DNA of 64,000 bases, taken from the NCBI RefSeq assembly GCF_017876315.1, contig NZ_JAGINU010000001.1, forward strand, positions 2,604,001 through 2,668,000. The letters run 5' to 3'. Of the stretch, positions 1 through 64,000 are shown one piece after another. The first letter of the stretch is position 1. Each line of letters starts with the position of its first letter. Origin of the DNA: Pseudonocardia parietis (GTDB lineage: Bacteria; Actinomycetota; Actinomycetes; Mycobacteriales; Pseudonocardiaceae). Both the position numbers and the translations under genes were made by a program. Under the pieces are notes generated by a model. The model searched no databases and had not been told where the DNA came from. It saw nothing but the letters and a program-made list of their open reading frames with translations.

Positions 1-255
1 GCGGTCACGGCGCTGCCGACCGAGCTGGTGTCGGTCGTCGCGGGGCTCGCGATGATCGGTGTGCTGGTCTCGTCGTTCCGTGGCGCGTTCGGCGACGGTC
101 GCTTCCGGATCGGCGCGCTGACGGCGCTCGTCGTGGCGATGAGCGGGGTTGCGCCCTTGGGGATCTCCAGCCCGTTCTGGGCGCTCGTCGCCGGTGTCGC
201 GATCTCGGCGATCCTCGAACCGGGCGACTTTCGGGTCCGGGCCGAGGTCAGGTGA
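1..255 (+). CDS. benE: BenE-family benzoate/H+ symporter, C-terminal end (5' partial)
   Basis: The reading frame is open from base 1, so only the last 84 residues of the protein are present. They form two or three hydrophobic membrane segments. The stretch reading GISSPFWALVAGVAIS matches the last helix of BenE transporters, where a similar glycine-rich segment with FW(G/A)LVAG occurs near the C terminus. BenE proteins import benzoate or related aromatic acids through the inner membrane with protons. The upstream part lies outside the window, so substrate and operon cannot be judged. The gene fits the aromatic-acid theme of the region. Family assignment rests on a short tail and is moderate. 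Confidence 0.6.
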   Translation, partial: AVTALPTELVSVVAGLAMIGVLVSSFRGAFGDGRFRIGALTALVVAMSGVAPLGISSPFWALVAGVAISAILEPGDFRVRAEVR

Positions 256-680
256 GCGTACGACGAGCTGTGATCGTCGCTCCGACGAGTCGCTGCAGCC
301 GACATCCTCGATCGGTTCGCCGACCTGAATCGCTTCGTCGCCTGGCAGTGTGGCTCGCCGGCAGAGGGCCGCGACCTCCGGTACGTGGACCGCATGAAGG
401 TCCGCGAGGCGGTCCAGCGCGAGATTCAGGGGTGGGCCGGCGAAGCCGAAGATCGCCTCGGGCGCCAGCACGGCCGGCTGCTCGAGGCTGATGTCGCCGC
501 CGGCGCCCGACACGTTGGTCAGTCGCGTGCCCTGCGACCGGTCGGTGTCGCCTCAAGAATCGGGTCGACACCCATGAACGAAGCCATCCCGTCTTGGAGC
601 CCTCCTCAGTAGCAGGGCCGGCTCTGGCCCTCGTGGCCTCCGGCGCGGGGATGGGGTTGATGCCGCTTTCCGGGACTAGA
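256..680. other. Gene-poor stretch, no supported gene
   Basis: No reading frame here has a ribosome-binding site, length and recognisable family together. One forward frame from about 301 to 612 reads like protein (DILDRFADLNRF near its start) but has no start signal and I do not recognise it. The reverse strand also has short protein-like runs. The stretch looks like decayed coding DNA between the BenE-type gene and an insertion-sequence remnant. Confidence 0.4.
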
Positions 681-842
681 TGTGCTGTCCGGGCACGTTG
701 GTGACAGTCCGGCACGCCGGTCCGATGATCTTGAGACGAGCGAGGGCCTCCGAGGTCGGTGTGGATCACCACGAAACACGCCGAAGCCCGAGGAGGCCCT
801 CTGGTGATCCACCGTAACGCCCCGCTGACCCCTACCGGCCGA
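681..842 (+). mobile_element. IS481-family left-end remnant
   Basis: The sequence starts with TGTGCTGTCCGGGCACGTTG, typical of an IS481-type terminus that begins TGT. A GTG codon at 803 then opens a frame reading VIHRNAPLTPTGR, the conserved N-terminal motif of IS481 transposases (M(I/V)HRNAPL(T/S)xxGR). The similarity stops after about 13 codons and the frame ends soon after, so only the left end and the first codons survive. No right end was seen. The truncation lies just upstream of the membrane-protein gene at 886. Confidence 0.55.
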
Positions 843-885
843 GAGAACTCCGGACGACGACACTGGGCAACATCGCTGCCGCCGA

Positions 886-1581
886 GTGGCCGTGCTGGGC
901 AGGGCATTCCGGCGGACCTGGCCTGACCAGGACGGCACCGACCCGCGCATCCTCGCGACGCGGGGCCGCCTGCGACTGCTGATCGGAATGGTCCGGGACA
1001 ACCGGCCGTGGCGGCTGGTGTCGGGTCTGCGGGGGGACTCGTCGGCGCGTTCGCGTTCAGCGCATTTCTATTTGATCAACACCACGCTGTGGCAACTCGC
1101 GATTACCATGTCGGTGTGGCGGCGGGTCGCCGCGGTGCTTGCCTCGATCACCGTGATGCTCACCTGGCTCGTCGTCTACCACCACCTGTGGGAACGGACA
1201 AGGAATCGGCCGCCGCAGGAACGCGAGCAATCGGTCCTGTTCAACGCTTCGACCGTACTGACCCTCGCCATCGGGCTGGTGTGCGGCTACGTAGCGCTCT
1301 TCGTCCTGAACCTGATCGCCGCGTTCATCATCTTCACATCCGAAGTGTTCGGCCAGTACGCCGGACCTGAGCACGGACTCGGGGACTACCTCACCGTCGT
1401 CCTGTTGGCGACCGCCGCCGCAACCGTCGCGGGCGCCATCGGCTCGGGCTTCGAGAGCGAAGAGTCGGTCCGCGAGGCTACGTACAGCTACCGCGAACGC
1501 GAGCGCCGCGAAGCCCTGTGCCGTTCACGAGCAGCCGAGACGGACGAGGAGACGTTGGACGACACGACGCCCGACGCGTGA
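886..1581 (+). CDS. Actinobacterial four-helix membrane protein with a suspected compensating frameshift
   Basis: The 231-residue product contains the family-like N-terminal motif RGRLRLLIGMVRDNRPWRLV, then about four membrane segments, and a charged C-terminal tail. It resembles the protein encoded at 19776-20370; databases often name the family, without experimental basis, as a methylene-tetrahydrofolate dehydrogenase. The segment at 1036-1074 reads RGDSSARSRSAHFY, whereas the neighbouring frame reads GLVGAFAFSAFL, the hydrophobic helix expected at this point. Two compensating indels may therefore have changed about a dozen residues. Residues before about 25 are probably a spurious N-terminal extension created by the IS481 scar. 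Function is unknown. Confidence 0.5.
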   Translation: MAVLGRAFRRTWPDQDGTDPRILATRGRLRLLIGMVRDNRPWRLVSGLRGDSSARSRSAHFYLINTTLWQLAITMSVWRRVAAVLASITVMLTWLVVYHHLWERTRNRPPQEREQSVLFNASTVLTLAIGLVCGYVALFVLNLIAAFIIFTSEVFGQYAGPEHGLGDYLTVVLLATAAATVAGAIGSGFESEESVREATYSYRERERREALCRSRAAETDEETLDDTTPDA

Positions 1582-2176
1582 TCGACCTTTGCGAGGAGAC
1601 GGACCAGGGCCCGCGACGGCCCAGAGGCGGCCCAAGGCGCAGAATCAGCGCCCTGACCTGCAGGTCCCGATGAATCCGGCTTACACACCAACTCGCCCGC
1701 CCCGCACCCTCCGGCCTCGGCCGATCGGTCCGGTAGTGCTGCTGACCTGCGGAATTACGTCGCAACGATTCTCGGGTGTTCTTGCTTCTGCCCGACCTCT
1801 GACGGTCTGAGCCGGCCTGAGTCGTGTGCTTGGTGCTTGGTGCTTGCTATGAGAACGTGTTGTCCGGGCCGGTCCGCCCTGCGCGATCGATCCCGAAGAA
1901 GGAACGCCGAGCCGGCTCCAGGTCACCGACGTGCGCGGCGGCAACCGCGCGTTGAGCGAAGTAGAAGGCGCGCCACGTCGTCACCGGCGAGCGAGTAGAG
2001 GATCCGGGTACCGCCGCGGCGGGTTTGCAGAATCCGAGGTCGCCCGGAGACCACAATCGGGTCGACGTAGTCGAGTAGGCCGGGCGGGTGCCGGCGGTGC
2101 TGTCGGCCCGGCTACGGTCCGGCCGATAGCATCCCCAAATACCCTCACCGTGCACCCCCGCGCCTGGTCGTCGAAG
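1582..2176. other. Gene-poor stretch with decayed coding traces
   Basis: Between the membrane-protein gene and the maleate isomerase gene I find no intact gene. The only trace I can interpret is a short reverse-strand fragment like the C-terminal end of an ArsR regulator (listed separately). Any terminator of the leftward operon that ends at 2177 should lie here, but I could not pick out a convincing hairpin followed by a T-run. Confidence 0.4.
1955..2090 (-). pseudogene. Possible ArsR-family regulator fragment
   Basis: Read on the reverse strand, the segment contains TRILYSLAGDDVARLLL, which resembles the beta-wing and last helix of ArsR winged-helix repressors (typical pattern R-(V/I)-LYSLAD-x-x-V). 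There is no start codon, the helix-turn-helix part is missing, and the frame is broken on both sides. It is a remnant at most. The match is short, so the call is weak. Confidence 0.25.
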
Positions 2177-2989
2177 TCACGGCATCCGCGTCCCGGCGCC
2201 GGCGGCCGGACCCGATGCGAGCAGTCGCCCGGCTCCCGCGATAGCGGGCGTGTGACCGAGGCGGGTCAGTACCTCGTAGGCCGTTGCCGTTGCTGCAGTG
2301 ATGACCGGCAGTCCGAGTTCGTCCTCCACCCGTTGCACCGCGGGCAACGACGGCATCTGGACGCAGGCGGACAGGACGATCGCGTCGGCGTCGTCCTGTC
2401 GCAGGGCCCGGGCGATCTCGGGCAGCTGCTCGGGATCGAGTCGGCCGACCGCGAGATTGTCGGGTACCTCGAGGGCGACGGCGTCGAGGACCTCGATTCC
2501 CTCGCCCTCGATGTACTCCTTCACCATGCGGGTCAATGGCGCCATGTACGGGGTGACGATCGCAACCCGCGACCAGCCGAAGGCGCGGAGCGTGCGAACG
2601 AGCGCACCCGCGCTGCTGACCACCTCGGCGGGATGGCCGTTCTGCCGTGCTGCGTCGGCGATGACCTGTTCAGACTCTTTGTGGGCGCCGGGGCCTTGCG
2701 CCATGACCGCGACCAGGCAGGCGTAGGCGATCACGTCGACGGCGGCGTCGGACACCGCAGTAGCGCACTCGCCGGCGCGGCGCACCATGGCCTGGAGCTC
2801 GTCGGGGGTGACCTGCTTCATCGCGGCCCGGCCGGAGTGGAAGGTGTATCGCTGACCGGTGGCCTCGGTCTGCCGGCGGAACAGCTCTGGGAGCTCGGTC
2901 TCCATCGTGGTGTTGGAGCTGGGCACGATCAGCCCGATGCGCGACAGCGCCGCGGGAGCGGTCGACGTGCCGGTGGGGTGGTCGGTCAT
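2177..2989 (-). CDS. nicE: Maleate isomerase (maleate cis-trans isomerase)
   Basis: This 270-residue protein of the Asp/Glu racemase superfamily converts maleate to fumarate, the last step of the 2,5-dihydroxypyridine branch. The family signature VPSSNTTMETE lies near residues 22-32. The two catalytic cysteines are Cys91 (YACLVAVM) and Cys209 (LSACVQMPS), as in characterised maleate isomerases, and the length is normal. Its start ATG at 2989 overlaps the stop of the preceding molybdenum-hydroxylase gene in an ATGA overlap, so it is translated as the last gene of the operon. Resemblance to Pseudomonas NicE is clear over the full length. Confidence 0.93.
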   Translation of the reverse strand: MTDHPTGTSTAPAALSRIGLIVPSSNTTMETELPELFRRQTEATGQRYTFHSGRAAMKQVTPDELQAMVRRAGECATAVSDAAVDVIAYACLVAVMAQGPGAHKESEQVIADAARQNGHPAEVVSSAGALVRTLRAFGWSRVAIVTPYMAPLTRMVKEYIEGEGIEVLDAVALEVPDNLAVGRLDPEQLPEIARALRQDDADAIVLSACVQMPSLPAVQRVEDELGLPVITAATATAYEVLTRLGHTPAIAGAGRLLASGPAAGAGTRMP

Positions 2990-5439
2990 CAGTACTCGAT
3001 TCCTCCGTCGGGAAGGCCCGAGGGCGTTGGTGTGAGCTCGGTGCCGCGGGACGTCGTCTGGCCGGCGAGCGCGTTCCAGACCGCCTCGGGCGTGATCGGC
3101 AAGGCGCTGAGTTCGACCCCGAAGTCGGCGAGGGCATCGCAGACCGCATTGGCGACGGCTGCTCCGGGTGGGATGGTCCCCACCTCACCGACGCCGCGGA
3201 CGCCGAAGGGCGTGACCGGTGAGGGCACCGTGGTGTGGCGGAGCTCCACCCGGGGAAGATCGGCGGCGGTCGGGACGAAGTAGTCCATCATGGATCCATT
3301 GACGAGCTGACCGCTGTCGGCGTCGTAGCGCAGCTCCTCGGTCAGCGCTGCTCCGAATCCCTGAGCCAGCCCACCGCGGACCTGGCCGTCGACGACCGTG
3401 GGATTCACGATCGTCCCACCGTCGTGGACCATGACGAACCGCTCGATGTCGAACTCGCCGGTCTGCGAGTCCACGGCGACCTGCGCCGCGGCGGTACCGA
3501 ACGAGTAGGCCGCGTCCGACGGCTCGAAGTGCGCGGTCGCCTCCAGCCCGGGCTCCTCCTCAGGAGGCATCCCCTGGCCGGTGATCGCGGTCGTGTAGAC
3601 CGTCGCCAGCGGGACCGCTCGGGAGTGGTCGGTCCGGACCCGGACCGCGGAGCCGATGATCTCGACGTCGTCGACCGACGCGTCGAGGCGCCAGGCCGCG
3701 ATCCGTCGTGTCTTGGCGGCGAGCTGCTCGGCCGCCGCCCGCAAAGCGCCCGAGGCGGCGATCATGGTCCGGGAGGCGAAGGCACCGGTGTTGAGGGGCG
3801 ACGTGGCGGTGTCCCCGGCGTGGACTCGAATCGCGTCGTAGTCGGTGCCGAACACATCGGCTACGACCTGCGCGAAGGCGGTCTCGCCGCTCTGCCCCAT
3901 CGTGGACACACCGGTGTAGACGTCGATCCCACCGGACCGGTTGGCGCGCAGCGTGACGCTCTCGTGGGCGCCGAACATCGAGCCCCGGCGAGCGAGGAAC
4001 CGCGCGCTCGCATACCCGGTGCGCTCCACGAACGACGAGAACCCGATTCCGACGAGCCGGCCGTCCGCCCGCGGTGCCCGGCCGCGAGCGCGGTGCCCGG
4101 CCCAGTCCACGGCGTCTGCCGCCATGCGCAGGCACCGCTCGTAGTCGCCGCTGTCGTAGACCGCACCCGTCGGATTGCGCCAGGGCATGTCCTGCGAGGT
4201 CACCATGTTACGGGCCCGAAGCTCGACCGGATCGAGGTTCAGACGGCGCGCGAGCTGGTCCATCAACCGCTCGTAGGCGAAGTTCACCTCTGGCTGGCCG
4301 TACCCGCGGTACGCTCCGATTGGCGTCTTGTTCGTCAGCGTCACGCGGCGTTCGGTGTAGCCGTCGTCGACCTTGTAGGGGCCGTTGAACACGACGCTGG
4401 AGAGCTGGGCGGAGCCGAAGGGTGAGTTCCAGCCGCCGATGTCGGTGGCGTAGACGTTCGTCATCGCGAGGATGCGGCCGGTCGCGTCCGCGGCGATGCG
4501 GTAGTCGTGCACGGATTCGCGGGCGTGCGTGCTCCCGCGGAAGTGTTCGCCACGGTCCTCGGACCATTTCACCGGTCGGCGGAGTGCGATGGCGTGCAGG
4601 CAGGCCAGGACGTCCTCTGGGAAGACGCCCAGCTTCAGCCCGAATCCGCCGCCGACGTCCGACGCGACGGCACGGATCTCGCTCTCGCCGAGCCGGAGGA
4701 TTTCGGCGAGCTCCTTGCGGATCAGATGGGGGACCTGCGACGAGCAGTGGACGGTGAGCTCACGAGCCCCGGGACGCCACTCGGCGACCACTCCCCGGGT
4801 CTCCATCGGGAGCGCGGTCACCCGGTTGATCCGGAAGCGGCCCTCCACGACGACGTCGGCCTGGGCGAACCGGGAGTCCGGGTCGCCGCTGCCGTCGGAG
4901 TTGGCGGCCAGGAGATTGGAGTCCAGGACCGAGGGATGCAGCACCGGCGCGTCGGGTTCGAGAGCGGCCAGGACGTCCACGACGTGCGGCAGGGGTTCGT
5001 AGGTGATGTCGAGGAGTTCGAGCGCGTCCTCGGCGACGTGCCGGCTGTTCGCGACGACGCTGACGACCGGTTGCCCCTCGTGTGTGGCGACGTCCTGGGC
5101 GAGCGCGTAGTACGGCAACCTCGGCGCGCCCGGTACCGGGCGGAGGACGGTCAGCGGCTCGGTGCACCGCCGGACGTCCGTCGGCGTCAGGACGTGCTCG
5201 ACGCCGGCGAGCGCCGCCGCGGCGCTCGTGTCGACGTGCGCGACCCGTGCGTGCGGGTAGGGGCAGCGGGCCACGGCCATGTACAGCACCCGTGCCGGCT
5301 CGACGTCGTCGGTGAAGCGGCCGTCACCGCGGAGCAGGCGGTCGTCCTCCTTGCGGAGCTGCGAGGTGCCGATGATTCGGCGTCGACCGCCCGTGTCGCC
5401 ACGCTCGGCGCCGATTGAGGGTTCTTCCAGAATGGTCAT
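2989..5439 (-). CDS. Molybdenum hydroxylase large subunit (xanthine oxidase family), probable 3-hydroxypyridine hydroxylase
   Basis: The product is about 816 residues and has the molybdopterin-binding large-subunit architecture of the xanthine dehydrogenase/CO dehydrogenase family. It begins IGTSQLRKEDDRLLRGDGRFTDD, typical of CoxL-like proteins, and carries GGGFGLK in the cofactor-binding part and GVRGVGEVG near the C terminus, which holds the conserved active-site glutamate. A CO-dehydrogenase-type active-site cysteine loop is not evident, which favours an aromatic N-heterocycle hydroxylase. ATG at 5439 was chosen because it overlaps the stop of the 2Fe-2S subunit gene. By context it hydroxylates 3-hydroxypyridine to 2,5-dihydroxypyridine together with the subunits encoded at 5436, 9169 and 8490. 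Substrate is inferred from the neighbours. Confidence 0.85.
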   Translation of the reverse strand: MTILEEPSIGAERGDTGGRRRIIGTSQLRKEDDRLLRGDGRFTDDVEPARVLYMAVARCPYPHARVAHVDTSAAAALAGVEHVLTPTDVRRCTEPLTVLRPVPGAPRLPYYALAQDVATHEGQPVVSVVANSRHVAEDALELLDITYEPLPHVVDVLAALEPDAPVLHPSVLDSNLLAANSDGSGDPDSRFAQADVVVEGRFRINRVTALPMETRGVVAEWRPGARELTVHCSSQVPHLIRKELAEILRLGESEIRAVASDVGGGFGLKLGVFPEDVLACLHAIALRRPVKWSEDRGEHFRGSTHARESVHDYRIAADATGRILAMTNVYATDIGGWNSPFGSAQLSSVVFNGPYKVDDGYTERRVTLTNKTPIGAYRGYGQPEVNFAYERLMDQLARRLNLDPVELRARNMVTSQDMPWRNPTGAVYDSGDYERCLRMAADAVDWAGHRARGRAPRADGRLVGIGFSSFVERTGYASARFLARRGSMFGAHESVTLRANRSGGIDVYTGVSTMGQSGETAFAQVVADVFGTDYDAIRVHAGDTATSPLNTGAFASRTMIAASGALRAAAEQLAAKTRRIAAWRLDASVDDVEIIGSAVRVRTDHSRAVPLATVYTTAITGQGMPPEEEPGLEATAHFEPSDAAYSFGTAAAQVAVDSQTGEFDIERFVMVHDGGTIVNPTVVDGQVRGGLAQGFGAALTEELRYDADSGQLVNGSMMDYFVPTAADLPRVELRHTTVPSPVTPFGVRGVGEVGTIPPGAAVANAVCDALADFGVELSALPITPEAVWNALAGQTTSRGTELTPTPSGLPDGGIEY

Positions 5440-5993
5440 GTCAGCCCTGGGTCGCAGTGGTCTCGGTGGCCGGCCGGGAGGGGATCCGCCGGGCTGCCCT
5501 GCGGGTTCTCCATGAACCAGCGCTCGATGGCAGCCACGACGTTGTCGTAGCCGGTGCACCGGCACAGGACTCCGGCGATCTCCTCGCGAATCCCGTCCGG
5601 ACCCGGCCGGCAGCTCTGGTGTGCGAGCGCGGTCGCGGTCATCAGGAAGCCCGGGGAGCAGAAGCCGCACTGCAGAGCGTGTTCCTCTTTGAAGGCCTGC
5701 TGCAGGGTGTTGAGCTCGTCCCCCTCCGCGAGCGATTCGACGGTCCGGACGTCGCGGCCGTCGACCTGGCACGCCAGCATCAGGCACGACTTGACTGCCT
5801 CACCGTCGACGATCACGGTGCACATCCCGCAGGCGCCCTGCTCGCAGCCGATGTGTGTCCCGGTGAGACCGAGGTGCAGACGCAGGAAGTCAGCGAGGTG
5901 CAGCCGCGCGGGGACGTTCGCCCGCACGACGCGTCCGTTGACCGTGGTAACCGTCTCGACGAGCAGCTCTTCGGGTGCCTCGAGGCCGCTCAC
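5436..5993 (-). CDS. Molybdenum hydroxylase 2Fe-2S small subunit
   Basis: This 185-residue subunit carries two [2Fe-2S] clusters that pass electrons from the molybdenum centre to FAD. The plant-type cluster ligands are Cys50, Cys55, Cys58 and Cys70 (CEQGACGMC then C), and the second cluster uses CGFC at 109-112 and CRC at 144-146, followed by TGY. This is the standard CoxS/small-subunit layout at normal length. The GTG start at 5993 overlaps the stop of nicX (GTGA) and the stop overlaps the large-subunit ATG. It sits next to the large subunit, whereas the FAD subunit is encoded about 3 kb upstream in the same operon. Confidence 0.93.
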   Translation of the reverse strand: MSGLEAPEELLVETVTTVNGRVVRANVPARLHLADFLRLHLGLTGTHIGCEQGACGMCTVIVDGEAVKSCLMLACQVDGRDVRTVESLAEGDELNTLQQAFKEEHALQCGFCSPGFLMTATALAHQSCRPGPDGIREEIAGVLCRCTGYDNVVAAIERWFMENPQGSPADPLPAGHRDHCDPGLT

Positions 5994-7036
5994 CGTCGGT
6001 TCACCGGGCGCATCTCGGGCACGGTCAGCTCGCCGGCGTCGACGATCAGCTCGTCGTCGAGATACAGCGAGTTGCCGCGCATCGGGATGTCGAAGTGGCA
6101 CGCGGTGTCGTTCGGGCCACCGAGCTCGTTGTTCGGGCCGATCGAGAACATCACGTTGCCGTAGAAGGAACGAAGCTCCATACCCATCCCGCCACCGAAC
6201 TGGGTCAGCCCGTGCCAGTGCGCCCGCTCGTCCAGACCCCACCCGACATGCGACATCCCGTAGCCACGCGGGTCGTCGAAGCTCTTGATGTAGGAGGCGA
6301 GCAGATCCGCATCCAGGCCCGAGGAACCCTTCCCGCCGCGGATGTCGCGGATGAACCCGGCCTCGATGGTGATCTCCACCGGGGTCTGCACATAGGTGTT
6401 GAACGGCAACAGGACGTCCCCGGGGGCGAGGACGATCTTCCCGTCGACGCCGTCGTCGGAACCACCGGTGAACACGAACGCCGCCGGCCAGTGGTCCCAC
6501 CGGCCCGGGGTGTCGGTGTAGCCGTACTCCGACAGGGTCGGGTACATGCCCAGCTGGTAGGTCACATCCGTGCCGTGCGGGCTGGTGATCCGCATCGTGG
6601 AGGCCTTGGCCAGCAGCTCCGCCCCGGTCTCCACCCGCTCCCGCAGCTCGGTCGTGGGCATCAACCGCGCCAGCAGCTCCGGCGGCTCCACCGCGGTCAG
6701 GATCCGCGTGCCGGCGTCCTGGATCGCGAACTGCTCCGGGGAGAACAGCAGGAACGTGCAGTCCACCACCATGTCCGCGGCCTTGAGCGCATCCACCGCG
6801 AGGGGGATCCGGCCCAGCCCGGAGTCCCCGACCGCCCACGCCCCACCCGCGCTCGCCGGCGACGGCAACCGCATGTGATACCCCGTCGCGCCCAGCTTCT
6901 GGATCGCCCACAGGAACGCATCCGCGTACTCGCCGCGCTCCCCACCCCGGGTCAGCACCACCACCGTCTCGCCCTCGTGCACCCCGGACAGCGTCAGCTG
7001 CTGCAGGCAGATGTCGTTGAACAGGTTCTGGTCCAT
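5990..7036 (-). CDS. nicX: 2,5-dihydroxypyridine 5,6-dioxygenase
   Basis: This 348-residue iron(II) dioxygenase opens the ring of 2,5-dihydroxypyridine to N-formylmaleamate. Similarity to Pseudomonas putida NicX is visible along the whole length: GTRIL(T/L)AVEPPE, EYGYxDxPGRWDHWP and a C-terminal half ending in CHxDIP. The expected metal ligands are present as His263 (SHVGWG), His314 and Asp316 (CHFDIP). It follows nicD after a 6-bp gap and overlaps the 2Fe-2S gene by four bases. It is the diagnostic gene of the cluster, because 2,5-dihydroxypyridine is reached from nicotinate or 3-hydroxypyridine. No 6-hydroxynicotinate monooxygenase gene is present here, which favours 3-hydroxypyridine. Confidence 0.94.
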   Translation of the reverse strand: MDQNLFNDICLQQLTLSGVHEGETVVVLTRGGERGEYADAFLWAIQKLGATGYHMRLPSPASAGGAWAVGDSGLGRIPLAVDALKAADMVVDCTFLLFSPEQFAIQDAGTRILTAVEPPELLARLMPTTELRERVETGAELLAKASTMRITSPHGTDVTYQLGMYPTLSEYGYTDTPGRWDHWPAAFVFTGGSDDGVDGKIVLAPGDVLLPFNTYVQTPVEITIEAGFIRDIRGGKGSSGLDADLLASYIKSFDDPRGYGMSHVGWGLDERAHWHGLTQFGGGMGMELRSFYGNVMFSIGPNNELGGPNDTACHFDIPMRGNSLYLDDELIVDAGELTVPEMRPVNRR

Positions 7037-7042
7037 GGCTGG

Positions 7043-7879
7043 TTACTCCTTGGGTTCGAGGTAGGACAACAGATGCGGGCGAAGGGCGTCGAGGAAGCCG
7101 GCCAGGTCGTCCCACGGCACCATGTGCCCGGTATCGGCGACGCTCAGCATCGGGATGTCCGGGCGGGCCCGGTGTAGCTCGTCGGCCGTGTCGGCCGGCA
7201 CGACCGGGCTGTCGGCCCCGCGCATGAGGAGCACCTCCCCGCGCAGAGCGGTCCAGTAGTCGACGAAGTCCTCGGTCTCGAAGCCTTCGTGGGTCTCGAC
7301 AACGGCGGTCTCGTCGCAGGTGGCGAGGAAGCGGGCGCGCAGCTCCAGCTCGCGCTGCGGCCATCGCGGGTAGAACGCGCGCACGCCGTCGGCGTCGGTT
7401 CCGGCCTGGGCCTGCCGGAGCTGGTCGAGGAACGCCTGCCGCGTCGTGGGATAGGGACGGCGGCCGGGTCCGGAGGTCGGCGGATCGACCAGCACCAGAG
7501 GCCCGTGGTCGTCGGGGGCGTGGCGGACCGCGTAGGCCGCGGCGATCCGGGCACCCATCGAGTGACCCACGATCACTGGATTATGCAGGTCGAGCGCCTC
7601 CACGAGCCCGGCGACGTCGGCGGCGTAGTCGACCAGGCGGTGACATCCCGACGGGGCCCGGTCGCTCTCCCCGCGTCCTCGCACGTCCGGCACCGTCACC
7701 CGGTAACCCGGTTCGGCCAGCCGGACGGCGAGGAAGTCCGCACAGGCCGCCGGAGTCGTGATGCCTGGGAGGAGGAGCAGCGGACGATCGCCTTCCCGCC
7801 CGTAGCGCAGCACCCGGTGCCGGAGGCCGTTCGCCCACACCGTGCTGCTCGCTCCCGCGAGTTCGGCCGATGCGGTCAT
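7043..7879 (-). CDS. nicD: N-formylmaleamate deformylase (alpha/beta hydrolase)
   Basis: This 278-residue alpha/beta-hydrolase releases formate from N-formylmaleamate, the product of NicX, giving maleamate. The nucleophile elbow GHSMGA places the catalytic serine at residue 107, the oxyanion region LLLLPGITTP lies near 34-43, and the C-terminal histidine is in DTGHMVPWDD. ATG at 7879 was chosen because it overlaps the stop of the upstream HD-domain gene (ATGA); a longer frame exists but has no family homology. Position immediately before nicX supports the NicD assignment over a generic esterase. Confidence 0.88.
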   Translation of the reverse strand: MTASAELAGASSTVWANGLRHRVLRYGREGDRPLLLLPGITTPAACADFLAVRLAEPGYRVTVPDVRGRGESDRAPSGCHRLVDYAADVAGLVEALDLHNPVIVGHSMGARIAAAYAVRHAPDDHGPLVLVDPPTSGPGRRPYPTTRQAFLDQLRQAQAGTDADGVRAFYPRWPQRELELRARFLATCDETAVVETHEGFETEDFVDYWTALRGEVLLMRGADSPVVPADTADELHRARPDIPMLSVADTGHMVPWDDLAGFLDALRPHLLSYLEPKE

Positions 7880-8493
7880 CGTTGCGGTACCTCCGTCTCC
7901 GACTCCGTCGGGAGCTGGTCGAGGGCCCACGCCAGGAGCGGGGCCGCGTACTGGGCGGCAGCGGGGGTTCGCACGCGGTCGGTCATGTAGCGCAGCTTGC
8001 GCTCGGCCTGCGACCGCGAGCAGACGCCGGAGCGGACCCAGTCGCGCGTCAGGCCCGCGAGGGTCTCGAGGAACGACAACGAGTCCGCCGCCTGGACCTC
8101 GTCGGCGCCGTCGATGCCGCCGACCTCGTGCAGCCCGACCAGACGCCGGATCTCGGCCCGGTCGACGGTGGCGGCCACCGGGCCCAGGTTCCCGAGCCAC
8201 ACCGTGACGACCTCGGCCGATCGCAGCATGTGCGGGAAGAGGTAGTCCGGGTCGTCCCATCGCCCGTCGGCGTGCCGGAGGACCGGCCCACCCGGGAACA
8301 TCCGCTCGATGTCGTGGGTCAGCGCCGCGATCCGCATCTCGGCCGTCGCCGCGGACGCGAGGTGCACGAGCCAGTCCCGCGCCCGCACCAGGTGCTCGGC
8401 CTGGTCGTACGCTGCGATCCACTCGGTGGCGAGCGCCTCGACCTCGCCGTGTGCCTCCACGCGCGGTGCCGTCCAGGGCATCGATGTGCTCAT
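7876..8493 (-). CDS. HD-domain protein of the hydroxypyridine operon
   Basis: The 205-residue product has a helical fold with an HD signature (RIAALTHDIERMFPG, residues about 55-70) preceded by a helix that could supply a metal-binding histidine. HD proteins are metal-dependent phosphohydrolases or related enzymes. The gene is locked between the SRPBCC subunit and nicD by four-base overlaps on both sides, so it is almost certainly part of the pathway. An attractive but unproven role is hydrolysis of a phosphorylated pyridine intermediate made by the PEP-synthase-like pair upstream. Start ATG at 8493 reads MSTSMPW. I do not know a characterised close relative. Confidence 0.72.
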   Translation of the reverse strand: MSTSMPWTAPRVEAHGEVEALATEWIAAYDQAEHLVRARDWLVHLASAATAEMRIAALTHDIERMFPGGPVLRHADGRWDDPDYLFPHMLRSAEVVTVWLGNLGPVAATVDRAEIRRLVGLHEVGGIDGADEVQAADSLSFLETLAGLTRDWVRSGVCSRSQAERKLRYMTDRVRTPAAAQYAAPLLAWALDQLPTESETEVPQR

Positions 8494-9125
8494 CGCGCGC
8501 GCCGATTCTGCCAGACGGCGACCGCGCCGAGGGCCGCCGATACGGCACTCAACACCACGGAAGCGACCGTCCAGTGGTCGGGCCCGCGGCGAGTGGGAAG
8601 CGCCGGTGCGGTCGAGGTGGAGGCACGGTCGGTGAAGACCGCTGTGCCGATCGAGGGGCGCGAAGTCGGCGCCGGGACGCCGCCGAGAGCGCTCTCGAGG
8701 TTCCGGGAGAACGTGGTGGTGACCTTCCCCACCTGCTTGGCGACGACCTTCTGTCCCACGCTGCCCAAGGCGCCCGCGAGGACCACATCGCCGTCGACCG
8801 AGACGGTCGTCCGGTCCGGCCCTGCGGCCTCGACCTGCACGGTGACGGTGGCTCGGACGTTGCCCATGGCCCCACGGACGGACTTTCCGGTCGCGGTGAA
8901 GGCGATGAGCTTCTCCGGCACCCGCTCGACGATCTTCACCGCCGCTGCGAAGGTGGCCGACATGGGGCCGACGCTCTGAGTGATCCGGACGTCGATGTCG
9001 TCGGGCCCGGTCAGCACCAGGTCCTCGACGCCGGGCACACAGCCGGCCACCTTCTCGGGGTGCTCGAAGAACGCCCACACCGAGGTCAGCGGCTGCGCGA
9101 CCTCGAATTCCTCACGGAGTTGCAT
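8490..9125 (-). CDS. CoxG-like SRPBCC subunit with C-terminal membrane anchor
   Basis: This 211-residue protein belongs to the CO-dehydrogenase subunit G (SRPBCC) family: FExxxPLTSVWAFFEHPEKVAGCVPGVE at the start and SVGQKVVAKQVGKVTTTF near residues 120-140. A proline-rich linker is followed by a single membrane segment at about 186-205 and a basic tail, so it may hold the hydroxylase at the membrane. In the reported 3-hydroxypyridine dehydrogenase a stand-alone SRPBCC protein is a fourth enzyme subunit; this gene fits that role. ATG at 9125 is preceded by the ribosome-binding site GGAAGAGAG. The upstream gap of 43 bp is the widest in the operon. Confidence 0.85.
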   Translation of the reverse strand: MQLREEFEVAQPLTSVWAFFEHPEKVAGCVPGVEDLVLTGPDDIDVRITQSVGPMSATFAAAVKIVERVPEKLIAFTATGKSVRGAMGNVRATVTVQVEAAGPDRTTVSVDGDVVLAGALGSVGQKVVAKQVGKVTTTFSRNLESALGGVPAPTSRPSIGTAVFTDRASTSTAPALPTRRGPDHWTVASVVLSAVSAALGAVAVWQNRRAR

Positions 9126-9168
9126 GATCTCTCTTCCACCCGCGGACGCCGCCGCGGGCACGTCGGGG

Positions 9169-10029
9169 TCACGGGCGCGGGGCCCGCAGGTCGTTCAGCG
9201 CGCGGCGGAGGTGGACCGGCAGCAGGTGGCGCCGGTAGGCCGCGGACGCACGCACATCGGAGGGCGGATCGATGACCTCCGCAGCGGCCGCGGCCGCCGC
9301 GTCGAGGTCGGCGTCGGTCAGGCGCGAGCCCTCGAGTCCGTTCGCCGCCGCGGTGGCGAGCACGGGGCTGTCCGCCACGCCGCCGAGGGCGATGCGGACA
9401 TGGCGCCAGATGCCGTCGGCGTCCCGGTCGCCCGTGACCACCACACTGACGACCGCGAAGTCGTTGTGCTTGCGGCAGTACTGGCGGAACGCGACGTGCT
9501 GCGGGCGCCCCGGGAAGTCGACCGCGACGAGCAGCTCGTCCGGTTCGAGCACTGTGGCGTACGAGCCCGTGTACAGCTCCGCGACGGGGATACGGCGCAC
9601 GCCGTCCGGCCCGACCACGACGACGGTCGCGTCGAGCACGAGGCAGGCCAGGGGCATCTCGCCGGTCGGGTCGCCGTGCACAAGGGATCCGCCGATGGTG
9701 CCCCGGTTGCGGACCTGCCGGTCGCCGATGTGGGTCACGATCCGCGAGAGCAGCGGCAGCCGCTCGGTCACGAGTGGCGAGCGCTCGAGGGTCGAGTACC
9801 GGACCAGTGCGCCGATCTCGGTGCGCTCACCGTGGACGCGCAGGTCGTCGAGCTCGTCGATCTCGTTGATGTCGACGAGCGCGTCGGGCCGCCAGAGCCG
9901 CATGTTGAGCATGGGGACCAGGCTCTGGCCACCGGCGAGCACGCGGGCGCCGCCGGCGTGCTCGCGCAGGTGTGTGACGGCCTCGGTGACGGTGTTCGGC
10001 CGGTGGTAGGCGAAGCGCGCGGGTTTCAC
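9169..10029 (-). CDS. Molybdenum hydroxylase FAD-binding medium subunit
   Basis: The 286-residue product is a CoxM-type FAD subunit. FAD-binding motifs are GGQSLVPMLNMRL near residues 32-44 and TIGGSLVHGDPTGEMP near 110-125, followed by the CO-dehydrogenase flavoprotein C-terminal domain. It accepts electrons from the 2Fe-2S subunit and passes them to an external acceptor. The GTG at 10029 overlaps the stop of the PEP-synthase-like gene (GTGA). It is separated from its partner subunits by five genes, yet all lie on the same strand and most overlap, so stoichiometric co-expression is likely. Confidence 0.92.
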   Translation of the reverse strand: MKPARFAYHRPNTVTEAVTHLREHAGGARVLAGGQSLVPMLNMRLWRPDALVDINEIDELDDLRVHGERTEIGALVRYSTLERSPLVTERLPLLSRIVTHIGDRQVRNRGTIGGSLVHGDPTGEMPLACLVLDATVVVVGPDGVRRIPVAELYTGSYATVLEPDELLVAVDFPGRPQHVAFRQYCRKHNDFAVVSVVVTGDRDADGIWRHVRIALGGVADSPVLATAAANGLEGSRLTDADLDAAAAAAAEVIDPPSDVRASAAYRRHLLPVHLRRALNDLRAPRP

Positions 10030-11120
10030 GACGGACGCTTCGCCGCGGCGACACCCGTGCCGGAGAACCTGGCCAACACGTGCCCGACCGCTGACTTCGG
10101 CGCCGCCACGAGTTGCTCGGCCCGGCGCTGCGCCCAGACCGTCTCCGGGCGCACCTGCAGGACGAACACCTCGCCGGCCTCGGAGACCGCCCACTCGATG
10201 TCCTGTGGGGCGCCGCGGTGGTGCTCGATCCGCTTGGCCAGCTTGGCCAGTGCGTCGATCTCCTCGTCGGTCAGGCAGGGTCGCTGGTGCCGGTCCTCGG
10301 GCACGGGGACGAGACCGACCACGCCCGTGGCGGGATCGACGCCGTACGCGGACTCCTGCGGTGTCAGCTCGCGTCGGACGACCTCGAAGGTCACCTTGTC
10401 GACGACGAAGCGGCTCGGCGTGACGCCGCCGCCGACCACCCCCTCGCCCAGGCCCCAGCACCCCTCGACGACGACTTTCGAGCGGTCGCCGGTCACCGGG
10501 TCCAGGGTGAACATGACGCCGGCGGAGCGCGCCTCCACCATCCGCTGCACGCCGACGCAAATGCCGTGGTCGGCGAGCACCGCGTCCGCGGTGGCCTCCG
10601 GCTTGTAGGTCAGCACGGCCGGGCCGAACATGCCCGCCCAGCACCGGCGGACGTGTGTCAGGACGTCGTCGACGCCACGGATCCACAGGAAGGTGTCGTA
10701 CTGCCCGGCGAAGCTGGCCCCGGCCAGGTCCTCGGACTCCCCGCTCGACCGGACGGCGACCGGCAGGTCGGCGCTCCCGGTCTCCTGCTCGAGTCGGGCG
10801 TAGGAGGAGCGGATGGCGTCCTCGAGGGCCGGCGGCACGGCCGCGCCCTCGATCTCAGCCGAGAACTCCGCGCTCAGCTGTTGGACGCGGGCCAGGTCGG
10901 CATCGCGCGCCTCGGCCCGCACCGTGCGGGCAGCGTCTGCCAGCCCGGACTCGGCGAGGAAGTAGCGATAGGCAGAGGTGGTGACGCCGAACCCGGGCGG
11001 GACGGCAAACCCGGCCGCGGTCATCTCGGCGAGGCTGCCGAACTTCCCGCCGAGCAGCGGGCTGGCGACGGCCGCGGGGTCGTCGATCCGGAGAACGAAG
11101 GGGGTCTCCGTCGTGGTCAT
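10026..11120 (-). CDS. PEP synthase/pyruvate phosphate dikinase-like ATP-binding subunit
   Basis: This 364-residue protein is the ATP-grasp (nucleotide-binding) half of a PEP synthase-type dikinase standing alone. It contains GGKFGSLAEM near residues 24-33, VAVRSSGESEDLAGASFAGQ near 122-141, and FVLQVRPET near the end, all hallmarks of the PEP/pyruvate dikinase N-terminal domain. Its partner with the swivelling histidine is encoded just upstream with a four-base overlap. The size pair (about 40 and 70 kDa) equals that of Thauera phenylphosphate synthase, which phosphorylates phenol with ATP. A dikinase-like protein of this type was reported to be required for 3-hydroxypyridine dehydrogenase activity in Ensifer. 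True substrate unproven. Confidence 0.88.
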   Translation of the reverse strand: MTTTETPFVLRIDDPAAVASPLLGGKFGSLAEMTAAGFAVPPGFGVTTSAYRYFLAESGLADAARTVRAEARDADLARVQQLSAEFSAEIEGAAVPPALEDAIRSSYARLEQETGSADLPVAVRSSGESEDLAGASFAGQYDTFLWIRGVDDVLTHVRRCWAGMFGPAVLTYKPEATADAVLADHGICVGVQRMVEARSAGVMFTLDPVTGDRSKVVVEGCWGLGEGVVGGGVTPSRFVVDKVTFEVVRRELTPQESAYGVDPATGVVGLVPVPEDRHQRPCLTDEEIDALAKLAKRIEHHRGAPQDIEWAVSEAGEVFVLQVRPETVWAQRRAEQLVAAPKSAVGHVLARFSGTGVAAAKRPS

Positions 11121-13000
11121 GCGGTCACGTCCTCAAGCACGCGGACGACGCCGTTGCCGCCGTCGACCTCGATGAGCTGTCCGGTCCTAATGGTGGTGGT
11201 GGCGAAGCCCGTGCCGACGACGGCCGGGAGGCCGTACTCACGGCACACGATGGCGGTGTGCGCCATGATGCCGCCGACGTCGGACACGGCGGCCGAGAGC
11301 CGGGAGAAGACCGGCGCCCAGCTCGGCGCGGTGATGCGGCAGACGAGGATATCCCCGTCCTCGACCTCGTGGAGCTGTTCGGGGTCGAGGATCACCCGGG
11401 CCTTGCCGGTCGCCTTCCCTGCAGAGGCGGCCACGCCGTTGAGCCGGTTCGGGTCCTGACCCTCGGAGCCGAGCCACTCCTGCACCGACTCCTGGTTGAT
11501 TCCCCAGAGCATCACCGTCAGGGGTTCGGTGATGTACTCCGGCGGCACACCGAGCGCGGGCTGCGGCGGGTTCGCCTTGAGCACCTCGCGGATGCGCTGT
11601 CGGCGCTCGACCTCCGGCCGCCAGTACGTGACGCCCCGTGCCTGGGTCCCGGTCGCCCACCCGATGTTGAGGTCGTAAAGCGCCGAGTAGATCTCGTTGC
11701 GGTGCAGGTAGAAGATGTCCTCGCGGTCGTCGAGGAAGTCGTGCGCGACGAACACGTCGCCCAGTTCGCGCACCTTCGACCAGAATATCGAGTGGTGCCA
11801 GTGCTCGACGTAGAAGTTGTGGTTCTCGACGAACGGGAAGACCTTGCGCGCGAGTTCGACGAGCCCGTCGAACGACTCCCGGTCGGCATCGGTAGGCAGG
11901 TAGGTGCGGTACTCGTCGGTGACCCGGACCCGTTCAGCGAGGATGGCCTCGAGCGGGCGCTCGATCTCGTGACCGTCGAGCAGGGTCTTGATGTAGCCGC
12001 GCAGGGCGGTGAACGGCAGTCGCAGGTCGTCGATCCACGCGCGGTCGCTGTGCTGGTATCCGGCTCCGGTGGAGAACCAGAACCACGGGTCCTTGGCCTG
12101 CTCGAAAGCCTCGATCCAGCGGCCGCCGACCGGCTGGGCGGCGACCGCGGCGATGGCGGCATCCGGGTCCTCGTGGGTGAGTAGCTGCTCGGTCAGCCCG
12201 AGGTCGACGGCGAGCCTGGCCAGCGCGCGGATCTCGTCGTCGGGCCGAAACAGCATGATGTCGATGCCGGAGACCATGCTCGCTATCGTCTGGTCAGTGA
12301 TCCCCGGGAAGGCGGCCTGACAATACTCGCGGAACGTCAGGTAGGCGCCGTAGCCGAGATTGAGCATCTCGAAGTGGTAGGAGCCCATCTCGAATAGGTT
12401 GTGGATGAGCTCGCTGTAGCTGGTGAGCAGATCGTAGGTGGAGTACAGCCCGCGATGGGAGAAGACCGCGGACTCCGACTCCTTGCCCGGCAGCGGCGCG
12501 AAGCTGATCTGCTTCAACCGTTCGATGCAGTCGGTCGCCTTGGCCACCCACTGCTCGTAGATCTCATCCCAGTTCTCGTAATAGTGTCCCGCCCGCACCT
12601 CGAAATCCCCCGCCCGAGCGGCGATCTCGTCGGCGTCGACCACAGCGTTCGGGCTGATATAGAGGTAGCCGTTGATGATGCGCTGATCGATCCCGCCGGC
12701 CAGCGGGATGGGCCACACCCGGGTGGACATCTGGCTGACCGCGACCCACCAGTTCTCGGTCATGATCGTGTCGAACGGGTAAAGCGGCTCGGGATTGTGC
12801 ATCCCGTCGAAGAACCAGAACTTGCCGTCCTCGAACTCCGCGCGCTCCGTGCTGAGCAGCGCGTAGTACGGGTACATGCTTTCCCAGCCCTCGGCGCCGG
12901 GGGGCGTCGTCACCGCGAACGGGCTGGCGAATCGCTTCCCGGGAACCGCCTGAGCGGGCTCGCCCGGCACAGGTGTGGAATCAGGACTCGTGATGGTCAT
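11117..13000 (-). CDS. PEP-utilising swivelling-histidine subunit, phenylphosphate synthase-like
   Basis: The product is about 627 residues. Its last 100 residues form a PEP-utilising mobile domain with the phosphohistidine motif GGIMAHTAIVCREYGLPAVV; the histidine is at about residue 581, close to its place in the 70-kDa Thauera phenylphosphate synthase subunit. The first 450 residues are rich in Trp, Tyr and His and probably form the substrate-binding part. No pyruvate/PEP TIM-barrel domain of a full PEP synthase is present. It overlaps the amidase gene before it and the ATP-grasp gene after it. The pair likely phosphorylates a hydroxylated ring substrate; this is inference from the family and the neighbours. 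Confidence 0.87.
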   Translation of the reverse strand: MTITSPDSTPVPGEPAQAVPGKRFASPFAVTTPPGAEGWESMYPYYALLSTERAEFEDGKFWFFDGMHNPEPLYPFDTIMTENWWVAVSQMSTRVWPIPLAGGIDQRIINGYLYISPNAVVDADEIAARAGDFEVRAGHYYENWDEIYEQWVAKATDCIERLKQISFAPLPGKESESAVFSHRGLYSTYDLLTSYSELIHNLFEMGSYHFEMLNLGYGAYLTFREYCQAAFPGITDQTIASMVSGIDIMLFRPDDEIRALARLAVDLGLTEQLLTHEDPDAAIAAVAAQPVGGRWIEAFEQAKDPWFWFSTGAGYQHSDRAWIDDLRLPFTALRGYIKTLLDGHEIERPLEAILAERVRVTDEYRTYLPTDADRESFDGLVELARKVFPFVENHNFYVEHWHHSIFWSKVRELGDVFVAHDFLDDREDIFYLHRNEIYSALYDLNIGWATGTQARGVTYWRPEVERRQRIREVLKANPPQPALGVPPEYITEPLTVMLWGINQESVQEWLGSEGQDPNRLNGVAASAGKATGKARVILDPEQLHEVEDGDILVCRITAPSWAPVFSRLSAAVSDVGGIMAHTAIVCREYGLPAVVGTGFATTTIRTGQLIEVDGGNGVVRVLEDVTA

Positions 13001-13707
13001 GCAGGGACCTCTGACTTGGGCTTGGTGGCGGGCGGGCGTGCGGTCTCGGGGCCGAGGAGCGTTTCGGCCGCGCCGACCGGTCGGGTGAGGTAGTCGATGA
13101 CCTCTTCGAGGTCGACGACGTCGCCGTACTTCTCGTCGATGTCGAACAGACTCGCGGCGTGGGGACCGGGAGCCCGGTCGGCGACGCACTCCTGCGGGAC
13201 CAGGCTCGGGAAGCCGTACTGGACCGCGTCGACCACGGTCGCGCGGACGCATCCACTCGTCGTGGCACCGGCAACGACGACCGTGTCGACGCCCTTCGAG
13301 ACCAGGTACGTCGCCAGGCCCGTTCCGAAGAAGGCCGACGCACCGGTCTTGACGATGATGTGCTCGTCGGGCCGACCGCCGAGGCGGTCGTCGATCTCCA
13401 CGAGCCGGCTCCCCGCCGTCAGCGCAGCCATACCCTTGGCCTTGCGTAGCCAGGTGAGTCCGCCGACCTGCCCCGGGTCGTAGGCGATGGTCGTAAACAC
13501 GACGGGCACGTCCGCGGACCGCGCAGCGGCGAGCAGGCGCCCCGTCGCCAGCACGGGCCCGGTCATGTCCGCGCCCGTCGGGTAGGCGGGGTCGGTGAAG
13601 CCGAAACTAAAGTCGACCACCACCACCGCGGGCTGGGCCCCCCGTGCCAGGGAATGGCCGAAACCTGCGCGATCGTACACATCGACCGTGTTGGGCTCGT
13701 CGTCCAC
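12997..13707 (-). CDS. nicF: Maleamate amidohydrolase (isochorismatase family)
   Basis: This 236-residue cysteine hydrolase converts maleamate to maleate and ammonia. The catalytic triad is visible as Asp32 (VVVVDFSFGFTDP), Lys120 (IIVKTGASAF) and Cys153 (ATTSGCVRATVVDA). The chosen GTG start at 13707 has the ribosome-binding site GAGAGGAG five bases upstream. It is the first gene of the leftward operon, directly behind the intergenic region shared with the GntR gene. With NicX, NicD and NicE it completes the route from 2,5-dihydroxypyridine to fumarate. Confidence 0.9.
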   Translation of the reverse strand: MDDEPNTVDVYDRAGFGHSLARGAQPAVVVVDFSFGFTDPAYPTGADMTGPVLATGRLLAAARSADVPVVFTTIAYDPGQVGGLTWLRKAKGMAALTAGSRLVEIDDRLGGRPDEHIIVKTGASAFFGTGLATYLVSKGVDTVVVAGATTSGCVRATVVDAVQYGFPSLVPQECVADRAPGPHAASLFDIDEKYGDVVDLEEVIDYLTRPVGAAETLLGPETARPPATKPKSEVPA

Positions 13708-14231
13708 CGATACTCCTCTCACGGCGTCGTGATCCGGCGTCAGCGGCATGTATAGCAGGCGACGGCATACGTGTATACCACCTGCCGTCCACCGACCGTG
13801 TCGATCGCCGGCAGTGCGCTCCACGGGCGACATGGGAGGAAGGCAGGCCGTCGGCGGCGAATGCTGCCGGACAACCGCGCTGAGGTCGTGGCTCCCGCGT
13901 CCTCGCACCAAGGACGGCAAGCGCCCTTCGGCCGTGCGGAGACCGTCTACCGCTGCGGTGTGCCGTAGGGGCTTGACCAGCAAGCCGGCTCCGGCTGACC
14001 AGGAACCGCACACGCTGCCTTCTGCCACGTCGTCGAATGTTGCGATGCTGGCCGGCGGTGTCTCGTGCGGCGCGTTCGCCGGTGTCCTCGCCCGGCAACG
14101 AACGGGCAGAGCCCTGCAACCGTCCTCCATGGCCGCGGCGAACGCGTGTGCCCGTATCGTCATCGATCAGGAAAGGTCCGCACGTGAGACAAAGCGGCGG
14201 ACGATGGACCGCCCAGAACGGAGACCGGTAC
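13708..14231. promoter_or_regulatory. Divergent control region of the hydroxypyridine operon and its GntR gene
   Basis: This 524-bp gap separates nicF (leftward) from the GntR gene (rightward) and must hold both promoters. The part near nicF is AT-rich for this genome: TGTATAG at about 13749 and GTGTATACCA at 13771-13780. The GTATAC core at 13773-13778 is the type of palindrome often bound by FadR-class GntR proteins. It lies about 65 bp upstream of the nicF start, a reasonable operator position. I see no gene in the remainder. Confidence 0.5.
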
Positions 14232-14921
14232 ATGCAGCTCTCGGAGCCTAACACCGTTCCGCTGTCGCAACGCACAAGCGAGGGCGTCGCCCGAGTCCTG
14301 CGCGAGGAAATCTTCTCCGGTAATCTCAAGCCAGGAGAATCGCTGCCGGAGCGGACGCTTGCCGAGGGCCTCGGTGTCAGCCGCACCCCCGTTCGCGAGG
14401 CGCTGTTCACGCTGCAAAGCGAAGGCCTTGTCGAACTTACGCCCAATCGAGGCGCAACAGTGCGCAGAATCACCTCGAAGGACATCGTGCAAATTTACTC
14501 GTTGCGTGCCGTTCTGGAGGCGTACGCGGCCGCGGAGGCCGCTCGCACACGCACTCGGAAGGACATCGACGCGCTCCTCGACGCCCAGGCCAAACTTGAA
14601 CGCGTCGGCGTATCCGGCACGGCACACGAACAGGCACTTGCCGACCTAGCGTTCCACAGACTGATCAGCGACGCGACTGGAAGTAGTTTGCTGCGAACGA
14701 TCATGGGGCAAGTGCTTGCGTTCACCGTGAGCTACCGATCCCGCTATTCCTACCCGGCCGAACGTGCCGCTCTCGCGATCGAGCAGCACCGCAATATTCT
14801 CGAGGCCTTACGAGCGCAGGACAGCGAGCTGGCCGAGCGGCTCATGGCCGAGCATGTCGAATCATCCCGCGAATTCGCTCTCAAGCATTTCGACGAGAGC
14901 GAGAATGCTGTAATTCCGTGA
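14232..14921 (+). CDS. GntR-family regulator (FadR/VanR type), probable controller of the hydroxypyridine operon
   Basis: The 229-residue product has a GntR winged-helix domain at about 12-80 (SEGVARVLREEIFSGNLKPG, then LAEGLGVSRTPVREAL) and an all-helical FCD ligand-binding domain with conserved acidic/histidine metal-site residues (DLAFHRLI, EQHRNILEAL). FCD regulators usually sense an organic acid and repress the adjacent catabolic genes. It is divergent from nicF. Its codons end in A or T more often than in neighbouring genes (for example CTT, ACG/ACT, CAA, AAT), suggesting a different history. ATG at 14232 is preceded by GGAGA. Confidence 0.88.
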   Translation: MQLSEPNTVPLSQRTSEGVARVLREEIFSGNLKPGESLPERTLAEGLGVSRTPVREALFTLQSEGLVELTPNRGATVRRITSKDIVQIYSLRAVLEAYAAAEAARTRTRKDIDALLDAQAKLERVGVSGTAHEQALADLAFHRLISDATGSSLLRTIMGQVLAFTVSYRSRYSYPAERAALAIEQHRNILEALRAQDSELAERLMAEHVESSREFALKHFDESENAVIP

Positions 14922-15524
14922 CGAATTACGACCATTTCGGGCTGTTCCGGATTCGGAGTGCAGGTGAGGGTGTGGCAGCTCGCGGAGGCGGGGTCGCGTC
15001 GCTGCGGTGAGGCGGGCCCGGGCCGCTGATGATGCAGGTTCTTACACCAAGATCACTGACCCTACATCGTCAGTGTCCGGCGCAGGGGGCCAAGCTCAGA
15101 CGCACGCCTTTCGCGGTTCGCAAGCACGACAACGCCGCTCGGCGTCGCACGAAGCCGGGATCGCCACCGGGAAACGACCCGGGCGCAGCGTACCGGGGAG
15201 CGGGCGTCGCGGATCTCGCTGCTCCGGGCGCCTCAGGTGCCGGCTGCGTCCCCGCCGATGTCGGCCATCCGAATCAGGTGCCGGCTGCGTCCTCGCCGAT
15301 GTCGGCCATCCGAGCGTCGAAGAAGTACTCCCACCAGCGCTCCGGCAGGCTCGGCGGCACCGGCGTCTCGGAGTCGAGCAGCCGCGGATGATCGAACCCG
15401 CCCCGTAGCTCGGGTCGTGGCCGCGCAGCGACGGGAACCGCTCGGGCAGGTACCGAGCACGATCGGCACCGTCGATGGAGTGGGTCACCAGCGGGGCCCG
15501 ACGGTGGTCCCGACGCGCACCGCT
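14922..15524. other. Gene-poor stretch with decayed coding traces
   Basis: No intact gene. The reverse strand between about 15290 and 15490 reads like the broken C-terminal part of a protein (YLPERFPSLRGHDPSYGAG and, one frame over, LPERWWEYFFDARMADIGED), which I do not recognise. The last part is duplicated in the 41-bp repeat listed separately. The stretch lies between the GntR gene and the insertion-sequence cluster. Confidence 0.4.
15235..15313. repeat. 41-bp direct tandem duplication
   Basis: Two adjacent copies with a 41-bp period start at 15235 and 15276 (AGGTGCCGGCTGCGTC...). About 38 bases match with a single C/T difference. Because 41 is not a multiple of three, it would shift any reading frame and is consistent with decay of the reverse-strand gene trace here. 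Confidence 0.8.
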
Positions 15525-15617
15525 GACAACGGCATCGCCGACAAGCTCGGGATCCCGACCGCCTACCTGCGCCGGACCCGCGAGCAGAACATTGCCCTGT
15601 ACGACGACAACGTCAAT
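15525..15617 (+). pseudogene. DUF932-like (phage/plasmid-related) gene fragment cut by ISL3 element
   Basis: The frame reads DNGIADKLGIPTAYLRR and continues to LYDDNVNG, resembling the central region of DUF932 phage/plasmid-related proteins (KLGIPxAYLRR...LxDxNVNxWL). The frame is interrupted exactly where the ISL3 terminal repeat begins. No start codon or N-terminal part is recognisable upstream. The element therefore seems to have landed in, or captured, a mobile-DNA gene. Confidence 0.45.
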
Positions 15618-17083
15618 GGGGCTCTTCCGGTTTTAGAGTGCGAGGGTTCCGCAGTGCAGCAGCGATCGGATGCGGTAGTTGATCAGGTTGCGGAAGCCCA
15701 GGGCGTTGCGCCGCAGCGCTTCGAGGCGGCCGTTGATGGCCTCGGTCGGGCCGTTCGAGGCCGGTGGTCGAAGTAGGCCAGGATGTCGTCTCGTCGCCGG
15801 TGCAGCGTCCTTCCCAGGGTGGCGAGCTCGTCGAGCCCTGCCGGTAGCCCTGCGCGCAACCGGTCGATCACAGCGGCGAGCAGGGTCTTGCCGCGTTGAC
15901 GGTTCTGATCGGCGTAGGCGGCGATGATCTGCTGATACGCCCACCACGTGACCTCGACCGCGACGTGGTCATCGGCGGCGAACACCGCCTCGAGCCGGGC
16001 CCTCTGCTTGTCGGTGAGCAACCCGAGGCGGGTCCGCAGGATGCGACGTGCCCGGTAGAGCGGGTCACCGGTGCGGCCGCGGTGGCCGAGGGTGTCCTGC
16101 TGGACGCGTTGGCGACACAGGTCGAGCTTGTGCCCGGCCAGCGCGACGAGGTGGAACGGGTCCATCACCGTGACCGCGTCCGGGACAGCGTCGGTGGCAG
16201 CGTTCTTGTAGCCGCCGAACCCATCCATCGCCACGACCCGGACTCCATCTCGGAAGGCCTGGTCGCGGGCGTCAAGCCAGGTCCTCATCGCCGCCGCCGA
16301 GCGCCCCGGGACGAGGTCGAGCAGACGTGCGGGTCCCCGACCTGCGACGACGTCGGTCAGATCAGTGATCACGGTGACGAACCCGTCACCCGCTGCGCCG
16401 AACACACGGGCCCACTTGTGCTCGTCGACCCCGATCACCCGGACACCGTCGAGCCGGGCGGGGCCGACGGTGAGCAGTAGCTGCTCGGTCGCGGCGACCG
16501 CGACGCTGTTCACGGCGTCCCAGCTCCGGCCGAGCTCTCGGGCGACCGCGGCGACGGTGGCCTTGTCGATCGCCAAACGGCGCAACACATACTCCGCGCA
16601 GCGCCGGGTGGTCGAGGCTCCGGGGCGAGCCAACCGGCTGCTGTCGTGGGCGAAGATCTCGCACGCACAACCGTCATGGACACACCGGTAGCGCGGCACC
16701 CGGACCCGCAGTGGCAGCGGATGCCCGACCACCGGGACGTCGCAGACGCGGCGCTCGACGCTGTCGCGATAGACCCCGGCCAACCCGCAGCCCGGGCACG
16801 CCCGGGTCCGTCGGTGATCAGGTCGCACCACAGCACCGTGGTCTCGCCGTCGAGGGCGGCGTCGGCAATCCGCACGCCGAGCTCGACGGTACGGACGATC
16901 GTGTCGGCCACGATCTGGGCAGGCGGGCACGTAGGCTGCGACATCGGGTCCCCGGGCTTGTTGATGGTGTTCGGCGTAGGAACCTTCATCATCGACTTCT
17001 CGGGGCCCGCCTCACCGCAGCGACACGACCCCACTCCCGCGGTCGATCACGCCTCACCTGCACTCCATTTCCGGAAGAGCCCC
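15618..17083 (-). mobile_element. ISL3-family insertion sequence, 1,466 bp
   Basis: The ends carry inverted repeats: GGGGCTCTTCCGG at 15618-15630 and its complement at 17071-17083, with similarity continuing another 12 or so bases (GAGTGC). Length is normal for ISL3. The expected 8-bp target duplication is not found: the left flank is ACGTCAAT and the right flank is TTA followed by an IS5 element. The element therefore probably lost its original right flank through a rearrangement. The transposase inside is frameshifted. Confidence 0.85.
15633..16944 (-). pseudogene. ISL3 transposase, two frameshifts
   Basis: Assembled over three frames, the product is a complete ISL3 transposase. The N terminus MSQPTCPPAQIVADTIVRTV starts at 16944, and the zinc-finger-like CPGCG and C-x4-C part and the DDE catalytic core (VIGVDEHKWA, MDGFGGYKNA) follow in a second frame. 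The C terminus with GPTEAINGRLEALRRNALGF is in another frame. The shifts lie near 16800 and near 15765-15775. Unless rescued by programmed frameshifting, which is not typical of this family, the enzyme is inactive. Confidence 0.8.
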
Positions 17084-17086
17084 TTA

Positions 17087-18066
17087 GAGCGTCCGGCAAA
17101 TGAGGTCGCCGCGTGTCGTTGCAGGTAGAGGCACGGACCCAGAAGTGATCATGGGATTGCTGAAGTCCTGTGATCGCCTGGAGGGTCCGTGCCTCTGTTG
17201 CCAGCATCCCTGATCGAGCCGCTGTGGGTCGAGTTCGCTGACCTGATCGGGTCCGAACGACGGCCCGAGTTCTCCCCGACCCATCCGTGGGGCTGTCATC
17301 GTCGCCGGATCCCGGACCGGGTCGTGTTCGAACACGTGCTCGCCGCGCTGGTGCACGGCAGCGGCTACGAACGCCTCGCCTCACCGGGCTGCTCGGACCG
17401 CACCATCCGCCGCCGCCTTGACGACTGGGCCCGGGCCGGCGTCGGTCGAGAAACGCTGCGCCAGGCCCTGGCCGGCTACGACCAGATGATCGGACTCGAC
17501 CTCGATGACCTGTCCGTGGACGGGTCGATCACCAAGTCCCCGTGCGGCGGTGAGGTATCCGGGCGCAGCCCGGTTGACCGGGGCAAACAGGGCACCAAAC
17601 GCTCGGTGGCCGGCGACGGGAACGGGATCCCGCTGCACCTGGTCGCCGCCCGCGCCAATGATCACGACTCGCCGTTGCTCGAACCCACCCTGGCCGGGGT
17701 TTGCGACATGATCGGTCCGTTGCCCGATCTGCCGGGCATGCATCTGGACCGGGGCTACGACTCGGCCAAGACTCGCGACCTGCTCGAGGTCCTCGGCTAT
17801 GACGCCCACATCGCGCTCAAGGGCGAACCCGCCCCGATCCAGGCTGGGCGGCGGTGGCCGGTCGAGCGCTTGCACGCGTGGATGAACGGGTTCGGCAAGC
17901 TGCGCCGGTTCACCGACAAGCGCCGCGACATCGCCGAGTTCTACCTCAACCTCGCCGCCGCGTTGACCGTGATCCGCCGCCTGATCAACCGCGCACGCGT
18001 GCTCTACCGCTGGCCCACCCGGCCGACCACCCGCCGACTCCGCTGAACATCATTTGCCGGACGCTC
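17087..18066 (+). mobile_element. IS5-family insertion sequence with TTA target duplication
   Basis: Perfect inverted repeats GAGCGTCCGGCAAATGA bound the 980-bp element, flanked by TTA on both sides (17084-17086 and 18067-18069). A 3-bp TNA duplication fits the IS1031-like subgroup of IS5. The right TTA is also part of the TTAA that flanks the following IS1380 element, so IS5 inserted into the IS1380 target duplication. The element is intact and may be active. Confidence 0.9.
17189..18046 (+). CDS. IS5-family transposase
   Basis: This 285-residue DDE transposase has the IS5 layout. The N-terminal DUF4096-type region contains DRVVFEHVLAALVHGSGYERL and a helix-turn-helix with CSDRTIRRRLDDW. 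The catalytic residues appear as Asp in LSVDGSITK, Asp in MHLDRGYDSAKT, and Glu in VERLHAWMN. GTG/ATG context at 17189 follows the left terminal repeat by about 100 bp. The frame is uninterrupted and ends 20 bp before the right repeat, so the element looks complete. Confidence 0.93.
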   Translation: MPLLPASLIEPLWVEFADLIGSERRPEFSPTHPWGCHRRRIPDRVVFEHVLAALVHGSGYERLASPGCSDRTIRRRLDDWARAGVGRETLRQALAGYDQMIGLDLDDLSVDGSITKSPCGGEVSGRSPVDRGKQGTKRSVAGDGNGIPLHLVAARANDHDSPLLEPTLAGVCDMIGPLPDLPGMHLDRGYDSAKTRDLLEVLGYDAHIALKGEPAPIQAGRRWPVERLHAWMNGFGKLRRFTDKRRDIAEFYLNLAAALTVIRRLINRARVLYRWPTRPTTRRLR

Positions 18067-18070
18067 TTAA

Positions 18071-19737
18071 CCCGGGCTCTTCATGGAGGGCCGGGCGGTA
18101 GGTGACCCCGAAAGAAAAAAGTGCCTCGTGACCAGGTAGGACAGGGCTTGCTGAGGGCCATGTCCGCCGGGTCGAGGAGGCACTTTCCGAGTGCAGGCTA
18201 CAACCACCCGTCCGAAGATCATCGTGACCGCCGACGGGGCCGGGGTGGTGTCACACGCCGGGTCTCGTCTGCTGGCCGACGTCGCCGACCGCACGACTGT
18301 GACCGGCGAGCTGTCCCATGCCCTGGCCGAGCTGTGTCGGCCCGGGACCCGGCATGACCCGGGCCGGGTCCTGGTGGACCTTGCCGTCGCGGTCGCCGAC
18401 GGGGCGACCACGATCTCCGAGATCGATGTGCTGCGCGACCAGGCCGACTTGTTCGGGGTGGTGGCGTCGGACTCGACCTGCTGGCGGCTGCTCGACCGCC
18501 TCGACGACACCGCACTCGCCCGGGTCGCGGCGGCGCGGGCGAGGGCTCGTGAGGTGGTCTGGGACCAGCACGCCGAACGCCACGGACGGGCGTTCCCGCC
18601 CGCGCGGGTGGCCGGCCGGGACCTCGACGTGCTGGTGCTCGATCTGGACGCCTCGATCGTGATCTGCCACAGCGAGAAGGAGCAGGCTGCGCCGACGTTC
18701 AAGCGGACCTTCGGCTATCACCCGTTGATGGCGTTCTGCGACAACACCTCCGAGTTCCTGTCAGGAGTGCTGCGTCGCGGCAACGCGGGCGCGAACACCG
18801 CCGCGGACCACATCGCGGTGCTCGACCAGGCCCTGGCCCAGGTCCCGGACCAGCACCGCCACGGCCGTCCGATCCTGGTCCGTGCGGACACCGCGGGCTG
18901 CACGAAAGGGTTCCTGGCCCACGTCCGCGACCAGCGCGACAGGCTGGTGAACTGCGAGTTCTCCGTCGGCTGGGCCATCACCGACCGCGAACGCGCCGCC
19001 ATCTCCGCGGTCCCGCGCAAGGTGTGGGCGGATGCCGTCGACGCCGACGGTGGCCACCGCGACGGCGCCGGCCTGGCCGAGCTCACCGGGCTGCTGCCTG
19101 CCGCGGCGCTCGAGGGCTACCCGACCGGAACCCGGGTGATCGTCCGCCGGGAACGCCCGCACCCGGGCGCGCAGCTGGACCTGATGGAGACCCGCGACGG
19201 CTGGCGCTACACCTGCTTCGCCACCGACACCGCGGCCGGGCAGTTGGCGTTCCTCGACGCCCGACACCGCGCCCACGCCCGGGTCGAGGACCGGATCCGC
19301 ACTGCGAAGGACACCGGCCTGAACCACTTCCCGTCGCGGACGTTCGCAATCAACTCGGCCTGGCTGACCGTGGTGATGCTCGCGGTCGACCTGCTGTCCT
19401 GGACCCAGCACCTGCTCCTCAACGGCCATCTCGCGAAGGCCGAGCCGAAGACGCTGCGCTACCGGCTGCTGCACGTCGCCGCCCGAATCACCCGAGGTCA
19501 ACGCCGCACCTTCGCCCGCATCCAGCAGTCCTGGCCCTGGGCCACAGACCTCGCTACCGCGTTCGCCCGACTCCACGCCCTGCCCGTCCCCGCAGGCTGA
19601 ACCAGTCTCACCGTCGGCACAAGCAACACGGAGCACCCGGCAGAACCGCAGGCCGGATGACCCCGCACGCACGCACCCGAAAACCCGAAACGATCATGAT
19701 CGAGAGATCAACTGTCAGCCGTCATGAATCACCAGGG
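18071..19737 (+). mobile_element. IS1380-family insertion sequence with TTAA target duplication
   Basis: The 1,667-bp element begins CCCGGGCTCTTCATGGAGGG and ends with the imperfect complement (reading inward CCCTGGTGATTCATGACGG), the CC-rich ends usual for IS1380. TTAA is present on both sides (18067-18070 and 19738-19741), fitting the 4-bp duplication of this family. Removing IS5 and IS1380 restores GAGCCCC-TTAA-TGCTCTCC, which shows that IS1380 landed directly next to the ISL3 right end. Confidence 0.88.
18191..19600 (+). CDS. IS1380-family transposase
   Basis: The 469-residue product is a complete IS1380 transposase. Conserved parts are VTADGAGVVSHAGSRLLADVAD at the start, the catalytic Asp in LVLDLDASIVICHSEKE, FKRTFGYHPLMAFCDNT, Asp in ILVRADTAGCTKGFL, and Glu in RVEDRIRTAKDTGLNHFPSR, followed by AWLTVVMLAVDLLSW. 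The GTG start at 18191 lies 120 bp inside the left end. No frameshift was seen, so it may be active. Confidence 0.95.
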   Translation: MQATTTRPKIIVTADGAGVVSHAGSRLLADVADRTTVTGELSHALAELCRPGTRHDPGRVLVDLAVAVADGATTISEIDVLRDQADLFGVVASDSTCWRLLDRLDDTALARVAAARARAREVVWDQHAERHGRAFPPARVAGRDLDVLVLDLDASIVICHSEKEQAAPTFKRTFGYHPLMAFCDNTSEFLSGVLRRGNAGANTAADHIAVLDQALAQVPDQHRHGRPILVRADTAGCTKGFLAHVRDQRDRLVNCEFSVGWAITDRERAAISAVPRKVWADAVDADGGHRDGAGLAELTGLLPAAALEGYPTGTRVIVRRERPHPGAQLDLMETRDGWRYTCFATDTAAGQLAFLDARHRAHARVEDRIRTAKDTGLNHFPSRTFAINSAWLTVVMLAVDLLSWTQHLLLNGHLAKAEPKTLRYRLLHVAARITRGQRRTFARIQQSWPWATDLATAFARLHALPVPAG

Positions 19738-19775
19738 TTAATGCTCTCCCCGCGTCGAGGGCGTCGACTCCCACC

Positions 19776-20370
19776 TTGCCCTCAGAGGCACGACGGGGCC
19801 GGCTGCGCTTGCTCTCCGGGATGGTCCGCGCCAACCGGCCCTGGCGGCTGGTGCCCAGTCTCTCGCCCGGCATCGCCGTCGCCGCGTTCGGGATCTTCTA
19901 CTCCGAACATCTGGCAGCTCGCCGACGCGTTCAGCACCTGGCGGCTGCTACTGGTCGCTGTCCTCGCCGTCCTCGCGATGATCGCCTGGTTGATCATCGA
20001 CAACGGCCTGTGGGAAAGGCCCACCGGCGACCGGCTCCGCGAGCAAGCCGTGCTCTACAACGCGGCCACCGTAGCGACCATCTCCATCGGCGTGCTCTGC
20101 ATGTACGTGTTGCTCTACGTCGTCACCGTGGCCTCGGCGCTGGTCGTCATCCCGCCCGCCTACCTCGGCTCCACCCTCGTCCACCCCTCCGGGTTCGGCG
20201 ACTACGCGGGCATCGCCTGGCTCTCCGTGTCGATGGGCACCATCGCCGGAGCCCTCGGCTCCGGACTGGCCAGCGAGGACGCCGTACGCCAGGCGTCCTA
20301 CAGCAGACGTGAGCAGGAACGCCGTCGTCGCCTCAAAGACGCAGACACCGAGGCCAACGAACCCCGGTGA
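19776..20370 (+). pseudogene. Frameshifted membrane-protein gene, homologue of the gene at 886
   Basis: The first frame from a TTG at 19776 reads RRGRLRLLSGMVRANRPWRLVPSL and ends in the first membrane segment. From about 19905 the similarity continues in another frame as NIWQLADAFSTWRLLLVAV, then three further membrane segments and a charged tail ending at 20370. Joined, the two parts match the protein at 886-1581 along its length, including RLRLL-G-MVR-NRPWRLV and SREREQERR-like C-terminal charge clusters. A single indel near 19905 explains the break. The gene starts 35 bp after the IS1380 element, so its native promoter may be lost. Confidence 0.7.
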
Positions 20371-20434
20371 TCCACCGGGCCGTTCGTCGATCCGACGCGA
20401 GGGGCGACGAGGCCGATCGGACCGCGCCGGTCCC

Positions 20435-21211
20435 TCATCGTCGCGGGACGCGCAGGCCCGACATCCCACCGTCGACGGCCAGGTCGGTGCCGGTGAGCGA
20501 GCACATCCGCGGATCGGCGAGGTACACGATGGACCGGGCGATCTCGTCCATCCCGACGAGACCACCGGTCGGTTGGCGGCTGCGCAACGCCTCGAGTTCG
20601 CTGCCCGGGTCGTCGGCCGCATCGAGCAACCGGCTGATCCACGGGGTGTCGACCGTGCCGGGGCACACGCAATTGACGCGAATCCCCTCGTCGACGTGGT
20701 CGGCAGCCATGGCCCGCGTCAGGGACAGCACGGCGCCCTTGCTCGCCGAGTACAGCGCCCGGTCGGGCAGGCCGGCAGTGGCCACGATGGAGCAGACGTT
20801 CACCACCGCCGCCGAGCGCGCGCGGCGCAGCGCCGGAAGTGCTGCCCTGGTCGTGCGCACCAGGCCGAGCAGGTTCACGTCGAGTACCCGCCGCCACTCG
20901 TCGAGGTCGTTGGCCTCCACCGTGCCGGACGCGCCGATGCCCGCGTTGTTGACGAGGACGTCCACCCCGCCGAATGCCGCCACGACCTCGTCTACGGCGG
21001 CGGTCACGGAATCATCGTCGGTGACGTCGGCGCGGACACCGAGCATCGGGCCGGGCACACCGCCGGGGTCGAGGTCGAGAACGGCGACCCGGGCGCCGCG
21101 CGCGGCGAACAGGGCCGCCGTGGCGGCGCCGATCCCGGAGGCCCCGCCGGTGATGACGGCGGTCAGTCCGGCGAGGTCGTTCGCGCGGGAGTCGGTCGTG
21201 GGGTCGTTCAT
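20435..21211 (-). CDS. Short-chain dehydrogenase/reductase (first of a pair)
   Basis: This 258-residue classical SDR has the Rossmann motif TGGASGIG near residues 19-26, NNAGIG near 95-100, and the catalytic Tyr-x3-Lys as YSASK near 161-165. C-terminal VDGGMSGLRV is typical of FabG-like enzymes. Substrate cannot be read from sequence. ATG at 21211 overlaps the stop of the next SDR gene (ATGA), placing it last in the leftward operon 25995-20435. It is not close to the mycofactocin SDRs found further right. Confidence 0.85.
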   Translation of the reverse strand: MNDPTTDSRANDLAGLTAVITGGASGIGAATAALFAARGARVAVLDLDPGGVPGPMLGVRADVTDDDSVTAAVDEVVAAFGGVDVLVNNAGIGASGTVEANDLDEWRRVLDVNLLGLVRTTRAALPALRRARSAAVVNVCSIVATAGLPDRALYSASKGAVLSLTRAMAADHVDEGIRVNCVCPGTVDTPWISRLLDAADDPGSELEALRSRQPTGGLVGMDEIARSIVYLADPRMCSLTGTDLAVDGGMSGLRVPRR

Positions 21212-21981
21212 GGCAGAGTCTGTCCTCCGTCGACGTGCCAGGACTGGCCGGTGACGAACCGGGTGGCGTCCGAGGCGAGCACGAGGGCCAGGTCGGCGAC
21301 GTCCTGCGGGGTGGTGAGGCGTCCCATCGGGATACCGGTTCGGTACTTGGCGGGGTCCCCGTGGATCTGTCGCTCCGGGCCGACGCCGAGTCTGCGCCAC
21401 TGCTCGCGCTGCAGCTCGGTGTCGCAGGAGCCCGGGCACAGGGTGTTGACCCGAATGCCCTCGTCGGCGAGCTCGAGGGCCAGGCAGCGGGCCATCATGT
21501 CGGTGGCCGCCTTGGACGCGCAGTAGGCGCCCAGGTCCATCCGCGGGGTGCGGGCGCAGTTCGAGGTGACCACGACGATGGAGCCCGGCCCGCCGCGGGC
21601 CCGCATGTGTCCCGCGGCGGCCCGCACGGACAGGTACGCCGCCCGGGTGTTGACGGCGAACTGGGCGTCCCAGTCGTCGACCTCGGAGGTGACCAGGTCA
21701 CCGGCCCGCAGGATGCCGGCGTTGTTGACGAACACGTCGAGTGCGCCGAGCTGCTCGACGACCTCGGTGAACGCCCGCTCCACGGCGGCGGCATCGGTGA
21801 GGTCGGCCGACACCGGCACGCCGCCGACCTTGTCAGCGACCAGCTGCGCGCCGTCGGCGTCCTTGTCGATCACGGCGACCCGGGCTCCGGCTTCGGCCAG
21901 CGCCGTGGCGATGGACTGGCCGATGCCGCGGGCCGCGCCGGTCACGGCGGCGGTGCGGCCGGTGAGATCGAGTGCGGTCAC
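21208..21981 (-). CDS. Short-chain dehydrogenase/reductase (second of a pair)
   Basis: The 257-residue product has TGAARGIG near residues 15-22, NNAGIL near 88-93 and catalytic YCASK near 152-156, a normal classical SDR. It starts with GTG at 21981, overlapping the stop of the MHS transporter gene. The two SDRs of this operon are only moderately alike, so they probably act on successive alcohol or diol intermediates rather than being a recent duplication. Substrate unknown. Confidence 0.85.
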   Translation of the reverse strand: MTALDLTGRTAAVTGAARGIGQSIATALAEAGARVAVIDKDADGAQLVADKVGGVPVSADLTDAAAVERAFTEVVEQLGALDVFVNNAGILRAGDLVTSEVDDWDAQFAVNTRAAYLSVRAAAGHMRARGGPGSIVVVTSNCARTPRMDLGAYCASKAATDMMARCLALELADEGIRVNTLCPGSCDTELQREQWRRLGVGPERQIHGDPAKYRTGIPMGRLTTPQDVADLALVLASDATRFVTGQSWHVDGGQTLP

Positions 21982-23315
21982 GGCGTGGCCTCCCCGGCGG
22001 TGTGGTCGATGCCGGTGTGGTCGGCGTAGCGGGCGCGGATCGTGAGCAGGGAGAGCAGGCTGATCACGGCGGTCACGGCGAGCAGCGCGGCCATCGGCCA
22101 GGACGCGTTGTCGTAGCTGATCAGCAGGGCGCTGGCGACGAGCGGGACGAGCCCGCCGAGCATGCCGCCGATCTGGTAACCCAGTGAGGCGCCCGAGTAG
22201 CGCAGCGCAGGCGGGAACATCTCCGAGTACAGCGCCGCCTGCGGCCCGTACATCAGCGGGTGTCCGATACCCATGATCACGATGACGCCGAGGAACAGCA
22301 GCGGCGTCGACATCGTCTCGATCAGCCAGAACAGCGGGAACGCGAACACCGCCACCAGGATCGCCCCGGCCGCGAACACCGGGCGCCTGCCGACCCGGTC
22401 GGACAGCGCGCCGAACAGCGGCACGGTGCCGCACATGATCACTGCAGCGACCAGGACGGCGGCCAGGAACGTGCCGCGCGGGATGCCCAGATGCGTGGTG
22501 GCCCAGGACAGGCCGAGCACGGTGACCAGATAGAATACCGTGTTGATCACGACGAACGCACCGGCGGCGCCGAGCACGCTGCCCGGGTGCTTGGCCAGCG
22601 CGTCGCGCACGGGCAGCCGGGCGGTGTCACCTGCGGACTGCATCTGCGCGAACACCGGGGACTCCATCAGCCGCAGCCGCACGACGAGCCCGACGATGAT
22701 CAGCACCGCGCTGGCCAGGAACGGTACCCGCCAGCCCCACGACAGGAAGTCCTCGTCGGGCAGCACGCTCACCGCGGAGAACGCCGCGGTGGAGAGCACC
22801 AGCCCGAGCGGGCTGCCGACCTGCGGCCATGATCCGTACCAGCCGGCCTTGCCCGGTGGCGCGTGCTCGACGGCCATCAGCACCGCCCCGCCCCATTCGC
22901 CGCCGACGGCGACGCCCTGGACGAACCGGAGCGCCACGATCAGGATCGGGGCCAGGATGCCGATCTCGGCGAAGCCCGGGACGAGCCCCATCGCCAGTGT
23001 TCCGAGGCCCATCGCGAGCAGCGAGATGACCAGCATCTTCTTGCGCCCGACCCGGTCACCGTAGTGACCGAACACGATGCCGCCGAGCGGGCGGGCGGCG
23101 AAGCCGACCGCGTAGGTGGACAGCGCCGCGAGCAGGCCCGCTCCCGGGGAGAACTCGGGGAAGAACAGCTTCGGGAACACCAGCGCCGCGGCGGTGCCGT
23201 AGATGTAGAAGTCGTACCACTCGACGGTGGTGCCGATCAGGCTGGCGAAGGCGACCTTGCTGCTCTGCCGGCTGCCCGGCGGCGCGTGGTCTGCGCTCAC
23301 TGACGTCTCTGTCAT
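21978..23315 (-). CDS. MHS-family MFS transporter (metabolite:H+ symporter)
   Basis: This 445-residue protein has 12 predicted membrane segments and the MHS signatures GTTVEWYDFYIYGTAAAL in segment 1, GHYGDRVGRKKML in the first cytoplasmic loop and RFVQGVAVGGEWGGAVLM in the middle. Members such as ShiA, ProP and the citrate carriers import organic acids or zwitterions with protons. Here it probably brings in the substrate of the neighbouring oxidoreductases. It is 24 bp downstream of the flavin-enzyme gene and overlaps the SDR gene. Confidence 0.9.
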   Translation of the reverse strand: MTETSVSADHAPPGSRQSSKVAFASLIGTTVEWYDFYIYGTAAALVFPKLFFPEFSPGAGLLAALSTYAVGFAARPLGGIVFGHYGDRVGRKKMLVISLLAMGLGTLAMGLVPGFAEIGILAPILIVALRFVQGVAVGGEWGGAVLMAVEHAPPGKAGWYGSWPQVGSPLGLVLSTAAFSAVSVLPDEDFLSWGWRVPFLASAVLIIVGLVVRLRLMESPVFAQMQSAGDTARLPVRDALAKHPGSVLGAAGAFVVINTVFYLVTVLGLSWATTHLGIPRGTFLAAVLVAAVIMCGTVPLFGALSDRVGRRPVFAAGAILVAVFAFPLFWLIETMSTPLLFLGVIVIMGIGHPLMYGPQAALYSEMFPPALRYSGASLGYQIGGMLGGLVPLVASALLISYDNASWPMAALLAVTAVISLLSLLTIRARYADHTGIDHTAGEATP

Positions 23316-23339
23316 GGCTTTCGGACCTCTTGTCGGGTG

Positions 23340-25076
23340 TCAGCGGGTGGGTGCGGGACGGGTGCTGGGGGCCAGAGCGGCCTCGAACGCGCTGGTGATG
23401 GCCTCGCGGGCCTTGCCGGCCCGGCGGGCATCGCCGAGCACGAGCACCTCGGTGCCCGGGTCGAGGGGGAGGCGCCGGGCCAGCGTGGCGCCGTGTCCGA
23501 TGCGCAGCCGGTAGTAGAGGCTGTCGCGGACCCGGGTGGAGGCGAACAGACGGGCGGCGGCCCGGGAGCGGGCGGCGCGGGTGCGCAGCAGTCGAGGGAC
23601 CAGTGCGCCGAGCCCGAACCGGTAGTCCGCCCCGGTGGCCACCGCGACCAGATCCGCGCCATGCAGGTCGTCGCGGGTGGCCTTCGAGCCGTAGCGGAAC
23701 CGGACGCCGCCCAGCCGGCAGGTTCGTTCGAGCTCTCCGACGTAGGCGGTGAACGTCGGTTCGGCCGCGGTGACGTCGTTGAACCGCGGGGCGAGGCCGG
23801 TGAGCCGGAACGCCCCGCCTGCGCGGTCCGCCGTGTCGATCACGGTGACGTCGTTGTCCTCGGCGACCAGCGAGGCGTAGGTCAGCCCGGCCGGTCCGGC
23901 GCCGAGCACCACGATCCGGCGGCCTCCCGGCGCACTCGTGCCGTCGTAGGCGTCCTCCCGACCGGTCGCCGGGTTGACCACACAGGACAGCTGCGCGCCG
24001 GATCGCATGTTCGTGATGCAGTGGTTGCAGGCCAGGCATCGCCGGACGGGAACTCCGGCCTGTGCCTTGGCCACCCAGTGCGGGTCGGCGATCAGTGGTC
24101 GGCCGAGGGCCACGATGTCGAGCTTGCCGTCGGCCACGGCAGCGGCGGCGAGATCGGGATCGCCGAGCCGCCCGACCCCGATCACCGGGACGTCCACCAG
24201 CTGCTTCATCCGTGCCGCGTACTCGACGAACGTCGCCGCGGGGTACGCCATCGGCGGGATCATCCGCTCCGCGGCCGGCAGGGAGCGGTAGTGCCCGGCG
24301 GTCACGCTGACCGCGTCGGCGCCGCTCTGCTCCGCCCACCGGCCGACCTGCATGCCCTCGTCGGCGGTGAGCCCGCCAGCGAAGAAGTCCTCCACCCCGA
24401 TCCGGAAGATCACCGGCAGACCGGGGACCTCGGACTTGATGCGGCGCAGGATCTCCAGGCCGAACCGGGCCCGGTTCTCCAGCGACCCGCCGTAGGAGTC
24501 GGTGCGGGTGTTCTCCAGCGGGGACAGGAACTGCGAGATCAGGTAGCCGTGCGCGCCGTGCAGCTCCACCATGTCGAACCCGGCCCGCTGCGCACGGGCC
24601 GCCGCGGCCACGTACGCGTCGACCGTCTCGCGGATCCGGGCTGGCGACATGGCCTCCGGGACGGCGATCTCGCTCTCCACCTCGAAGACCGGGGTGGGCA
24701 CGGCCGAGGGCGCCACGGGGGTCGTGCCGGAGACTGCGGACCGGGCCCGACTGCCGCCGTGTCCGAGCTGGATCGACGCGCATGCCCCGGCCTCGTGCAG
24801 CGTGTCCACCAGCCGGCGCAGGCCGGGCAGGAACACGTCGTCGTAGATGCCCAGCTCGCGGAATCGGTGCTTGCCGGCGATCTCGGGGGAGGCCATCTCG
24901 ACGGTCACCAGCCCGACACCGCCCTCGGCGCGGGCCCGGTAGTAGGCGAGCGTCGCGTCGGTGACGTGCCCGGCGTCGTCGGCGAGGCGGGTGGTCATCG
25001 AGGGCAGCAGGGTGCGGTTGCGCAGCCGGACGCCGCCGATCTCGATCGGGTCGAACAGGCCGGAGCTCTCACCCAC
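23340..25076 (-). CDS. Old Yellow Enzyme-type NADH:flavin oxidoreductase with Fe-S cluster (2,4-dienoyl-CoA reductase-like)
   Basis: The 578-residue protein has an N-terminal FMN TIM barrel (LFDPIEIGGVRLRNRTLLPSM; catalytic-loop GFDMVELHGAHGYLISQFLSP near 175-195), then the [4Fe-4S] motif CLACNHC followed by a fourth Cys in QLSCVVNP, and a C-terminal FAD/NAD(P) domain with GRRIVVLGAGPAGL. This is the domain order of 2,4-dienoyl-CoA reductase and trimethylamine dehydrogenase. The C-terminal nucleotide domain is shorter and less conserved than usual. GTG at 25076 overlaps the aldolase stop by eight bases. It may reduce an activated double bond of the unknown substrate. Confidence 0.85.
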   Translation of the reverse strand: MGESSGLFDPIEIGGVRLRNRTLLPSMTTRLADDAGHVTDATLAYYRARAEGGVGLVTVEMASPEIAGKHRFRELGIYDDVFLPGLRRLVDTLHEAGACASIQLGHGGSRARSAVSGTTPVAPSAVPTPVFEVESEIAVPEAMSPARIRETVDAYVAAAARAQRAGFDMVELHGAHGYLISQFLSPLENTRTDSYGGSLENRARFGLEILRRIKSEVPGLPVIFRIGVEDFFAGGLTADEGMQVGRWAEQSGADAVSVTAGHYRSLPAAERMIPPMAYPAATFVEYAARMKQLVDVPVIGVGRLGDPDLAAAAVADGKLDIVALGRPLIADPHWVAKAQAGVPVRRCLACNHCITNMRSGAQLSCVVNPATGREDAYDGTSAPGGRRIVVLGAGPAGLTYASLVAEDNDVTVIDTADRAGGAFRLTGLAPRFNDVTAAEPTFTAYVGELERTCRLGGVRFRYGSKATRDDLHGADLVAVATGADYRFGLGALVPRLLRTRAARSRAAARLFASTRVRDSLYYRLRIGHGATLARRLPLDPGTEVLVLGDARRAGKAREAITSAFEAALAPSTRPAPTR

Positions 25077-25995
25077 GGGGCAGCTCCGCCCGCTCGATGG
25101 CGGCGCGCAGCATCGCCCGCTCGGTGTCGGGCACCGGTTGCAGCGGTGGCCGGACATGCGCGGCGTCGATCCGGCCCAGCTGGGCCAGCGCGACCTTCAT
25201 CCGGTTGTGCCCGTCCAGGAACGGGTCGGCGTAGCACGCCTCGGCGAAGGGCTGGATGCGGTCCCAGACCCGGCGCGCCTGGGTCAGGTCCTGTTTCTCC
25301 ACGGCGCGGAACAGTTCTACGTGCAGGTCCACGACGACGCTGCCGTGCCCGGAGAGGATCCCGTCCGCGCCCAGCACGAGCGAGGCGAGCAGCGAGCGAC
25401 TGAAGCTGGACAGCACCGAGACCGGCTTGTCCAGCGCCCGCAGCGCCCGCAGGTTGCGCTCGTAGGTGACGATGTCGTTCGACCACTCCTTGATCGCGAC
25501 CACGTTGTCGATCTCGGAACAGATCCGGACCAGGGCGTCGGTGCCCAGCCGCAGCCCGGACGTCGCCGGATAGACGAACGCGATGATCGGCAGGGAGGTG
25601 GCGTCGGCGATCGCGGCGTAGTGGCCCACCGCCATCTCCGGACGCAGCTGCGCGCCGCCGTCGAACACGACCGTGGGGAACACCAGCAGGCCGTCGGCGC
25701 CCGCCGACTCGGCGTCCGCGGCGATCCGCGCGGCCTTCGCGGAGCCGTCCTGGTAGACCCCCGAGATCACCGGGACCCGCCCGGCGACTTCGTCGAGGAC
25801 GATGTCGAGCTGGCGGCGCTGCTCGTCCGCGGTGAGGGTGGCCACCTCCGAGGCGTGTGCGTTGGTCGTGATGCCCGCGACGCCCTCGACGTCGAGCAGG
25901 GCACTCAGGTGGCGGCGGAGGTTCGGCTCGTCGATCTGCCCGTCCTCGGTGAACGGGAGCAGATGCGCCGGGATCACACCCTGGAAGGAGACCAT
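25069..25995 (-). CDS. DapA-family aldolase/hydratase-aldolase
   Basis: The 308-residue TIM-barrel protein is of the dihydrodipicolinate synthase family. The Schiff-base lysine is Lys169 (VVAIKEWSND) and the proton-relay tyrosine is Tyr142 (IIAFVYP). The lysine-biosynthesis signature around GTTGE is replaced by GITTNAHASE, so it is a catabolic member that cleaves or condenses pyruvate adducts, such as a hydratase-aldolase. It opens the leftward operon, divergent from a LysR gene. ATG at 25995 follows AAGGAGAC-like purine-rich sequence in the reverse direction. Confidence 0.82.
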   Translation of the reverse strand: MVSFQGVIPAHLLPFTEDGQIDEPNLRRHLSALLDVEGVAGITTNAHASEVATLTADEQRRQLDIVLDEVAGRVPVISGVYQDGSAKAARIAADAESAGADGLLVFPTVVFDGGAQLRPEMAVGHYAAIADATSLPIIAFVYPATSGLRLGTDALVRICSEIDNVVAIKEWSNDIVTYERNLRALRALDKPVSVLSSFSRSLLASLVLGADGILSGHGSVVVDLHVELFRAVEKQDLTQARRVWDRIQPFAEACYADPFLDGHNRMKVALAQLGRIDAAHVRPPLQPVPDTERAMLRAAIERAELPRG

Positions 25996-26097
25996 CGTCG
26001 GTCCCGTCCTCTCTCTTGTCAGCTCGGCCTCTCCTCGTCGGATCAGCGATGACAGGACGTTAGGCCCGCGGTCAGCGCGGGTGGAAATGCCGATCCA

Positions 26098-26113
26098 GCA
26101 GCACTTATGCTGC
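26098..26113. promoter_or_regulatory. Palindrome GCAGCA-N4-TGCTGC, candidate LysR operator
   Basis: A perfect inverted repeat with 6-bp arms and the 4-bp spacer CTTA lies 6 bp upstream of the LysR start codon and about 100 bp upstream of the aldolase start in the divergent direction. LysR proteins often bind dyads in such gaps and repress their own gene. Its closeness to the start codon would fit autorepression. Confidence 0.4.
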
Positions 26114-26119
26114 CCAGGC

Positions 26120-27013
26120 ATGAGTGAGATGCCGGCGGAGCACGGAGTGGAGATGCGGCATCTGCGTGCGTTCGTGGCCGTCGCCCGGGAACGCAACTTA
26201 ACCCGCGCCGCGCGGCACCTGCAGATCACCCAGCCCGCCCTGAGTCGCACCGTCGCGTCGCTGGAGCGTCTGGTCGGCACGGCCCTGTTCGCACGAAACC
26301 GCCGCACGGTCCAGCTCACCGCGGCCGGTCAGCGGTTTCTGCCGCACGTTCATCGCGCGCTGGCCGTGCTCGACGAGGCGATCGGCGTCGCGACCGGTGG
26401 ACCACCCGTCCTGCGGGTCGGGTTCACCTGGGGCTCCACGGCCGAGTACACCGCCCCGATCGTGCGGGACTTCGAACGGTCCCACCCGCAGGTGACGGTG
26501 GAGATTCGGCGTTACGACGACACCGTGGCCGGGCTCGACGACGGCCGCACCCACGTGGGGTTCCTGCCGGGCGACCCCGGGGATCCCCGGTTCGGGACGC
26601 TGGTGCTGGCCGACGAACCCCGCGTCGTCGCTCTGCCGGTGGACCACCGGCTGGTATCCGGCGAGGACGTCGTACTGGCCGATCTCGCGAGCGAGACGAT
26701 CGTGATCAACGTGGTCTCGGGCACGACCACGCTCGAGCTGTGGGAGCCGACCCGGCGGCCGGACACCTTCGTGCGGGTCCGCAACGTCGACGAGTGGATG
26801 GAGGCGATCGCGGCCGGGAGGGGCGTCGGACTGACGCCGGCCTCCACCGGGCGGCTCTACACCCACCCGCAGATCCGCTACCGGCTCGTCGCGGACTCGC
26901 CGCGGGTGCCGATCACGCTGGCCTGGCCGCGGCTGGCCGCGCATCCGCTGGTCGCGGACTTCGTCGCCAGTGCTGAGCGCATGCGGCATCGGCGAGATCA
27001 CGCCGACCCCTAG
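26120..27013 (+). CDS. LysR-family transcriptional regulator
   Basis: The 297-residue protein has the N-terminal LysR winged helix (MRHLRAFVAVARERNLTRAARHL, then TQPALSRTVASLERLVGTALFARN) at about residues 11-70 and a periplasmic-binding-like effector domain. It is transcribed away from the aldolase-OYE-MHS-SDR operon with 124 bp between the starts, the usual arrangement for a LysR activator of a catabolic operon. ATG at 26120 was chosen; an in-frame ATG ten codons later is also possible. Confidence 0.92.
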   Translation: MSEMPAEHGVEMRHLRAFVAVARERNLTRAARHLQITQPALSRTVASLERLVGTALFARNRRTVQLTAAGQRFLPHVHRALAVLDEAIGVATGGPPVLRVGFTWGSTAEYTAPIVRDFERSHPQVTVEIRRYDDTVAGLDDGRTHVGFLPGDPGDPRFGTLVLADEPRVVALPVDHRLVSGEDVVLADLASETIVINVVSGTTTLELWEPTRRPDTFVRVRNVDEWMEAIAAGRGVGLTPASTGRLYTHPQIRYRLVADSPRVPITLAWPRLAAHPLVADFVASAERMRHRRDHADP

Positions 27014-27087
27014 CCGCAGTTCCCACGACCGTTCGCACCATGGGCGCCCCGACACTGTCGAACGGCCTGCCCCGGTAACAGGTCGGA

Positions 27088-28380
27088 TCAGGCGCCGGCC
27101 GCCGCATGCGGGCGGAGCCCCGGCATCCCGGCGGGGCTTCCGTGCGGGATCCACCGGGCCAGAAGGTCCCGACCGAACAGCTCGTCGATGACCATGAAGC
27201 CGGCCCCGGTCGGGCCCGACCGCTCGCCCAGCGACGTCCGCACGATCTCCAGATCGCGGGTGGCCAGCGGCAGCGACCGCCGGTAGACCTGCTGCCGGAC
27301 GCTGGCCAGCAGCAGGTCACCCGATGCCCCGACCCGCCCGCCGAGCAGGATCATCGACGGGTTGAAGAAGTTGACCACCGCGGCCACCGTGTCGCCGACC
27401 AGTCGGCCGGCTCGGGACAGCAGCTCCACCGCGACCGGGTCGCCGAGCTCGGCGGCGCGCGCGATGTCGTCCGGGGCGATCTCGCCGGCGTGGGCCAGCC
27501 GCGCGACCAGGTGCTCGCCCCGGCCCTCCCGGGCGGCCGTCGTCGCGTCCCGGGCCAGAGCCGCCCCGCCGACCAGTGCCTCCAGGCAGCCGACGTTGCC
27601 GCAGCGACACACCACCTGCTCGGCCCCGGGTACCGATCCGGTCAGCCCGATGTGTCCGATGTCGCCCGCCGAGCCCTGCGCGCCGCGGTGCAGTCGTCCG
27701 CCGGAGACCAGTCCGGCCCCGATCCCGGTGCCGATCTTGACCAGCACCAGGTCCGGGGCTCCGGCCCCCCGGCCCGCCCGGTACTCGCCCAGCGCCATCA
27801 CGTTGACCTCGTTGTCCACGAACGTCGGGGCGTCGTAACGCGCGGCCAGCCGGTCGCGGACCGGGTAGCCGTCCCAGCCCGGCATGATCGGTGGCGCGAC
27901 CGGGCGGCCGGACGCGAACTCGACCGGTCCGGGCACTCCGAGACCGACGCCCCAGACGGCGGGAGCGTCCCGCTCGGCGAGCAGTTCGTCGAACAACTCC
28001 TCGACCCGGCTCAGGCTGGCCTCCGGTCCGGTGGCGATGTCCCAGGTGCAGCTGCGGTGGGCGATCTGGCGCCCGCTCAGGTCGGATACGCCGGCGTCGA
28101 ACCCGGTCGCCCCGAGCGAGGCCACCAGCAGAACCCCCGCATCGGCCTGGAAGCGCAGCTCGCGCGGCGCCCGACCGCCGGTCGACACGCCGAGATCGCC
28201 TTCGGTCACGAGACCGGCTGCCTCCAGCTGACCGAGCCGCTGCGAGACGACCGTGCGCCCGAGCCCGGAGCGGCGGGCCAGCTCCGGACGCGTGCGCGCG
28301 CCGCCGGAGCGAACCAGGTCGAGCACTGTGACCAGCGTGTCCAGTTGGTCCGGCGCGACACCCTGCACGGACAGTCCCAC
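27088..28380 (-). CDS. ROK-family transcriptional repressor
   Basis: The 430-residue product combines an N-terminal winged helix (TRPELARRSGLGRTVVSQRLGQLEAAGLV, about 30-60) with a sugar-kinase-type ROK domain. ROK hallmarks are VGVGLGVPGPVE, VDNEVNVMALGE, KIGTGIGAGLV and the zinc motif CRCGNVGCLEA. Proteins of this layout (NagC, XylR of Bacillus) are repressors released by a sugar or sugar phosphate. It is divergent from the large sugar-type operon beginning at 28513, so it very likely controls it and its ligand should be a sugar-like intermediate. Confidence 0.92.
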   Translation of the reverse strand: MGLSVQGVAPDQLDTLVTVLDLVRSGGARTRPELARRSGLGRTVVSQRLGQLEAAGLVTEGDLGVSTGGRAPRELRFQADAGVLLVASLGATGFDAGVSDLSGRQIAHRSCTWDIATGPEASLSRVEELFDELLAERDAPAVWGVGLGVPGPVEFASGRPVAPPIMPGWDGYPVRDRLAARYDAPTFVDNEVNVMALGEYRAGRGAGAPDLVLVKIGTGIGAGLVSGGRLHRGAQGSAGDIGHIGLTGSVPGAEQVVCRCGNVGCLEALVGGAALARDATTAAREGRGEHLVARLAHAGEIAPDDIARAAELGDPVAVELLSRAGRLVGDTVAAVVNFFNPSMILLGGRVGASGDLLLASVRQQVYRRSLPLATRDLEIVRTSLGERSGPTGAGFMVIDELFGRDLLARWIPHGSPAGMPGLRPHAAAGA

Positions 28381-28512
28381 TCGGTGGCCCTCCTCGTTCC
28401 GCTTCGGCCGGGACTTCGGAGGCTAGTCCATTGACTTCTGTGCAGATCAAACATTAGTGTCGTTGTATCGATCGAAAGTGCGGCGCTGTGGCCGCACCGG
28501 AGGAGGTGGGTC
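28381..28512. promoter_or_regulatory. Divergent promoter region of the ROK gene and the sugar-type operon
   Basis: The 132-bp gap holds the most AT-rich stretch nearby (28430-28480). TTGACT at 28431-28436 resembles a -35 box for the rightward operon, with a weak -10 candidate around 28454. The segment TTGTATCGATCGAAAG (about 28464-28479) contains the palindrome ATCGAT and could be a repressor site. A clear RBS GGAGGAGG precedes the GTG at 28513. Assignment of the elements is tentative. Confidence 0.35.
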
Positions 28513-29370
28513 GTGCGTCTGGGCTATCACTCGATCAGTTGGGGCGGGGTCACCGGCGCCGCCGGCGGGGTGACCAGCGTGAAGGATCTCGTCTACCGGG
28601 TACCGGGGGACATGCACCGGGCGCTGCGCGAAATCTCCGACGCCGGCTACCGGGGTGTCGAGATGTTCGACGGGAACGTGCGCGAGTTCGCCGAGTTCGC
28701 CGACGACGACCCCGCCTCGCTGCCCCGGCTGCTCGACGAGACCGGGCTGTCGCTGGTCGGCGTCTACACCGGCGCGAACTTCGTTTACCCGGACATCTTG
28801 GCCGACGAACTGCACCGGGTGCGCCGCGCCGCCGAGGCCGCGGCCCGGTTCGGGGCCGGGCAGCTCGTGGTCGGCGGCGGCGCACCCCGTGCCGACGGCA
28901 TCGCCGAGGGCGACCACGACCGGCTCGGTCAGGCCCTCGACACGGTGGCCGGGATCGCGGCCGAGCACGGCCTGTCCGCCTGCTACCACCCGCACCTGGG
29001 GACGATCGGCCAGTCCCCGGAGCAGGTCGAGGCCGTGTTCTTCCGATCCTCGATCGGGTTCTGCCCGGACACCGCGCACCTGGCCGCCGGCGGTGGTGAC
29101 CCGGCGGCGATGATCCGCCGGTACCGCGACCGGATCCGGCACGTGCACCTCAAAGACCTCGGGGCCGACGGTGCCACGTTCCTGCCGCTGGGCCGCGGCG
29201 AGCTCGACCTGGACGGCGTGCTCGCCGCCGTTGCCGAGTCCGGCTACGACGACTGGCTGGTCGTCGAGCTGGATTCCTACAACGGCGACCCGGCCGAGGC
29301 CGCCCGGATCAGCCGCGCCTGGCTCGACGGCGCGCTGGACCGGGCCGGGCTGACCGTGACGACGAGCTGA
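28513..29370 (+). CDS. IolE-like sugar isomerase/epimerase (xylose isomerase-like TIM barrel)
   Basis: The 285-residue protein belongs to the AP-endonuclease-2/xylose isomerase-like TIM barrel superfamily. LGYHSISWG at the start and the metal-ligand motif CYHPHLGT near residue 158 resemble inosose dehydratase IolE, and HVHLKDLG near 215 and the final VVELDS supply further metal ligands. Such enzymes dehydrate or epimerise keto-sugars and keto-cyclitols. GTG at 28513 has GGAGGAGG upstream. It is the first gene of the long rightward operon; together with the next gene (Gfo/Idh/MocA) it mimics an inositol dehydrogenase/IolE pair. Confidence 0.83.
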   Translation: MRLGYHSISWGGVTGAAGGVTSVKDLVYRVPGDMHRALREISDAGYRGVEMFDGNVREFAEFADDDPASLPRLLDETGLSLVGVYTGANFVYPDILADELHRVRRAAEAAARFGAGQLVVGGGAPRADGIAEGDHDRLGQALDTVAGIAAEHGLSACYHPHLGTIGQSPEQVEAVFFRSSIGFCPDTAHLAAGGGDPAAMIRRYRDRIRHVHLKDLGADGATFLPLGRGELDLDGVLAAVAESGYDDWLVVELDSYNGDPAEAARISRAWLDGALDRAGLTVTTS

Positions 29371-29384
29371 GACAGGGGAGAGCG

Positions 29385-30428
29385 ATGGCGGACAGCCTCC
29401 GCGCCGGGATCATCGGCGCCGGATTCATCGGCGGCGTGCACGCGCACGCCGTCCGCGCGGCCGGCGGCGAGGTGACCCGGGTCGCCGCGTCCACTCCGGA
29501 CCGCTCGGCCGCCGCCGCGGCTCGGCTCGGCGCCCACGCCGGGTCACCGAGCGGCGAGGCGCTGATCGATGCCGACGACGTCGACGTGGTGCACGTGTGC
29601 ACCCCGAACTCGACACACGTCGCGCTGGCCCGCCGCGCGCTGGCCGCGGGCAAGCCCGTGGTCTGCGAGAAGCCGCTGGCGACGACGCTGGACGACGCGC
29701 GGGAGCTGGCCGCCGCGACCGGCGGGCAGATCGCGACGGTGCCGTTCGTCTACCGCTTCTACCCCGCGGCTCGGGAGATCCGGGCCCGGGTCGACGCAGG
29801 CGAGGCCGGGCCGCTGCACCTGTTGCACGGGGCCTACCTGCAGGACTGGCAGGCCGCCGGAGCACCGGCCGGCTGGCGTGGCGACGCGGCCGAGGGCGGC
29901 GCACACCGTGCGTTCGCCGACGTCGGAGTGCACTGGTGCGACCTGGTCGAGTTCACCAGCGGGCACCGGATCACCCGCCTGCTGGCCGCGACCGCGGGTG
30001 GGGGTACCGCCAGCACCGTGCAGTTCGAGACCGACACCGGTGCCACCGGTTCGGTCGTGGTCAGCCAGACCGCGCTCGGCCGGCGCAACGCCCTGCGGAT
30101 CTCCCTCGACGGCGAGCGGGCGGCGTACCGCTTCGACCAGGAGGCCCCGGAGGCGGTGCGGATCGGTGGCATCGACGGCGACCGGACGCTGCACCGTGGC
30201 TCGTCGGCGTCGTCGGAGGCCGCGGCGCGTTACTCGCTGCTCCCGCCCGGGCACCCGCAGGGCTACCAGGACTGCTTCAACGCGTTCGTGGCCGACACCT
30301 ACGCCGCGGTCCACGGCGGCGCACCGGACGGGTTGCCCACGTTCGCCGATGGCCTGCGCGCCGCGGCACTGACCGACGCGGTGATCCGCTCGTCGGAGTC
30401 CTCGACCTGGGTGGAGGTGCCCTCGTGA
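29385..30428 (+). CDS. Gfo/Idh/MocA-family oxidoreductase
   Basis: The 347-residue product has an N-terminal Rossmann domain (GIIGAGFIGGVHAHAVRAAG) and the family motif VCEKPLATT near residue 97 with the catalytic-site lysine. The C-terminal alpha/beta domain carries the conserved DVGVHWCDLVEF, whose His may act in catalysis. The family oxidises sugars, cyclitols or reduces keto-sugars with NAD(P). It lies 14 bp after the IolE-like gene and overlaps the next isomerase gene (GTGA). Substrate is likely a sugar or cyclitol given the neighbours. Confidence 0.88.
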   Translation: MADSLRAGIIGAGFIGGVHAHAVRAAGGEVTRVAASTPDRSAAAAARLGAHAGSPSGEALIDADDVDVVHVCTPNSTHVALARRALAAGKPVVCEKPLATTLDDARELAAATGGQIATVPFVYRFYPAAREIRARVDAGEAGPLHLLHGAYLQDWQAAGAPAGWRGDAAEGGAHRAFADVGVHWCDLVEFTSGHRITRLLAATAGGGTASTVQFETDTGATGSVVVSQTALGRRNALRISLDGERAAYRFDQEAPEAVRIGGIDGDRTLHRGSSASSEAAARYSLLPPGHPQGYQDCFNAFVADTYAAVHGGAPDGLPTFADGLRAAALTDAVIRSSESSTWVEVPS

Positions 30429-31345
30429 AGCTCGGAATGCTCACTGCCTGCCTTCCCGACCAGCCGCTGGAGCAGATCGCGGCCTGGGCTGCCGGACAGG
30501 GCTACGAGGCATTGGAGGTGGCGGCCTGGCCGGCCGTCGGCGACCGCCCGTTCACCGCCAGCCACCTCGATGTCAGCTCGTTCGGCGAGCGGGAGGCCGA
30601 CAGCACACGTGCGCTGTTCGACCGCCACGGCCTGACGCTGAGCTCGCTGGCGTTCTACGACAACAATCTGCACCCCGATCCGGGCGAGCGGAAGGCCGTC
30701 AACGACCACGTCGCCGCCTGCATCGACGCCGCCGCGCTGCTCGGCTGCCCGACCGTAGGCACGTTCGTCGGGCGGCACCCGGGGCGGACGGTCGCGGAGA
30801 ACCTGCGTGACGCCGAGGAGATCTTCCCGCCGCTGGTGGAGCGGGCCGGCGAGCACGGCGTCAAGCTGATCGTCGAGAACTGCGTGATGGAGGGTTGGCA
30901 CCCGGACGGCTACCCGGGCAACCTGGCCTACTCCCCGGAGCTCTGGGAGTGGATGTTCTCGCTGGGGCTCTACCTCAACTACGACCCGAGCCACCTGCTG
31001 TGGATGGGCATCGACCCGGTCGAGGCGTTGCGGCCCTACGTGGACCGGATCCCGCACGCGCAGGCCAAGGACATCCAGCTCTTCCCGCAGCGGCGCCACC
31101 ACTACGGCTGGCCGGGCAAGGCGGTGGTGCGGGAGGACCCGTTCGACGTCGGCTGGTGGCGTTACCGGGTGCCCGGCCTCGGCGACGTGGACTGGCGTCG
31201 GGTCGTCGACACGCTTTACGAGGGCGGGTTCGACGGCGTGCTCTCGGTCGAGCACGAGGACCCGGTGTGGGGCGGCACCGAGGACCGGATCCACACCGGC
31301 CTGCAGGTCGCCCACCGCACCCTGCGGCCGCTGATCGTGGCCTGA
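30425..31345 (+). CDS. Sugar phosphate isomerase/epimerase-like TIM-barrel protein
   Basis: This 306-residue xylose-isomerase-like protein starts MKLGMLTACLPDQPLEQIAAW. Metal-binding positions are visible as Glu in LIVENCVMEGWHPDG, Asp/His in NYDPSHLLWMGID, His in IPHAQAKDIQLF and Glu in VLSVEHEDPVW, all in family order. The GTG start overlaps the stop of the dehydrogenase gene. It is the second of five isomerase-like genes in this operon and is clearly different from the tagatose-epimerase types at 37646 and 38485. Reaction unknown. Confidence 0.82.
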   Translation: MKLGMLTACLPDQPLEQIAAWAAGQGYEALEVAAWPAVGDRPFTASHLDVSSFGEREADSTRALFDRHGLTLSSLAFYDNNLHPDPGERKAVNDHVAACIDAAALLGCPTVGTFVGRHPGRTVAENLRDAEEIFPPLVERAGEHGVKLIVENCVMEGWHPDGYPGNLAYSPELWEWMFSLGLYLNYDPSHLLWMGIDPVEALRPYVDRIPHAQAKDIQLFPQRRHHYGWPGKAVVREDPFDVGWWRYRVPGLGDVDWRRVVDTLYEGGFDGVLSVEHEDPVWGGTEDRIHTGLQVAHRTLRPLIVA

Positions 31346-31481
31346 GCGGGTCGGCGGAGACCTCATGGTGTCCGGCGGGGCTCCAGCCTGCCGTTTCGCA
31401 CCTCGGCGAAGGAACGGGCGACGGCCGGCCGCCTACCGGGGCCAGATCCCACCGCGCACTGCCGAAGCATAGGAGCTTGAG

Positions 31482-33059
31482 ATGAGCGAGACCTACGACG
31501 TCGTCGTGGTCGGCGGCGGGACGGCCGGGTGCATCGTGGCGGCCCGGCTCAGCGAGGACCCCGGCCGCAGCGTGCTGCTGATCGAGGCCGGGCCCGACTA
31601 CCCGACCGAGGTGCCGGCCGCCGTACTCGAGGGTCGAGTGGTGCCGATGCGCGGGCACGCCGCGGATATCGACCCCCGCCACGACTGGGGGCTGGCCGCC
31701 GAGGGGGCCGGCGGCGCATCGATCTCGGTGCCGCAGGGCCGGCTGATCGGCGGCGGGTCCGCGATCAACGGCATGATCGCGCTGCGCGGCGCGACGGCCG
31801 ACTTCCGGGAGTGGGCCGAGCGGGGCAACCCACGCTGGGACTGGGCCCATGTGCTGGCCGCCTACCGCGCGCTGGAGGACGATCCCGCACCCGGCCCGGA
31901 CATCCACGGCCGCGGCGGCGCGTTCCCGATCGCACGCGCCGACGAACACGAGTACGCCCCGCTGCAGGCCGCGTTCGTGCAGACCTGCCGGGCGCTGGGA
32001 GCCAAAGACCAGCCGGACCTCAACGCCCCTGACGCCGAGGGCGTCGGGCCGGCCCCGATGAACCGGGTCGGCACCACCCGGATGTCCACCGCGACGACCC
32101 ACCTGGCGCCGGCGCGCGGGCGGCCCGACCTGGCCGTGCGCGGTGACCTGCACGTCCGGCGCGTCACCTTCGACGGCAGCACCGCGACCGGCGTCGAGCT
32201 CACCGACGGCACGATGATCGGCGCAGGCGAGGTGATCCTCACCGCGGGCGCGATCCAGACCCCGGCCCTGCTGCAGCGTTCCGGCGTGGGCCCGGCGGCT
32301 CTGCTGTACGGACTGGGCGTCCCGGTGCTGGCCGACCTACCGGTTGGGGAGAACCTGGGCGACCACTTCTCGGTGCCGTTGCTGGCCGCTCCGCGCGACG
32401 ATGCGTGGTCGCCGGAGGACTTCAGCCTGCAGACCGTCCTCCGCACCTCCACCGAGGCCCAGCCGGGCGCCCTGGACGCGCAGCTCACGATGTTCACCTA
32501 CCTTAACGTGGCCACCACCGAGGCCGGCGCGCGCGGCCTGGCCGGAACTGCCGCGGAGGGACTGAACCACCTGGCCGGCGTGGGCTGCGTGCTGAACAAG
32601 CCGCGCTCGGTCGGCACCGTGCGGATCACCTCGACCGATGCCGGGGCACTTCCCCGGGTGATACCCGGATATCTCACCGAACAGGTCGACCGGGACGCCA
32701 TCCGCGAGATCGTCCGGCTCGGCTGGGCCGTCCTCACCGGCGAACCGCTGGCCGGAATGCTGCACGAACCGATCGGGCTGGACGCCGCCACCGTCGCCGA
32801 CGACGCGGCCCTGGACGCCGCGATCGAGAACATGACCGCGTCGGGATACCACTTCACCGGCACCTGCGCGATGGCCCCGGCCGAACGCTGCGGCGTGGTC
32901 GACCAGGAAGGACAGGTGCACGGCCTGGCCCGGCTCCGGGTCGCAGACGCCTCGGTCATCCCGGTGGGACCGGCGGCCAACACGATGCTGCCCACCGTGA
33001 TGACCGCCGAGCGGCTGGCCGCCGCGGCCCGGGGCCGCTCATTCCCGGAGGCGTCATGA
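31482..33059 (+). CDS. GMC-family flavin oxidoreductase (choline/alcohol dehydrogenase-like)
   Basis: The 525-residue protein has the FAD dinucleotide motif DVVVVGGGTAGCIVAARLSE at residues 6-25, the GMC signature GGGSAINGMIALRG near 87-100, and the C-terminal active-site segment GYHFTGTCAMAP with the catalytic His, then NTMLPTVMTAERLA. GMC enzymes oxidise alcohol groups of sugars, choline or aryl alcohols. A 136-bp gap precedes it, the largest in the operon, possibly with an internal promoter; the spacer ends in AGGAGC before ATG. The stop overlaps the start of the ABC ATPase gene (ATGA), tying it to uptake. Confidence 0.9.
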   Translation: MSETYDVVVVGGGTAGCIVAARLSEDPGRSVLLIEAGPDYPTEVPAAVLEGRVVPMRGHAADIDPRHDWGLAAEGAGGASISVPQGRLIGGGSAINGMIALRGATADFREWAERGNPRWDWAHVLAAYRALEDDPAPGPDIHGRGGAFPIARADEHEYAPLQAAFVQTCRALGAKDQPDLNAPDAEGVGPAPMNRVGTTRMSTATTHLAPARGRPDLAVRGDLHVRRVTFDGSTATGVELTDGTMIGAGEVILTAGAIQTPALLQRSGVGPAALLYGLGVPVLADLPVGENLGDHFSVPLLAAPRDDAWSPEDFSLQTVLRTSTEAQPGALDAQLTMFTYLNVATTEAGARGLAGTAAEGLNHLAGVGCVLNKPRSVGTVRITSTDAGALPRVIPGYLTEQVDRDAIREIVRLGWAVLTGEPLAGMLHEPIGLDAATVADDAALDAAIENMTASGYHFTGTCAMAPAERCGVVDQEGQVHGLARLRVADASVIPVGPAANTMLPTVMTAERLAAAARGRSFPEAS

Positions 33060-34564
33060 GTGCCCCGTTCGTGGAGCTGACCGGCGTCGCGAAGCGCTTC
33101 GGGGGCGTGGTCGCGGTCCGGCATGCCGACCTGGCCCTGTACCCCGGCGAGGTGCACGCGCTGCTCGGGGAGAACGGCGCCGGCAAGTCCACGCTGGTCA
33201 ACGTGCTGGCCGGGACCCACCGGCCGGACGCCGGCACGGTCACCGTGGACGGCGTCGAGGTGACGATCCCCGACCCGCGCGCCTCCCGGGCGCTGGGGAT
33301 CTCGGTGGTGCACCAGCACCCGGTGACGTTCCCCGACCTGTCGGTCGCCGAGAACATCATGTTCGCCGGGTTCGCGCCGCGGCGGCGCACCCGGTTCCTG
33401 GACTGGTCCGCTGTCCGCCGGCACGCCCGCGAGGCGCTCGCCCGCCTGGACGTCGACCTGGACACCTCGACCGAGGTCAAGCACCTCTCCGCGGCCGACC
33501 AGCAGCTGCTCGAGATCGCCAAGGCGCTCGACCCGGACACCCGGCTGCTCGTACTCGACGAGCCGACGGCCGCGCTGTCCACCCGCGAGGTGGAGCGGCT
33601 GATGAAGATCATCGCCCGGCTCAAGGCCGACGGCGTCGCGATCCTGTTCGTCGGACACCGGTTGAACGAGGTGTTCGCGCTCGCCGACCGCGTGACCGTC
33701 TCCCGGGACGGGTCCACGGTGGTCACCGGACCGGCGAAGGAGTTCACCCCGGAGTCGGCGGTCGGGCACATGGTCGGCCGCTCCGTGGAGACCGTGTTCC
33801 CCAAGGTCGACGTCGAGCTCGGGCCGGTGGGCCTGGAGGTACGCGGCCTGGGTCGGCGGCGGGCATACGCGGACGTCTCGTTCGCCGTGCGCCGAGGCGA
33901 GATCCTCGGCCTGGCCGGCCTGGTCGGTGCGGGCCGCACGGAGATCGCCCGCGGGCTGTTCGGGCTGGAACCGGCCGACACCGGCGAGATCCTGCTGGAC
34001 GGCGCGCCGGTGAGCATCCGCTCGCCGCAGCAGGCGATGCGCCACGGCATCGCCTACGTACCCGAGGACCGGCACACCGAAGGCGTGGTCCTCGACCACT
34101 CGGTCGGCTTCAACCTGCCGCTGGCGCTGCTGGAGCGGCGACCCCGGTTCGGCCTGCTCTCCCCGCAGGCCGACCGGGCGCTGGCAGGCGACTTCATCGA
34201 CCGTCTCCGGATCCGCACCAGCGGCCCGGACCAGCTGCTCGGCGCCCTGTCCGGGGGCAACCAGCAGAAGGTCGTGCTCGCGAAGTGGCTGGCCACCGAC
34301 CCGTCGGTGCTGATCCTGGACGACCCGACCAAGGGCATCGACGTCGGCGCGAAGGCCGAGGTGCACCAGCTCGTCTCCGGGATGGCCGAGCGCGGACTGA
34401 CCATCGTCCTGATCAGCAACGAACTCGAGGAGCTGCTCGCCGTGTCCGATCGCGTGATCACGTTCTACCGCGGCGTGCAGGGGCCCGAGTTCGACCGACG
34501 CCCGTTCGACGCGGAACGGGTGCTGGCTGCGATGACCGGGCAGGTGTCCGATGCCCACGTCTAA
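33056..34564 (+). CDS. Sugar ABC transporter ATP-binding protein (RbsA/MglA type, two NBDs)
   Basis: The 502-residue protein has two ATP-binding cassettes. The first has Walker A GENGAGKST, signature LSAADQQLLEIAK (degenerate LSGGQ) and Walker B LLVLDEPTAALS. The second has a degenerate Walker A GLVGAGRTEIARGLFG, signature LSGGNQQKVVLAKWL and Walker B LILDDPTKGIDVG. This asymmetry is typical of the carbohydrate uptake transporter-2 family. It energises uptake through the two permeases that follow. It overlaps the first permease gene by 14 bp. Confidence 0.96.
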   Translation: MSAPFVELTGVAKRFGGVVAVRHADLALYPGEVHALLGENGAGKSTLVNVLAGTHRPDAGTVTVDGVEVTIPDPRASRALGISVVHQHPVTFPDLSVAENIMFAGFAPRRRTRFLDWSAVRRHAREALARLDVDLDTSTEVKHLSAADQQLLEIAKALDPDTRLLVLDEPTAALSTREVERLMKIIARLKADGVAILFVGHRLNEVFALADRVTVSRDGSTVVTGPAKEFTPESAVGHMVGRSVETVFPKVDVELGPVGLEVRGLGRRRAYADVSFAVRRGEILGLAGLVGAGRTEIARGLFGLEPADTGEILLDGAPVSIRSPQQAMRHGIAYVPEDRHTEGVVLDHSVGFNLPLALLERRPRFGLLSPQADRALAGDFIDRLRIRTSGPDQLLGALSGGNQQKVVLAKWLATDPSVLILDDPTKGIDVGAKAEVHQLVSGMAERGLTIVLISNELEELLAVSDRVITFYRGVQGPEFDRRPFDAERVLAAMTGQVSDAHV

Positions 34565-35567
34565 CGTCCGTACCGCGCCCGTCCCCGCGGTACCGCCCGA
34601 GCCACGCCCGCGCCGGGCCTACCGGGAAGCCGGTCTCGGCGTCGTGCTGGTCGTGCTGGTCGTGCTGTTCGCGACGCTCACGCCGCGGTTCGCGACCGGA
34701 GACACGTTCGCCCAGGTCGGCACCGAGATGTCGATCGTGCTGATCGTCGCGGTGGGCCAGGCCCTCGTACTGTTCACCCGCAACATCGACGTGTCGGTCG
34801 GGTCGACGGTCGGGCTCACGGCCTACCTCGCGGCGAGCCTCACCGCGGCCGTACCCGGCCTGCCCCTGGTGCTGACGGTGCTGGCCTCCTGCCTGGTCGG
34901 GGCCGTCCTCGGCGCTGTGAACGGCGCTCTGGTCGCGACGCTGCGGGTGCCCTCGATCATGGTCACGTTGGGCACGCTCTACATCTTCCGTGGCATCGAC
35001 TCCGCACTGGCCGGCAGCTCACAGATCACCGCGCAGAGCCTGCCGGACTCCTACGCCGGGATCGCCACGGCGACCGTGGCCGGAGTGCCTCTGATGTTCC
35101 TCTACGCGCTGGCCGTCGCCGCGGTGGCCCACCTAGTCGTCCGCCACACCCTGACCGGGCGAACGATGCTCGCGGTGGGTAGCGCACCCTCCTCCGCCGA
35201 GCGGACCGGCATCGCCTCGAAGCGGCTGGTCTTCGGGGCCTACACCGTCACCGGTTTGCTCTGCGGGCTGGCCGGGGTCCTCTGGGGCGCCCGCTACGGC
35301 ACCGTCGACTCGTCGGTCGCGACAGGCTTCGAGCTCGTCGTGCTGGCCGCGGTCGTCGTCGGCGGGGTCAGCATCACCGGCGGGGTCGGCACCATCGGCG
35401 GGGTCGTGTTGGGCGCCGCGATCCTGTCCGTGATCAGCACCGGGTTGGCGCTCGCCGACGTGTCCGCGTTCTGGCTGCAGGCCATCCAGGGATTGGTGAT
35501 CATCCTGGCGATCACCCTGGACCTGGTCCTGCGCCGCCGCATGGAGTTCCGAGGAGTGTCCACATGA
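34551..35567 (+). CDS. Sugar ABC transporter permease (RbsC type, first)
   Basis: The 338-residue protein has a charged N-terminal tail and about ten hydrophobic segments. Conserved permease motifs are NIDVSVGSTVGLTAYLAA, VNGALVATLRVPSIMVTLGTLYIFRG and the cytoplasmic loop GSAPSSAERTGI followed by VVVGGVSITGGVGTIGG. It forms a heterodimeric channel with the next gene product, as in the rhamnose (RhaPQ) and autoinducer-2 (LsrCD) transporters. Coupled to neighbours by overlaps. Confidence 0.94.
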   Translation: MPTSNVRTAPVPAVPPEPRPRRAYREAGLGVVLVVLVVLFATLTPRFATGDTFAQVGTEMSIVLIVAVGQALVLFTRNIDVSVGSTVGLTAYLAASLTAAVPGLPLVLTVLASCLVGAVLGAVNGALVATLRVPSIMVTLGTLYIFRGIDSALAGSSQITAQSLPDSYAGIATATVAGVPLMFLYALAVAAVAHLVVRHTLTGRTMLAVGSAPSSAERTGIASKRLVFGAYTVTGLLCGLAGVLWGARYGTVDSSVATGFELVVLAAVVVGGVSITGGVGTIGGVVLGAAILSVISTGLALADVSAFWLQAIQGLVIILAITLDLVLRRRMEFRGVST

Positions 35568-36598
35568 CAGCGCAGACGACCGAGCGCCAACCCGCCGTCC
35601 CCGCCGCCCCCCGACGGCGGATCCCGAGCTGGTTCGGAACCTGGGAGATCACGCTCTCCGCGCTGGTGGTGGTCGCACTGGTGATCGCTTCGGTCACCAG
35701 CCCGTACTTCGCGACCGGACAGAACTTCTCCATCTCCGCGACAGGCGCGCTCGGGCTGGGCCTGATGGTCGTCCCGATGGCCTGGCTGATGATCGCCGGC
35801 GAGATCGACCTGTCGGTCGCGTCGACGTTCGGGCTCTCCGCGACGGTGTTCGGGCTGGCCATATCCGGCGGCCTGGGCACCTGGCCGGCGATCGGGTTGG
35901 GCGTACTGACCGGGGCTGTGGCCGGGCTTGTCAACGGACTGCTGGTGGTGGACGTCGGGCTGCCGTCGCTGATCGTCACGATCGGGACGCTGGGCCTCTA
36001 CCGCGGGCTGTCCTACGTGCTCCTGGAGAACCGGGGGATCAGTGACCTGCCGCCCGGGCTGACCACCTTCGCCCAGGAGAACCTGCCCGGCACCCTGGTG
36101 CCCTACGGCTTCGTCGCCTTCGTGGTGGTGGCCGCCGTCGCGGCCGTGCTGCTGCACCGCGGCACGCTGGGCCGGACGGTGTTCGCGATCGGCAGCAACC
36201 CGCAGGTGGCCCGGTTCTCGGGGCTGCGGGTGGGCGCTGTCAAGCGCGGTCTGTTCGCGTTCTCCGGCGTCGTGGCCGGGGTCGCCGGCATCGTCTACGC
36301 CGGATACATCAGCACCGTCCGGGCCAACAACGGCACCGGGCTGGAGCTGATCGTGGTGGGCATCGTGCTGATCGGAGGGATCAGCATGTACGGCGGCAAG
36401 GGGTCGTTCGTCGGGGTGCTGTTGTCCCTGCTGCTGGTCACGATCCTCACGAGCTGGATGACTCTCGGCGACGCCGAGACCGCGGTGCAGTACATGGTGA
36501 CCGGTCTGCTGATGGTCGGCGCGGTCGTCGTGCCCGCCCTCGCCCGGCATCTGCACATCTCGCGGCAACGCCGCCGCTCGGCCGGGGGCGTCCGGTGA
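35564..36598 (+). CDS. Sugar ABC transporter permease (RbsC type, second)
   Basis: The 344-residue protein has about ten membrane segments and the motifs AGEIDLSVASTFGLSATVFG, VDVGLPSLIVTIGTLGLYRG and NPQVARFSGLRVGAVK followed by GGISMYGGKGSFVGVLL. It is a paralogue of the preceding permease, and two different permeases fit the RhaPQ/LsrCD arrangement. ATG overlaps the preceding stop, and its own stop overlaps the GTG of the binding-protein gene. Confidence 0.94.
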   Translation: MTAQTTERQPAVPAAPRRRIPSWFGTWEITLSALVVVALVIASVTSPYFATGQNFSISATGALGLGLMVVPMAWLMIAGEIDLSVASTFGLSATVFGLAISGGLGTWPAIGLGVLTGAVAGLVNGLLVVDVGLPSLIVTIGTLGLYRGLSYVLLENRGISDLPPGLTTFAQENLPGTLVPYGFVAFVVVAAVAAVLLHRGTLGRTVFAIGSNPQVARFSGLRVGAVKRGLFAFSGVVAGVAGIVYAGYISTVRANNGTGLELIVVGIVLIGGISMYGGKGSFVGVLLSLLLVTILTSWMTLGDAETAVQYMVTGLLMVGAVVVPALARHLHISRQRRRSAGGVR

Positions 36599-37635
36599 GG
36601 CGCCCGGGAGTGGCGGTCGCCGTCGCGACGGCCGCGGTGCTGGCACTGACCGGTTGCGCCGCCGCGGAGCCGTCCGGTCCGCCGCCGCCGCGACCGGTCC
36701 GGGACTGCAACCTGACGATGATCCCGAAGAACACCGACAACCCGTATTTCGCCGCGGTGCACACCGGGATGGTCGACGCCCAGCGCGAGCTCGGCGGTGA
36801 CCTGTCGTTCGTCGGCCCTGCGGCCGGCGACGTCACCGGGCAGATCCAGCGCATCCAGAGCGGACGCCAGCGCGGCTCGTGCGTGATCGGCATCTCCGCG
36901 GTGGACTCCTCGGCGGTCGCACCGGCGTTGGACGCGGCCCGCGCACACGGCTCGCGGATCATCAGCTACGACGCCGACGTCGCGGACGGCTCGCGGGGCG
37001 TGTTCGTCAACATGGCCACGGCCGACGAGCTGGGCCGCGCGCAGTTCGACATCCTCGCCCGCGCGATGGGCAACACCGGCGAGTTCGGCATCGTGTCCTC
37101 GCAGAGCACGGCCGAGGTGACCAACGGCTGGATCGACGTGATGAAGGCCCAGCTCGGCAAGGCGCAGTACAGCGGGATGCGTCTGGTCAAGACCTCCTAC
37201 GGGGACGACGACGCGAAGAAGAGCTACGACGCCGCCGTCGCGCTGCTGCGGGCCTACCCGAACCTGCGCGGGATCATGGCGCCGACCCCGATCGCGATGG
37301 AGGCCGGCGTCAAGGCCACCACCGACCTGGGGGTGGCCGACCGCGTGGTGGTCACCGGGTTGGGCAATCCGGGCAGCCACGCCGAGCTGCTCAAGACCGG
37401 CCAGGTCCCGGCCTACGTGCTGTGGAGCCCCCGCGACCTGGGCTACCTGACCTACTACGCGGCCGCCGCCTACACCGCGGGGGAGATCACCGGCCGGGCC
37501 GGCGAGACGTTCGCCGCCGGGCGTCTCGGGCGCAAGACCATCGGGCCCGGCGGCGAGATCGTGATGGGCCATCCGATCACGTTCACCAAGGACAACGTCG
37601 ATCGCTACCTGCACGACTTCGAGACCACCGGCTGA
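36595..37635 (+). CDS. Sugar ABC transporter substrate-binding lipoprotein (RhaS/LsrB-like)
   Basis: The 346-residue protein begins with a lipoprotein signal peptide: basic RRPG, a hydrophobic stretch and lipobox LTGC, with the modified Cys near residue 19. The mature part is a periplasmic-binding protein 1 fold (MIPKNTDNPYFAAVHTGMVDA; GIMAPTPIAMEAGVKA; YVLWSPRDLGYLTYYAA). The last motif resembles rhamnose- and AI-2-binding proteins rather than ribose-binding protein. It delivers the unknown sugar-like substrate to the permeases encoded just upstream. Confidence 0.93.
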   Translation: MRRPGVAVAVATAAVLALTGCAAAEPSGPPPPRPVRDCNLTMIPKNTDNPYFAAVHTGMVDAQRELGGDLSFVGPAAGDVTGQIQRIQSGRQRGSCVIGISAVDSSAVAPALDAARAHGSRIISYDADVADGSRGVFVNMATADELGRAQFDILARAMGNTGEFGIVSSQSTAEVTNGWIDVMKAQLGKAQYSGMRLVKTSYGDDDAKKSYDAAVALLRAYPNLRGIMAPTPIAMEAGVKATTDLGVADRVVVTGLGNPGSHAELLKTGQVPAYVLWSPRDLGYLTYYAAAAYTAGEITGRAGETFAAGRLGRKTIGPGGEIVMGHPITFTKDNVDRYLHDFETTG

Positions 37636-37645
37636 ACGAGGAGAC

Positions 37646-38488
37646 ATGTTCCGCTACACATACAACATCCTGGTGTACGGCCGGGAGCCGCTGCCCGAGG
37701 GGATCGCGAGGCTGGCCCGGTACGGCTATGACGGCGTCGAGCTCGTCGGGGAGCCGGCCGAGCAGGACGTCGGGGAGATCCGGACCGCGCTGCACCGGCA
37801 CGGCCTCGTCGCATCCTCGATCATCAGCATCTTCACGCCCGAGCGCGACATCGTGAGCACCGACCCGGATGTGCGTCGCCACGCCGTCGACTACGTGCGC
37901 GGCAACGTCGACCACGCCGCCGCACTCGGCGCCGAGGTCGTCACGTTCACCCCGACGGCCTGCATGAAGATCGTCCCCGGTGCCGAGCGGGCCCGGGAGT
38001 GGCAGTGGGCGGTCGAGGCCGCACGCGAGATCGGTGGCTACGCAGGTGAGCGCGGCGTACGGATCGCGGTCGAGCCGTGGAACCGCTACGAGACCTACCT
38101 GATCAATCGGATGGATCAGGCCGTCGTGTTCGTCGACGAGGTGGACTGCCCGGGCGTCGGGGTCATGGCCGACACGTTCCACATGGCCATCGAGGAGCCC
38201 GACATCGCCGCGGCGATTCGGCATGCCGGACCGCGTCTGAGCCATGTGCACCTGGCCGACTCCAACCGCGCCGCGCCCGGGTACGGGCACACCGATTTCC
38301 GGCCGATCCTCGCCGCGATCACCGAGGTCGGTTACGACGGCTGGATCTCCTACGAGCTGCTGCCTGCGGCCGGTGACGTGTGGGGGGTGCTTTCCGGCGC
38401 CGGCGCACCGGAGTTCGGTGACCTCTACACCGGGGCCGCGATCACCCACACCAAGAATGTCGTGTCCGACCTGGCGGCGGGCCGGTGA
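37646..38488 (+). CDS. D-tagatose/D-psicose 3-epimerase-like protein (first)
   Basis: The 280-residue xylose-isomerase-like barrel has the four metal ligands of ketose 3-epimerases in order: Glu in IAVEPWNRYETYLINR, Asp and His in MADTFHMAIEE, His in SHVHLADSNR, and Glu in WISYELLPA. GHTDF replaces the GHVPW of the classic enzymes. A good RBS (CGAGGAG) precedes ATG at 37646. Members interconvert keto-sugars at C3, often non-phosphorylated. It overlaps the next epimerase gene by four bases (GTGA), and both follow the transporter genes directly. Confidence 0.87.
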   Translation: MFRYTYNILVYGREPLPEGIARLARYGYDGVELVGEPAEQDVGEIRTALHRHGLVASSIISIFTPERDIVSTDPDVRRHAVDYVRGNVDHAAALGAEVVTFTPTACMKIVPGAERAREWQWAVEAAREIGGYAGERGVRIAVEPWNRYETYLINRMDQAVVFVDEVDCPGVGVMADTFHMAIEEPDIAAAIRHAGPRLSHVHLADSNRAAPGYGHTDFRPILAAITEVGYDGWISYELLPAAGDVWGVLSGAGAPEFGDLYTGAAITHTKNVVSDLAAGR

Positions 38489-39354
38489 GCCGCCCGCTGG
38501 GTCTGAGCACGTTCCTGCTGGCCTCCCCGTTCTCCGACGAGGACGCGCGCCTGGCGTTCGAGGAGGTCGCCGCGCTCGGCTACGACGTGGTCGAGGTGTG
38601 TGTGGAGGATCCGGGGAGGCTCTCGGCGCCAGCGCTGACCGAGGCGGCCCGGGCGACCGGTCTGGACGTGGGCGTGTGCGGCGCCTTCGGCCCCGAACGC
38701 GACCTCTCGCATGACGATCCACGACAGCGCCGGCAAGGGGTGGACTACCTGCGCGGCTGCATCGACCTCGCCGCCGCGGTCGGGTCGCCGCATGTCGCCG
38801 GGCCGATGTACGCAAGCACCGGCAAGGCCCGGATGCTTCCGCCGGACGAGCGCGCGCAACAGTTCCGGTGGGCCGCCGAGAGCATCCGGGAGGCCGCCGA
38901 CCATGCCGGCGAGCGCGGTGTCACGCTGGCGATCGAGCCCCTGAACCGGTTCGAGACCGACCTGGTGAACACCGTCGAGCGAGGACTGGAACTGTGCGCC
39001 GCGACCGGCCGGGACAACGTCGGCCTGCTGCTGGACACGTTCCACATGAACATTGAGGAGAAACACCTGGGTGCCGCCGTGCGGCTGGCCGGCGACCGGG
39101 TGTTCCACGTCCAGGTCGCGGAGAACGACCGCGGGACACCAGGCAGCGGGCACGTGCCTTGGGCGGAGTTCTTCACCGCGCTTGACGACATCGGCTACCG
39201 CGGCCAGGTCGTCGTCGAGTCGTTCCTGCCCACGGTCGCCGAGATCGCCCGCGCGGTGTCGCTGTGGCGCCCGGTCGCGGACTCGCCGCAGGCTCTGGCC
39301 CGCGACGCGATCGCTTTCCTGCACTCGACACTCGACCCGGCGGCCCGGTCGTGA
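38485..39354 (+). CDS. D-tagatose/D-psicose 3-epimerase-like protein (second)
   Basis: The 289-residue product is close to typical D-tagatose 3-epimerases: LAIEPLNRFETDLVNTVERG, LLLDTFHMNIEEKHLGAAVR, HVQVAENDRGTPGSGHVPW and VVVESFLP are all present, including both active-site glutamates and the metal ligands. GTG at 38485 overlaps the preceding epimerase stop. Two different ketose 3-epimerases side by side suggest that the pathway handles 3-keto or C3-epimeric sugars. About 135 bp without a supported gene follow. Confidence 0.9.
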   Translation: MSRPLGLSTFLLASPFSDEDARLAFEEVAALGYDVVEVCVEDPGRLSAPALTEAARATGLDVGVCGAFGPERDLSHDDPRQRRQGVDYLRGCIDLAAAVGSPHVAGPMYASTGKARMLPPDERAQQFRWAAESIREAADHAGERGVTLAIEPLNRFETDLVNTVERGLELCAATGRDNVGLLLDTFHMNIEEKHLGAAVRLAGDRVFHVQVAENDRGTPGSGHVPWAEFFTALDDIGYRGQVVVESFLPTVAEIARAVSLWRPVADSPQALARDAIAFLHSTLDPAARS

Positions 39355-39489
39355 CGGGGCTGCCACCGGGGGCGGAGTTGCTGGGCACCTCGTTCGCCAT
39401 CAGCTCCGAAGACATCGACGAGAGGTGGTCGCCGCGCTCGGGCGGCGCGCCGGCGGGCCGCGACACAGGACGAGGAGAAGGAACGACTG

Positions 39490-40380
39490 ATGTTCGACAT
39501 CACCGACCACGCGGGTGACCCGGTCACCCACGGCCGCGCGACCGTCAACGGCGTGCGGCTGCACTACGTCACGGCAGGCTCGGGCACACCGCTGGTACTG
39601 CTGCACGGTGTCCCGAAGAGCTGGTACTACTGGCACCGGGTCATCCCGCTGCTGTCCGAGCGGTTCACCGTCGTCGCCCCGGACGTGCGCGGTTTCGGCG
39701 ACTCCGCCCGCCCCGAGGACGGCTACGACATGGGCACGATCGCCCGCGACATCGGCGCGCTGATGACCGAGCTCGGTCACGAGAGGTTCGCGATCGCCGG
39801 CGAGGACTGGGGCGCCGCGTTCGCCTACGCCGTGGCCGCCACCTACCCGGAGCGGGTCACGAAGCTCTCGTTCGCCGAGATGCTTCTGCCCGGGTTCGGC
39901 CTCGAGGACTGGTCGGCGCTGACCGCCGACAACGTGTTCTCCGATCACTTCCTCTGGCACGTCGGCTTCTTCCACGTCCGGGACTTCCCCGAGATGCTGA
40001 TCTCCGGACGGGAGGAGCAGTTCTGGTCCACCTGGATGAAGAACGAGACCTACAACCCGGCCGCGATCACCGAGGACTGCGTGCGTGAGTGGGCCCGCTG
40101 CTCGGCCGCGCCGGGGGGGCTTCGCGCCATCTTCGAGGTCTACCGCGCGACGTTCACCAACATCGAGCTCGACACCGGGTGGGCCCGCACACCGCTGCCG
40201 ATGCCGGTGCTCACGATCGGCAGCAGCCACTTCATCGGCGAGGAGTCCCGCCGGCAGATGGAGCGCACGGCCACCGACGTGCGCTACGTCGAGATCGCCG
40301 AGTGCGGGCACAGCCTCGCCTTGGAACGTCCCGCCGAGCTGGCCCGGGTACTCCGCGAGTTCTTCGCCGACCAGCCGTGA
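39490..40380 (+). CDS. Epoxide hydrolase-like alpha/beta hydrolase (copy A)
   Basis: The 296-residue protein has the HGVP oxyanion motif at residues 39-42 and an aspartate nucleophile, Asp106, in GEDWGA, the pattern of epoxide hydrolases and haloalkane dehalogenases. The catalytic His is in ECGHSLALERP near the end. It is strongly similar to the product at 42146, with shared MLLPGFGLEDWS, FPEMLI and RLPMPVL-like blocks. RBS GGAGAAGG precedes ATG. In this operon it may open an epoxide or hydrolyse an ester or glycoside-derived intermediate. Confidence 0.85.
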   Translation: MFDITDHAGDPVTHGRATVNGVRLHYVTAGSGTPLVLLHGVPKSWYYWHRVIPLLSERFTVVAPDVRGFGDSARPEDGYDMGTIARDIGALMTELGHERFAIAGEDWGAAFAYAVAATYPERVTKLSFAEMLLPGFGLEDWSALTADNVFSDHFLWHVGFFHVRDFPEMLISGREEQFWSTWMKNETYNPAAITEDCVREWARCSAAPGGLRAIFEVYRATFTNIELDTGWARTPLPMPVLTIGSSHFIGEESRRQMERTATDVRYVEIAECGHSLALERPAELARVLREFFADQP

Positions 40381-40405
40381 CGGCCCCACCGAGGAAGGAG
40401 GCCCC

Positions 40406-41263
40406 GTGTTCCGCTACACCGCCGAAGTCCTGCCCTATCACGACGTCCCGTTGGACACCGCGCTCGGCGAGCTGTCCGGCCTGGGCTTCAGCGAGGTCAA
40501 CCTGTGGTCCTCGGCCCCACCGCTGGCCGCGCACGTCGATCCGGGCGACGATCTGTCCGCGATCAGCGCGGCGCTGCGCCGGCACGGGCTCACCGCGTGC
40601 GGGCTGACCTGCTACGGCAAGAACCAGGACGAGATCCGCGACCGGCTACGGCTGGCGCACGACCTGGAGATCGACACCGTGGTGTTCGACTGCGAGGCGC
40701 ACTACCCGGTGTTCGTGTCGCAGTTCCTGCCGCCGCTGCTCGACGAGGCCCAGCGGCTCGGGGTGCGGATCGCGGTGGAGAACCACCTCACCGTGCCCTT
40801 CAGCGCCGACTTCGAGTCCGGCGTGGGCGAGGACCAGCGCTGGGACGAGGGAGTGGACAGCCTCGCCCAGATCAAGCGACTCCTCGCCGACCTGCACCAC
40901 CCGAACCTGGGCATCTGCCTGGCTCCGCCGCATCTGTGGGTGATGAACGAGTCCATCACCGAGGCGATCGGCTACCTCGGCGAGCGGGGCAAGCTCTTCT
41001 ACTACTACGTCTGGGACATCGACCACGCCTACCGGCGCGGGGTGGACGGGCTCAACTTCGGCCCCGGCGAACGCCAGCTGCCCCGCCCCGACGGCGTGCT
41101 CGACCACGCCGTGCCCTTCGCCGCGCTGGCACGGGCCGGCTACACCGGCGTCGCCAGCCTCAAGTGCCACGGCACCGCGGGCTGGCCGCTCGAGCGGATC
41201 ACCCGCGAACTGCGCGGCGCCGACGCCTACGTCCGCGAATGCCTCCGGCGCGTGTGCGGATAG
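40406..41263 (+). CDS. Sugar phosphate isomerase/epimerase-like TIM-barrel protein (between hydrolase A and SDR A)
   Basis: This 285-residue xylose-isomerase-like protein begins MFRYTAEVLPYHDVPLDTAL. Candidate metal ligands are Glu in IAVENHLTVPF and His in APPHLWVMNESI; YYVWDID stands where HVKD is usual, so the metal site may be altered. A GTG start at 40406 has the RBS GAAGGAGG. It is the fifth isomerase-like gene of the operon. Unlike the epimerases upstream, it sits inside a repeated gene block of hydrolase, TIM barrel and SDR. Confidence 0.78.
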   Translation: MFRYTAEVLPYHDVPLDTALGELSGLGFSEVNLWSSAPPLAAHVDPGDDLSAISAALRRHGLTACGLTCYGKNQDEIRDRLRLAHDLEIDTVVFDCEAHYPVFVSQFLPPLLDEAQRLGVRIAVENHLTVPFSADFESGVGEDQRWDEGVDSLAQIKRLLADLHHPNLGICLAPPHLWVMNESITEAIGYLGERGKLFYYYVWDIDHAYRRGVDGLNFGPGERQLPRPDGVLDHAVPFAALARAGYTGVASLKCHGTAGWPLERITRELRGADAYVRECLRRVCG

Positions 41264-41315
41264 CGCCGCGCGGCCGAGGTATCCGTGCACGACCGAGATC
41301 GAGGAGAGACAACCC

Positions 41316-42128
41316 ATGGATCGGATGACCGGCAAGGTCGCCCTGGTGACCGGTGCCGCCCGTGGGCAGGGCCGCGCGCACGCGGTCACGCTCGCCGCCG
41401 AGGGAGCCGATGTCGTCGCCGTCGACGTGCCCGGCGAGATCGGCACCGCGCAGTACCCGATGGGTTCCGCGGACGACCTGGCCGAGACCGTCCGCCTGGT
41501 GCAGGCCCACGGCCGGCGGGCGTTGGCGGTGCGCGCCGACCTGCGTGACACCGCCGCCGTGGAGGCGATGGCGCAGCAGGCGATGACCGAGTTCGGCCGG
41601 ATCGACGCGCTGGTCTGCAACGCCGGGTTCATGAGTGCCGCGGCGAACACCTGGTCGCTGACCGATGACCAGTGGGCCGACATGCTCGACGTGAACCTGA
41701 CGTCGGTCTGGAAGACCACCCGGGCCGTCGTGCCGCACATGATCGCGGCCGGGAACGGCGGCGCGATCACGATCACCGGCTCCACCGGCGGTCTGCGCGC
41801 GGTGGCCGGGTGTACCCACTACAACGCGGCCAAGTACGGCTGCATCGCGCTGATGAAGACCCTGGCCTGGGAGCTGGCGCCGGACAACATCCGGGTCAAC
41901 GTCGTGCACCCGACCGGGGTGAACACCGACATGAGCAACAACGACTGGTTCGTGCGCTGGCTGGGCGAGCACGAGGACCTGGCCGAGCCGATGCGCGGCA
42001 ACCGGATGCCCGCCGAGGTGGTCCAGCCCGAGGACGTCTCGAAAATGGTCGCCTTCCTGGTCTCCGACGACGCCCGCTACGTCACCGGCGTCGAGCACCG
42101 GGTCGACGCCGGATTCATGATCAAGTGA
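41316..42128 (+). CDS. Mycofactocin-type short-chain dehydrogenase (copy A)
   Basis: The 270-residue SDR has TGAARGQGRAHAVTLAAEGADVVAVDV at the start. Its QGRAHA motif and the insertion YPMGSADDLAETVRLVQAHGRR after beta-2 are marks of the mycofactocin-coupled SDR subfamily, whose tightly held NAD is re-oxidised through mycofactocin. Catalytic Tyr-x3-Lys is YNAAK. It oxidises an alcohol of unknown identity. ATG at 41316 follows GAGGAGAG. No mycofactocin biosynthesis genes are in this window, so they must be elsewhere. Confidence 0.88.
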   Translation: MDRMTGKVALVTGAARGQGRAHAVTLAAEGADVVAVDVPGEIGTAQYPMGSADDLAETVRLVQAHGRRALAVRADLRDTAAVEAMAQQAMTEFGRIDALVCNAGFMSAAANTWSLTDDQWADMLDVNLTSVWKTTRAVVPHMIAAGNGGAITITGSTGGLRAVAGCTHYNAAKYGCIALMKTLAWELAPDNIRVNVVHPTGVNTDMSNNDWFVRWLGEHEDLAEPMRGNRMPAEVVQPEDVSKMVAFLVSDDARYVTGVEHRVDAGFMIK

Positions 42129-42145
42129 GTGAGGAGCGGAACCGC

Positions 42146-43033
42146 ATGCAGATCGTCGACCATCATGGTGACCGGGTCCGGCACGGCCGGGCCACGGTCA
42201 ACGGCGTCCGGTTGCACTACCTGGCCGCAGGCGAGGGCGAGCCCGTCCTGCTGCTGCACGGGGTGCCCAAGACCTCCTATCACTGGCGGCACGTGATCCC
42301 GCTGCTCACCCCGCACTACCGGGTCGTGGTGCCGGACATGCGCGGGCTCGGGGACTCCGAGCACGCCGACGGCGGCTATGACATGGCGAACGTCGCCGAG
42401 GACTTCGCCGCACTGATGACCGAGCTCGGCCACGAGCGCTTCCGGGTGGTCGGCGAGGACTGGGGCGCCGCGGCCGCCTACCAGCTCGCCGCCCGCCACC
42501 CCGACCGCGTGCAGCAACTGGTCTACCAGGAGATGATCCTGCCCGGATTCGGGCTGGAGGACTACTCGTTCCTGACCCCGGACAACGTGCGCAGCTACGT
42601 CTGGCTCTGGCACATCAACTTCTACTCGGTCCCCGAGTTCCCCGAGATGCTGATCAACGGTCACGAGCGGGAGTACTTCTCCTACTTCATGAAGCACGAG
42701 ACGCACGACCCGTCGGCGATCACCCCCGATGCGCTCGACGAGTACGTGCGTTGCTACTCCTCGCCCGGCGGCGTCAAGTGCATGTGCGAGATCTACCGGG
42801 CCACGCTCACCGACGGCGACCAGAACAGGGAGTCCGCGAAGACCCGGCTCCCGATGCCGGTGCTGGCCGTGGGCAGCGAGCACTTCATCGGTGCCGACAA
42901 CGAGCGGCAGATGCGAGAGGTCGCCGACGACGTGCGCGCGGTGATCCTGCCGTGGGGCCACCAGCTCGCCGAGGAGTCGCCGGAGGAGCTGGCCGGGCAC
43001 TACCTGCGCTTCTTCGCCGGGGAGATGGCGTGA
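42146..43033 (+). CDS. Epoxide hydrolase-like alpha/beta hydrolase (copy B)
   Basis: The 295-residue paralogue of the 39490 product keeps HGVP (39-42 region), Asp105 as nucleophile in GEDWGA, and the C-terminal His in PWGHQLAEESPEEL. Length and block order are the same as copy A (MILPGFGLEDYS, FPEMLING, RLPMPVLAVGSEHFIG). The two copies differ enough to suggest different substrates. It follows SDR A by 17 bp with RBS GAGGAGCGG, and its stop overlaps the GTG of the next gene. Confidence 0.85.
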   Translation: MQIVDHHGDRVRHGRATVNGVRLHYLAAGEGEPVLLLHGVPKTSYHWRHVIPLLTPHYRVVVPDMRGLGDSEHADGGYDMANVAEDFAALMTELGHERFRVVGEDWGAAAAYQLAARHPDRVQQLVYQEMILPGFGLEDYSFLTPDNVRSYVWLWHINFYSVPEFPEMLINGHEREYFSYFMKHETHDPSAITPDALDEYVRCYSSPGGVKCMCEIYRATLTDGDQNRESAKTRLPMPVLAVGSEHFIGADNERQMREVADDVRAVILPWGHQLAEESPEELAGHYLRFFAGEMA

Positions 43034-44121
43034 CCTACGCGATCCGCGACGGTCGGCTCGTCGATCCGGACGGGAATCCGTTCTTGTCCCTGGGCCTCAA
43101 TCACACCGACGAGACGGCACTGAAGTTCCCGCGCAACGTCGACGTGTGGCGCGAGCGCTACGGGTCGCGGCAGAGCTGGATCCGGGACGGCGTCGTCGCG
43201 GACCTGCGCGGGTGGGGGTTCAACACGCTGGGTTGGACGAGCGAGTACGTCGCGGGCGGCTGGGGCGAGGCGCTGGACTGGTTCGGCGACCCGATCGACC
43301 TCAAGCACTCCGAGCAGTGGTCGGCCGCGGAGCTGCGCGGCGCCGGGATGCCCTACGTCGCCCAGGTGCGGGTGGCCGAGATCGAGGACTGGAACGGCCA
43401 CCCGGCGTTCCGCCCGCTCGACGACGACTTCGCCGACTGGTGCGACCACCAGGGGCGCGCGATCGCCGCCGAACACGCCGACTCGCCGGACCTGCTCGGT
43501 TACTTCCTGGTCGACATCCCGGCCTGGTTGCCGCACGCGTCCGGGCGGGACTTCGCCGAGCTCGTCGGCCTGGACACGGCCGCACGGGAGCGCAAGCTCT
43601 ACGACGTCGCCAGCCGCTACTACGAGACGATCGCGACGGCGATCCGTCGCTACGACCCGCACCATCTGATCCTCGGCGACCGGTTCAACGGCAACAAGGG
43701 GATCCCGGAACCGGTGCTGCGCGCGATGGCCCCGCACGTCGACACGCTGTCGGTGCAGTACTTCACCGAACCCACCGACGAGTCCCGTCGCAGGATGCAC
43801 GACGACCTGGCCCGCTGGCGCGCTCAGTGCGGGGACAAACCGGTGATCGTCGCCGACGTCGGGAACTGGACCCCGACCGAGTTCAACCCGCACCGCGAGG
43901 GCCTGCCCGACCACGCCGCCCGCGGCGCGGACTACGGCGCCGCGATGGAGGCGCTGCTCGACGAGCCCTGGTTCGCCGGCTGGCACTGGTGCGGTTACGT
44001 GGAGAACACCGGCGGTCGCGGCTGGGGCCTCAAGGACCCGTGGGACGAGCCCTACCGGCCTCTCACCGACGCGATCACCGAACACAATCGCCGCGCGGCG
44101 GCGTACCGAAAGGAGAACTGA
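43030..44121 (+). CDS. Glycoside hydrolase-like TIM-barrel protein (agarase-like), catalytic residues uncertain
   Basis: The 363-residue protein reads like the catalytic barrel of a clan-A glycoside hydrolase of the agarase-like group: LGLNHTDE near the start, DLRGWGFNTLGWTSEYV, LLGYFLVDIPAW, LILGDRFNGNKG, VDTLSVQYF and KPVIVADVGNW. Where such enzymes have the acid/base Glu (YFL-x-(N/D)EP) and nucleophile Glu (KP-V-x-x-E), this protein has VDIPAW and ADVGNW. It may be an altered glycosidase or a lyase. No signal peptide, so cytoplasmic. GTG start overlaps the hydrolase stop. Confidence 0.65.
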   Translation: MTYAIRDGRLVDPDGNPFLSLGLNHTDETALKFPRNVDVWRERYGSRQSWIRDGVVADLRGWGFNTLGWTSEYVAGGWGEALDWFGDPIDLKHSEQWSAAELRGAGMPYVAQVRVAEIEDWNGHPAFRPLDDDFADWCDHQGRAIAAEHADSPDLLGYFLVDIPAWLPHASGRDFAELVGLDTAARERKLYDVASRYYETIATAIRRYDPHHLILGDRFNGNKGIPEPVLRAMAPHVDTLSVQYFTEPTDESRRRMHDDLARWRAQCGDKPVIVADVGNWTPTEFNPHREGLPDHAARGADYGAAMEALLDEPWFAGWHWCGYVENTGGRGWGLKDPWDEPYRPLTDAITEHNRRAAAYRKEN

Positions 44122-44122
44122 G

Positions 44123-44935
44123 ATGGGCCAGCTGGACGGCAAGGTCGCGGTGATCACCGGCGGCGGCCGCGGGCAGGGACGCGCGCACGCGCTCCGCCTC
44201 GCCCGTGAGGGCGTCGACATCGTGACCTGTGACATCACCGAGCAGGTGGGCTCGGTCCCGTTCGACACGGGGCGTCCCGGCGACCTGGACGAGACCGTCG
44301 CACAGGTGGAGAAGCTGGGCCGCCGCTGCGTCGCGCTCGAGGGCGACGTGCGACGCACCGCGGACATGGCCCGACTGGCCGACGCGGCGATGAGCGAGTT
44401 CGGCCGGATCGACATCCTGCTGGCCAACGCCGGGATCCTGAGTCTGTCGGAGAACACCTGGGAGCTCACCGACGAGGCCTGGGACGACATGATCGACATC
44501 AACCTGACCGGCGTGTTCAAAGCCTGCCGGGCGGTGGTCCCGCACATCAGGGCGGGCGGCAACGGCGGCTCGATCGTGATCACGTCGTCGATCGCGGGCC
44601 TGCGCGGGGTAGCCGGTTGCACGCACTACACGGCGGCCAAGCACGGCATCGTCGGACTGATGCGCACGCTGGCCAAGGAGCTCGCGCCGGAGTCGATCCG
44701 GGTGAACACCATCCACCCCACCGGCGTCGCGTCGCCGATGTCGAACAACGACTTCTTCCCGCAGTGGCTGACCGAGCACGAGGAGCTGGGCAACGCCATG
44801 CGGTTCAACCCAATGCCGGTGGATGCCCTGCCCGAGGCCGACGTGTCCGAGGTGATCGCGTTCCTCTGCTCCGACGCCGGAAAGTGGATCACCGGGACGA
44901 CCGTCCCGGTGGACGCGGGTTTCATGCTCAAGTAG
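44123..44935 (+). CDS. Mycofactocin-type short-chain dehydrogenase (copy B)
   Basis: This 270-residue SDR parallels copy A: TGGGRGQGRAHALRLAREGVDIVTCDI, the subfamily insertion DTGRPGDLDETVAQVEKLGRR, catalytic YTAAKHG, and the MSNND-F block near residue 200. The ending VPVDAGFMLK nearly equals VDAGFMIK of copy A. ATG at 44123 lies one base after the preceding stop, with RBS AAGGAG. It is the last gene of the 16.4-kb rightward array. Confidence 0.88.
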   Translation: MGQLDGKVAVITGGGRGQGRAHALRLAREGVDIVTCDITEQVGSVPFDTGRPGDLDETVAQVEKLGRRCVALEGDVRRTADMARLADAAMSEFGRIDILLANAGILSLSENTWELTDEAWDDMIDINLTGVFKACRAVVPHIRAGGNGGSIVITSSIAGLRGVAGCTHYTAAKHGIVGLMRTLAKELAPESIRVNTIHPTGVASPMSNNDFFPQWLTEHEELGNAMRFNPMPVDALPEADVSEVIAFLCSDAGKWITGTTVPVDAGFMLK

Positions 44936-45296
44936 GGCAGCCGGGAATCCCGCATCGACAACCTCGGCGGGCTTTCCCCGGCATCGCCGGAGACCAGCGG
45001 CGAACGGTGGGGCCGGGCGTAGTCGGAGACGGCGACGTCCGGGCCCCGCCGCGGGCGGCGGTGACCGCGGTGGCGTCGTCGGGCCCGGGCCGGACCACCT
45101 CCGACGGCGCCGTCCACGAGCTGCGCCCCGGTCCAGGACGGCGACGAACGAGTACACCCCGGCCCGGGATCATCTGCGCGTCGCCCCTACCGCGGCCATC
45201 GACATCGCGGAACAGCCGACCTGCCCTGGTCGGGGCGTCGGCGCACAGGACCGCGCCGGTGACACCCGGGTCCGCGCGCCGCGCGGCACAGGCTCG
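44936..45296. other. Intergenic stretch between convergent operons
   Basis: The rightward sugar-type operon ends at 44935 and the leftward AAHS transporter gene ends at 45297. In these 361 bp I see no supported gene; frames here lack family motifs and start signals. Transcription terminators are expected but only short GC-rich hairpins (for example around GCGCGCCGCGCG near 45274) are visible. Confidence 0.4.
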
Positions 45297-46670
45297 TCAC
45301 GACCGGCGCACGGCGGTCTCGGCCCGGCCTCCGGTGACCGAGGCCGGCTCGTCGCGGTACCGGAGCCTGCCGAGGGCGAGGACGGTCACCGCGGCCACCA
45401 GCATCGGGAGCGCCATCACGACGAACAGCCCGGTCGTCGACCATCCGGCCGCCACCGCGAGCCCGACCAGGATGGGGCCGAGGATGCCGCCGATGCGGCC
45501 GATCCCCAGCGCCCAGGCGACGCCCGTGGACCGCATCTCCGGCGGGTAGAACAGCGACCCGAAAGCGATCACACTCTTCTGCCCCCCGCTCACGCAGCAG
45601 CCGACCAGGAACGTCACACACAGCAGTAACCAGAGCGACGCGCCGAAGGCGGCGCCGAGCACTCCGACGAGCACGGCCCCGATCAGGTAGAGGACGCCGA
45701 GGGTGTACCCGGCGCCGAACCGGTCCATCGCCGGGCCGGTTATCAGCGCGGCCGCGATTCCGCCGACGGTGGTCAGGGTGGTGGCCGTGACCACCGTGCT
45801 CGTCGGGTGGCCGAGCCCCTCCAGGATGGTCGGAAGCCAGCTCTGCAGCGCGTAGAACTCGGCGAGGTTGATCGCGAAGACCAGCCAGAGCAGCAGGGTC
45901 CCCACCAGCCACCGGCGCTCGAACAGGCGGATCACCGGGAGCCGCCGTGTGGTGCCTTCGTCCTGGCGGGGGCCGCGGGCGAGGGTGCTTTCCGGCAGCG
46001 TCGGGTCGAGGCGGTGCAGGATCGGGCCGACCGGGTGTCCCCGGTGCATCAGGTACGCCGGGGACTCCGGGAGCAGGCGCCACAGCAGCGGTACCAGCAG
46101 CAGCGGGAGGGCCCCGCCGATCAGGAACATCGGACGCCAACCCAGCAGCGGGATCACCGCCCCCGCGGCCGCACCGGCCGCGACGAAGCCGAGCGAGAAC
46201 CCGCAGTAGATCACGAGCACGAACGTGGCCCGCCGGCGGCGCGGGGCGAACTCGCTGGTGAGCGCGATGGCGCTGGGCGCCGCGGCGCCCAGACCGACCC
46301 CGGTGAGCAGCCGCGCCGCCAGCAGTACCTCCACCGACGGGGCGAAGGTGGTCAGTACGGTCAGTACGCTGAACGACGTGGTCGCCGCGATGACCATCCG
46401 GCGGTGGCCGATCCGGTCCGCCAGCGGTGACACCGCCAGGTATCCGATCATCAGACCGACCAGCGCCGAGGAGAAGACCGGTCCCATCGCCGACGCGGGC
46501 AGATCCCACTCGCGGGCGATCGCCGGGGCCATGTAGCTGATCGCCTGGGTATCGAACCCGTCGAGGAACATGACCAGCCCGCAGAGGGCCAGGACAGCAT
46601 ACTGCAACCGTCCCACGGGACGGTCGTCGATGAATTCGGGCAGTTGGACGGTGCGGGGATGATCGGGCAC
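45297..46670 (-). CDS. AAHS-family MFS transporter (aromatic acid:H+ symporter), probable terephthalate importer
   Basis: The 457-residue protein has 12 membrane segments. Segment 1 carries VMFLDGFDTQAISYMAP with the DGxD motif needed for aromatic-acid binding in PcaK and BenK, and the loop after segment 2 has DRIGHRRM. A transporter of this family (TpaK) imports terephthalate in Rhodococcus jostii RHA1, and this gene directly follows the terephthalate dioxygenase genes with a 56-bp gap. The substrate assignment comes from context. Confidence 0.87.
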   Translation of the reverse strand: MPDHPRTVQLPEFIDDRPVGRLQYAVLALCGLVMFLDGFDTQAISYMAPAIAREWDLPASAMGPVFSSALVGLMIGYLAVSPLADRIGHRRMVIAATTSFSVLTVLTTFAPSVEVLLAARLLTGVGLGAAAPSAIALTSEFAPRRRRATFVLVIYCGFSLGFVAAGAAAGAVIPLLGWRPMFLIGGALPLLLVPLLWRLLPESPAYLMHRGHPVGPILHRLDPTLPESTLARGPRQDEGTTRRLPVIRLFERRWLVGTLLLWLVFAINLAEFYALQSWLPTILEGLGHPTSTVVTATTLTTVGGIAAALITGPAMDRFGAGYTLGVLYLIGAVLVGVLGAAFGASLWLLLCVTFLVGCCVSGGQKSVIAFGSLFYPPEMRSTGVAWALGIGRIGGILGPILVGLAVAAGWSTTGLFVVMALPMLVAAVTVLALGRLRYRDEPASVTGGRAETAVRRS

Positions 46671-46726
46671 GCTCGTTACCTCGCTGTACGGCGTTGCAGG
46701 TGTGGTGGGGTGGTCCCGGCGGGCGG

Positions 46727-47761
46727 TCAGCCGGCCGGGACCGGCCCGGACGGGGCCGGGAGGACCGGTGCGTCCACCGGGACGAAGGCGTCGGCCAGGA
46801 AGCGCTCGCCGGCCAGCCCGGCCGCGCCGGTCAGCACCTCGCGGGCGTCCCGAGTCATGGCCGGGTTGCCACAGGCGTAGACGGTGTGCCCGGACAGGTC
46901 GGGATGGCGGGCGGCGGCGACATCCTGGACGTGTCCGGTCGCGCCGCGCCAGGTGCGGCCCGGGCGGGTCAGCACCGGCTGGACGTCCAGCCAGGGCAGC
47001 GCCCGGGACCAGCGCAGCACGGTGTCGAGCAGGTAGAGGTCTGACTCGTCGCGGCCGCCCCAGTACAGGGTCGTGGGCCGGGCGGCCCTCCGGGCGACCT
47101 GGTCGAGCAGCACCGAGCGGACCGGGGCGAACCCGGTCCCGGTGGCGAGCAGCACCAGCGGCTCCTCGCCTGGCTCGACCGTCGTGTCACCGAACGGGGA
47201 CTCGACGGTGAGCTGGTCGCCCGGACGCAGGTGCCGGGCCGTCCGGTCGGAGAACAGGCCGCCCGGCTCGATCCGTACGTGCAGTTCGGCCGTGTCGTTG
47301 TCCCGGGGGGAGTTGGCCATCGAGTACGGCCGCGAGCCCCCTCCGGGCAATCGCACCTCGAGGTGCTGCCCGGGTCGGAACGGGATCCGGCGTCCGATCG
47401 GGAAGCGCAGCTCCAGGACGACCACGCGCGGCGCGGGCCGCCGTACCCGGTACACGCGGGCGGTCAGCGTGCGCCGGCGCGGCGGACCGGAGCGGGTGAT
47501 CCGGTGCGGCCGGATGTCGACCGGTCCGTCCGGCACGGTCTGGCAGAACAGGGCGTCGTCGCCCGGACCGGGGCGTCCGCCGCGCCGGTCCCGCACGGTT
47601 CCGGCGGTGACGACGCCGAGGCAGCTGCGGCAGACCCCGCGCCGGCAGGAGTACGGGATCGTCCAGCCCGCGGCCTCGGCGGCATCGAGGACGGTCTGGT
47701 CGGGGGCGCAGTCGAAGCCGATGTCGGTGCCGGTGACGGTGATCGGGTGGGTGGCGGTCAT
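46727..47761 (-). CDS. tphA1: Terephthalate 1,2-dioxygenase reductase component
   Basis: The 344-residue reductase has an N-terminal plant-type 2Fe-2S domain (Cys39, Cys44, Cys47 and Cys73), an FAD domain with RPYSMANSP, and an NAD domain with LLATGTGFAPVRSVL. This order (2Fe-2S, FAD, NAD) and the start ITVTGTDIGFDCAPDQTVLDAA resemble Comamonas TphA1. It moves electrons from NADH to the Rieske centre of the oxygenase. ATG overlaps the tphB stop. CRRGVCRSC replaces the more usual CRxGxCGxC, a small variation in the cluster loop. Confidence 0.9.
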   Translation of the reverse strand: MTATHPITVTGTDIGFDCAPDQTVLDAAEAAGWTIPYSCRRGVCRSCLGVVTAGTVRDRRGGRPGPGDDALFCQTVPDGPVDIRPHRITRSGPPRRRTLTARVYRVRRPAPRVVVLELRFPIGRRIPFRPGQHLEVRLPGGGSRPYSMANSPRDNDTAELHVRIEPGGLFSDRTARHLRPGDQLTVESPFGDTTVEPGEEPLVLLATGTGFAPVRSVLLDQVARRAARPTTLYWGGRDESDLYLLDTVLRWSRALPWLDVQPVLTRPGRTWRGATGHVQDVAAARHPDLSGHTVYACGNPAMTRDAREVLTGAAGLAGERFLADAFVPVDAPVLPAPSGPVPAG

Positions 47762-48738
47762 GCGGTGGCCACCTGCTTCCGGTCGGCGAGGGTGCGCAGC
47801 GCGCGGACCGTCGCCTCGGGGTCGGCCCGGCCGCTGCCGGCCAGGTCGAACGCGCTGCCGTGCCCGACGCTGCAGAACGGCACACCTGCGCCGATCGAGA
47901 GCGCCACCGACGTTCGCCCGGCGAGCAGCTTGACCGGGACGTGTCCCTGGTCGTGGTAGGCGGCGACATAGCCCGCGTGCTCGTTCGCCGCCAGCAGCGT
48001 GTCCGCACCAGTCGGTCCGTCCACCGGATGCCCCTCCTCGCGCAGCCGGGCCACGGCCGGGGCCGTGACCCGCTCGTCGTCGTCGCCGAACAGCCCGCCC
48101 TCGCCGGCGTGCGGGTTGATCCCGAACACCGCCGTGCGGCCGGGCACGCCGAGCCGGTCGAGGGCCTGATGCAAGGCGCGGCCGGCCGCGACGACCCGGT
48201 CGGCATCCAGATCGGTGACCGCGTCGGCGAGCCGGCGATGCAGCGTCGCGTGTACGATCCGCAGCCCGCCGCCGACCAACAGCAGGAACACCCGGTCGGC
48301 CGGGCTCCCGGTGACTTCTGCGAGCAACGACGGGTAGCCGGTGAACGACACCCCGGCGGCGTGGATCGCGGTCTCCGAGTGCGGGGCCGCGACCACGGCG
48401 GGGTACGCACCGGCGGCCGCGGCCCGGATCGCCGTCCGGGCGTAGGCCAGGGTCGCCCGGCCGGCGGCGGCGTCCACCGTCCCGGGCCGGTGCGCGCCGG
48501 CGGGCAGCGCGCCGACGTCGATCAGGTCCAGCGTGCCGGGCTCGGGCGGGAGTTCCGGATGGTGGTCCCGGACGACCTCGGCCCCGCCGGTGACTCGCAC
48601 CGCCCACTCGACCACGGCGCGGTCGGAGACCAGGACCGGTGCGCAGCCGGTGCGCCGGGCCGCCATGACCGCGATTTCCGGGCCGATGCCGTTCGGGTCC
48701 CCGGTGCACAGCAGCGTGCGGGGCACGGGGCCGGTCAC
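47758..48738 (-). CDS. tphB: Terephthalate dihydrodiol dehydrogenase (PdxA family)
   Basis: The 326-residue protein is of the PdxA family: GDPNGIGPEIAVMAARR at the start, metal-ligand histidines in APHSETAIH, VHATLHRRL and YHDQGHVPVKLL, and NPHAGEGGLFG. In terephthalate clusters this family member (TphB) oxidises and decarboxylates 1,2-dihydroxy-3,5-cyclohexadiene-1,4-dicarboxylate to protocatechuate. Placement between the oxygenase and reductase genes supports TphB over a vitamin B6 role. GTG at 48738 overlaps the small-subunit stop. Confidence 0.9.
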   Translation of the reverse strand: MTGPVPRTLLCTGDPNGIGPEIAVMAARRTGCAPVLVSDRAVVEWAVRVTGGAEVVRDHHPELPPEPGTLDLIDVGALPAGAHRPGTVDAAAGRATLAYARTAIRAAAAGAYPAVVAAPHSETAIHAAGVSFTGYPSLLAEVTGSPADRVFLLLVGGGLRIVHATLHRRLADAVTDLDADRVVAAGRALHQALDRLGVPGRTAVFGINPHAGEGGLFGDDDERVTAPAVARLREEGHPVDGPTGADTLLAANEHAGYVAAYHDQGHVPVKLLAGRTSVALSIGAGVPFCSVGHGSAFDLAGSGRADPEATVRALRTLADRKQVATA

Positions 48739-49247
48739 AGCGGGACCGCCAGCAGCGTGTCGATCCGTGAGCTGTCGCAGACCACGACCCGCTCGCGCAG
48801 CAGGGCGTGCTCCTCGCGGATCTGGTAGAGGTCCAGGTAGCGGCCGCTGGCGAACAGGTCCGTCGGCCCGTCCCCGGTGATTCGAACGACCAGGAACGAC
48901 GTCTCGCTGCGCACCTGCAGCGCGCCGTCGCGTGCCGGCTCGGCGGACAGCACGGCCGGGGCACCGAGCAGGTGCCGGTAGCTGTGCCGCTCGTAGATGT
49001 TGGCCTCGCGCAGCGCGGACACCCGGTCGGCGAGCATGCCTCGGGTGTCGGCCCACACGATCCCGGCAGGCAGGCCACGCCGGTGGTTGTCCGCGGTGGT
49101 GATCCGGTAGTGGCAGTCCTCGGTGAAGAACCCGGGCCAGTCCTCGAGCCGGTCGTCGTCGATGCAGCGCACGTAGTGCCCCTGCGCGGCGAGCACGACC
49201 CCGTGCACCCGCGAGATCAGTGCCGGGTCCGCGTCGGTCGCTGTCAT
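48735..49247 (-). CDS. tphA3: Terephthalate 1,2-dioxygenase small (beta) subunit
   Basis: The 170-residue NTF2-like protein aligns along its length with Comamonas TphA3: WP-FFT-DCHYR(V/I)[38 protein letters not shown] and the ending [14 protein letters not shown]. Beta subunits have a structural role in the alpha3beta3 oxygenase. ATG at 49247 overlaps the large-subunit stop. This near-identical motif pattern is the most specific sign that the cluster is for terephthalate rather than another aromatic acid. Confidence 0.93.
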
Positions 49248-50530
49248 GCGTCCTCCAGGGTGAATCCCATGCCGGTGCGATAGGCCTTCCAGAAGCCGCG
49301 CACCGACGCCTCGGTGACCCGGCTGCTGCTGGACACGGCCTCGGAGCCGCCCATCTGCAGGGTCGCGAACTCGTCCCCGGCTCCGGCGATGCCGCGCTGC
49401 ACGAAGCCGCCGATGCAGCCGTCCTCCATCGACACGTAACCGGCCGGACCGACCAGATTGGACTGCTTGAGCCGGACCAGCCGCTGCTCCTCGGTGTCGT
49501 CGGTGAACCCGAGGTAGGTCCAGTTCAGCCGGGTCCGGTCCACCCCGACGGGCAGGATCTGCCGGACGGCGACGGAGTTCTGGATCTGCTGCAGCACGAA
49601 ACCCGGGAAGACCGACAGGATCTGCAGGGTGGTGTCGTCGCCGACCTCGGAGAACCCGTCGAGCATGCTCGGATCGCGCAGCCGGTACTCGCTGTCGGAA
49701 CGGATGTTCTGGTCCCGGTAGTCGGAGTCGGTGACCTCGACGGAGGTGGCGGCGGAGCGGTCGATCGCCGAGTAGCTCACGTGGTGCGCGCCGTCCTCGC
49801 TGACGATGATGCCGCCGCGCTGGGAGAGCTTGTTGATCCCGAACGTGGTGAAGAACAAGTGCAGGATGCTGGCGTGGTACGAGTCCTTGACGTTCTCCAC
49901 GTAGAGCTTCCAGTTGTTGGGCAGCTCCTGGGTGAACCGGCCCAGCACCACCGGAGTGCGCCCGCCGAGCAGGCGGTCGATCCGGTCCACGATCTCCTCG
50001 CCGAGATACTCCTCCAGCGGCGGTACCTCGTTGGAGAGGCTGCCGAACACCAGGCCGTTCAGCACCGCGATGCGCAGCTTGCGCGGCCCGTGCCGCTCCC
50101 GGCAGAACCCCGCCGGCATTCCGCCGGCACCGCCGATCCCGTCCTCGAACGCGACCGCGGTCAGGTCGCCCTGCAGGTTGTAGGTCCAGGCGTGGTAGAC
50201 GCAGGTGAAGTCCTTCGCGTTGCCGTGCTCGGCCATCGCGATCAAAGCCCCGCGGTGGGCGCACCGGTTCTCGAAGGCGTAGATCTGCCCGTCGGTGTCC
50301 CGGGTGACCAGCACCGGTTGCTCACCGATGAAGGTGGCGCAGAAGTCGCCCGGCTCGGCCAGCTCGGCCTCCAGGCACAGGTAGCTCCAGTACGGCCCGT
50401 GGAAGAGGCGGCCGAGCTCGGCACGCAGGATCTCCTCGTCTTGGAACGCCCAGTACGGGACTTGCGTGAGCGACGTCGGCCAGATCCGGTCCGCCACCGG
50501 TTCCGCGCTGGGGCCGTCGAGTCGGTCCAT
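49244..50530 (-). CDS. tphA2: Terephthalate 1,2-dioxygenase large (alpha) subunit
   Basis: The 428-residue Rieske oxygenase has the 2Fe-2S ligands Cys90, His92, Cys110 and His113 (CAHRG, CVYHAW) and mononuclear-iron ligands His219 and His224 with bridging Asp216 ([14 protein letters not shown]). Blocks such as [58 protein letters not shown] and the end [10 protein letters not shown] match Comamonas TphA2 over the full length. It cis-dihydroxylates terephthalate. It is the first gene of the operon; ATG at 50530 is 12 bp from an IclR-type operator. Confidence 0.96.
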
Positions 50531-50542
50531 GATTCTCCATCC

Positions 50543-50557
50543 GTTCGATTAACGAAC
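50543..50557. promoter_or_regulatory. Operator GTTCG-N5-CGAAC near the tphA2 start
   Basis: A perfect inverted repeat GTTCGATTAACGAAC with 5-bp arms and 5-bp spacer lies 12 bp upstream of the tphA2 start codon. A second copy with the same arms and spacing is at 50637-50651. IclR proteins bind such 14-15-bp dyads, and the IclR gene is divergent, so this is its likely target. Confidence 0.75.
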
Positions 50558-50617
50558 AGCAATTCGCCTTACGAACGCATGGAAGCCCGCGACGAGGAGC
50601 CTGGTCAAGGGCTCGGC

Positions 50618-50651
50618 TTGACAGTTCACGAACTCGGTTCGTATAACGAAC
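50618..50651 (+). promoter_or_regulatory. Promoter of the IclR gene with overlapping operator
   Basis: TTGACA at 50618-50623 and TATAAC at 50642-50647, 18 bp apart, form a strong housekeeping-type promoter pointing to the IclR gene at 50686. The second operator GTTCGTATAACGAAC (50637-50651) covers the -10 box, and ACGAACTCGGTTCGT just before it gives another dyad. This arrangement predicts repression of the regulator by itself. Confidence 0.65.
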
Positions 50652-50685
50652 AGATGCAGTCCTCTTCCGGCCTGGTGGAGCCCGC

Positions 50686-51471
50686 GTGACCGACGACGGC
50701 GGAGGGGTACCCGGCCGCTCCCGTGCCCCGGAGGGGATGGCCGGGCTGGCGAAGGGTCTGGCCGTCATCGAGTTGTTCGGCAGCACGTCCTCGCGGTTGT
50801 CGGTCGCCTCGGCCGCGGAGGGCATCGGCGTCGCCCGGGCGACCGCGCGCCGGTGCCTGCTCACCCTGGTCGAGCTCGGCTACGTGGAGCACGACGGCCG
50901 GTACTTCCGGCCGACCCCTCGGATGCTGCGGCTGGGCAGCACCTATCTCGACACGTCGACGTTGCCCGGGCTCGCCCAGCAACGGCTCACCGACGCCCGC
51001 GACGAGCTCGGCGAGTCGGTGTCGCTGGCGGTGTGGGAGGACGGGTGGTCGGTGTTCGTGGCCCGGGCCGAGGCGTCGCGCATCGTCAAGACCGGGGTGC
51101 GGGTGGGGGCTCGTCTCCCGGTGCACTGCTCGGCGACCGGGCGGGTGTTGCTCGGTGCGCTCGACGACGACCGGGTCCTGGAGGTGCTCGGTGCGGCCGA
51201 GCGCGAATGCCGGACCCCGCACACGCTCACCGACCCCGGCGCGTTGCTCGCGGTGGTCCGCGAGGCCAGGCAGGAGGGGCTCGCGATCAGCGACGAGGAG
51301 TTGGAGCTGGGCATGCGGGCCATCGCGGTCCCGGTGTCCGACGGGGCCGGCCGGGTCGTCGCCGCGATGAGCGTCAGCGCGTCCAGCGCCCGGGTCTCCG
51401 CGGAGCGGATGCGTCGCGAGTTCGGCCCGGTGCTGCGCCGGGAGGCCGGGCGGCTCGGCCGGACGTTGTGA
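50686..51471 (+). CDS. tphR: IclR-family regulator of the terephthalate genes
   Basis: The 261-residue protein has an N-terminal winged helix (GLAVIELFGSTSSRLSVASAAEGIGVARATARRCLLTLVELGYV) and the IclR effector domain with ARVGARLPVHCSATGRVLLGAL and AVPVSDGAGRVVAAMSVS. The family includes PcaR, PobR and the TphR/TpaR activators of terephthalate operons. It is divergent from tphA2 with the two operators in the 155-bp gap. GTG at 50686 is used; the frame is open with no better ATG. Confidence 0.87.
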   Translation: MTDDGGGVPGRSRAPEGMAGLAKGLAVIELFGSTSSRLSVASAAEGIGVARATARRCLLTLVELGYVEHDGRYFRPTPRMLRLGSTYLDTSTLPGLAQQRLTDARDELGESVSLAVWEDGWSVFVARAEASRIVKTGVRVGARLPVHCSATGRVLLGALDDDRVLEVLGAAERECRTPHTLTDPGALLAVVREARQEGLAISDEELELGMRAIAVPVSDGAGRVVAAMSVSASSARVSAERMRREFGPVLRREAGRLGRTL

Positions 51472-51621
51472 GGCCGGCCGGGGCGCAGACGGCCTGCGGG
51501 CCGCCGCCGCGGCCCACCGGACCGGGGTCCGCGACGCGTCACACGCGTAGTGGTCGTTCGAGGTCCGGATCACCTCGTCATCGATGAACACGCCCCGGCG
51601 CTCCCACGGCGTCGGCCCGAC

Positions 51622-51639
51622 CGACATACTATTAGTCCA
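51622..51639. promoter_or_regulatory. TGGTAT-N6-ATACCA-like site overlapping the GntR start
   Basis: CGACAT-ACTATT-AGTCCA, read on the opposite strand as TGGACT-N6-ATGTCG, is a diverged copy of the dyad found at 55339, 60381, 62019 and 62454. It ends on the first base of the GntR start codon, a position fit for autorepression. One half is well conserved, the other weak. Confidence 0.4.
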
Positions 51640-52394
51640 TGGCGTCACAGTCCGACGGTTCGACCGTCTCCGGCAAGCCCCGGGAGCAGTCCGAGATGTT
51701 CGGCAAGGTTCGTGCCGGCCGGGTGTCGAACCTGATCGTCGAACAGATCCGGCTGCTGATCTCGGAGGGACAGCTGGTGGCGGGGGACCGGCTGCCATCG
51801 GAGCGGGAGCTGGGTGAGCGGTTCGGCGCGAGTCGGGTGACGGTGCGCGAGGCCTTGAAGATGCTGGAGGCCACCGGGCTGGTAACGATCAAGGTGGGCG
51901 CCCGCGGCGGCGCGTTCGTGACCGCGCCGACCAGCGAGCGGGTCGGTGAGGGGATCTCGGACCTGCTGCGGTTCTCGGTGGTGGAACCGTCCGACGTGAC
52001 CGAGGCGCGGCAGGTGTTCGAGATCTCGATCGTCTCGCTGGTGTGCCGGCGGGCCGACGAGACCGACGTCGCGGAGCTGGAGGAGATCTGTGAGCGGGCG
52101 GAGCGGAGTCTGGAGTCGGGCGAGGGCTACTCGGTGACGCTGTCCGCCGAGTTCCACGTGCGGGTCGCACGGGCCACGCACAACCCGGCGATCGAGCTGC
52201 TGGCGCGGACGTTCCACGGGCCGATGCTGCGGTCGCTGATGCGGGCGCAGGAGGAGGACTCGCTGGTGGGGGTGCGCGGCACCGCGGAGCACCGGCAGTT
52301 CGTGGAGGCCGTGCGGATGCGCGACGTGGCAGCGGCGACCGCGGTGATGACAGCACACCTGGCCCGGACCGCGGAGCGGCTGCGCAAGGACTGA
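51639..52394 (+). CDS. FadR-type GntR regulator of the second aromatic-acid module
   Basis: The 251-residue protein has a GntR winged helix (VEQIRLLISEGQLVAGDRLPSERELGERFGASRVTVREALKMLEATGLV, about residues 32-85) and an FCD ligand domain with the metal-binding pattern Asp/His (TLSAEFHVRVARATHN; EHRQFVEAVRMRD). GGAFVTAP after the wing is typical of FadR-subfamily members. It faces the LigJ-LigK operon across a terminator. Shared dyads upstream of several genes between 51.6 and 62.5 kb suggest that it controls the whole module. ATG at 51639 is chosen. Confidence 0.88.
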   Translation: MASQSDGSTVSGKPREQSEMFGKVRAGRVSNLIVEQIRLLISEGQLVAGDRLPSERELGERFGASRVTVREALKMLEATGLVTIKVGARGGAFVTAPTSERVGEGISDLLRFSVVEPSDVTEARQVFEISIVSLVCRRADETDVAELEEICERAERSLESGEGYSVTLSAEFHVRVARATHNPAIELLARTFHGPMLRSLMRAQEEDSLVGVRGTAEHRQFVEAVRMRDVAAATAVMTAHLARTAERLRKD

Positions 52395-52444
52395 CCGCCG
52401 ACCGTTGCGGGGTGGCACCGGCGGTCTGGTTGCGTTCTCGGCGG

Positions 52445-52476
52445 CCCGGGCAGGCCTGCGGGCAGGCCGACCCGGG
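52445..52476. terminator. Strong hairpin between convergent genes
   Basis: CCCGGG-CA-GGCCTG-CGGG-CAGGCC-GA-CCCGGG forms a two-part stem of 12 base pairs with a 4-base loop, midway between the GntR gene (ends 52394) and the ligJ gene (ends 52485). There is no T-run, as is common in actinomycetes. It could serve both strands. Confidence 0.6.
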
Positions 52477-52484
52477 CATCCGGA

Positions 52485-53510
52485 TCAGGCGACGGGCAGC
52501 GGGCCGAACCGTGCCGCGAGCCGTGGGTAGACGCGGCGCGCGTTCCCCTCCAGCACGGCGTGCCGGGCGTCGGGGGACAGGCCGGCGGCCTCGACGTACT
52601 GCAGCGTGTCGTCGTAGTCGATGCCGCTCTCCGGGTCCGCCCCGCGCACCGCGCCGAGCATCTCAGAGGCGAACAGCACGTTGTCCGGGCCGACGACGTC
52701 GAGCAGCAGTTTCACCCCGCGTGCGTGGTAGACGCAGCTGTCGAAGAAGACGTTGTCCATCAGGTGCTCGCGCAGCGGCGGCCGGCCCAGGCGGGCGGCC
52801 AGCCCCTCGAACCGGCCCCAGTGGTACGGCACCGCGCCGCCGCCGTGCGGGATCACGAACCGCAGTCCGGGAAAACGCTCGAACAGGTCACCGAGCAGCA
52901 GTTGCATGAACACCGTGGTGTCGGCGTGCAGGTAGTGCGCGCCGAGCGTGTGCACCGGGGCCAGGCACGAGCCCGACACGTGGATCATCGCCGGGACGTC
53001 GAGCTCGACCAACGCCTCGTAGAGCCCGAACCAGTACGGGTCGGTCAGGGCCGGTGCCGTCCAGGCCCCGCCGGACGGGTCCGGGTTCAGGTTGGCCCCG
53101 ACGAAACCGAGCTCGGTGACGCAGCGGCGCAGCTCGGCGATGCTCGCGTCGAGCGGACCCTCCGGGGTCTGCGGGAGTTGGCAGACCGCCCCGAAGTGTC
53201 CCGGGTACAGCGTGCTCACCCGGTGCACGAGGTCGTTGCAGGCGCCGGCCCAGGTGCGGGCCAGCGCGGTGTCCGGGAGGTGGTGGTCCATCGCGGAGGC
53301 CTGCGGCGAGATCAGCATGAGGTCGGCGCCGCGCTCGCGCAGCACCCGGAGTTGGTTGTTCTCGACGGCCTCGCGGATCTCGTCGTCGCTCGTGGCCGGG
53401 GCACCCGGCTCGGGGAGCTGGGGATCGGCGAGCCGGTCGAGCTGGGCCCGGCGGAACTCCCGGTGCGGCCGGGGCGCCATGGTGAAGTGGCCGTGGCAGT
53501 CGATGATCAT
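52485..53510 (-). CDS. ligJ: 4-oxalomesaconate hydratase-like amidohydrolase
   Basis: The 341-residue protein is an amidohydrolase-2 (ACMSD-like) TIM barrel resembling Sphingobium LigJ. Metal ligands are in MIIDCHGHF at the start and HVSG near residue 178; further shared blocks are [53 protein letters not shown] and [14 protein letters not shown]. LigJ adds water to 4-oxalomesaconate in the 4,5-cleavage route of protocatechuate and gallate. It overlaps the ligK gene (ATGA), which encodes the following step and strengthens the call. Confidence 0.82.
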
Positions 53511-54205
53511 GCGTCCGCTCCCGGACGGTCGACGTAGCGCAGCCCGGCGGCGGCCAGGCGCTCACGCATGCCGGACAGGTCGAGTCCGAGCTCGCCCGCC
53601 CGGTAACGCGCCCGGATGCCTTCCTCCCGCTCCTCGCGGTTGGCCGACGCGGTGGCCACCGCGGTCGCGTCGGCGCGCGGCACGACGACGACGCCGTCGT
53701 CGTCGGCGACGATCACGTCACCGGGGTGCACGACCTGCTCGGCGCAGGAGACGGTGACGTTCACGCTGCCGAGCGTCTCCTTGACCGTGCCGAACGCCGA
53801 CACCGCGCGCGACCAGACCGGGAAACCCAGCTCGGTGAGTTCGCGGACGTCCCGGCAGCCTGCGTCGATGACCAGGCCCCGCACCCCGCGGGCGAGCAGC
53901 GAGGTGGCGAGCAGCTCGCCGAAGTAGCCGGCGTCGGAACGGGTGGTCGGGGCGACGACCACCACGTCACCGGCCCGGCACTGCTCGATCGCGACGTGCA
54001 GCATCCAGTTGTCCCCCGGCGGGACGGAGACGGTCACCGCGGGCCCGGCGATCCGGGCGCCGGTGAAGATCGGGCGGAGTCGGGGTGCGAGCAGGCCGGT
54101 GCGGGCCTGCGCCTCGTGCACCGTCGCCACGCCGAACCGGCCGAGTGCGGCGACCGCGTCCGGGTCGGGTCGCGGCGGGTTGCGCACCACCACCGGGCCG
54201 TTCAC
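53507..54205 (-). CDS. ligK: 4-carboxy-4-hydroxy-2-oxoadipate / 4-hydroxy-4-methyl-2-oxoglutarate aldolase (RraA fold)
   Basis: The 232-residue protein is of the RraA-like class II aldolase family. It has [18 protein letters not shown] near the start, [16 protein letters not shown], the phosphate/metal loop [24 protein letters not shown] with the conserved Arg and Asp of the active site, and [19 protein letters not shown]. These enzymes split 4-carboxy-4-hydroxy-2-oxoadipate to pyruvate and oxaloacetate, after LigJ. GTG at 54205 overlaps the dehydrogenase stop. Confidence 0.85.
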
Positions 54206-55320
54206 GCGACACCGGCCCAGGGCAGCAGGGACACGTGCACCACGTCCTCGTCGAGCTCGCCGCCGACGGCCCGGATCGCCCGGTCGGTCTCGTCGAGCCC
54301 GAAGCTGTGGGTCGCCAGGCGCTCGAGCGGGAACCGGCCCGACGCGAGCTGGGCGACGGCGAGCTCGCAGGCCCGGTACCCGTGGCCGCGGGCGCTGCGG
54401 ATCGTGATCGCCTTCTCGGTGACCTTCTTCAACGGGAAGTCGGGGAACGCGGCCACCTCGCCCTGGACCACCATGACACCCTCACGCCGCTTGAGCGCGT
54501 CCACGCCGAGCAGTACCGGTGCGGTCCCGGCGCCCGCCGTGCAGTCCAGGACGACGTCCACGCCGCGCCCGCCGGTCAGGTCGCGCACCGCGGTGAGCGG
54601 GTCCTCGGTCCGGACGTCGACGACGTGGTCGGCGCCGAGCTCACGGGCCAGTTCCAGGCGGGCGGCGTCCCGGGTGGTACCGGTGACGATGATCGTCGAG
54701 GCCCCGGCCTGCGCGCAGGCGACGACCTGGGACAGGCCCTGCTGGCCGGGGCCCTGGATCAGCACCGTCGAGTCGTAGCCGACGCCCCCGGCGTTCAGTG
54801 CCCACTCGATGCCGTTGGACAGCGGGGTGACGATGCCGGCGAGCTGGGCAGAGACGCCGTCCGGGATGCGGTGCAGCACCGCGTTCCACGGCAGGAACAT
54901 GTACTGCGCGAAGCCGCCCCACAGCTGGTGCTCGTTGGCCGCGGAGGTGTAGCCGTAGCGCCGGGCGTCGGGATTGGTCCGCCAGTCGGTGTTCTCGCAG
55001 TGCCGGTACTCCCCGGCGTGGCACCACTCGCAGTGGAAGCAGCCCACGTAGTGCTCGACGAAGACCCGGTCACCGTCACAGACCCCGTGCCGGCGGACGA
55101 AGTCGGGTCCCGCGTCGACGATCACGCCGACGTTCTCGTGCCCCATGATCACCGGGTCGGTGAACGGCGGGTTGGCGTACATCTTGACGTCGGTGCCGCA
55201 GATTCCGGCGACCTCCACCCGCAGCAGCGCCCCGTCGGCGGGTACCCGCGGCAGCGCGAAGTGCTGCAGCTCCGTGCGGCCGGGGGCCACCCGTACCGCG
55301 GCCAGGACATCGTCCACCAT
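54202..55320 (-). CDS. Zinc-dependent medium-chain dehydrogenase
   Basis: The 372-residue MDR protein has the catalytic-zinc motif GICGTDVK and GHENVGVI, the four structural-zinc cysteines in [15 protein letters not shown], and a Rossmann motif [18 protein letters not shown]. It may oxidise an alcohol or hydroxy acid of the pathway with NAD(P). It begins the leftward trio with ligK and ligJ and is divergent from the decarboxylase-like gene at 55416, with a dyad in the gap. Substrate unknown. Confidence 0.87.
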
Positions 55321-55338
55321 GTCGCTCCTCCAGTCTTA

Positions 55339-55356
55339 TGGTCTGGTGTTAGACCA
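55339..55356. promoter_or_regulatory. Perfect dyad TGGTCT-N6-AGACCA between divergent genes
   Basis: TGGTCTGGTGTTAGACCA has 6-bp arms and a 6-bp spacer, in the 95-bp gap between the zinc dehydrogenase and the decarboxylase-like gene. A partial repeat (AATGTTAGTCTG) follows. It belongs to the group of similar sites in this module and could control both directions. Confidence 0.65.
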
Positions 55357-55415
55357 ATGTTAGTCTGCGCCGGTCGCGGCGACCAGGGACGGTCCGCGAC
55401 GGAGAGGCGGACGAG

Positions 55416-56360
55416 ATGACCGAGCTGCACCTGTCCACACTGACCCGCAGCCAGGGCGCGAACGCCGCGCTGAAGGACGGGAGCGTCGCGCCGGCCCACG
55501 CGACCCTCGACTTCGTCGAGGTGTCGCCGCTGCCCAGGGGGTTCCGCCGGATGGTCCGCGACCTGGAGTTCGACGTCGCGGAGATGGCGGTCACCACCTA
55601 CCTCGTCGCCCGGGCACACGGCGTCCCGTTCACCGCGCTGCCGGTCTTCCTGGTCCGCGGTTTCCACCACGGCGCGATCCAGGTCGCCGCCGGGTCCGGG
55701 ATCCGGCCGCAGGACCTGGCCGGGCGGCGGGTCGGGGTGAACCGTGGCTACACGGTGACCACCGGCGTCTGGGCCCGCGGGGTGCTCGACCGGGAGTACG
55801 GGCTCGACCTCGACGGGATCACCTGGGTGTGTTCGGACGCCGAGCACGTCGAGCGGTACCGCGCACCGTCCAACGTGGTCGCCGCGGGTGCGGACGCCGA
55901 TCTCGGGGCGATGCTCGCGGCTGGCGAGCTGGCCGCGGTGATCGGTGCCGGGCTCACCGGGCCCGGCGTGGCCCCGCTCGTGCCGGATCCGCAGGCCGCC
56001 GCGGTGGCGGCGCTGCACCGCGACGGTTTCCACCCGGTCAACCACCTCGTCGTCGTGCGGGACGAGCTGCTGGCCGACCACCCCGGTCTGGCCGAGGACC
56101 TGTTCGCCGCGTTCGCCGAGGCCAAGCGGCGCTACGTCGCCGACCTGGCGGCGGGCGCGGTGACCGACCCGGACGCCACCGACCGGCTGAACGCCGTCGT
56201 CGCGCGGGAGACCGGGGCCGATCCGCTGCCCTACGGGATCGAGCCCAACCGGGCCGTGTTGGAGCGGCTCGCCGAGCTGGCCCGTGACCAGCACATCCTC
56301 GCCGAGCGGCCGGACGTCGACGGGCTGTTCGCCGCCGGTACCGCGGGCCTGGCCGGGTGA
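55416..56360 (+). CDS. 4,5-dihydroxyphthalate decarboxylase-like protein (periplasmic-binding-protein fold)
   Basis: The 314-residue product has no signal peptide but a type-2 periplasmic-binding-protein fold, as in 4,5-dihydroxyphthalate decarboxylase (Pht5). Family blocks are FVEVSPLPRGFRRMVRDLEFDVAEMAVTTYLVARAHG, FTALPVFLVRGFHHGAI and RPQDLAGRRVGVNRGYTVTTGVWARG-L. Pht5 turns 4,5-dihydroxyphthalate into protocatechuate. A phthalate-4,5-dioxygenase-like enzyme is encoded 3 kb away, which agrees. It could also be a binding protein in a transporter, but no lipobox or permease gene is adjacent. Confidence 0.72.
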   Translation: MTELHLSTLTRSQGANAALKDGSVAPAHATLDFVEVSPLPRGFRRMVRDLEFDVAEMAVTTYLVARAHGVPFTALPVFLVRGFHHGAIQVAAGSGIRPQDLAGRRVGVNRGYTVTTGVWARGVLDREYGLDLDGITWVCSDAEHVERYRAPSNVVAAGADADLGAMLAAGELAAVIGAGLTGPGVAPLVPDPQAAAVAALHRDGFHPVNHLVVVRDELLADHPGLAEDLFAAFAEAKRRYVADLAAGAVTDPDATDRLNAVVARETGADPLPYGIEPNRAVLERLAELARDQHILAERPDVDGLFAAGTAGLAG

Positions 56361-56824
56361 GCGGGATGCGGATCGCGATCGTCGCCGACCACAACGCGGT
56401 GCCGATGAAGGCCCGGCTGGTGGACTGGCTGGCCGCGCGCGGACACGAGGTGGACGACCGCGGGGTGCACGACGAGCGGGTCGTCGACTACCCGGTGCTG
56501 TGTGAGGACCTCTGCCGCCGGGTGCTGTCCGGCGCCGCCGACACCGGCGTCGTGCTCGGTGGCAGCGGCAGCGGCGAGCAGATGGCCTGCAACAAGATCC
56601 GCGGGATACGGGCGGCGCTGTGCCACGACACGTTCCTGGCCGGGATCGCCCGCGGCAACAACGACGCGACGGTGCTGGTGATGGGGGCCAAGGTCATCGC
56701 GCCGGACGCCGCGGAGCGGATCCTCGAGGTCTGGCTCGACACCGGTTTCCGCGGCGGCCGGCACGCCGAGCGCCTGGCCCAGATCGCCGTCCTGGAACGG
56801 GGCGGCTCGCTGCTCGGGGACTGA
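56357..56824 (+). CDS. RpiB/LacAB-family sugar-phosphate isomerase-like protein
   Basis: The 155-residue protein has the RpiB fold: IAIVADHNAVPMKARLVDWL at the start and GGSGSGEQMACNKIRGIRAALCHD in the middle (residues about 70-93). The usual Cys of CGTG is absent, but the GGSG-GEQ pattern equals that of Mycobacterium tuberculosis RpiB, in which a Glu is the base. A pentose-phosphate isomerase is unexpected in an aromatic-acid cluster, so it may isomerise a pathway intermediate. Start GTG overlaps the decarboxylase-like stop (GTGA). Confidence 0.78.
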   Translation: MSGMRIAIVADHNAVPMKARLVDWLAARGHEVDDRGVHDERVVDYPVLCEDLCRRVLSGAADTGVVLGGSGSGEQMACNKIRGIRAALCHDTFLAGIARGNNDATVLVMGAKVIAPDAAERILEVWLDTGFRGGRHAERLAQIAVLERGGSLLGD

Positions 56825-56836
56825 CGCCCCCGCGGC

Positions 56837-57709
56837 TCAGGCGCGGTGGGAGTCCAGGAAGTCCAGGACGCGGGCGGGCGCGGTGTCCGCCGTCTGCTCG
56901 GCCACCCCGACGTCCCAGAGCTGGGAGCCGGGCAGGCACTCGTGCAGGAACCAGGCGGCGGAGCGGGCGTGCGAGGCGTCCTGGCCCGGCACGACCAGTG
57001 CCGGGACGTCGAGGGTGAGCAGGTCCTCCGGCTCCGGGCCGGGGACGCTGTCCCGGTCGAACATCGTGCGGACGATCCCCTCGAGCACGGTGCGGTACCG
57101 GCCGGGATCGCCCGCGGCGTAGGCGGTGGCGAAGTCCTGGTCGCGGCGCAGGACCGGCGCCCACGGGCCCACGGCCGGATCCGTGCCGAAGCCGGCGCCG
57201 GACCCGCGGGCCCGCTCCACCACCGCGCCGAGCCCGTGCGCCGCGACGAACGCGGCGTGCTCGGCGAACCGGCGGTGCTGGGTCATCCGGTACCGCGCAC
57301 CGCCCGCGGGGGAGTACAGGACCATGCCCGCCGTGCGTTCCGGGTACGCGACGCCGAACGTCGCCGCCACCGACGCGCCGACGCACCCGCCGAGCACGAA
57401 CGCGCGCTCGATGCCGAGGTGGTCGAGCAGGCCGGCGCCCTGGGCCGCGTAGTGCGCCCAGGTGACCCGCTCGACCCGGCCGCCGGAGTCCCCGGATTCG
57501 CGCCGGTCGAAGGCGATGGCCGTGTACCGGGTGGCCAGCGCCTCGACGAGCCCGGTGGCCCGGTAGACGCCGTGCGTCGACCAGTTCGCGAGGGTCGCGT
57601 CGAACCCGCCGGGGGAGAACAGCAGCAGGGCCGGCCCGTCGCCGGTGACCTCGTAGCGGGTTCGCAGCCCGTCGATCGTGGTGGTGGGCACGTCCTCACC
57701 GCCCGCCAC
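56837..57709 (-). CDS. Alpha/beta-hydrolase with cysteine at the nucleophile position
   Basis: The 290-residue protein has the alpha/beta-hydrolase order (LLLFSPGGFDATL, YTAIAFDRRESGDSGG, then the elbow GGCVGAS). The elbow holds Cys109 rather than Ser. Near the C terminus, where a catalytic His is expected, the sequence is WDVGVAEQTADTAP with no His. It may therefore use a different chemistry or be non-hydrolytic. It overlaps the PanB-like gene by 14 bp if GTG at 57709 is used; GTG at 57691, after GGTGAGG, would remove the overlap. Confidence 0.75.
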   Translation of the reverse strand: MAGGEDVPTTTIDGLRTRYEVTGDGPALLLFSPGGFDATLANWSTHGVYRATGLVEALATRYTAIAFDRRESGDSGGRVERVTWAHYAAQGAGLLDHLGIERAFVLGGCVGASVAATFGVAYPERTAGMVLYSPAGGARYRMTQHRRFAEHAAFVAAHGLGAVVERARGSGAGFGTDPAVGPWAPVLRRDQDFATAYAAGDPGRYRTVLEGIVRTMFDRDSVPGPEPEDLLTLDVPALVVPGQDASHARSAAWFLHECLPGSQLWDVGVAEQTADTAPARVLDFLDSHRA

Positions 57710-58511
57710 GGATCTGGCGCCCGGCGCGCACGTCGCCGGCGTAGGCCGAGATCGCGTCGAGGCTGATCCGGGCCACGTCGGCGTAGGTATCGCGCGGGTC
57801 GTCGAGCTGCGACTCCGCGTAGCCGATGGCCGCGTTCACCATCCGGACGCGACCGTCCAGCCACGGCCCGCCGCCGTGACCGCCGAGCACCGGGATCGAC
57901 ACCGCATCCACCACGGCCGGCCCGACGACCGGGCCCGAGTTCGTGAAGTTGAGCAGCGCCGCCCCGGCCGCCTCCAGCGCCCTGGCCTCGGCGACCATCT
58001 CCTCGCGCATGTCCGCGGGCACCTCGCTGGACGCCCCGGGCGTGGTGTCGTAGGCGATCCCGTGCCGCAGCGCGGTCTGCGGGGTGATCCCGAACTGGGC
58101 GAACACCGGGATCCCGGCGCGGTGCACCGCGGTCACGGCGTCGAGGTGGTCGGCGGCGCCGTCGAGCTTCACCAGGTCCACCCCGCCCTCCTTCACCAGC
58201 CGGATCGCGGCGCGGACCGCTTCGCGGGGGCCTTCCTGCAGCGGCCCGAACGGGAAGTCGCAGGACACCAGGGCCCGGCGCACCCCGCGCCGGACGGCCC
58301 GGCAGACCACCAGGAGCTCGTCCATGGTGATCTCCAGCGGGTTCGGCCGGCCCCACAGGTTCATGCCGACGGTGTCGCCGACCGACACCAGGTCGACACC
58401 GGCCCGGTCGACGATCCGGGCCATCTGGTAGTCCCACGCGACGACGCCGACGATCTTGCGGTCGTCGCGCTTCATCGCCTGCAGCGCCGGGACGGTCACG
58501 GTCTCGCTCAT
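57696..58511 (-). CDS. PanB-like 2-oxoacid hydroxymethyltransferase/lyase-family protein
   Basis: The 271-residue protein resembles ketopantoate hydroxymethyltransferase (PEP mutase/isocitrate lyase superfamily). VVAWDYQMARIVDRAGVDLVSVGDTVGMNLWG covers the metal-site start, and ALVSCDFPFGPLQEGP, GVDLVKLDGA and GIPVFAQFGITPQ follow as in PanB. A pantothenate role is unlikely inside a Rieske-oxygenase operon with no panC. It may cleave or condense an oxo-acid intermediate. It lies 12 bp after the unrecognised 182-residue gene. Confidence 0.75.
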   Translation of the reverse strand: MSETVTVPALQAMKRDDRKIVGVVAWDYQMARIVDRAGVDLVSVGDTVGMNLWGRPNPLEITMDELLVVCRAVRRGVRRALVSCDFPFGPLQEGPREAVRAAIRLVKEGGVDLVKLDGAADHLDAVTAVHRAGIPVFAQFGITPQTALRHGIAYDTTPGASSEVPADMREEMVAEARALEAAGAALLNFTNSGPVVGPAVVDAVSIPVLGGHGGGPWLDGRVRMVNAAIGYAESQLDDPRDTYADVARISLDAISAYAGDVRAGRQIRGGR

Positions 58512-58523
58512 CGGTTCCCCCTC

Positions 58524-59072
58524 TCAGGCACGGATCGCGGTCAGCAGATCGGCGGCGTCGCGGTCGTCGGCGCCGGCCAGCAGGACACGGGCGTGCGGGC
58601 GCAGCGCGGCCACGCTCGCCCGGGCGTCGGCCCCGCCGAGCACGATCCCCGCGGTCATCACCCCGCGCCCGGCGCAGGCGCGCCCGATCCGTCCGGCCGC
58701 CAGCGCGGCGGCGTCCCCGGCCCGGGCCGAGGCGATCATGACCACGGCGTCGGCCGCGGCCAGCTCGGCGGCGAGGTCGGTGGCCGCGCCGCCGGTGTGG
58801 TGCAGGGGCAGGGCATCGTCTGTGCCGTCTGTGCCGTCTGTGCCGTCGGGCGCCGGGGGTGGGCCGGTGCGCAGGGTCAGAAACCGCGCCGCGTTCCACC
58901 GCTCGCGGGCGAGCCTGCGGACCGCGGTGGCCGCGTCGTCGTCGAGCGCGACGACGCGGGTACCCCGCCGGCCCTCGACGGGGGCGTCGATCCGGTAGCC
59001 CGCCTCCTCGGCGGTGGTGGCCAGCGCGCAGCTGCTCGGCAGGATCGGTCGGGTGCCCATCGACGTCCTCAC
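58524..59072 (-). CDS. Unrecognised 182-residue protein with TDG repeats
   Basis: I do not recognise this protein. It is alanine-rich with alternating beta-alpha character (VVALDDDAATAVRRLARERW; AAADAVVMIASARAGDAAALAAGRIGRACAGRGVMTAGIVLGG; HARVLLAGADDRDAADLL), reminiscent of a small Rossmann-like or tubulin-like nucleotide-binding fold. A low-complexity loop TDGTDGTDD is encoded by three exact 9-bp repeats at 58821-58847. GTG at 59072 overlaps the Rieske gene stop, so it is translated with the oxygenase. Confidence 0.6.
   Translation of the reverse strand: MRTSMGTRPILPSSCALATTAEEAGYRIDAPVEGRRGTRVVALDDDAATAVRRLARERWNAARFLTLRTGPPPAPDGTDGTDGTDDALPLHHTGGAATDLAAELAAADAVVMIASARAGDAAALAAGRIGRACAGRGVMTAGIVLGGADARASVAALRPHARVLLAGADDRDAADLLTAIRA
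58821..58847. repeat. Three exact 9-bp tandem repeats (TGTGCCGTC)
   Basis: The unit TGTGCCGTC is present three times without change inside the gene at 58524. It encodes Thr-Asp-Gly on the reverse strand. The unit keeps the frame, so copy number can vary without breaking the gene. Confidence 0.9.
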
Positions 59073-60355
59073 ACCGACGCGTGCGGCTTGCCCGGTTCCG
59101 CGGTGAGCGCGTCCCGGCTGGAGTCGATGAACGCCGAGTCCCGGGGCAGCACGACCGCCGCCGAGCGCACGTGGTGGTGCGCCGGATCCACACCCGGGGG
59201 GACGGCGCCCTGGTCGCGCAGGGCGACGGCGGCGCGCCGGAGCTTCTGGCGGGCCTTGATGATGCCGGCGTCGGCGGAGACGAGCCGCTCCTTGGACCGG
59301 TCGACGATCGGGCCCATGCTCTCCTGCAGCGAGGAGTCCTGGATCGCGATGCCCTTGATCCCGGAGAAGTACTCGCCGCGGCGCTGGGCGTCGCGGTCCA
59401 TCAGGTAGTCGTTGTCCCGGTTCGCCACCGGGCGGTAGGTGCCGGGAATGTTCTCGCTGTGCACCCCGTGCCCGGCGCGCATGGCACTCAGCTCGTCGCC
59501 GGTCAGCGGCCGGGTCGGGTGGTAGTCGAAGGAGTACGCCCAGCAGTTGTGGTCGTCGATCGGGACCCACCAGTGCCCGTGCACCGGGTGGTCCCCGCGC
59601 GGCGGGACGAGGGTGAAGCTGGGCATCACCCACGGCGTGATCCGCCAGTAGTAGGAGTCGGCCTCGGCGTTGCGCCGCGCGCCGACGAACAGGCCACCCT
59701 CGGCGTCGGCGACCTCGAAGAACGGCCGCAGGTCGTTCATGTTGTACTCGTTGCCCTTGGCGCCCTTGAACAACGGGTCGTTCTTGAGGCCGCCCGAGTG
59801 CAGCCAGGACACGTGGCTGGAGTCGATGCCGCCCTCGAAGGCCTGCAGCCAGTTGCACTCCTGCCAGCGCTTCGAGGTGTAGTTCTGCTCCGGTGCCACC
59901 TGGGTGAACTCGAACTCGGGCAGTGGCGGCCGGGTCGCCGGGTCTCCCATGTGCGTCCAGAGCACGTCACCGATCCGGACCAGCGGGTAGGAGCGGAGCT
60001 TGACGTGGGCGCAGAAGTTGCTGTTGTCCGGCTCGGAGGGCACCTCGAGCGCCTGGCCGGTGACGTCGAACTTCCAGCCGTGGTAGGCGCAGCGCAGGCC
60101 GCCCTCTTCGTTGCGGCCGAACCACAGCGAGGCGCCGCGGTGCGCGCAGAACTCGTCGATCAGCCCGTAGCGGCCCTCGCTGTCGCGGAAGGCGATCATC
60201 CGCTCGGACAGGAGCTTGACCCGGACCTGGGGGCAGTCGTTCGCGGGCAGCTCCTCCGCGAGCAGCGCCGGGATCCAGTACTGCCGGAACAGCTCGCCCA
60301 TCGGCGTGCCGGGCCCGGTCTGCGTCAGCAGCTCGTTGATTTCCGTCTTGAGCAC
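59069..60355 (-). CDS. Phthalate 4,5-dioxygenase-like Rieske oxygenase
   Basis: The 428-residue protein has the group of single-subunit Rieske oxygenases that contains phthalate 4,5-dioxygenase: GPGTPMGELFRQYWIPALLAEELP near residues 14-38, Rieske ligands Cys70, His72, Cys89, His92, and the iron site Asp178, His181, His186 in GGIDSSHVSWLH. A C-terminal extension after about 345 holds MDRDAQRRGEYFSGIKGIAIQDSSLQESMGPI, as usual in this group. GTG at 60355 has GGGAGG six bases upstream. The substrate may be phthalate or a related diacid; sequence alone does not decide. Confidence 0.85.
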   Translation of the reverse strand: MLKTEINELLTQTGPGTPMGELFRQYWIPALLAEELPANDCPQVRVKLLSERMIAFRDSEGRYGLIDEFCAHRGASLWFGRNEEGGLRCAYHGWKFDVTGQALEVPSEPDNSNFCAHVKLRSYPLVRIGDVLWTHMGDPATRPPLPEFEFTQVAPEQNYTSKRWQECNWLQAFEGGIDSSHVSWLHSGGLKNDPLFKGAKGNEYNMNDLRPFFEVADAEGGLFVGARRNAEADSYYWRITPWVMPSFTLVPPRGDHPVHGHWWVPIDDHNCWAYSFDYHPTRPLTGDELSAMRAGHGVHSENIPGTYRPVANRDNDYLMDRDAQRRGEYFSGIKGIAIQDSSLQESMGPIVDRSKERLVSADAGIIKARQKLRRAAVALRDQGAVPPGVDPAHHHVRSAAVVLPRDSAFIDSSRDALTAEPGKPHASV

Positions 60356-60380
60356 CGCACGCCTCCCATACCATGTCGAG

Positions 60381-60398
60381 TGAACAACAGTATTACCA
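60381..60398. promoter_or_regulatory. TGGTAT-N6-ATACCA-like site before the Rieske gene
   Basis: TGAACA-ACAGTA-TTACCA lies 26 bp upstream of the Rieske oxygenase start, in the 67-bp gap after the ferredoxin reductase gene. Its right half fits the module consensus, the left half only in part. The half site ATACCA also occurs at about 60368-60373. It could mark an internal promoter. Confidence 0.4.
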
Positions 60399-60422
60399 TT
60401 AGCCCTACGAAGAGCCCGGTCG

Positions 60423-61643
60423 TCAGGCGACGAGCAGCTCCTTGAGTGGCCGGTCGGTCCGGCGGGCCGCGCTCGCGGGCAGCTCGGTCCCGGTGGCCAG
60501 TGCCCGGCGGACCACCAGGAAGTCGGCCGGCGAGTTGACCGCGTCGACCGCCTGCAGGCGGCCGTCCCGGTAGTGCAGCGCGGCGAAGCGCTCGGCCGCC
60601 GGGTCGCCGCGCACGACGATCTCGTCCGCACCGGCGGCGAGCCCGGCGATCTGCAGCTTGAGGTCGGCCTGGTCGGACCAGAACCACGGCACCTCGGGGG
60701 TCGGGCGCGCGACGCCGGCCAGCGTCGTGGCCGCCACCGTGGCCTGGTGCACCGCGTTCTGCACCGACTCCACCCGTACCGGGGCGTGCCCGCCGCCGGT
60801 GGGGTGCGGCTGCAGCGTGCAGTCGCCGGCGGCGACCACCGACGGCAGCGCGGTCCGGGCGTCGAGGTCGACCGGGATCCCGCCGGGGCAGGCCAGGCCG
60901 AGGCCGGTGGCCAGCTCGGTGCGCGGCTCGACGCCGATCCCGACGAGCACCAGCGCGGCGGGCAGCTCGCCGCCGTCGGTGAGGTGCACCGACCGGACCC
61001 GCCCCGCCGTGCCGTCGAGTGCGGTCACGCCGGTGTCCAGCAGGACGCGGACCCCGCGGCGGGCGTGCGCGCCGGCGTAGAAGGCGGACACGACCGGGGC
61101 GACGGCCCGTCCCAGCAGCCGGTCGGTGGCCTCGACGACGGTGACCGGGCGTCCGTGCGCACGGGCCACCGACGCGGCCTCCAGGCCGATGAAGCCGCCG
61201 CCGACCACGACCACCGGCCGGGTCCCGGCCAGCGCGGTGCGCAACCGGTCGGCGTCGGCGAGGTCGCGCAGGTGGTGCACGCCGTCGAGCGCGGCACCGG
61301 GTACCCGGAGCCGCCGTACCCGGGCGCCGACGGTGAGCCCCAGCCGGTCGAACGCGATCTCCCGGCCGCGGTCGGTGACCGCGCGGCCGGTGTCGAGCGC
61401 GGTGATCCGCTCGCCGGTGACCAGTTCGATACCGCGGTCGGCGTAGAACGCGGCGGTGCGCAGGGCGAGCCGATCGGCGTCGGTGTCGCCGGACAGGTAG
61501 CCCTTGGACAGCGGGGGTCGCTGGTAGGGCAGCTGCGGTTCGGCGCCCATCAGCGTGATCGGCATCGTGTCGCCCGACTCGCGCAGCGAGACGGCCAGTT
61601 GCACGCCGGCCTGGCCGGCCCCGACGACCAGGGTGCCGGTCAC
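60423..61643 (-). CDS. Ferredoxin reductase (FAD, NAD(P)H) of the Rieske system
   Basis: The 406-residue protein is a class of ferredoxin reductase found with three-component Rieske and P450 systems. It has TLVVGAGQAGVQLAVSLRESG for FAD, PYQRPPLSKGYL, a second dinucleotide motif VVVGGGFIGLEAASVARAHG for NAD, and PSVVAAGDCT before the C-terminal domain. It passes electrons to the ferredoxin encoded just before it, with a GTGA overlap. A separate flavoprotein is unusual next to a phthalate-4,5-dioxygenase-type oxygenase, which normally pairs with a single-chain FMN reductase. Confidence 0.92.
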   Translation of the reverse strand: MTGTLVVGAGQAGVQLAVSLRESGDTMPITLMGAEPQLPYQRPPLSKGYLSGDTDADRLALRTAAFYADRGIELVTGERITALDTGRAVTDRGREIAFDRLGLTVGARVRRLRVPGAALDGVHHLRDLADADRLRTALAGTRPVVVVGGGFIGLEAASVARAHGRPVTVVEATDRLLGRAVAPVVSAFYAGAHARRGVRVLLDTGVTALDGTAGRVRSVHLTDGGELPAALVLVGIGVEPRTELATGLGLACPGGIPVDLDARTALPSVVAAGDCTLQPHPTGGGHAPVRVESVQNAVHQATVAATTLAGVARPTPEVPWFWSDQADLKLQIAGLAAGADEIVVRGDPAAERFAALHYRDGRLQAVDAVNSPADFLVVRRALATGTELPASAARRTDRPLKELLVA

Positions 61644-61963
61644 GGTTGCACCGCGGGGATCTCGACGGTCAGGCCGTCCAGCTCGGAGGTCACCGGCACC
61701 TGGCAGGACAGCCGGCTGCCGTCCCGCCGTTCGGAGACGGCCAGGTCGAGCAGGTCCTCCTCCATATCGCCCGGGGGATCGAGACGGGGTGCGAAGTCGT
61801 CGCGGACCCAGACGTGGCAGGTGGCGCAGCTGGTGTTGCCGCCGCACTCGGCGACGATGCCCGGCACCCCGTTCTGGGTCGCGGCCAGCATCACGGAGTC
61901 GCCGTCGCGGGCGTCGACCCCGGTCTGGGTGCCGTCCGGGAGGACGAAAACGACCTTGGGCAC
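61640..61963 (-). CDS. 2Fe-2S ferredoxin (adrenodoxin type)
   Basis: The 107-residue ferredoxin has cluster ligands Cys40, Cys46, Cys49 and Cys87 in the adrenodoxin/putidaredoxin pattern (C-x5-C-x2-C-x37-C), with CATCHVWV and the acidic patch DMEEDLLDLA that binds the reductase. It carries single electrons to the Rieske oxygenase. It is the first gene of the leftward operon 61963-56837, and a perfect dyad lies 56 bp upstream. Confidence 0.93.
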   Translation of the reverse strand: MPKVVFVLPDGTQTGVDARDGDSVMLAATQNGVPGIVAECGGNTSCATCHVWVRDDFAPRLDPPGDMEEDLLDLAVSERRDGSRLSCQVPVTSELDGLTVEIPAVQP

Positions 61964-62018
61964 CTGTGGGCCTCCCTTGCTCTGCTGGCGTGAAACGGGC
62001 CGAGCGAAGCGGCCGTAT

Positions 62019-62036
62019 TGGTATTACATCATACCA
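62019..62036. promoter_or_regulatory. Perfect dyad TGGTAT-N6-ATACCA upstream of the ferredoxin operon
   Basis: TGGTATTACATCATACCA has perfect 6-bp arms and lies 56 bp upstream of the ferredoxin start. It is the best copy of the site that recurs in this module and resembles operators of FadR-type GntR proteins. It probably controls the whole leftward Rieske operon. Confidence 0.7.
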
Positions 62037-62047
62037 CTTTGCCCTCG

Positions 62048-62440
62048 GTCAGATCCGACCCGTCCGCCGTGCTCGTACCGCTGCGGCACGGCAGAGCACG
62101 GACTGAGGCGCTCCGGGCGGCGGAACTGCTCGTCTCCCACGGGTGCGCCCCGGCCGTCGTGTGCGCGTCGGTGTTGGCCAGGGCCGCGCAGAGGGCTCGG
62201 ATCGTTGCCGGCGGACTGGTCGCCGCCGGGGCGGCAGAACCTGCGGTGCGGACCGACTGGCGGCTCGACGAGCGGCGCTACGGCGCCCTGCAGGGAGTGC
62301 GCCCGCCCGGAGCTGGTCGCCCGGGAGGGGATCAGGCGAGAGTTCCCGCGGCCCGGCTCCGACCATGCCGTGCACGTGGGCGGCGGTTGCGACTGCTGCG
62401 CTGGAGTCCACGCTCCGGCGGCGCTGCAGGAACTGATGCA
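62048..62440 (+). pseudogene. Broken phosphoglycerate mutase-like (histidine phosphatase) gene
   Basis: The start reads VLVPLRHG with the RHG catalytic motif, but the next 15 or so residues expected in phosphoglycerate mutases are missing. The frame resumes at RAAELLVSHGCAPAVVCAS and TDWRLDERRYGALQGV, clearly the family's RRSWRLNERHYGALQG segment. At about 62300 the frame shifts by one base and continues as RPELVAREGIRREF before decaying. Deletion plus frameshift make it non-functional. It lies between two dyad sites. Confidence 0.65.
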
Positions 62441-62453
62441 CGAAACCTTGTAT

Positions 62454-62471
62454 TGGTATGTTGTTAGTCCT
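62454..62471. promoter_or_regulatory. TGGTAT-N6-AGTCCT, further copy of the module dyad
   Basis: TGGTATGTTGTTAGTCCT keeps the left half exactly and the right half in four of six positions. It is followed by no gene for 500 bp and may serve the TctA gene at 62988 or be a leftover from the broken mutase region. Confidence 0.4.
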
Positions 62472-62503
62472 ATTGTCTTCGCATGGCTCCGGAGCGAGAG
62501 CCG

Positions 62504-62987
62504 GCGATGACGCCGGTACCGCCGCCACGATGTGTGCTGCCCGGGCAACGGGCCCGTGTCCCGATGCGGCCGCCCTGAGCAGCCATCTCTGATCAGACGG
62601 ATCGGAGATGCGTGCGTGACGGTTTCGGTCTCGACCTCGCGCACGCTCTGCCGGCCGCTGTGAGCAGCTGTCGAGTTCGTCCTCGGCGAAGCCCATGCCG
62701 CGGCGTCGGCCGAATCTCCGTCGCCGGACGTGACAGCTCGCCTGTCGCAGCGGGTCCGAGCACCGGAACCGACTCCTGGACAGCCGAGGCGCGGCTCACG
62801 ACGACACGCGAAGAGGTCGGGTTCCAATCCCCCCGCACCGACTCGTCGCACGTGGCCGGCCACTGCTGCCGAAGCCGCGACGAGACCGGTCATCGTTCGA
62901 CCTGACGCAACTGCTGGACCCCGAAGTCCTGAACGCTCCCATCACCCGTCCGGCCTGCCCGGGCGGCAGCGAGATCACGGAGGATTC
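62504..62987. other. Gene-poor leader of the TctA gene
   Basis: No supported gene in 484 bp. Short open frames have no family similarity. GGTTCCAATCCC near 62820 looks like a tRNA T-arm but no matching acceptor or anticodon arms exist. CGGAGGATTC right before 62988 is the ribosome-binding site of the TctA gene. Confidence 0.45.
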
Positions 62988-64000
62988 ATGGGAGAAGCGC
63001 TCTTGAGCAGCCTCGCCCAGCTGCTGCAGCCCCAAACCCTGCTGCTGATGCTCGTCGGCGTGGCAGTCGGATTCGCGGTGGGCATCCTCCCTGGCCTCGG
63101 CGGGGCGGTGACCCTGGCGCTGATGCTGCCGTTCAGCGTCGGTCTCGAACCGGTGCAGGCCTTCGCGTTCCTGCTCGGCATGCTCGCCGTGACCTCGACG
63201 GCGGGGGACATCACCTCGGTGCTGTTCGGCGTCCCGGGTGAGGCAACATCCGCGGCGACCGTTCTCGACGGCCACCCGATGACCAAACGGGGCGAGGCGG
63301 GGCGCGCGCTCGGTGCCGTGCTCTCCTCATCGGCGCTGGGCGCGGCGTTCGGCGCCGTCGTGCTCGTCGCCGTGATCCCGATCGTGCGGCCGCTCGTGCT
63401 GTCCTTCGGCCCGGCCGAATTCTTCGCACTCACCATCCTCGGGCTCACGTTCGTGGTGGCGCTCTCGGGGGCACACGTCGTCAGGGGTCTGCTCATGGCC
63501 TTGCTCGGCGTGATGGTCGCGATGGTCGGGATCGACGCGCAGGAGGGGGTGCCGCGGTACGCCTTCGGCGAGCTCTACCTCTGGGCGGGGATCCCGCTGG
63601 TCCCGCTGGTGGTCGGGCTCTTCGGCGGCGCGGAGCTGCTGCAGCTGATGCTGGCCCGTGGCTCGATCAACCGGTCCGGAAGCGCGCGTACCGAGGCGGA
63701 CAAGGCCGGCGACGAGGTGCGCGCGAGCGGCATGTCCGCGCTGCTGCAGGGAGTGCGGGACTCGCTCGCGCACTGGTGGCTGGTCGTCCGCTCCGGGGCG
63801 ATCGGCATGGCGATCGGCATGATGCCCGGGGTCGGTGGTTCGGTGGCGCAGTTCCTCGCGTACGGCCATGCCCAGCAGACCTCCCGGCGCCCCGAGGAAT
63901 TCGGCCACGGCTCGATAGAGGGGGTGATCGCGGCCGGCGCGAGCAACAACGCCAAGGACAGTGGTGCGCTCGTACCGACCGTCGCCTTCGGGATCCCCGG
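62988..64000 (+). CDS. TctA-family tripartite tricarboxylate transporter large membrane subunit (3' partial)
   Basis: The frame from ATG at 62988 (RBS GGAGGA) stays open to the window end, giving 337 residues of about 500. TctA signatures are VGVAVGFAVGILPGLGGAVTLALMLPF, DITSVLFGVPGEATSAATVLDGHPMTKRGEAGRALG and, in the second repeat, IGMAIGMMPGVGGSVAQFLAYG followed by GVIAAGASNNAKDSGALVPT. TctA forms the channel of binding-protein-dependent carboxylate importers; in Comamonas a TctAB pair serves several binding proteins including TphC for terephthalate. Partner genes are outside the window. Confidence 0.93.
   Translation, partial: MGEALLSSLAQLLQPQTLLLMLVGVAVGFAVGILPGLGGAVTLALMLPFSVGLEPVQAFAFLLGMLAVTSTAGDITSVLFGVPGEATSAATVLDGHPMTKRGEAGRALGAVLSSSALGAAFGAVVLVAVIPIVRPLVLSFGPAEFFALTILGLTFVVALSGAHVVRGLLMALLGVMVAMVGIDAQEGVPRYAFGELYLWAGIPLVPLVVGLFGGAELLQLMLARGSINRSGSARTEADKAGDEVRASGMSALLQGVRDSLAHWWLVVRSGAIGMAIGMMPGVGGSVAQFLAYGHAQQTSRRPEEFGHGSIEGVIAAGASNNAKDSGALVPTVAFGIP

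Follow-up and report, generated by a model that had tools for sequence, protein, structure and literature searches.

The molybdenum hydroxylase operon of Pseudonocardia parietis also encodes two kinase-like proteins and an HD-fold protein, which raises the question of what these three proteins do in the oxidation of a hydroxypyridine. The operon lies within the 64,000 nucleotides of contig NZ_JAGINU010000001.1 analysed here (the window). The HpdA enzyme of strain HP1 reportedly has a separate SRPBCC protein and is said to need PEP-utilising and PPDK-like proteins for an unexplained reason. Clusters of the 3hpd/HpdA type are defined by molybdenum large, FAD and FeS subunits together with a separate SRPBCC gene, and the window hydroxylase has the same composition. 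The window cluster is of a type already published, as far as the accessible part of the report on the 3-hydroxypyridine dehydrogenase HpdA cluster of Ensifer adhaerens HP1 goes (Wang 2020, doi 10.1128/AEM.01313-20). A phosphorylation mechanism for such clusters was not found in the literature searched. The best explanation of the window operon is probably a phosphorylate-hydroxylate-dephosphorylate module joined to the 2,5-dihydroxypyridine ring-opening pathway.

From the amidase gene to the molybdenum large-subunit gene, seven of the nine junctions are 4-base overlaps, while 43 and 6 bases separate the genes at the other two (Table 1), which bears out the preliminary description in placing the HD gene and the kinase pair in one overlapping operon. 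Of the four hydroxylase subunits, the part covered by that description (7876..13000) encodes just two, FAD and SRPBCC; the FeS and molybdenum subunits are encoded at 2989-5993. The divergent GntR/FCD protein is a candidate regulator and may control the operon. The arrangement of kinase, hydroxylase and HD genes is found again in Actinomycetota and Pseudomonadota and is therefore not due to chance.

Table 1. Genes of the operon and its divergent neighbour, with positions in the window
Feature	Position	Strand	Evidence
First operon gene; amidase of the isochorismatase family, likely a NicF-like maleamate amidohydrolase	12997..13707	-	PF00857 E 7e-36; GTG start at 13707; role suggested by context
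Swivel/substrate-binding subunit of two-component dikinase, 627 aa, His581	11117..13000	-	PF00391 at 547-617; NF006153 E 6e-234
ATP-grasp subunit of dikinase, 364 aa	10026..11120	-	PF01326 E 8e-93; best PDB match 9goj E 5e-67
FAD subunit of molybdenum hydroxylase	9169..10029	-	PF00941 E 8e-49; PF03450 E 3e-22
CoxG/SRPBCC subunit, gene of its own	8490..9125	-	PF06240 E 4e-17
Proposed aryl-phosphate phosphohydrolase with HD fold, 205 aa; H34, H60-D61, H88, H122, D137	7876..8493	-	
Alpha/beta hydrolase, likely N-formylmaleamate deformylase (NicD-like)	7043..7879	-	PF00561 E 2e-24; role suggested by context
2,5-dihydroxypyridine 5,6-dioxygenase, NicX-type	5990..7036	-	PDB 7cn3 E 8e-86
[2Fe-2S] subunit of molybdenum hydroxylase	5436..5993	-	PF01799 E 2e-25
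Molybdopterin large subunit of hydroxylase	2989..5439	-	PF20256, PF02738, PF01315; best PDB match 1t3q E 3e-149
Asp/Glu racemase/arylmalonate decarboxylase family, likely maleate isomerase (NicE-like)	2177..2989	-	PF17645 E 7e-26; PF01177 E 6e-8; role suggested by context
Divergent candidate regulator of the GntR/FCD type	14037..14921	+	PF07729 E 3e-25; PF00392 E 4e-19

The two kinase-like proteins are split as the preliminary description had proposed. PPDK_N spans residues 21-337 of the 364-residue protein, the mobile His domain (PEP-utilizers) is the sole Pfam match of the 627-residue protein at E 0.001, and a PEP/pyruvate barrel domain is found in neither at this threshold nor in the larger one at E 10. 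The motif SDVGGIMAH sets the His at residue 581, again as proposed, and His581, S/T573, G576 and G577 are kept in all 80 aligned swivel rows. The subfamily NF006153, which the swivel protein matches, is named only 'hypothetical protein'. Over 610 columns the swivel protein is 46-47% identical to two cre-type proteins, and over 602 columns it is 45% identical to a pps-type and 44% to an hpe-like protein, these labels being based on gene neighbours. Full-length homology, the S/TxxGGxxxH motif and a separate PPDK_N protein thus assign the pair by sequence to the two-component aryl dikinases (PpsAB/CreHI/HpeHI), and phosphorylation of an aromatic hydroxyl group is predicted. CreHI, PpsAB and HpeHI phosphorylate phenolic substrates, according to the available text of PMC12167813.

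In a swivel tree made by a quick method, after removal of four duplicates (L039-L042) and of swivel matches no longer than 450 aa, the window kinase falls within its own 50-row group (SH-aLRT 100), and the sole pps reference lies outside on a long branch. Because long branches were flagged for this reference and for Thermomicrobium roseum, only the 50-row group is used from the tree. This clade rules out phenylphosphate synthase proper for the window kinase. The preliminary description had taken phenylphosphate synthase as its model; the shared subunit split stands, but that enzyme is not the nearest model, as the kinase has its own clade and the cre operon is closer. PpsAB of Thauera and Azoarcus has the same split, and the Azoarcus KH32C relative is 45% identical. 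However, it is outside the window clade and its neighbours in KH32C are phenylphosphate carboxylase genes, none of which occurs among the operon genes and ten flanking ORFs scanned in the window. The 19.9 kb examined at the KH32C pps locus list neither a molybdenum hydroxylase nor an HD gene.

The 4-cresol cre operon of Corynebacterium glutamicum encodes the kinase CreHI, the P450 CreJEF, which oxidises the methyl group, and CreD. Like the window operon, it joins an oxidising enzyme to a split aryl dikinase and a protein with an HD domain, and its logic of phosphorylation, oxidation and dephosphorylation is the one proposed for the window. With its kinase of the same type and its HD protein, the cre operon is a better precedent than phenylphosphate synthase of Thauera. 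An HD-domain protein occupies the creD position in two Rhodococcus cre-type operons, whose plasmids served as cre references in place of the C. glutamicum sequences themselves, and the accessible part of a C. glutamicum gene list gives creD as 'phosphohydrolase' (PMC7764795). However, the cre operon uses a P450 at a methyl group, whereas the window has a molybdenum enzyme for the ring; its kinase belongs to another clade and its HD protein is distant. HpeH of Rhodococcus rhodochrous GD02, also of a two-component dikinase, has the same motif with its His likewise numbered 581. The preceding residue is Ala in the window protein and Cys in HpeH, and the C580A variant of HpeH is active, according to the available text of PMC12167813. 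In the Hpe system (HpeHI, HpeCBA, HpeD), as far as the available text goes, the enzyme acting after the kinase showed no detectable turnover of the free substrates and is followed by a phosphatase (PMC9618137); unlike in the window, that enzyme is a biotin carboxylase and the phosphatase is NagD-like, not HD.

The closest solved structure to the molybdenum large subunit by sequence is quinoline 2-oxidoreductase, which hydroxylates next to the ring nitrogen and shares the AYRG loop with the window protein. Quinoline 2-oxidoreductase is not known to have a kinase or HD partner. The active loop AYRCSF of carbon monoxide dehydrogenase (CoxL) has a functional Cys; CoxL was ruled out by alignment, in which the window loop IGAYRGYG lacks this Cys. 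Further along the pathway, the NicX-type protein retains all six aligned residues, namely the Fe ligands His265, Ser302, His318 and Asp320 together with Glu177 and His189. His105 of NicX is replaced by Phe98, and the H105F variant of NicX retains product formation (PMC7910607). Since the contacts of Glu177 and His189 to free 2,5-dihydroxypyridine are kept, the phosphate would need to be removed ahead of ring opening.

A copy of the HD protein lacking only the initial Met gave no Pfam match even at E 10, and again none when rescanned as row 1 of the family alignment. Among the 31 members of its family, DUF4202 is matched in 21 and HD in 12 (Pfam, E <= 0.1). In a VIA-align comparison, the top fold matches of its predicted model are HD hydrolases including YpgQ and YedJ, followed by alarmone hydrolases, and the modelled HD fold with conserved metal-binding His/Asp residues places it in the HD phosphohydrolase superfamily. 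Its sequence appears linked only weakly to the cre-type HD protein: BLASTP gives E 0.59, hhalign gives E 0.0013 and 0.0033 with probabilities of only 18% and 10%, and the order H, HD, H, H, D is common to both as judged by eye. The cre-type protein as a query gave one match at E 1e-30 in 200 genomes of the order.

The HD gene is strongly linked to the kinase and hydroxylase genes: of the 31 loci with the complete set of six, 29 have it and two (L093, L098) do not. The kinase pair was part of the selection, so its constancy there is not a result. This count leaves out 27 of the 58 mapped loci, which lack one of the six genes or a near-whole molybdenum large subunit; many are short contigs and the others are kinase clades without this hydroxylase. 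One of them (L080) ends within the molybdenum gene, and its genome has two HD matches on other contigs. Lower-pathway genes are less constant in the 31 loci (NicX 23, deformylase 22, amidase 21, isomerase 20). In 27 of the 29 loci that have it, the HD gene is less than 1 kb away and shares the strand. The core gene closest to it is SRPBCC at 16 loci, the molybdenum large subunit at 10, all of them in Pseudomonadota, and the swivel gene at three, indicating that the HD gene has moved yet stayed. Six of the 31 loci (L084, L086, L087, L088, L108, L110) have the HD gene but no NicX in the stretch examined, and a NicX relative (43-46%) is encoded elsewhere in five of these six genomes. Further sets occur at L096, L112 and L105.

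Among 396 Actinomycetota genomes, swivel (at least 59% identity), hydroxylase (at least 54%) and HD (E < 1e-70) matches pick out the same three genomes; a hydroxylase relative at E 1e-120 is present in 135, but the kinase clade in only three. Thermomicrobium roseum has a diverged set, in which HD, ATP-grasp, swivel and molybdenum hydroxylase genes share a strand over about 9 kb. Searches of 72,556 plasmid records gave 10 swivel (E 1e-40), one HD and no SRPBCC matches. Over 23 loci, the distances of the swivel or ATP-grasp protein correlate with those of the molybdenum large subunit (rho 0.94), and those of the HD protein with the others at rho 0.63-0.77; because the genes share one operon, such correlations cannot separate function from co-inheritance.

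In the proposed cycle, the ATP-grasp protein would charge His581 of the swivel protein, from which the phosphate would pass to the hydroxyl group of a hydroxypyridine, most likely 3-hydroxypyridine. The four-subunit molybdenum hydroxylase would then oxidise the phosphoester at the carbon adjoining the ring nitrogen; with the electron-donating oxygen masked by phosphate, this carbon should be easier for the Mo-bound hydroxide to attack. The HD protein would take the phosphate off to give free 2,5-dihydroxypyridine. The best-supported step is the last, in which the NicX-type dioxygenase would open the ring, followed by the deformylase, amidase and isomerase steps. The analysis provides anatomy, conserved motifs, predicted fold and linkage, on which the activities, the substrate and the order of the first three steps are proposed. 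Homology, motifs, linkage and the fit of the NicX site favour this logic, as put forward in the preliminary description, and no result is outright contrary. It is only partly supported because the HD protein is weakly cre-like, two loci lack its gene, phenylphosphate synthase is not the nearest model and catalysis is inferred.

A modest chance goes to the same mechanism acting on another hydroxylated N-heterocycle that ends in 2,5-dihydroxypyridine or an analogue, which is compatible with the preferred logic. The three further sets and the six HD loci without NicX nearby suggest several substrates in the family. However, the window NicX-type dioxygenase and likely maleamate-branch enzymes fit 3-hydroxypyridine, whose conversion to 2,5-dihydroxypyridine and N-formylmaleamate is known in Agrobacterium DW-1 from the accessible part of PMC6525221, and the NicX relatives elsewhere in five of the six genomes point the same way. 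It is unlikely that the pair phosphorylates a hydroxypyridine but the hydroxylase uses the free compound, with the phosphate serving to trap or take up the substrate or being removed by the HD protein before hydroxylation. No result here fixes the order of steps, and in the available portion of PMC9618137 HpeD acts slowly on the non-carboxylated phosphoester as well; against this, the same portion reports no detectable use of free substrates by the Hpe partner enzyme. The covarying kinase and hydroxylase distances, and the persistence of both where lower-pathway genes leave, also speak against it, although both fit co-inheritance too.

The HD protein could instead be another HD-fold metalloenzyme, such as a diiron oxygenase or an amide/nitrile-type hydrolase. 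This is rather improbable: the modelled fold points to HD hydrolases, two cre-type operons hold an HD protein in the creD slot, and the oxidative steps of the operon already have enzymes. Alternatively, the target of the pair and the HD protein could be the hydroxylase or its cofactor, in maturation or regulation, and not the substrate, which would agree with an HD gene nearly as constant as the hydroxylase genes. This is highly improbable, since the swivel protein is homologous over its full length, substrate domain included, to small-molecule aryl kinases, and other hydroxylases of the superfamily occur without this kinase clade.

The phosphorylate-hydroxylate-dephosphorylate reading extends to a broader proposal, for which the case is about evenly balanced: a portable seven-gene module (two dikinase genes, four molybdenum hydroxylase genes and an HD phosphatase of a DUF4202-like family) in which a temporary phosphate opens electron-rich hydroxy-N-heteroaromatics to molybdenum hydroxylation. 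Such a module would occur in two phyla, a third having a strongly diverged set, and its substrates would be varied by exchange or duplication of the swivel protein. If true, this would explain why two kinase-like proteins are reportedly required to oxidise hydroxypyridine, and would assign a function to an HD family covered in Pfam only by weak domain-of-unknown-function matches. The molybdenum hydroxylase would then join the enzymes that act on phosphate-masked aromatics, namely the P450 that oxidises the Cre substrate, the biotin carboxylase of Hpe and the phenylphosphate carboxylase of Pps.

The operon proposed for hydroxypyridine breakdown lies on the minus strand of the window, in a source genome of 8.1 Mb in four contigs. 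Its eleven genes encode, in order, an isochorismatase-family amidase, the 627-aa swivel protein, the 364-aa ATP-grasp protein, the FAD subunit, an SRPBCC protein, the HD protein, an alpha/beta hydrolase (the presumed deformylase), a NicX-type dioxygenase, the 2Fe-2S subunit, the molybdenum (Mo) large subunit and an Asp/Glu-racemase-family protein (the presumed isomerase). By their coordinates, the ten genes from amidase to Mo meet at nine junctions, seven of which are four-base overlaps, and the Mo and racemase-family genes have a single base in common. Transposase genes of ISL3 and IS4/5 types lie past the GntR/FCD regulator gene, and the operon may therefore be in a mobile or rearranged region.

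Positions of the features discussed
Feature	Sequence	Positions	Orientation
HD protein	window	7876-8493	minus
ATP-grasp protein	window	10026-11120	minus
Swivel protein	window	11117-13000	minus
GntR/FCD regulator	window	14037-14921	divergent from operon
ISL3-type and IS4/5-type transposase genes	window	15683-18046	
Run with HD-family protein, Thermomicrobium roseum plasmid	L120	7002-15712	
Stretch with second swivel/ATP-grasp pair, same plasmid	L117	9986-18462	

The preliminary description took the 627-aa protein for a swivelling-His protein lacking the barrel, and domain scans bear this out: a mobile His domain was matched at the C-terminus and no barrel domain was found. The protein carries the S/TxxGGxxxH motif described for HpeH in PMC12167813, with Ser573, Met579 and His581 numbered as in HpeH, and the motif His is kept in all 80 aligned swivel proteins. 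It is 97% identical to its Pseudonocardia ammonioxydans counterpart. Two cre-type proteins of Rhodococcus share 46–47% identity with it, an Azoarcus pps-type protein 45%, and a Rhizobium protein, labelled hpe-like because its neighbours encode biotin carboxylase and an HAD protein, 44%; HpeH, CreH and PpsA are about 45% identical to one another (PMC12167813). In a tree of 80 rows, built by a quick method with SH-aLRT supports and no bootstrap, one group of 50 rows (SH-aLRT 100) takes in every swivel protein adjoining a Mo hydroxylase of the window clade, and the cre, pps and hpe-like references fall outside it. Because some contigs are short, the hydroxylase is not visible for all rows of this group. 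The ATP-grasp partner matches PPDK_N. Its best solved relative, 9goj, was deposited as 'Phosphoenolpyruvate synthase'; this chain of 387 residues is probably HpeI, judging from its length and the accompanying paper.

At four loci (L038, L090, L092, L101), a single ATP-grasp gene is accompanied by two swivel genes, which suggests that two substrate-specific swivel subunits may share one ATP-charging partner. At four others (L096, L105, L112, L113), an extra swivel gene of 53–56% identity, partial in the last two, lies immediately downstream of an HD gene; Pseudonocardia kunmingensis (L096) has a second complete set adjoining a 37% NicX relative.

The HD gene is tightly linked to the kinase and hydroxylase genes. 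One scan of the species-genome collection with the swivel protein gave 57 loci, and L038 brought the mapped total to 58. All six kinase and hydroxylase genes are present at 31; the other 27 were excluded because one of the six was missing or the Mo gene was not nearly whole. The HD gene is found at 29 of the 31, followed by the genes for NicX (23), deformylase (22), amidase (21) and isomerase (20), although these loci are not independent, several being close relatives and the scan having used the swivel protein. Across the 29, the core gene closest to HD is SRPBCC at 16 loci, in Actinomycetota, the Mo large subunit at 10, in Pseudomonadota, and the swivel gene at the remaining 3; at 27 loci HD is within 1 kb of it and on the same strand. 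The two HD-less loci (L093, L098) belong to Acidimicrobiia MAGs whose genome records gave no HD match at E 0.001 and no NicX at E 1e-20; their FAD gene seems split in two by tblastn. At six Pseudomonadota loci, the fetched stretch holds the seven-gene core but no NicX gene; a 43–46% NicX relative is present elsewhere in five of these genomes, and none was found in the sixth.

Genome samples drawn independently of the cluster are consistent with this linkage. Among 396 Actinomycetota genomes, swivel relatives occur in 23 (E <= 1e-60), a close HD protein in 3, with weak matches in 4 more, and a hydroxylase relative in 135 (E <= 1e-120; two candidates scored per genome). Among the matches listed, hydroxylase identity is at least 54% in 3 genomes and 43% in the next best, and the same 3, the window's own included, combine it with a swivel protein of at least 59% and an HD match of E < 1e-70. 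In 200 genomes of the same order, HD was matched in 5 and strongly in 4: two with the entire cluster on fetched DNA, the window's own, and G568, in which the amidase, pair, FAD, SRPBCC, HD and hydrolase genes precede a contig end within NicX. The 383 Pseudomonadota genomes add little weight because the sole one with a strong HD match, the centre genome, was picked for its cluster. Proteins that matched HD weakly, with E values of 7e-18 to 7e-24, occur in four Actinomycetota genomes (L125-L128), where no kinase of the window type was found at E 1e-60, and in two Pseudomonadota genomes (L152, L153); they are possibly DUF4202-like proteins of other function.

A T. roseum plasmid encodes an HD-family protein with 44% identity to the window HD over residues 16–177, in a run with ATP-grasp, 564-aa swivel, Mo, FAD and FeS genes. 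The swivel protein is 28% identical to that of the window, and the large subunit, at 268 bits against >830 for nearly whole clade members, is far from the window clade. The association of HD, kinase and Mo hydroxylase thus extends to a much diverged set. This locus also carries a fumarylacetoacetate hydrolase family gene. About 2 kb separate the plasmid's second swivel/ATP-grasp pair from genes of the xanthine dehydrogenase family, and no HD gene is among the genes listed for that stretch.

CreD reportedly dephosphorylates aryl phosphates (Du et al. 2016). Two cre-type operons of Rhodococcus encode an HD-domain protein between ferredoxin reductase and aldehyde dehydrogenase, the slot occupied by creD in the C. 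glutamicum gene list of PMC7764795. In the Hpe pathway, the carboxylase does not detectably use free substrates and a phosphatase acts after it (PMC9618137). The window and cre-type HD proteins have the same order of metal residues but weak profile similarity, so that they are assigned to a common superfamily rather than to a common family.

The carbon attacked by Mo hydroxylases of this type is electron-poor and adjoins the ring nitrogen. A free 3-oxido group would donate electrons to the hydroxypyridine ring, and a phosphate ester would donate less. The nearest solved relative of the large subunit is quinoline 2-oxidoreductase. An ERTGYAS stretch is found in 29 of 32 clade large subunits; R301 is kept in all 32 and R473 in 29, both positions being non-basic in seven outgroup rows, and R480 is Arg in quinoline 2-oxidoreductase as well. 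As a suggestion, R301, R473 and R480 could hold a phosphate. The residues through which NicX binds free 2,5-dihydroxypyridine (PMC7910607) are retained in the NicX-type dioxygenase of the operon. Any phosphate should thus be off before ring opening.

A gene cluster of this type has reportedly been published already (Wang 2020). PMC11962113 mentions that the CoxG homologue of that cluster has been proposed to have a membrane role. Agrobacterium DW-1 converts 3-hydroxypyridine via 2,5-dihydroxypyridine to N-formylmaleamate (PMC6525221). A search of titles and abstract openings, with most subscription literature outside its coverage, found no report of phosphate-primed Mo hydroxylation of hydroxypyridine. 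The present analysis contributes the seven-gene core, the place proposed for the HD protein and the suggested phosphorylate-hydroxylate-dephosphorylate mechanism.
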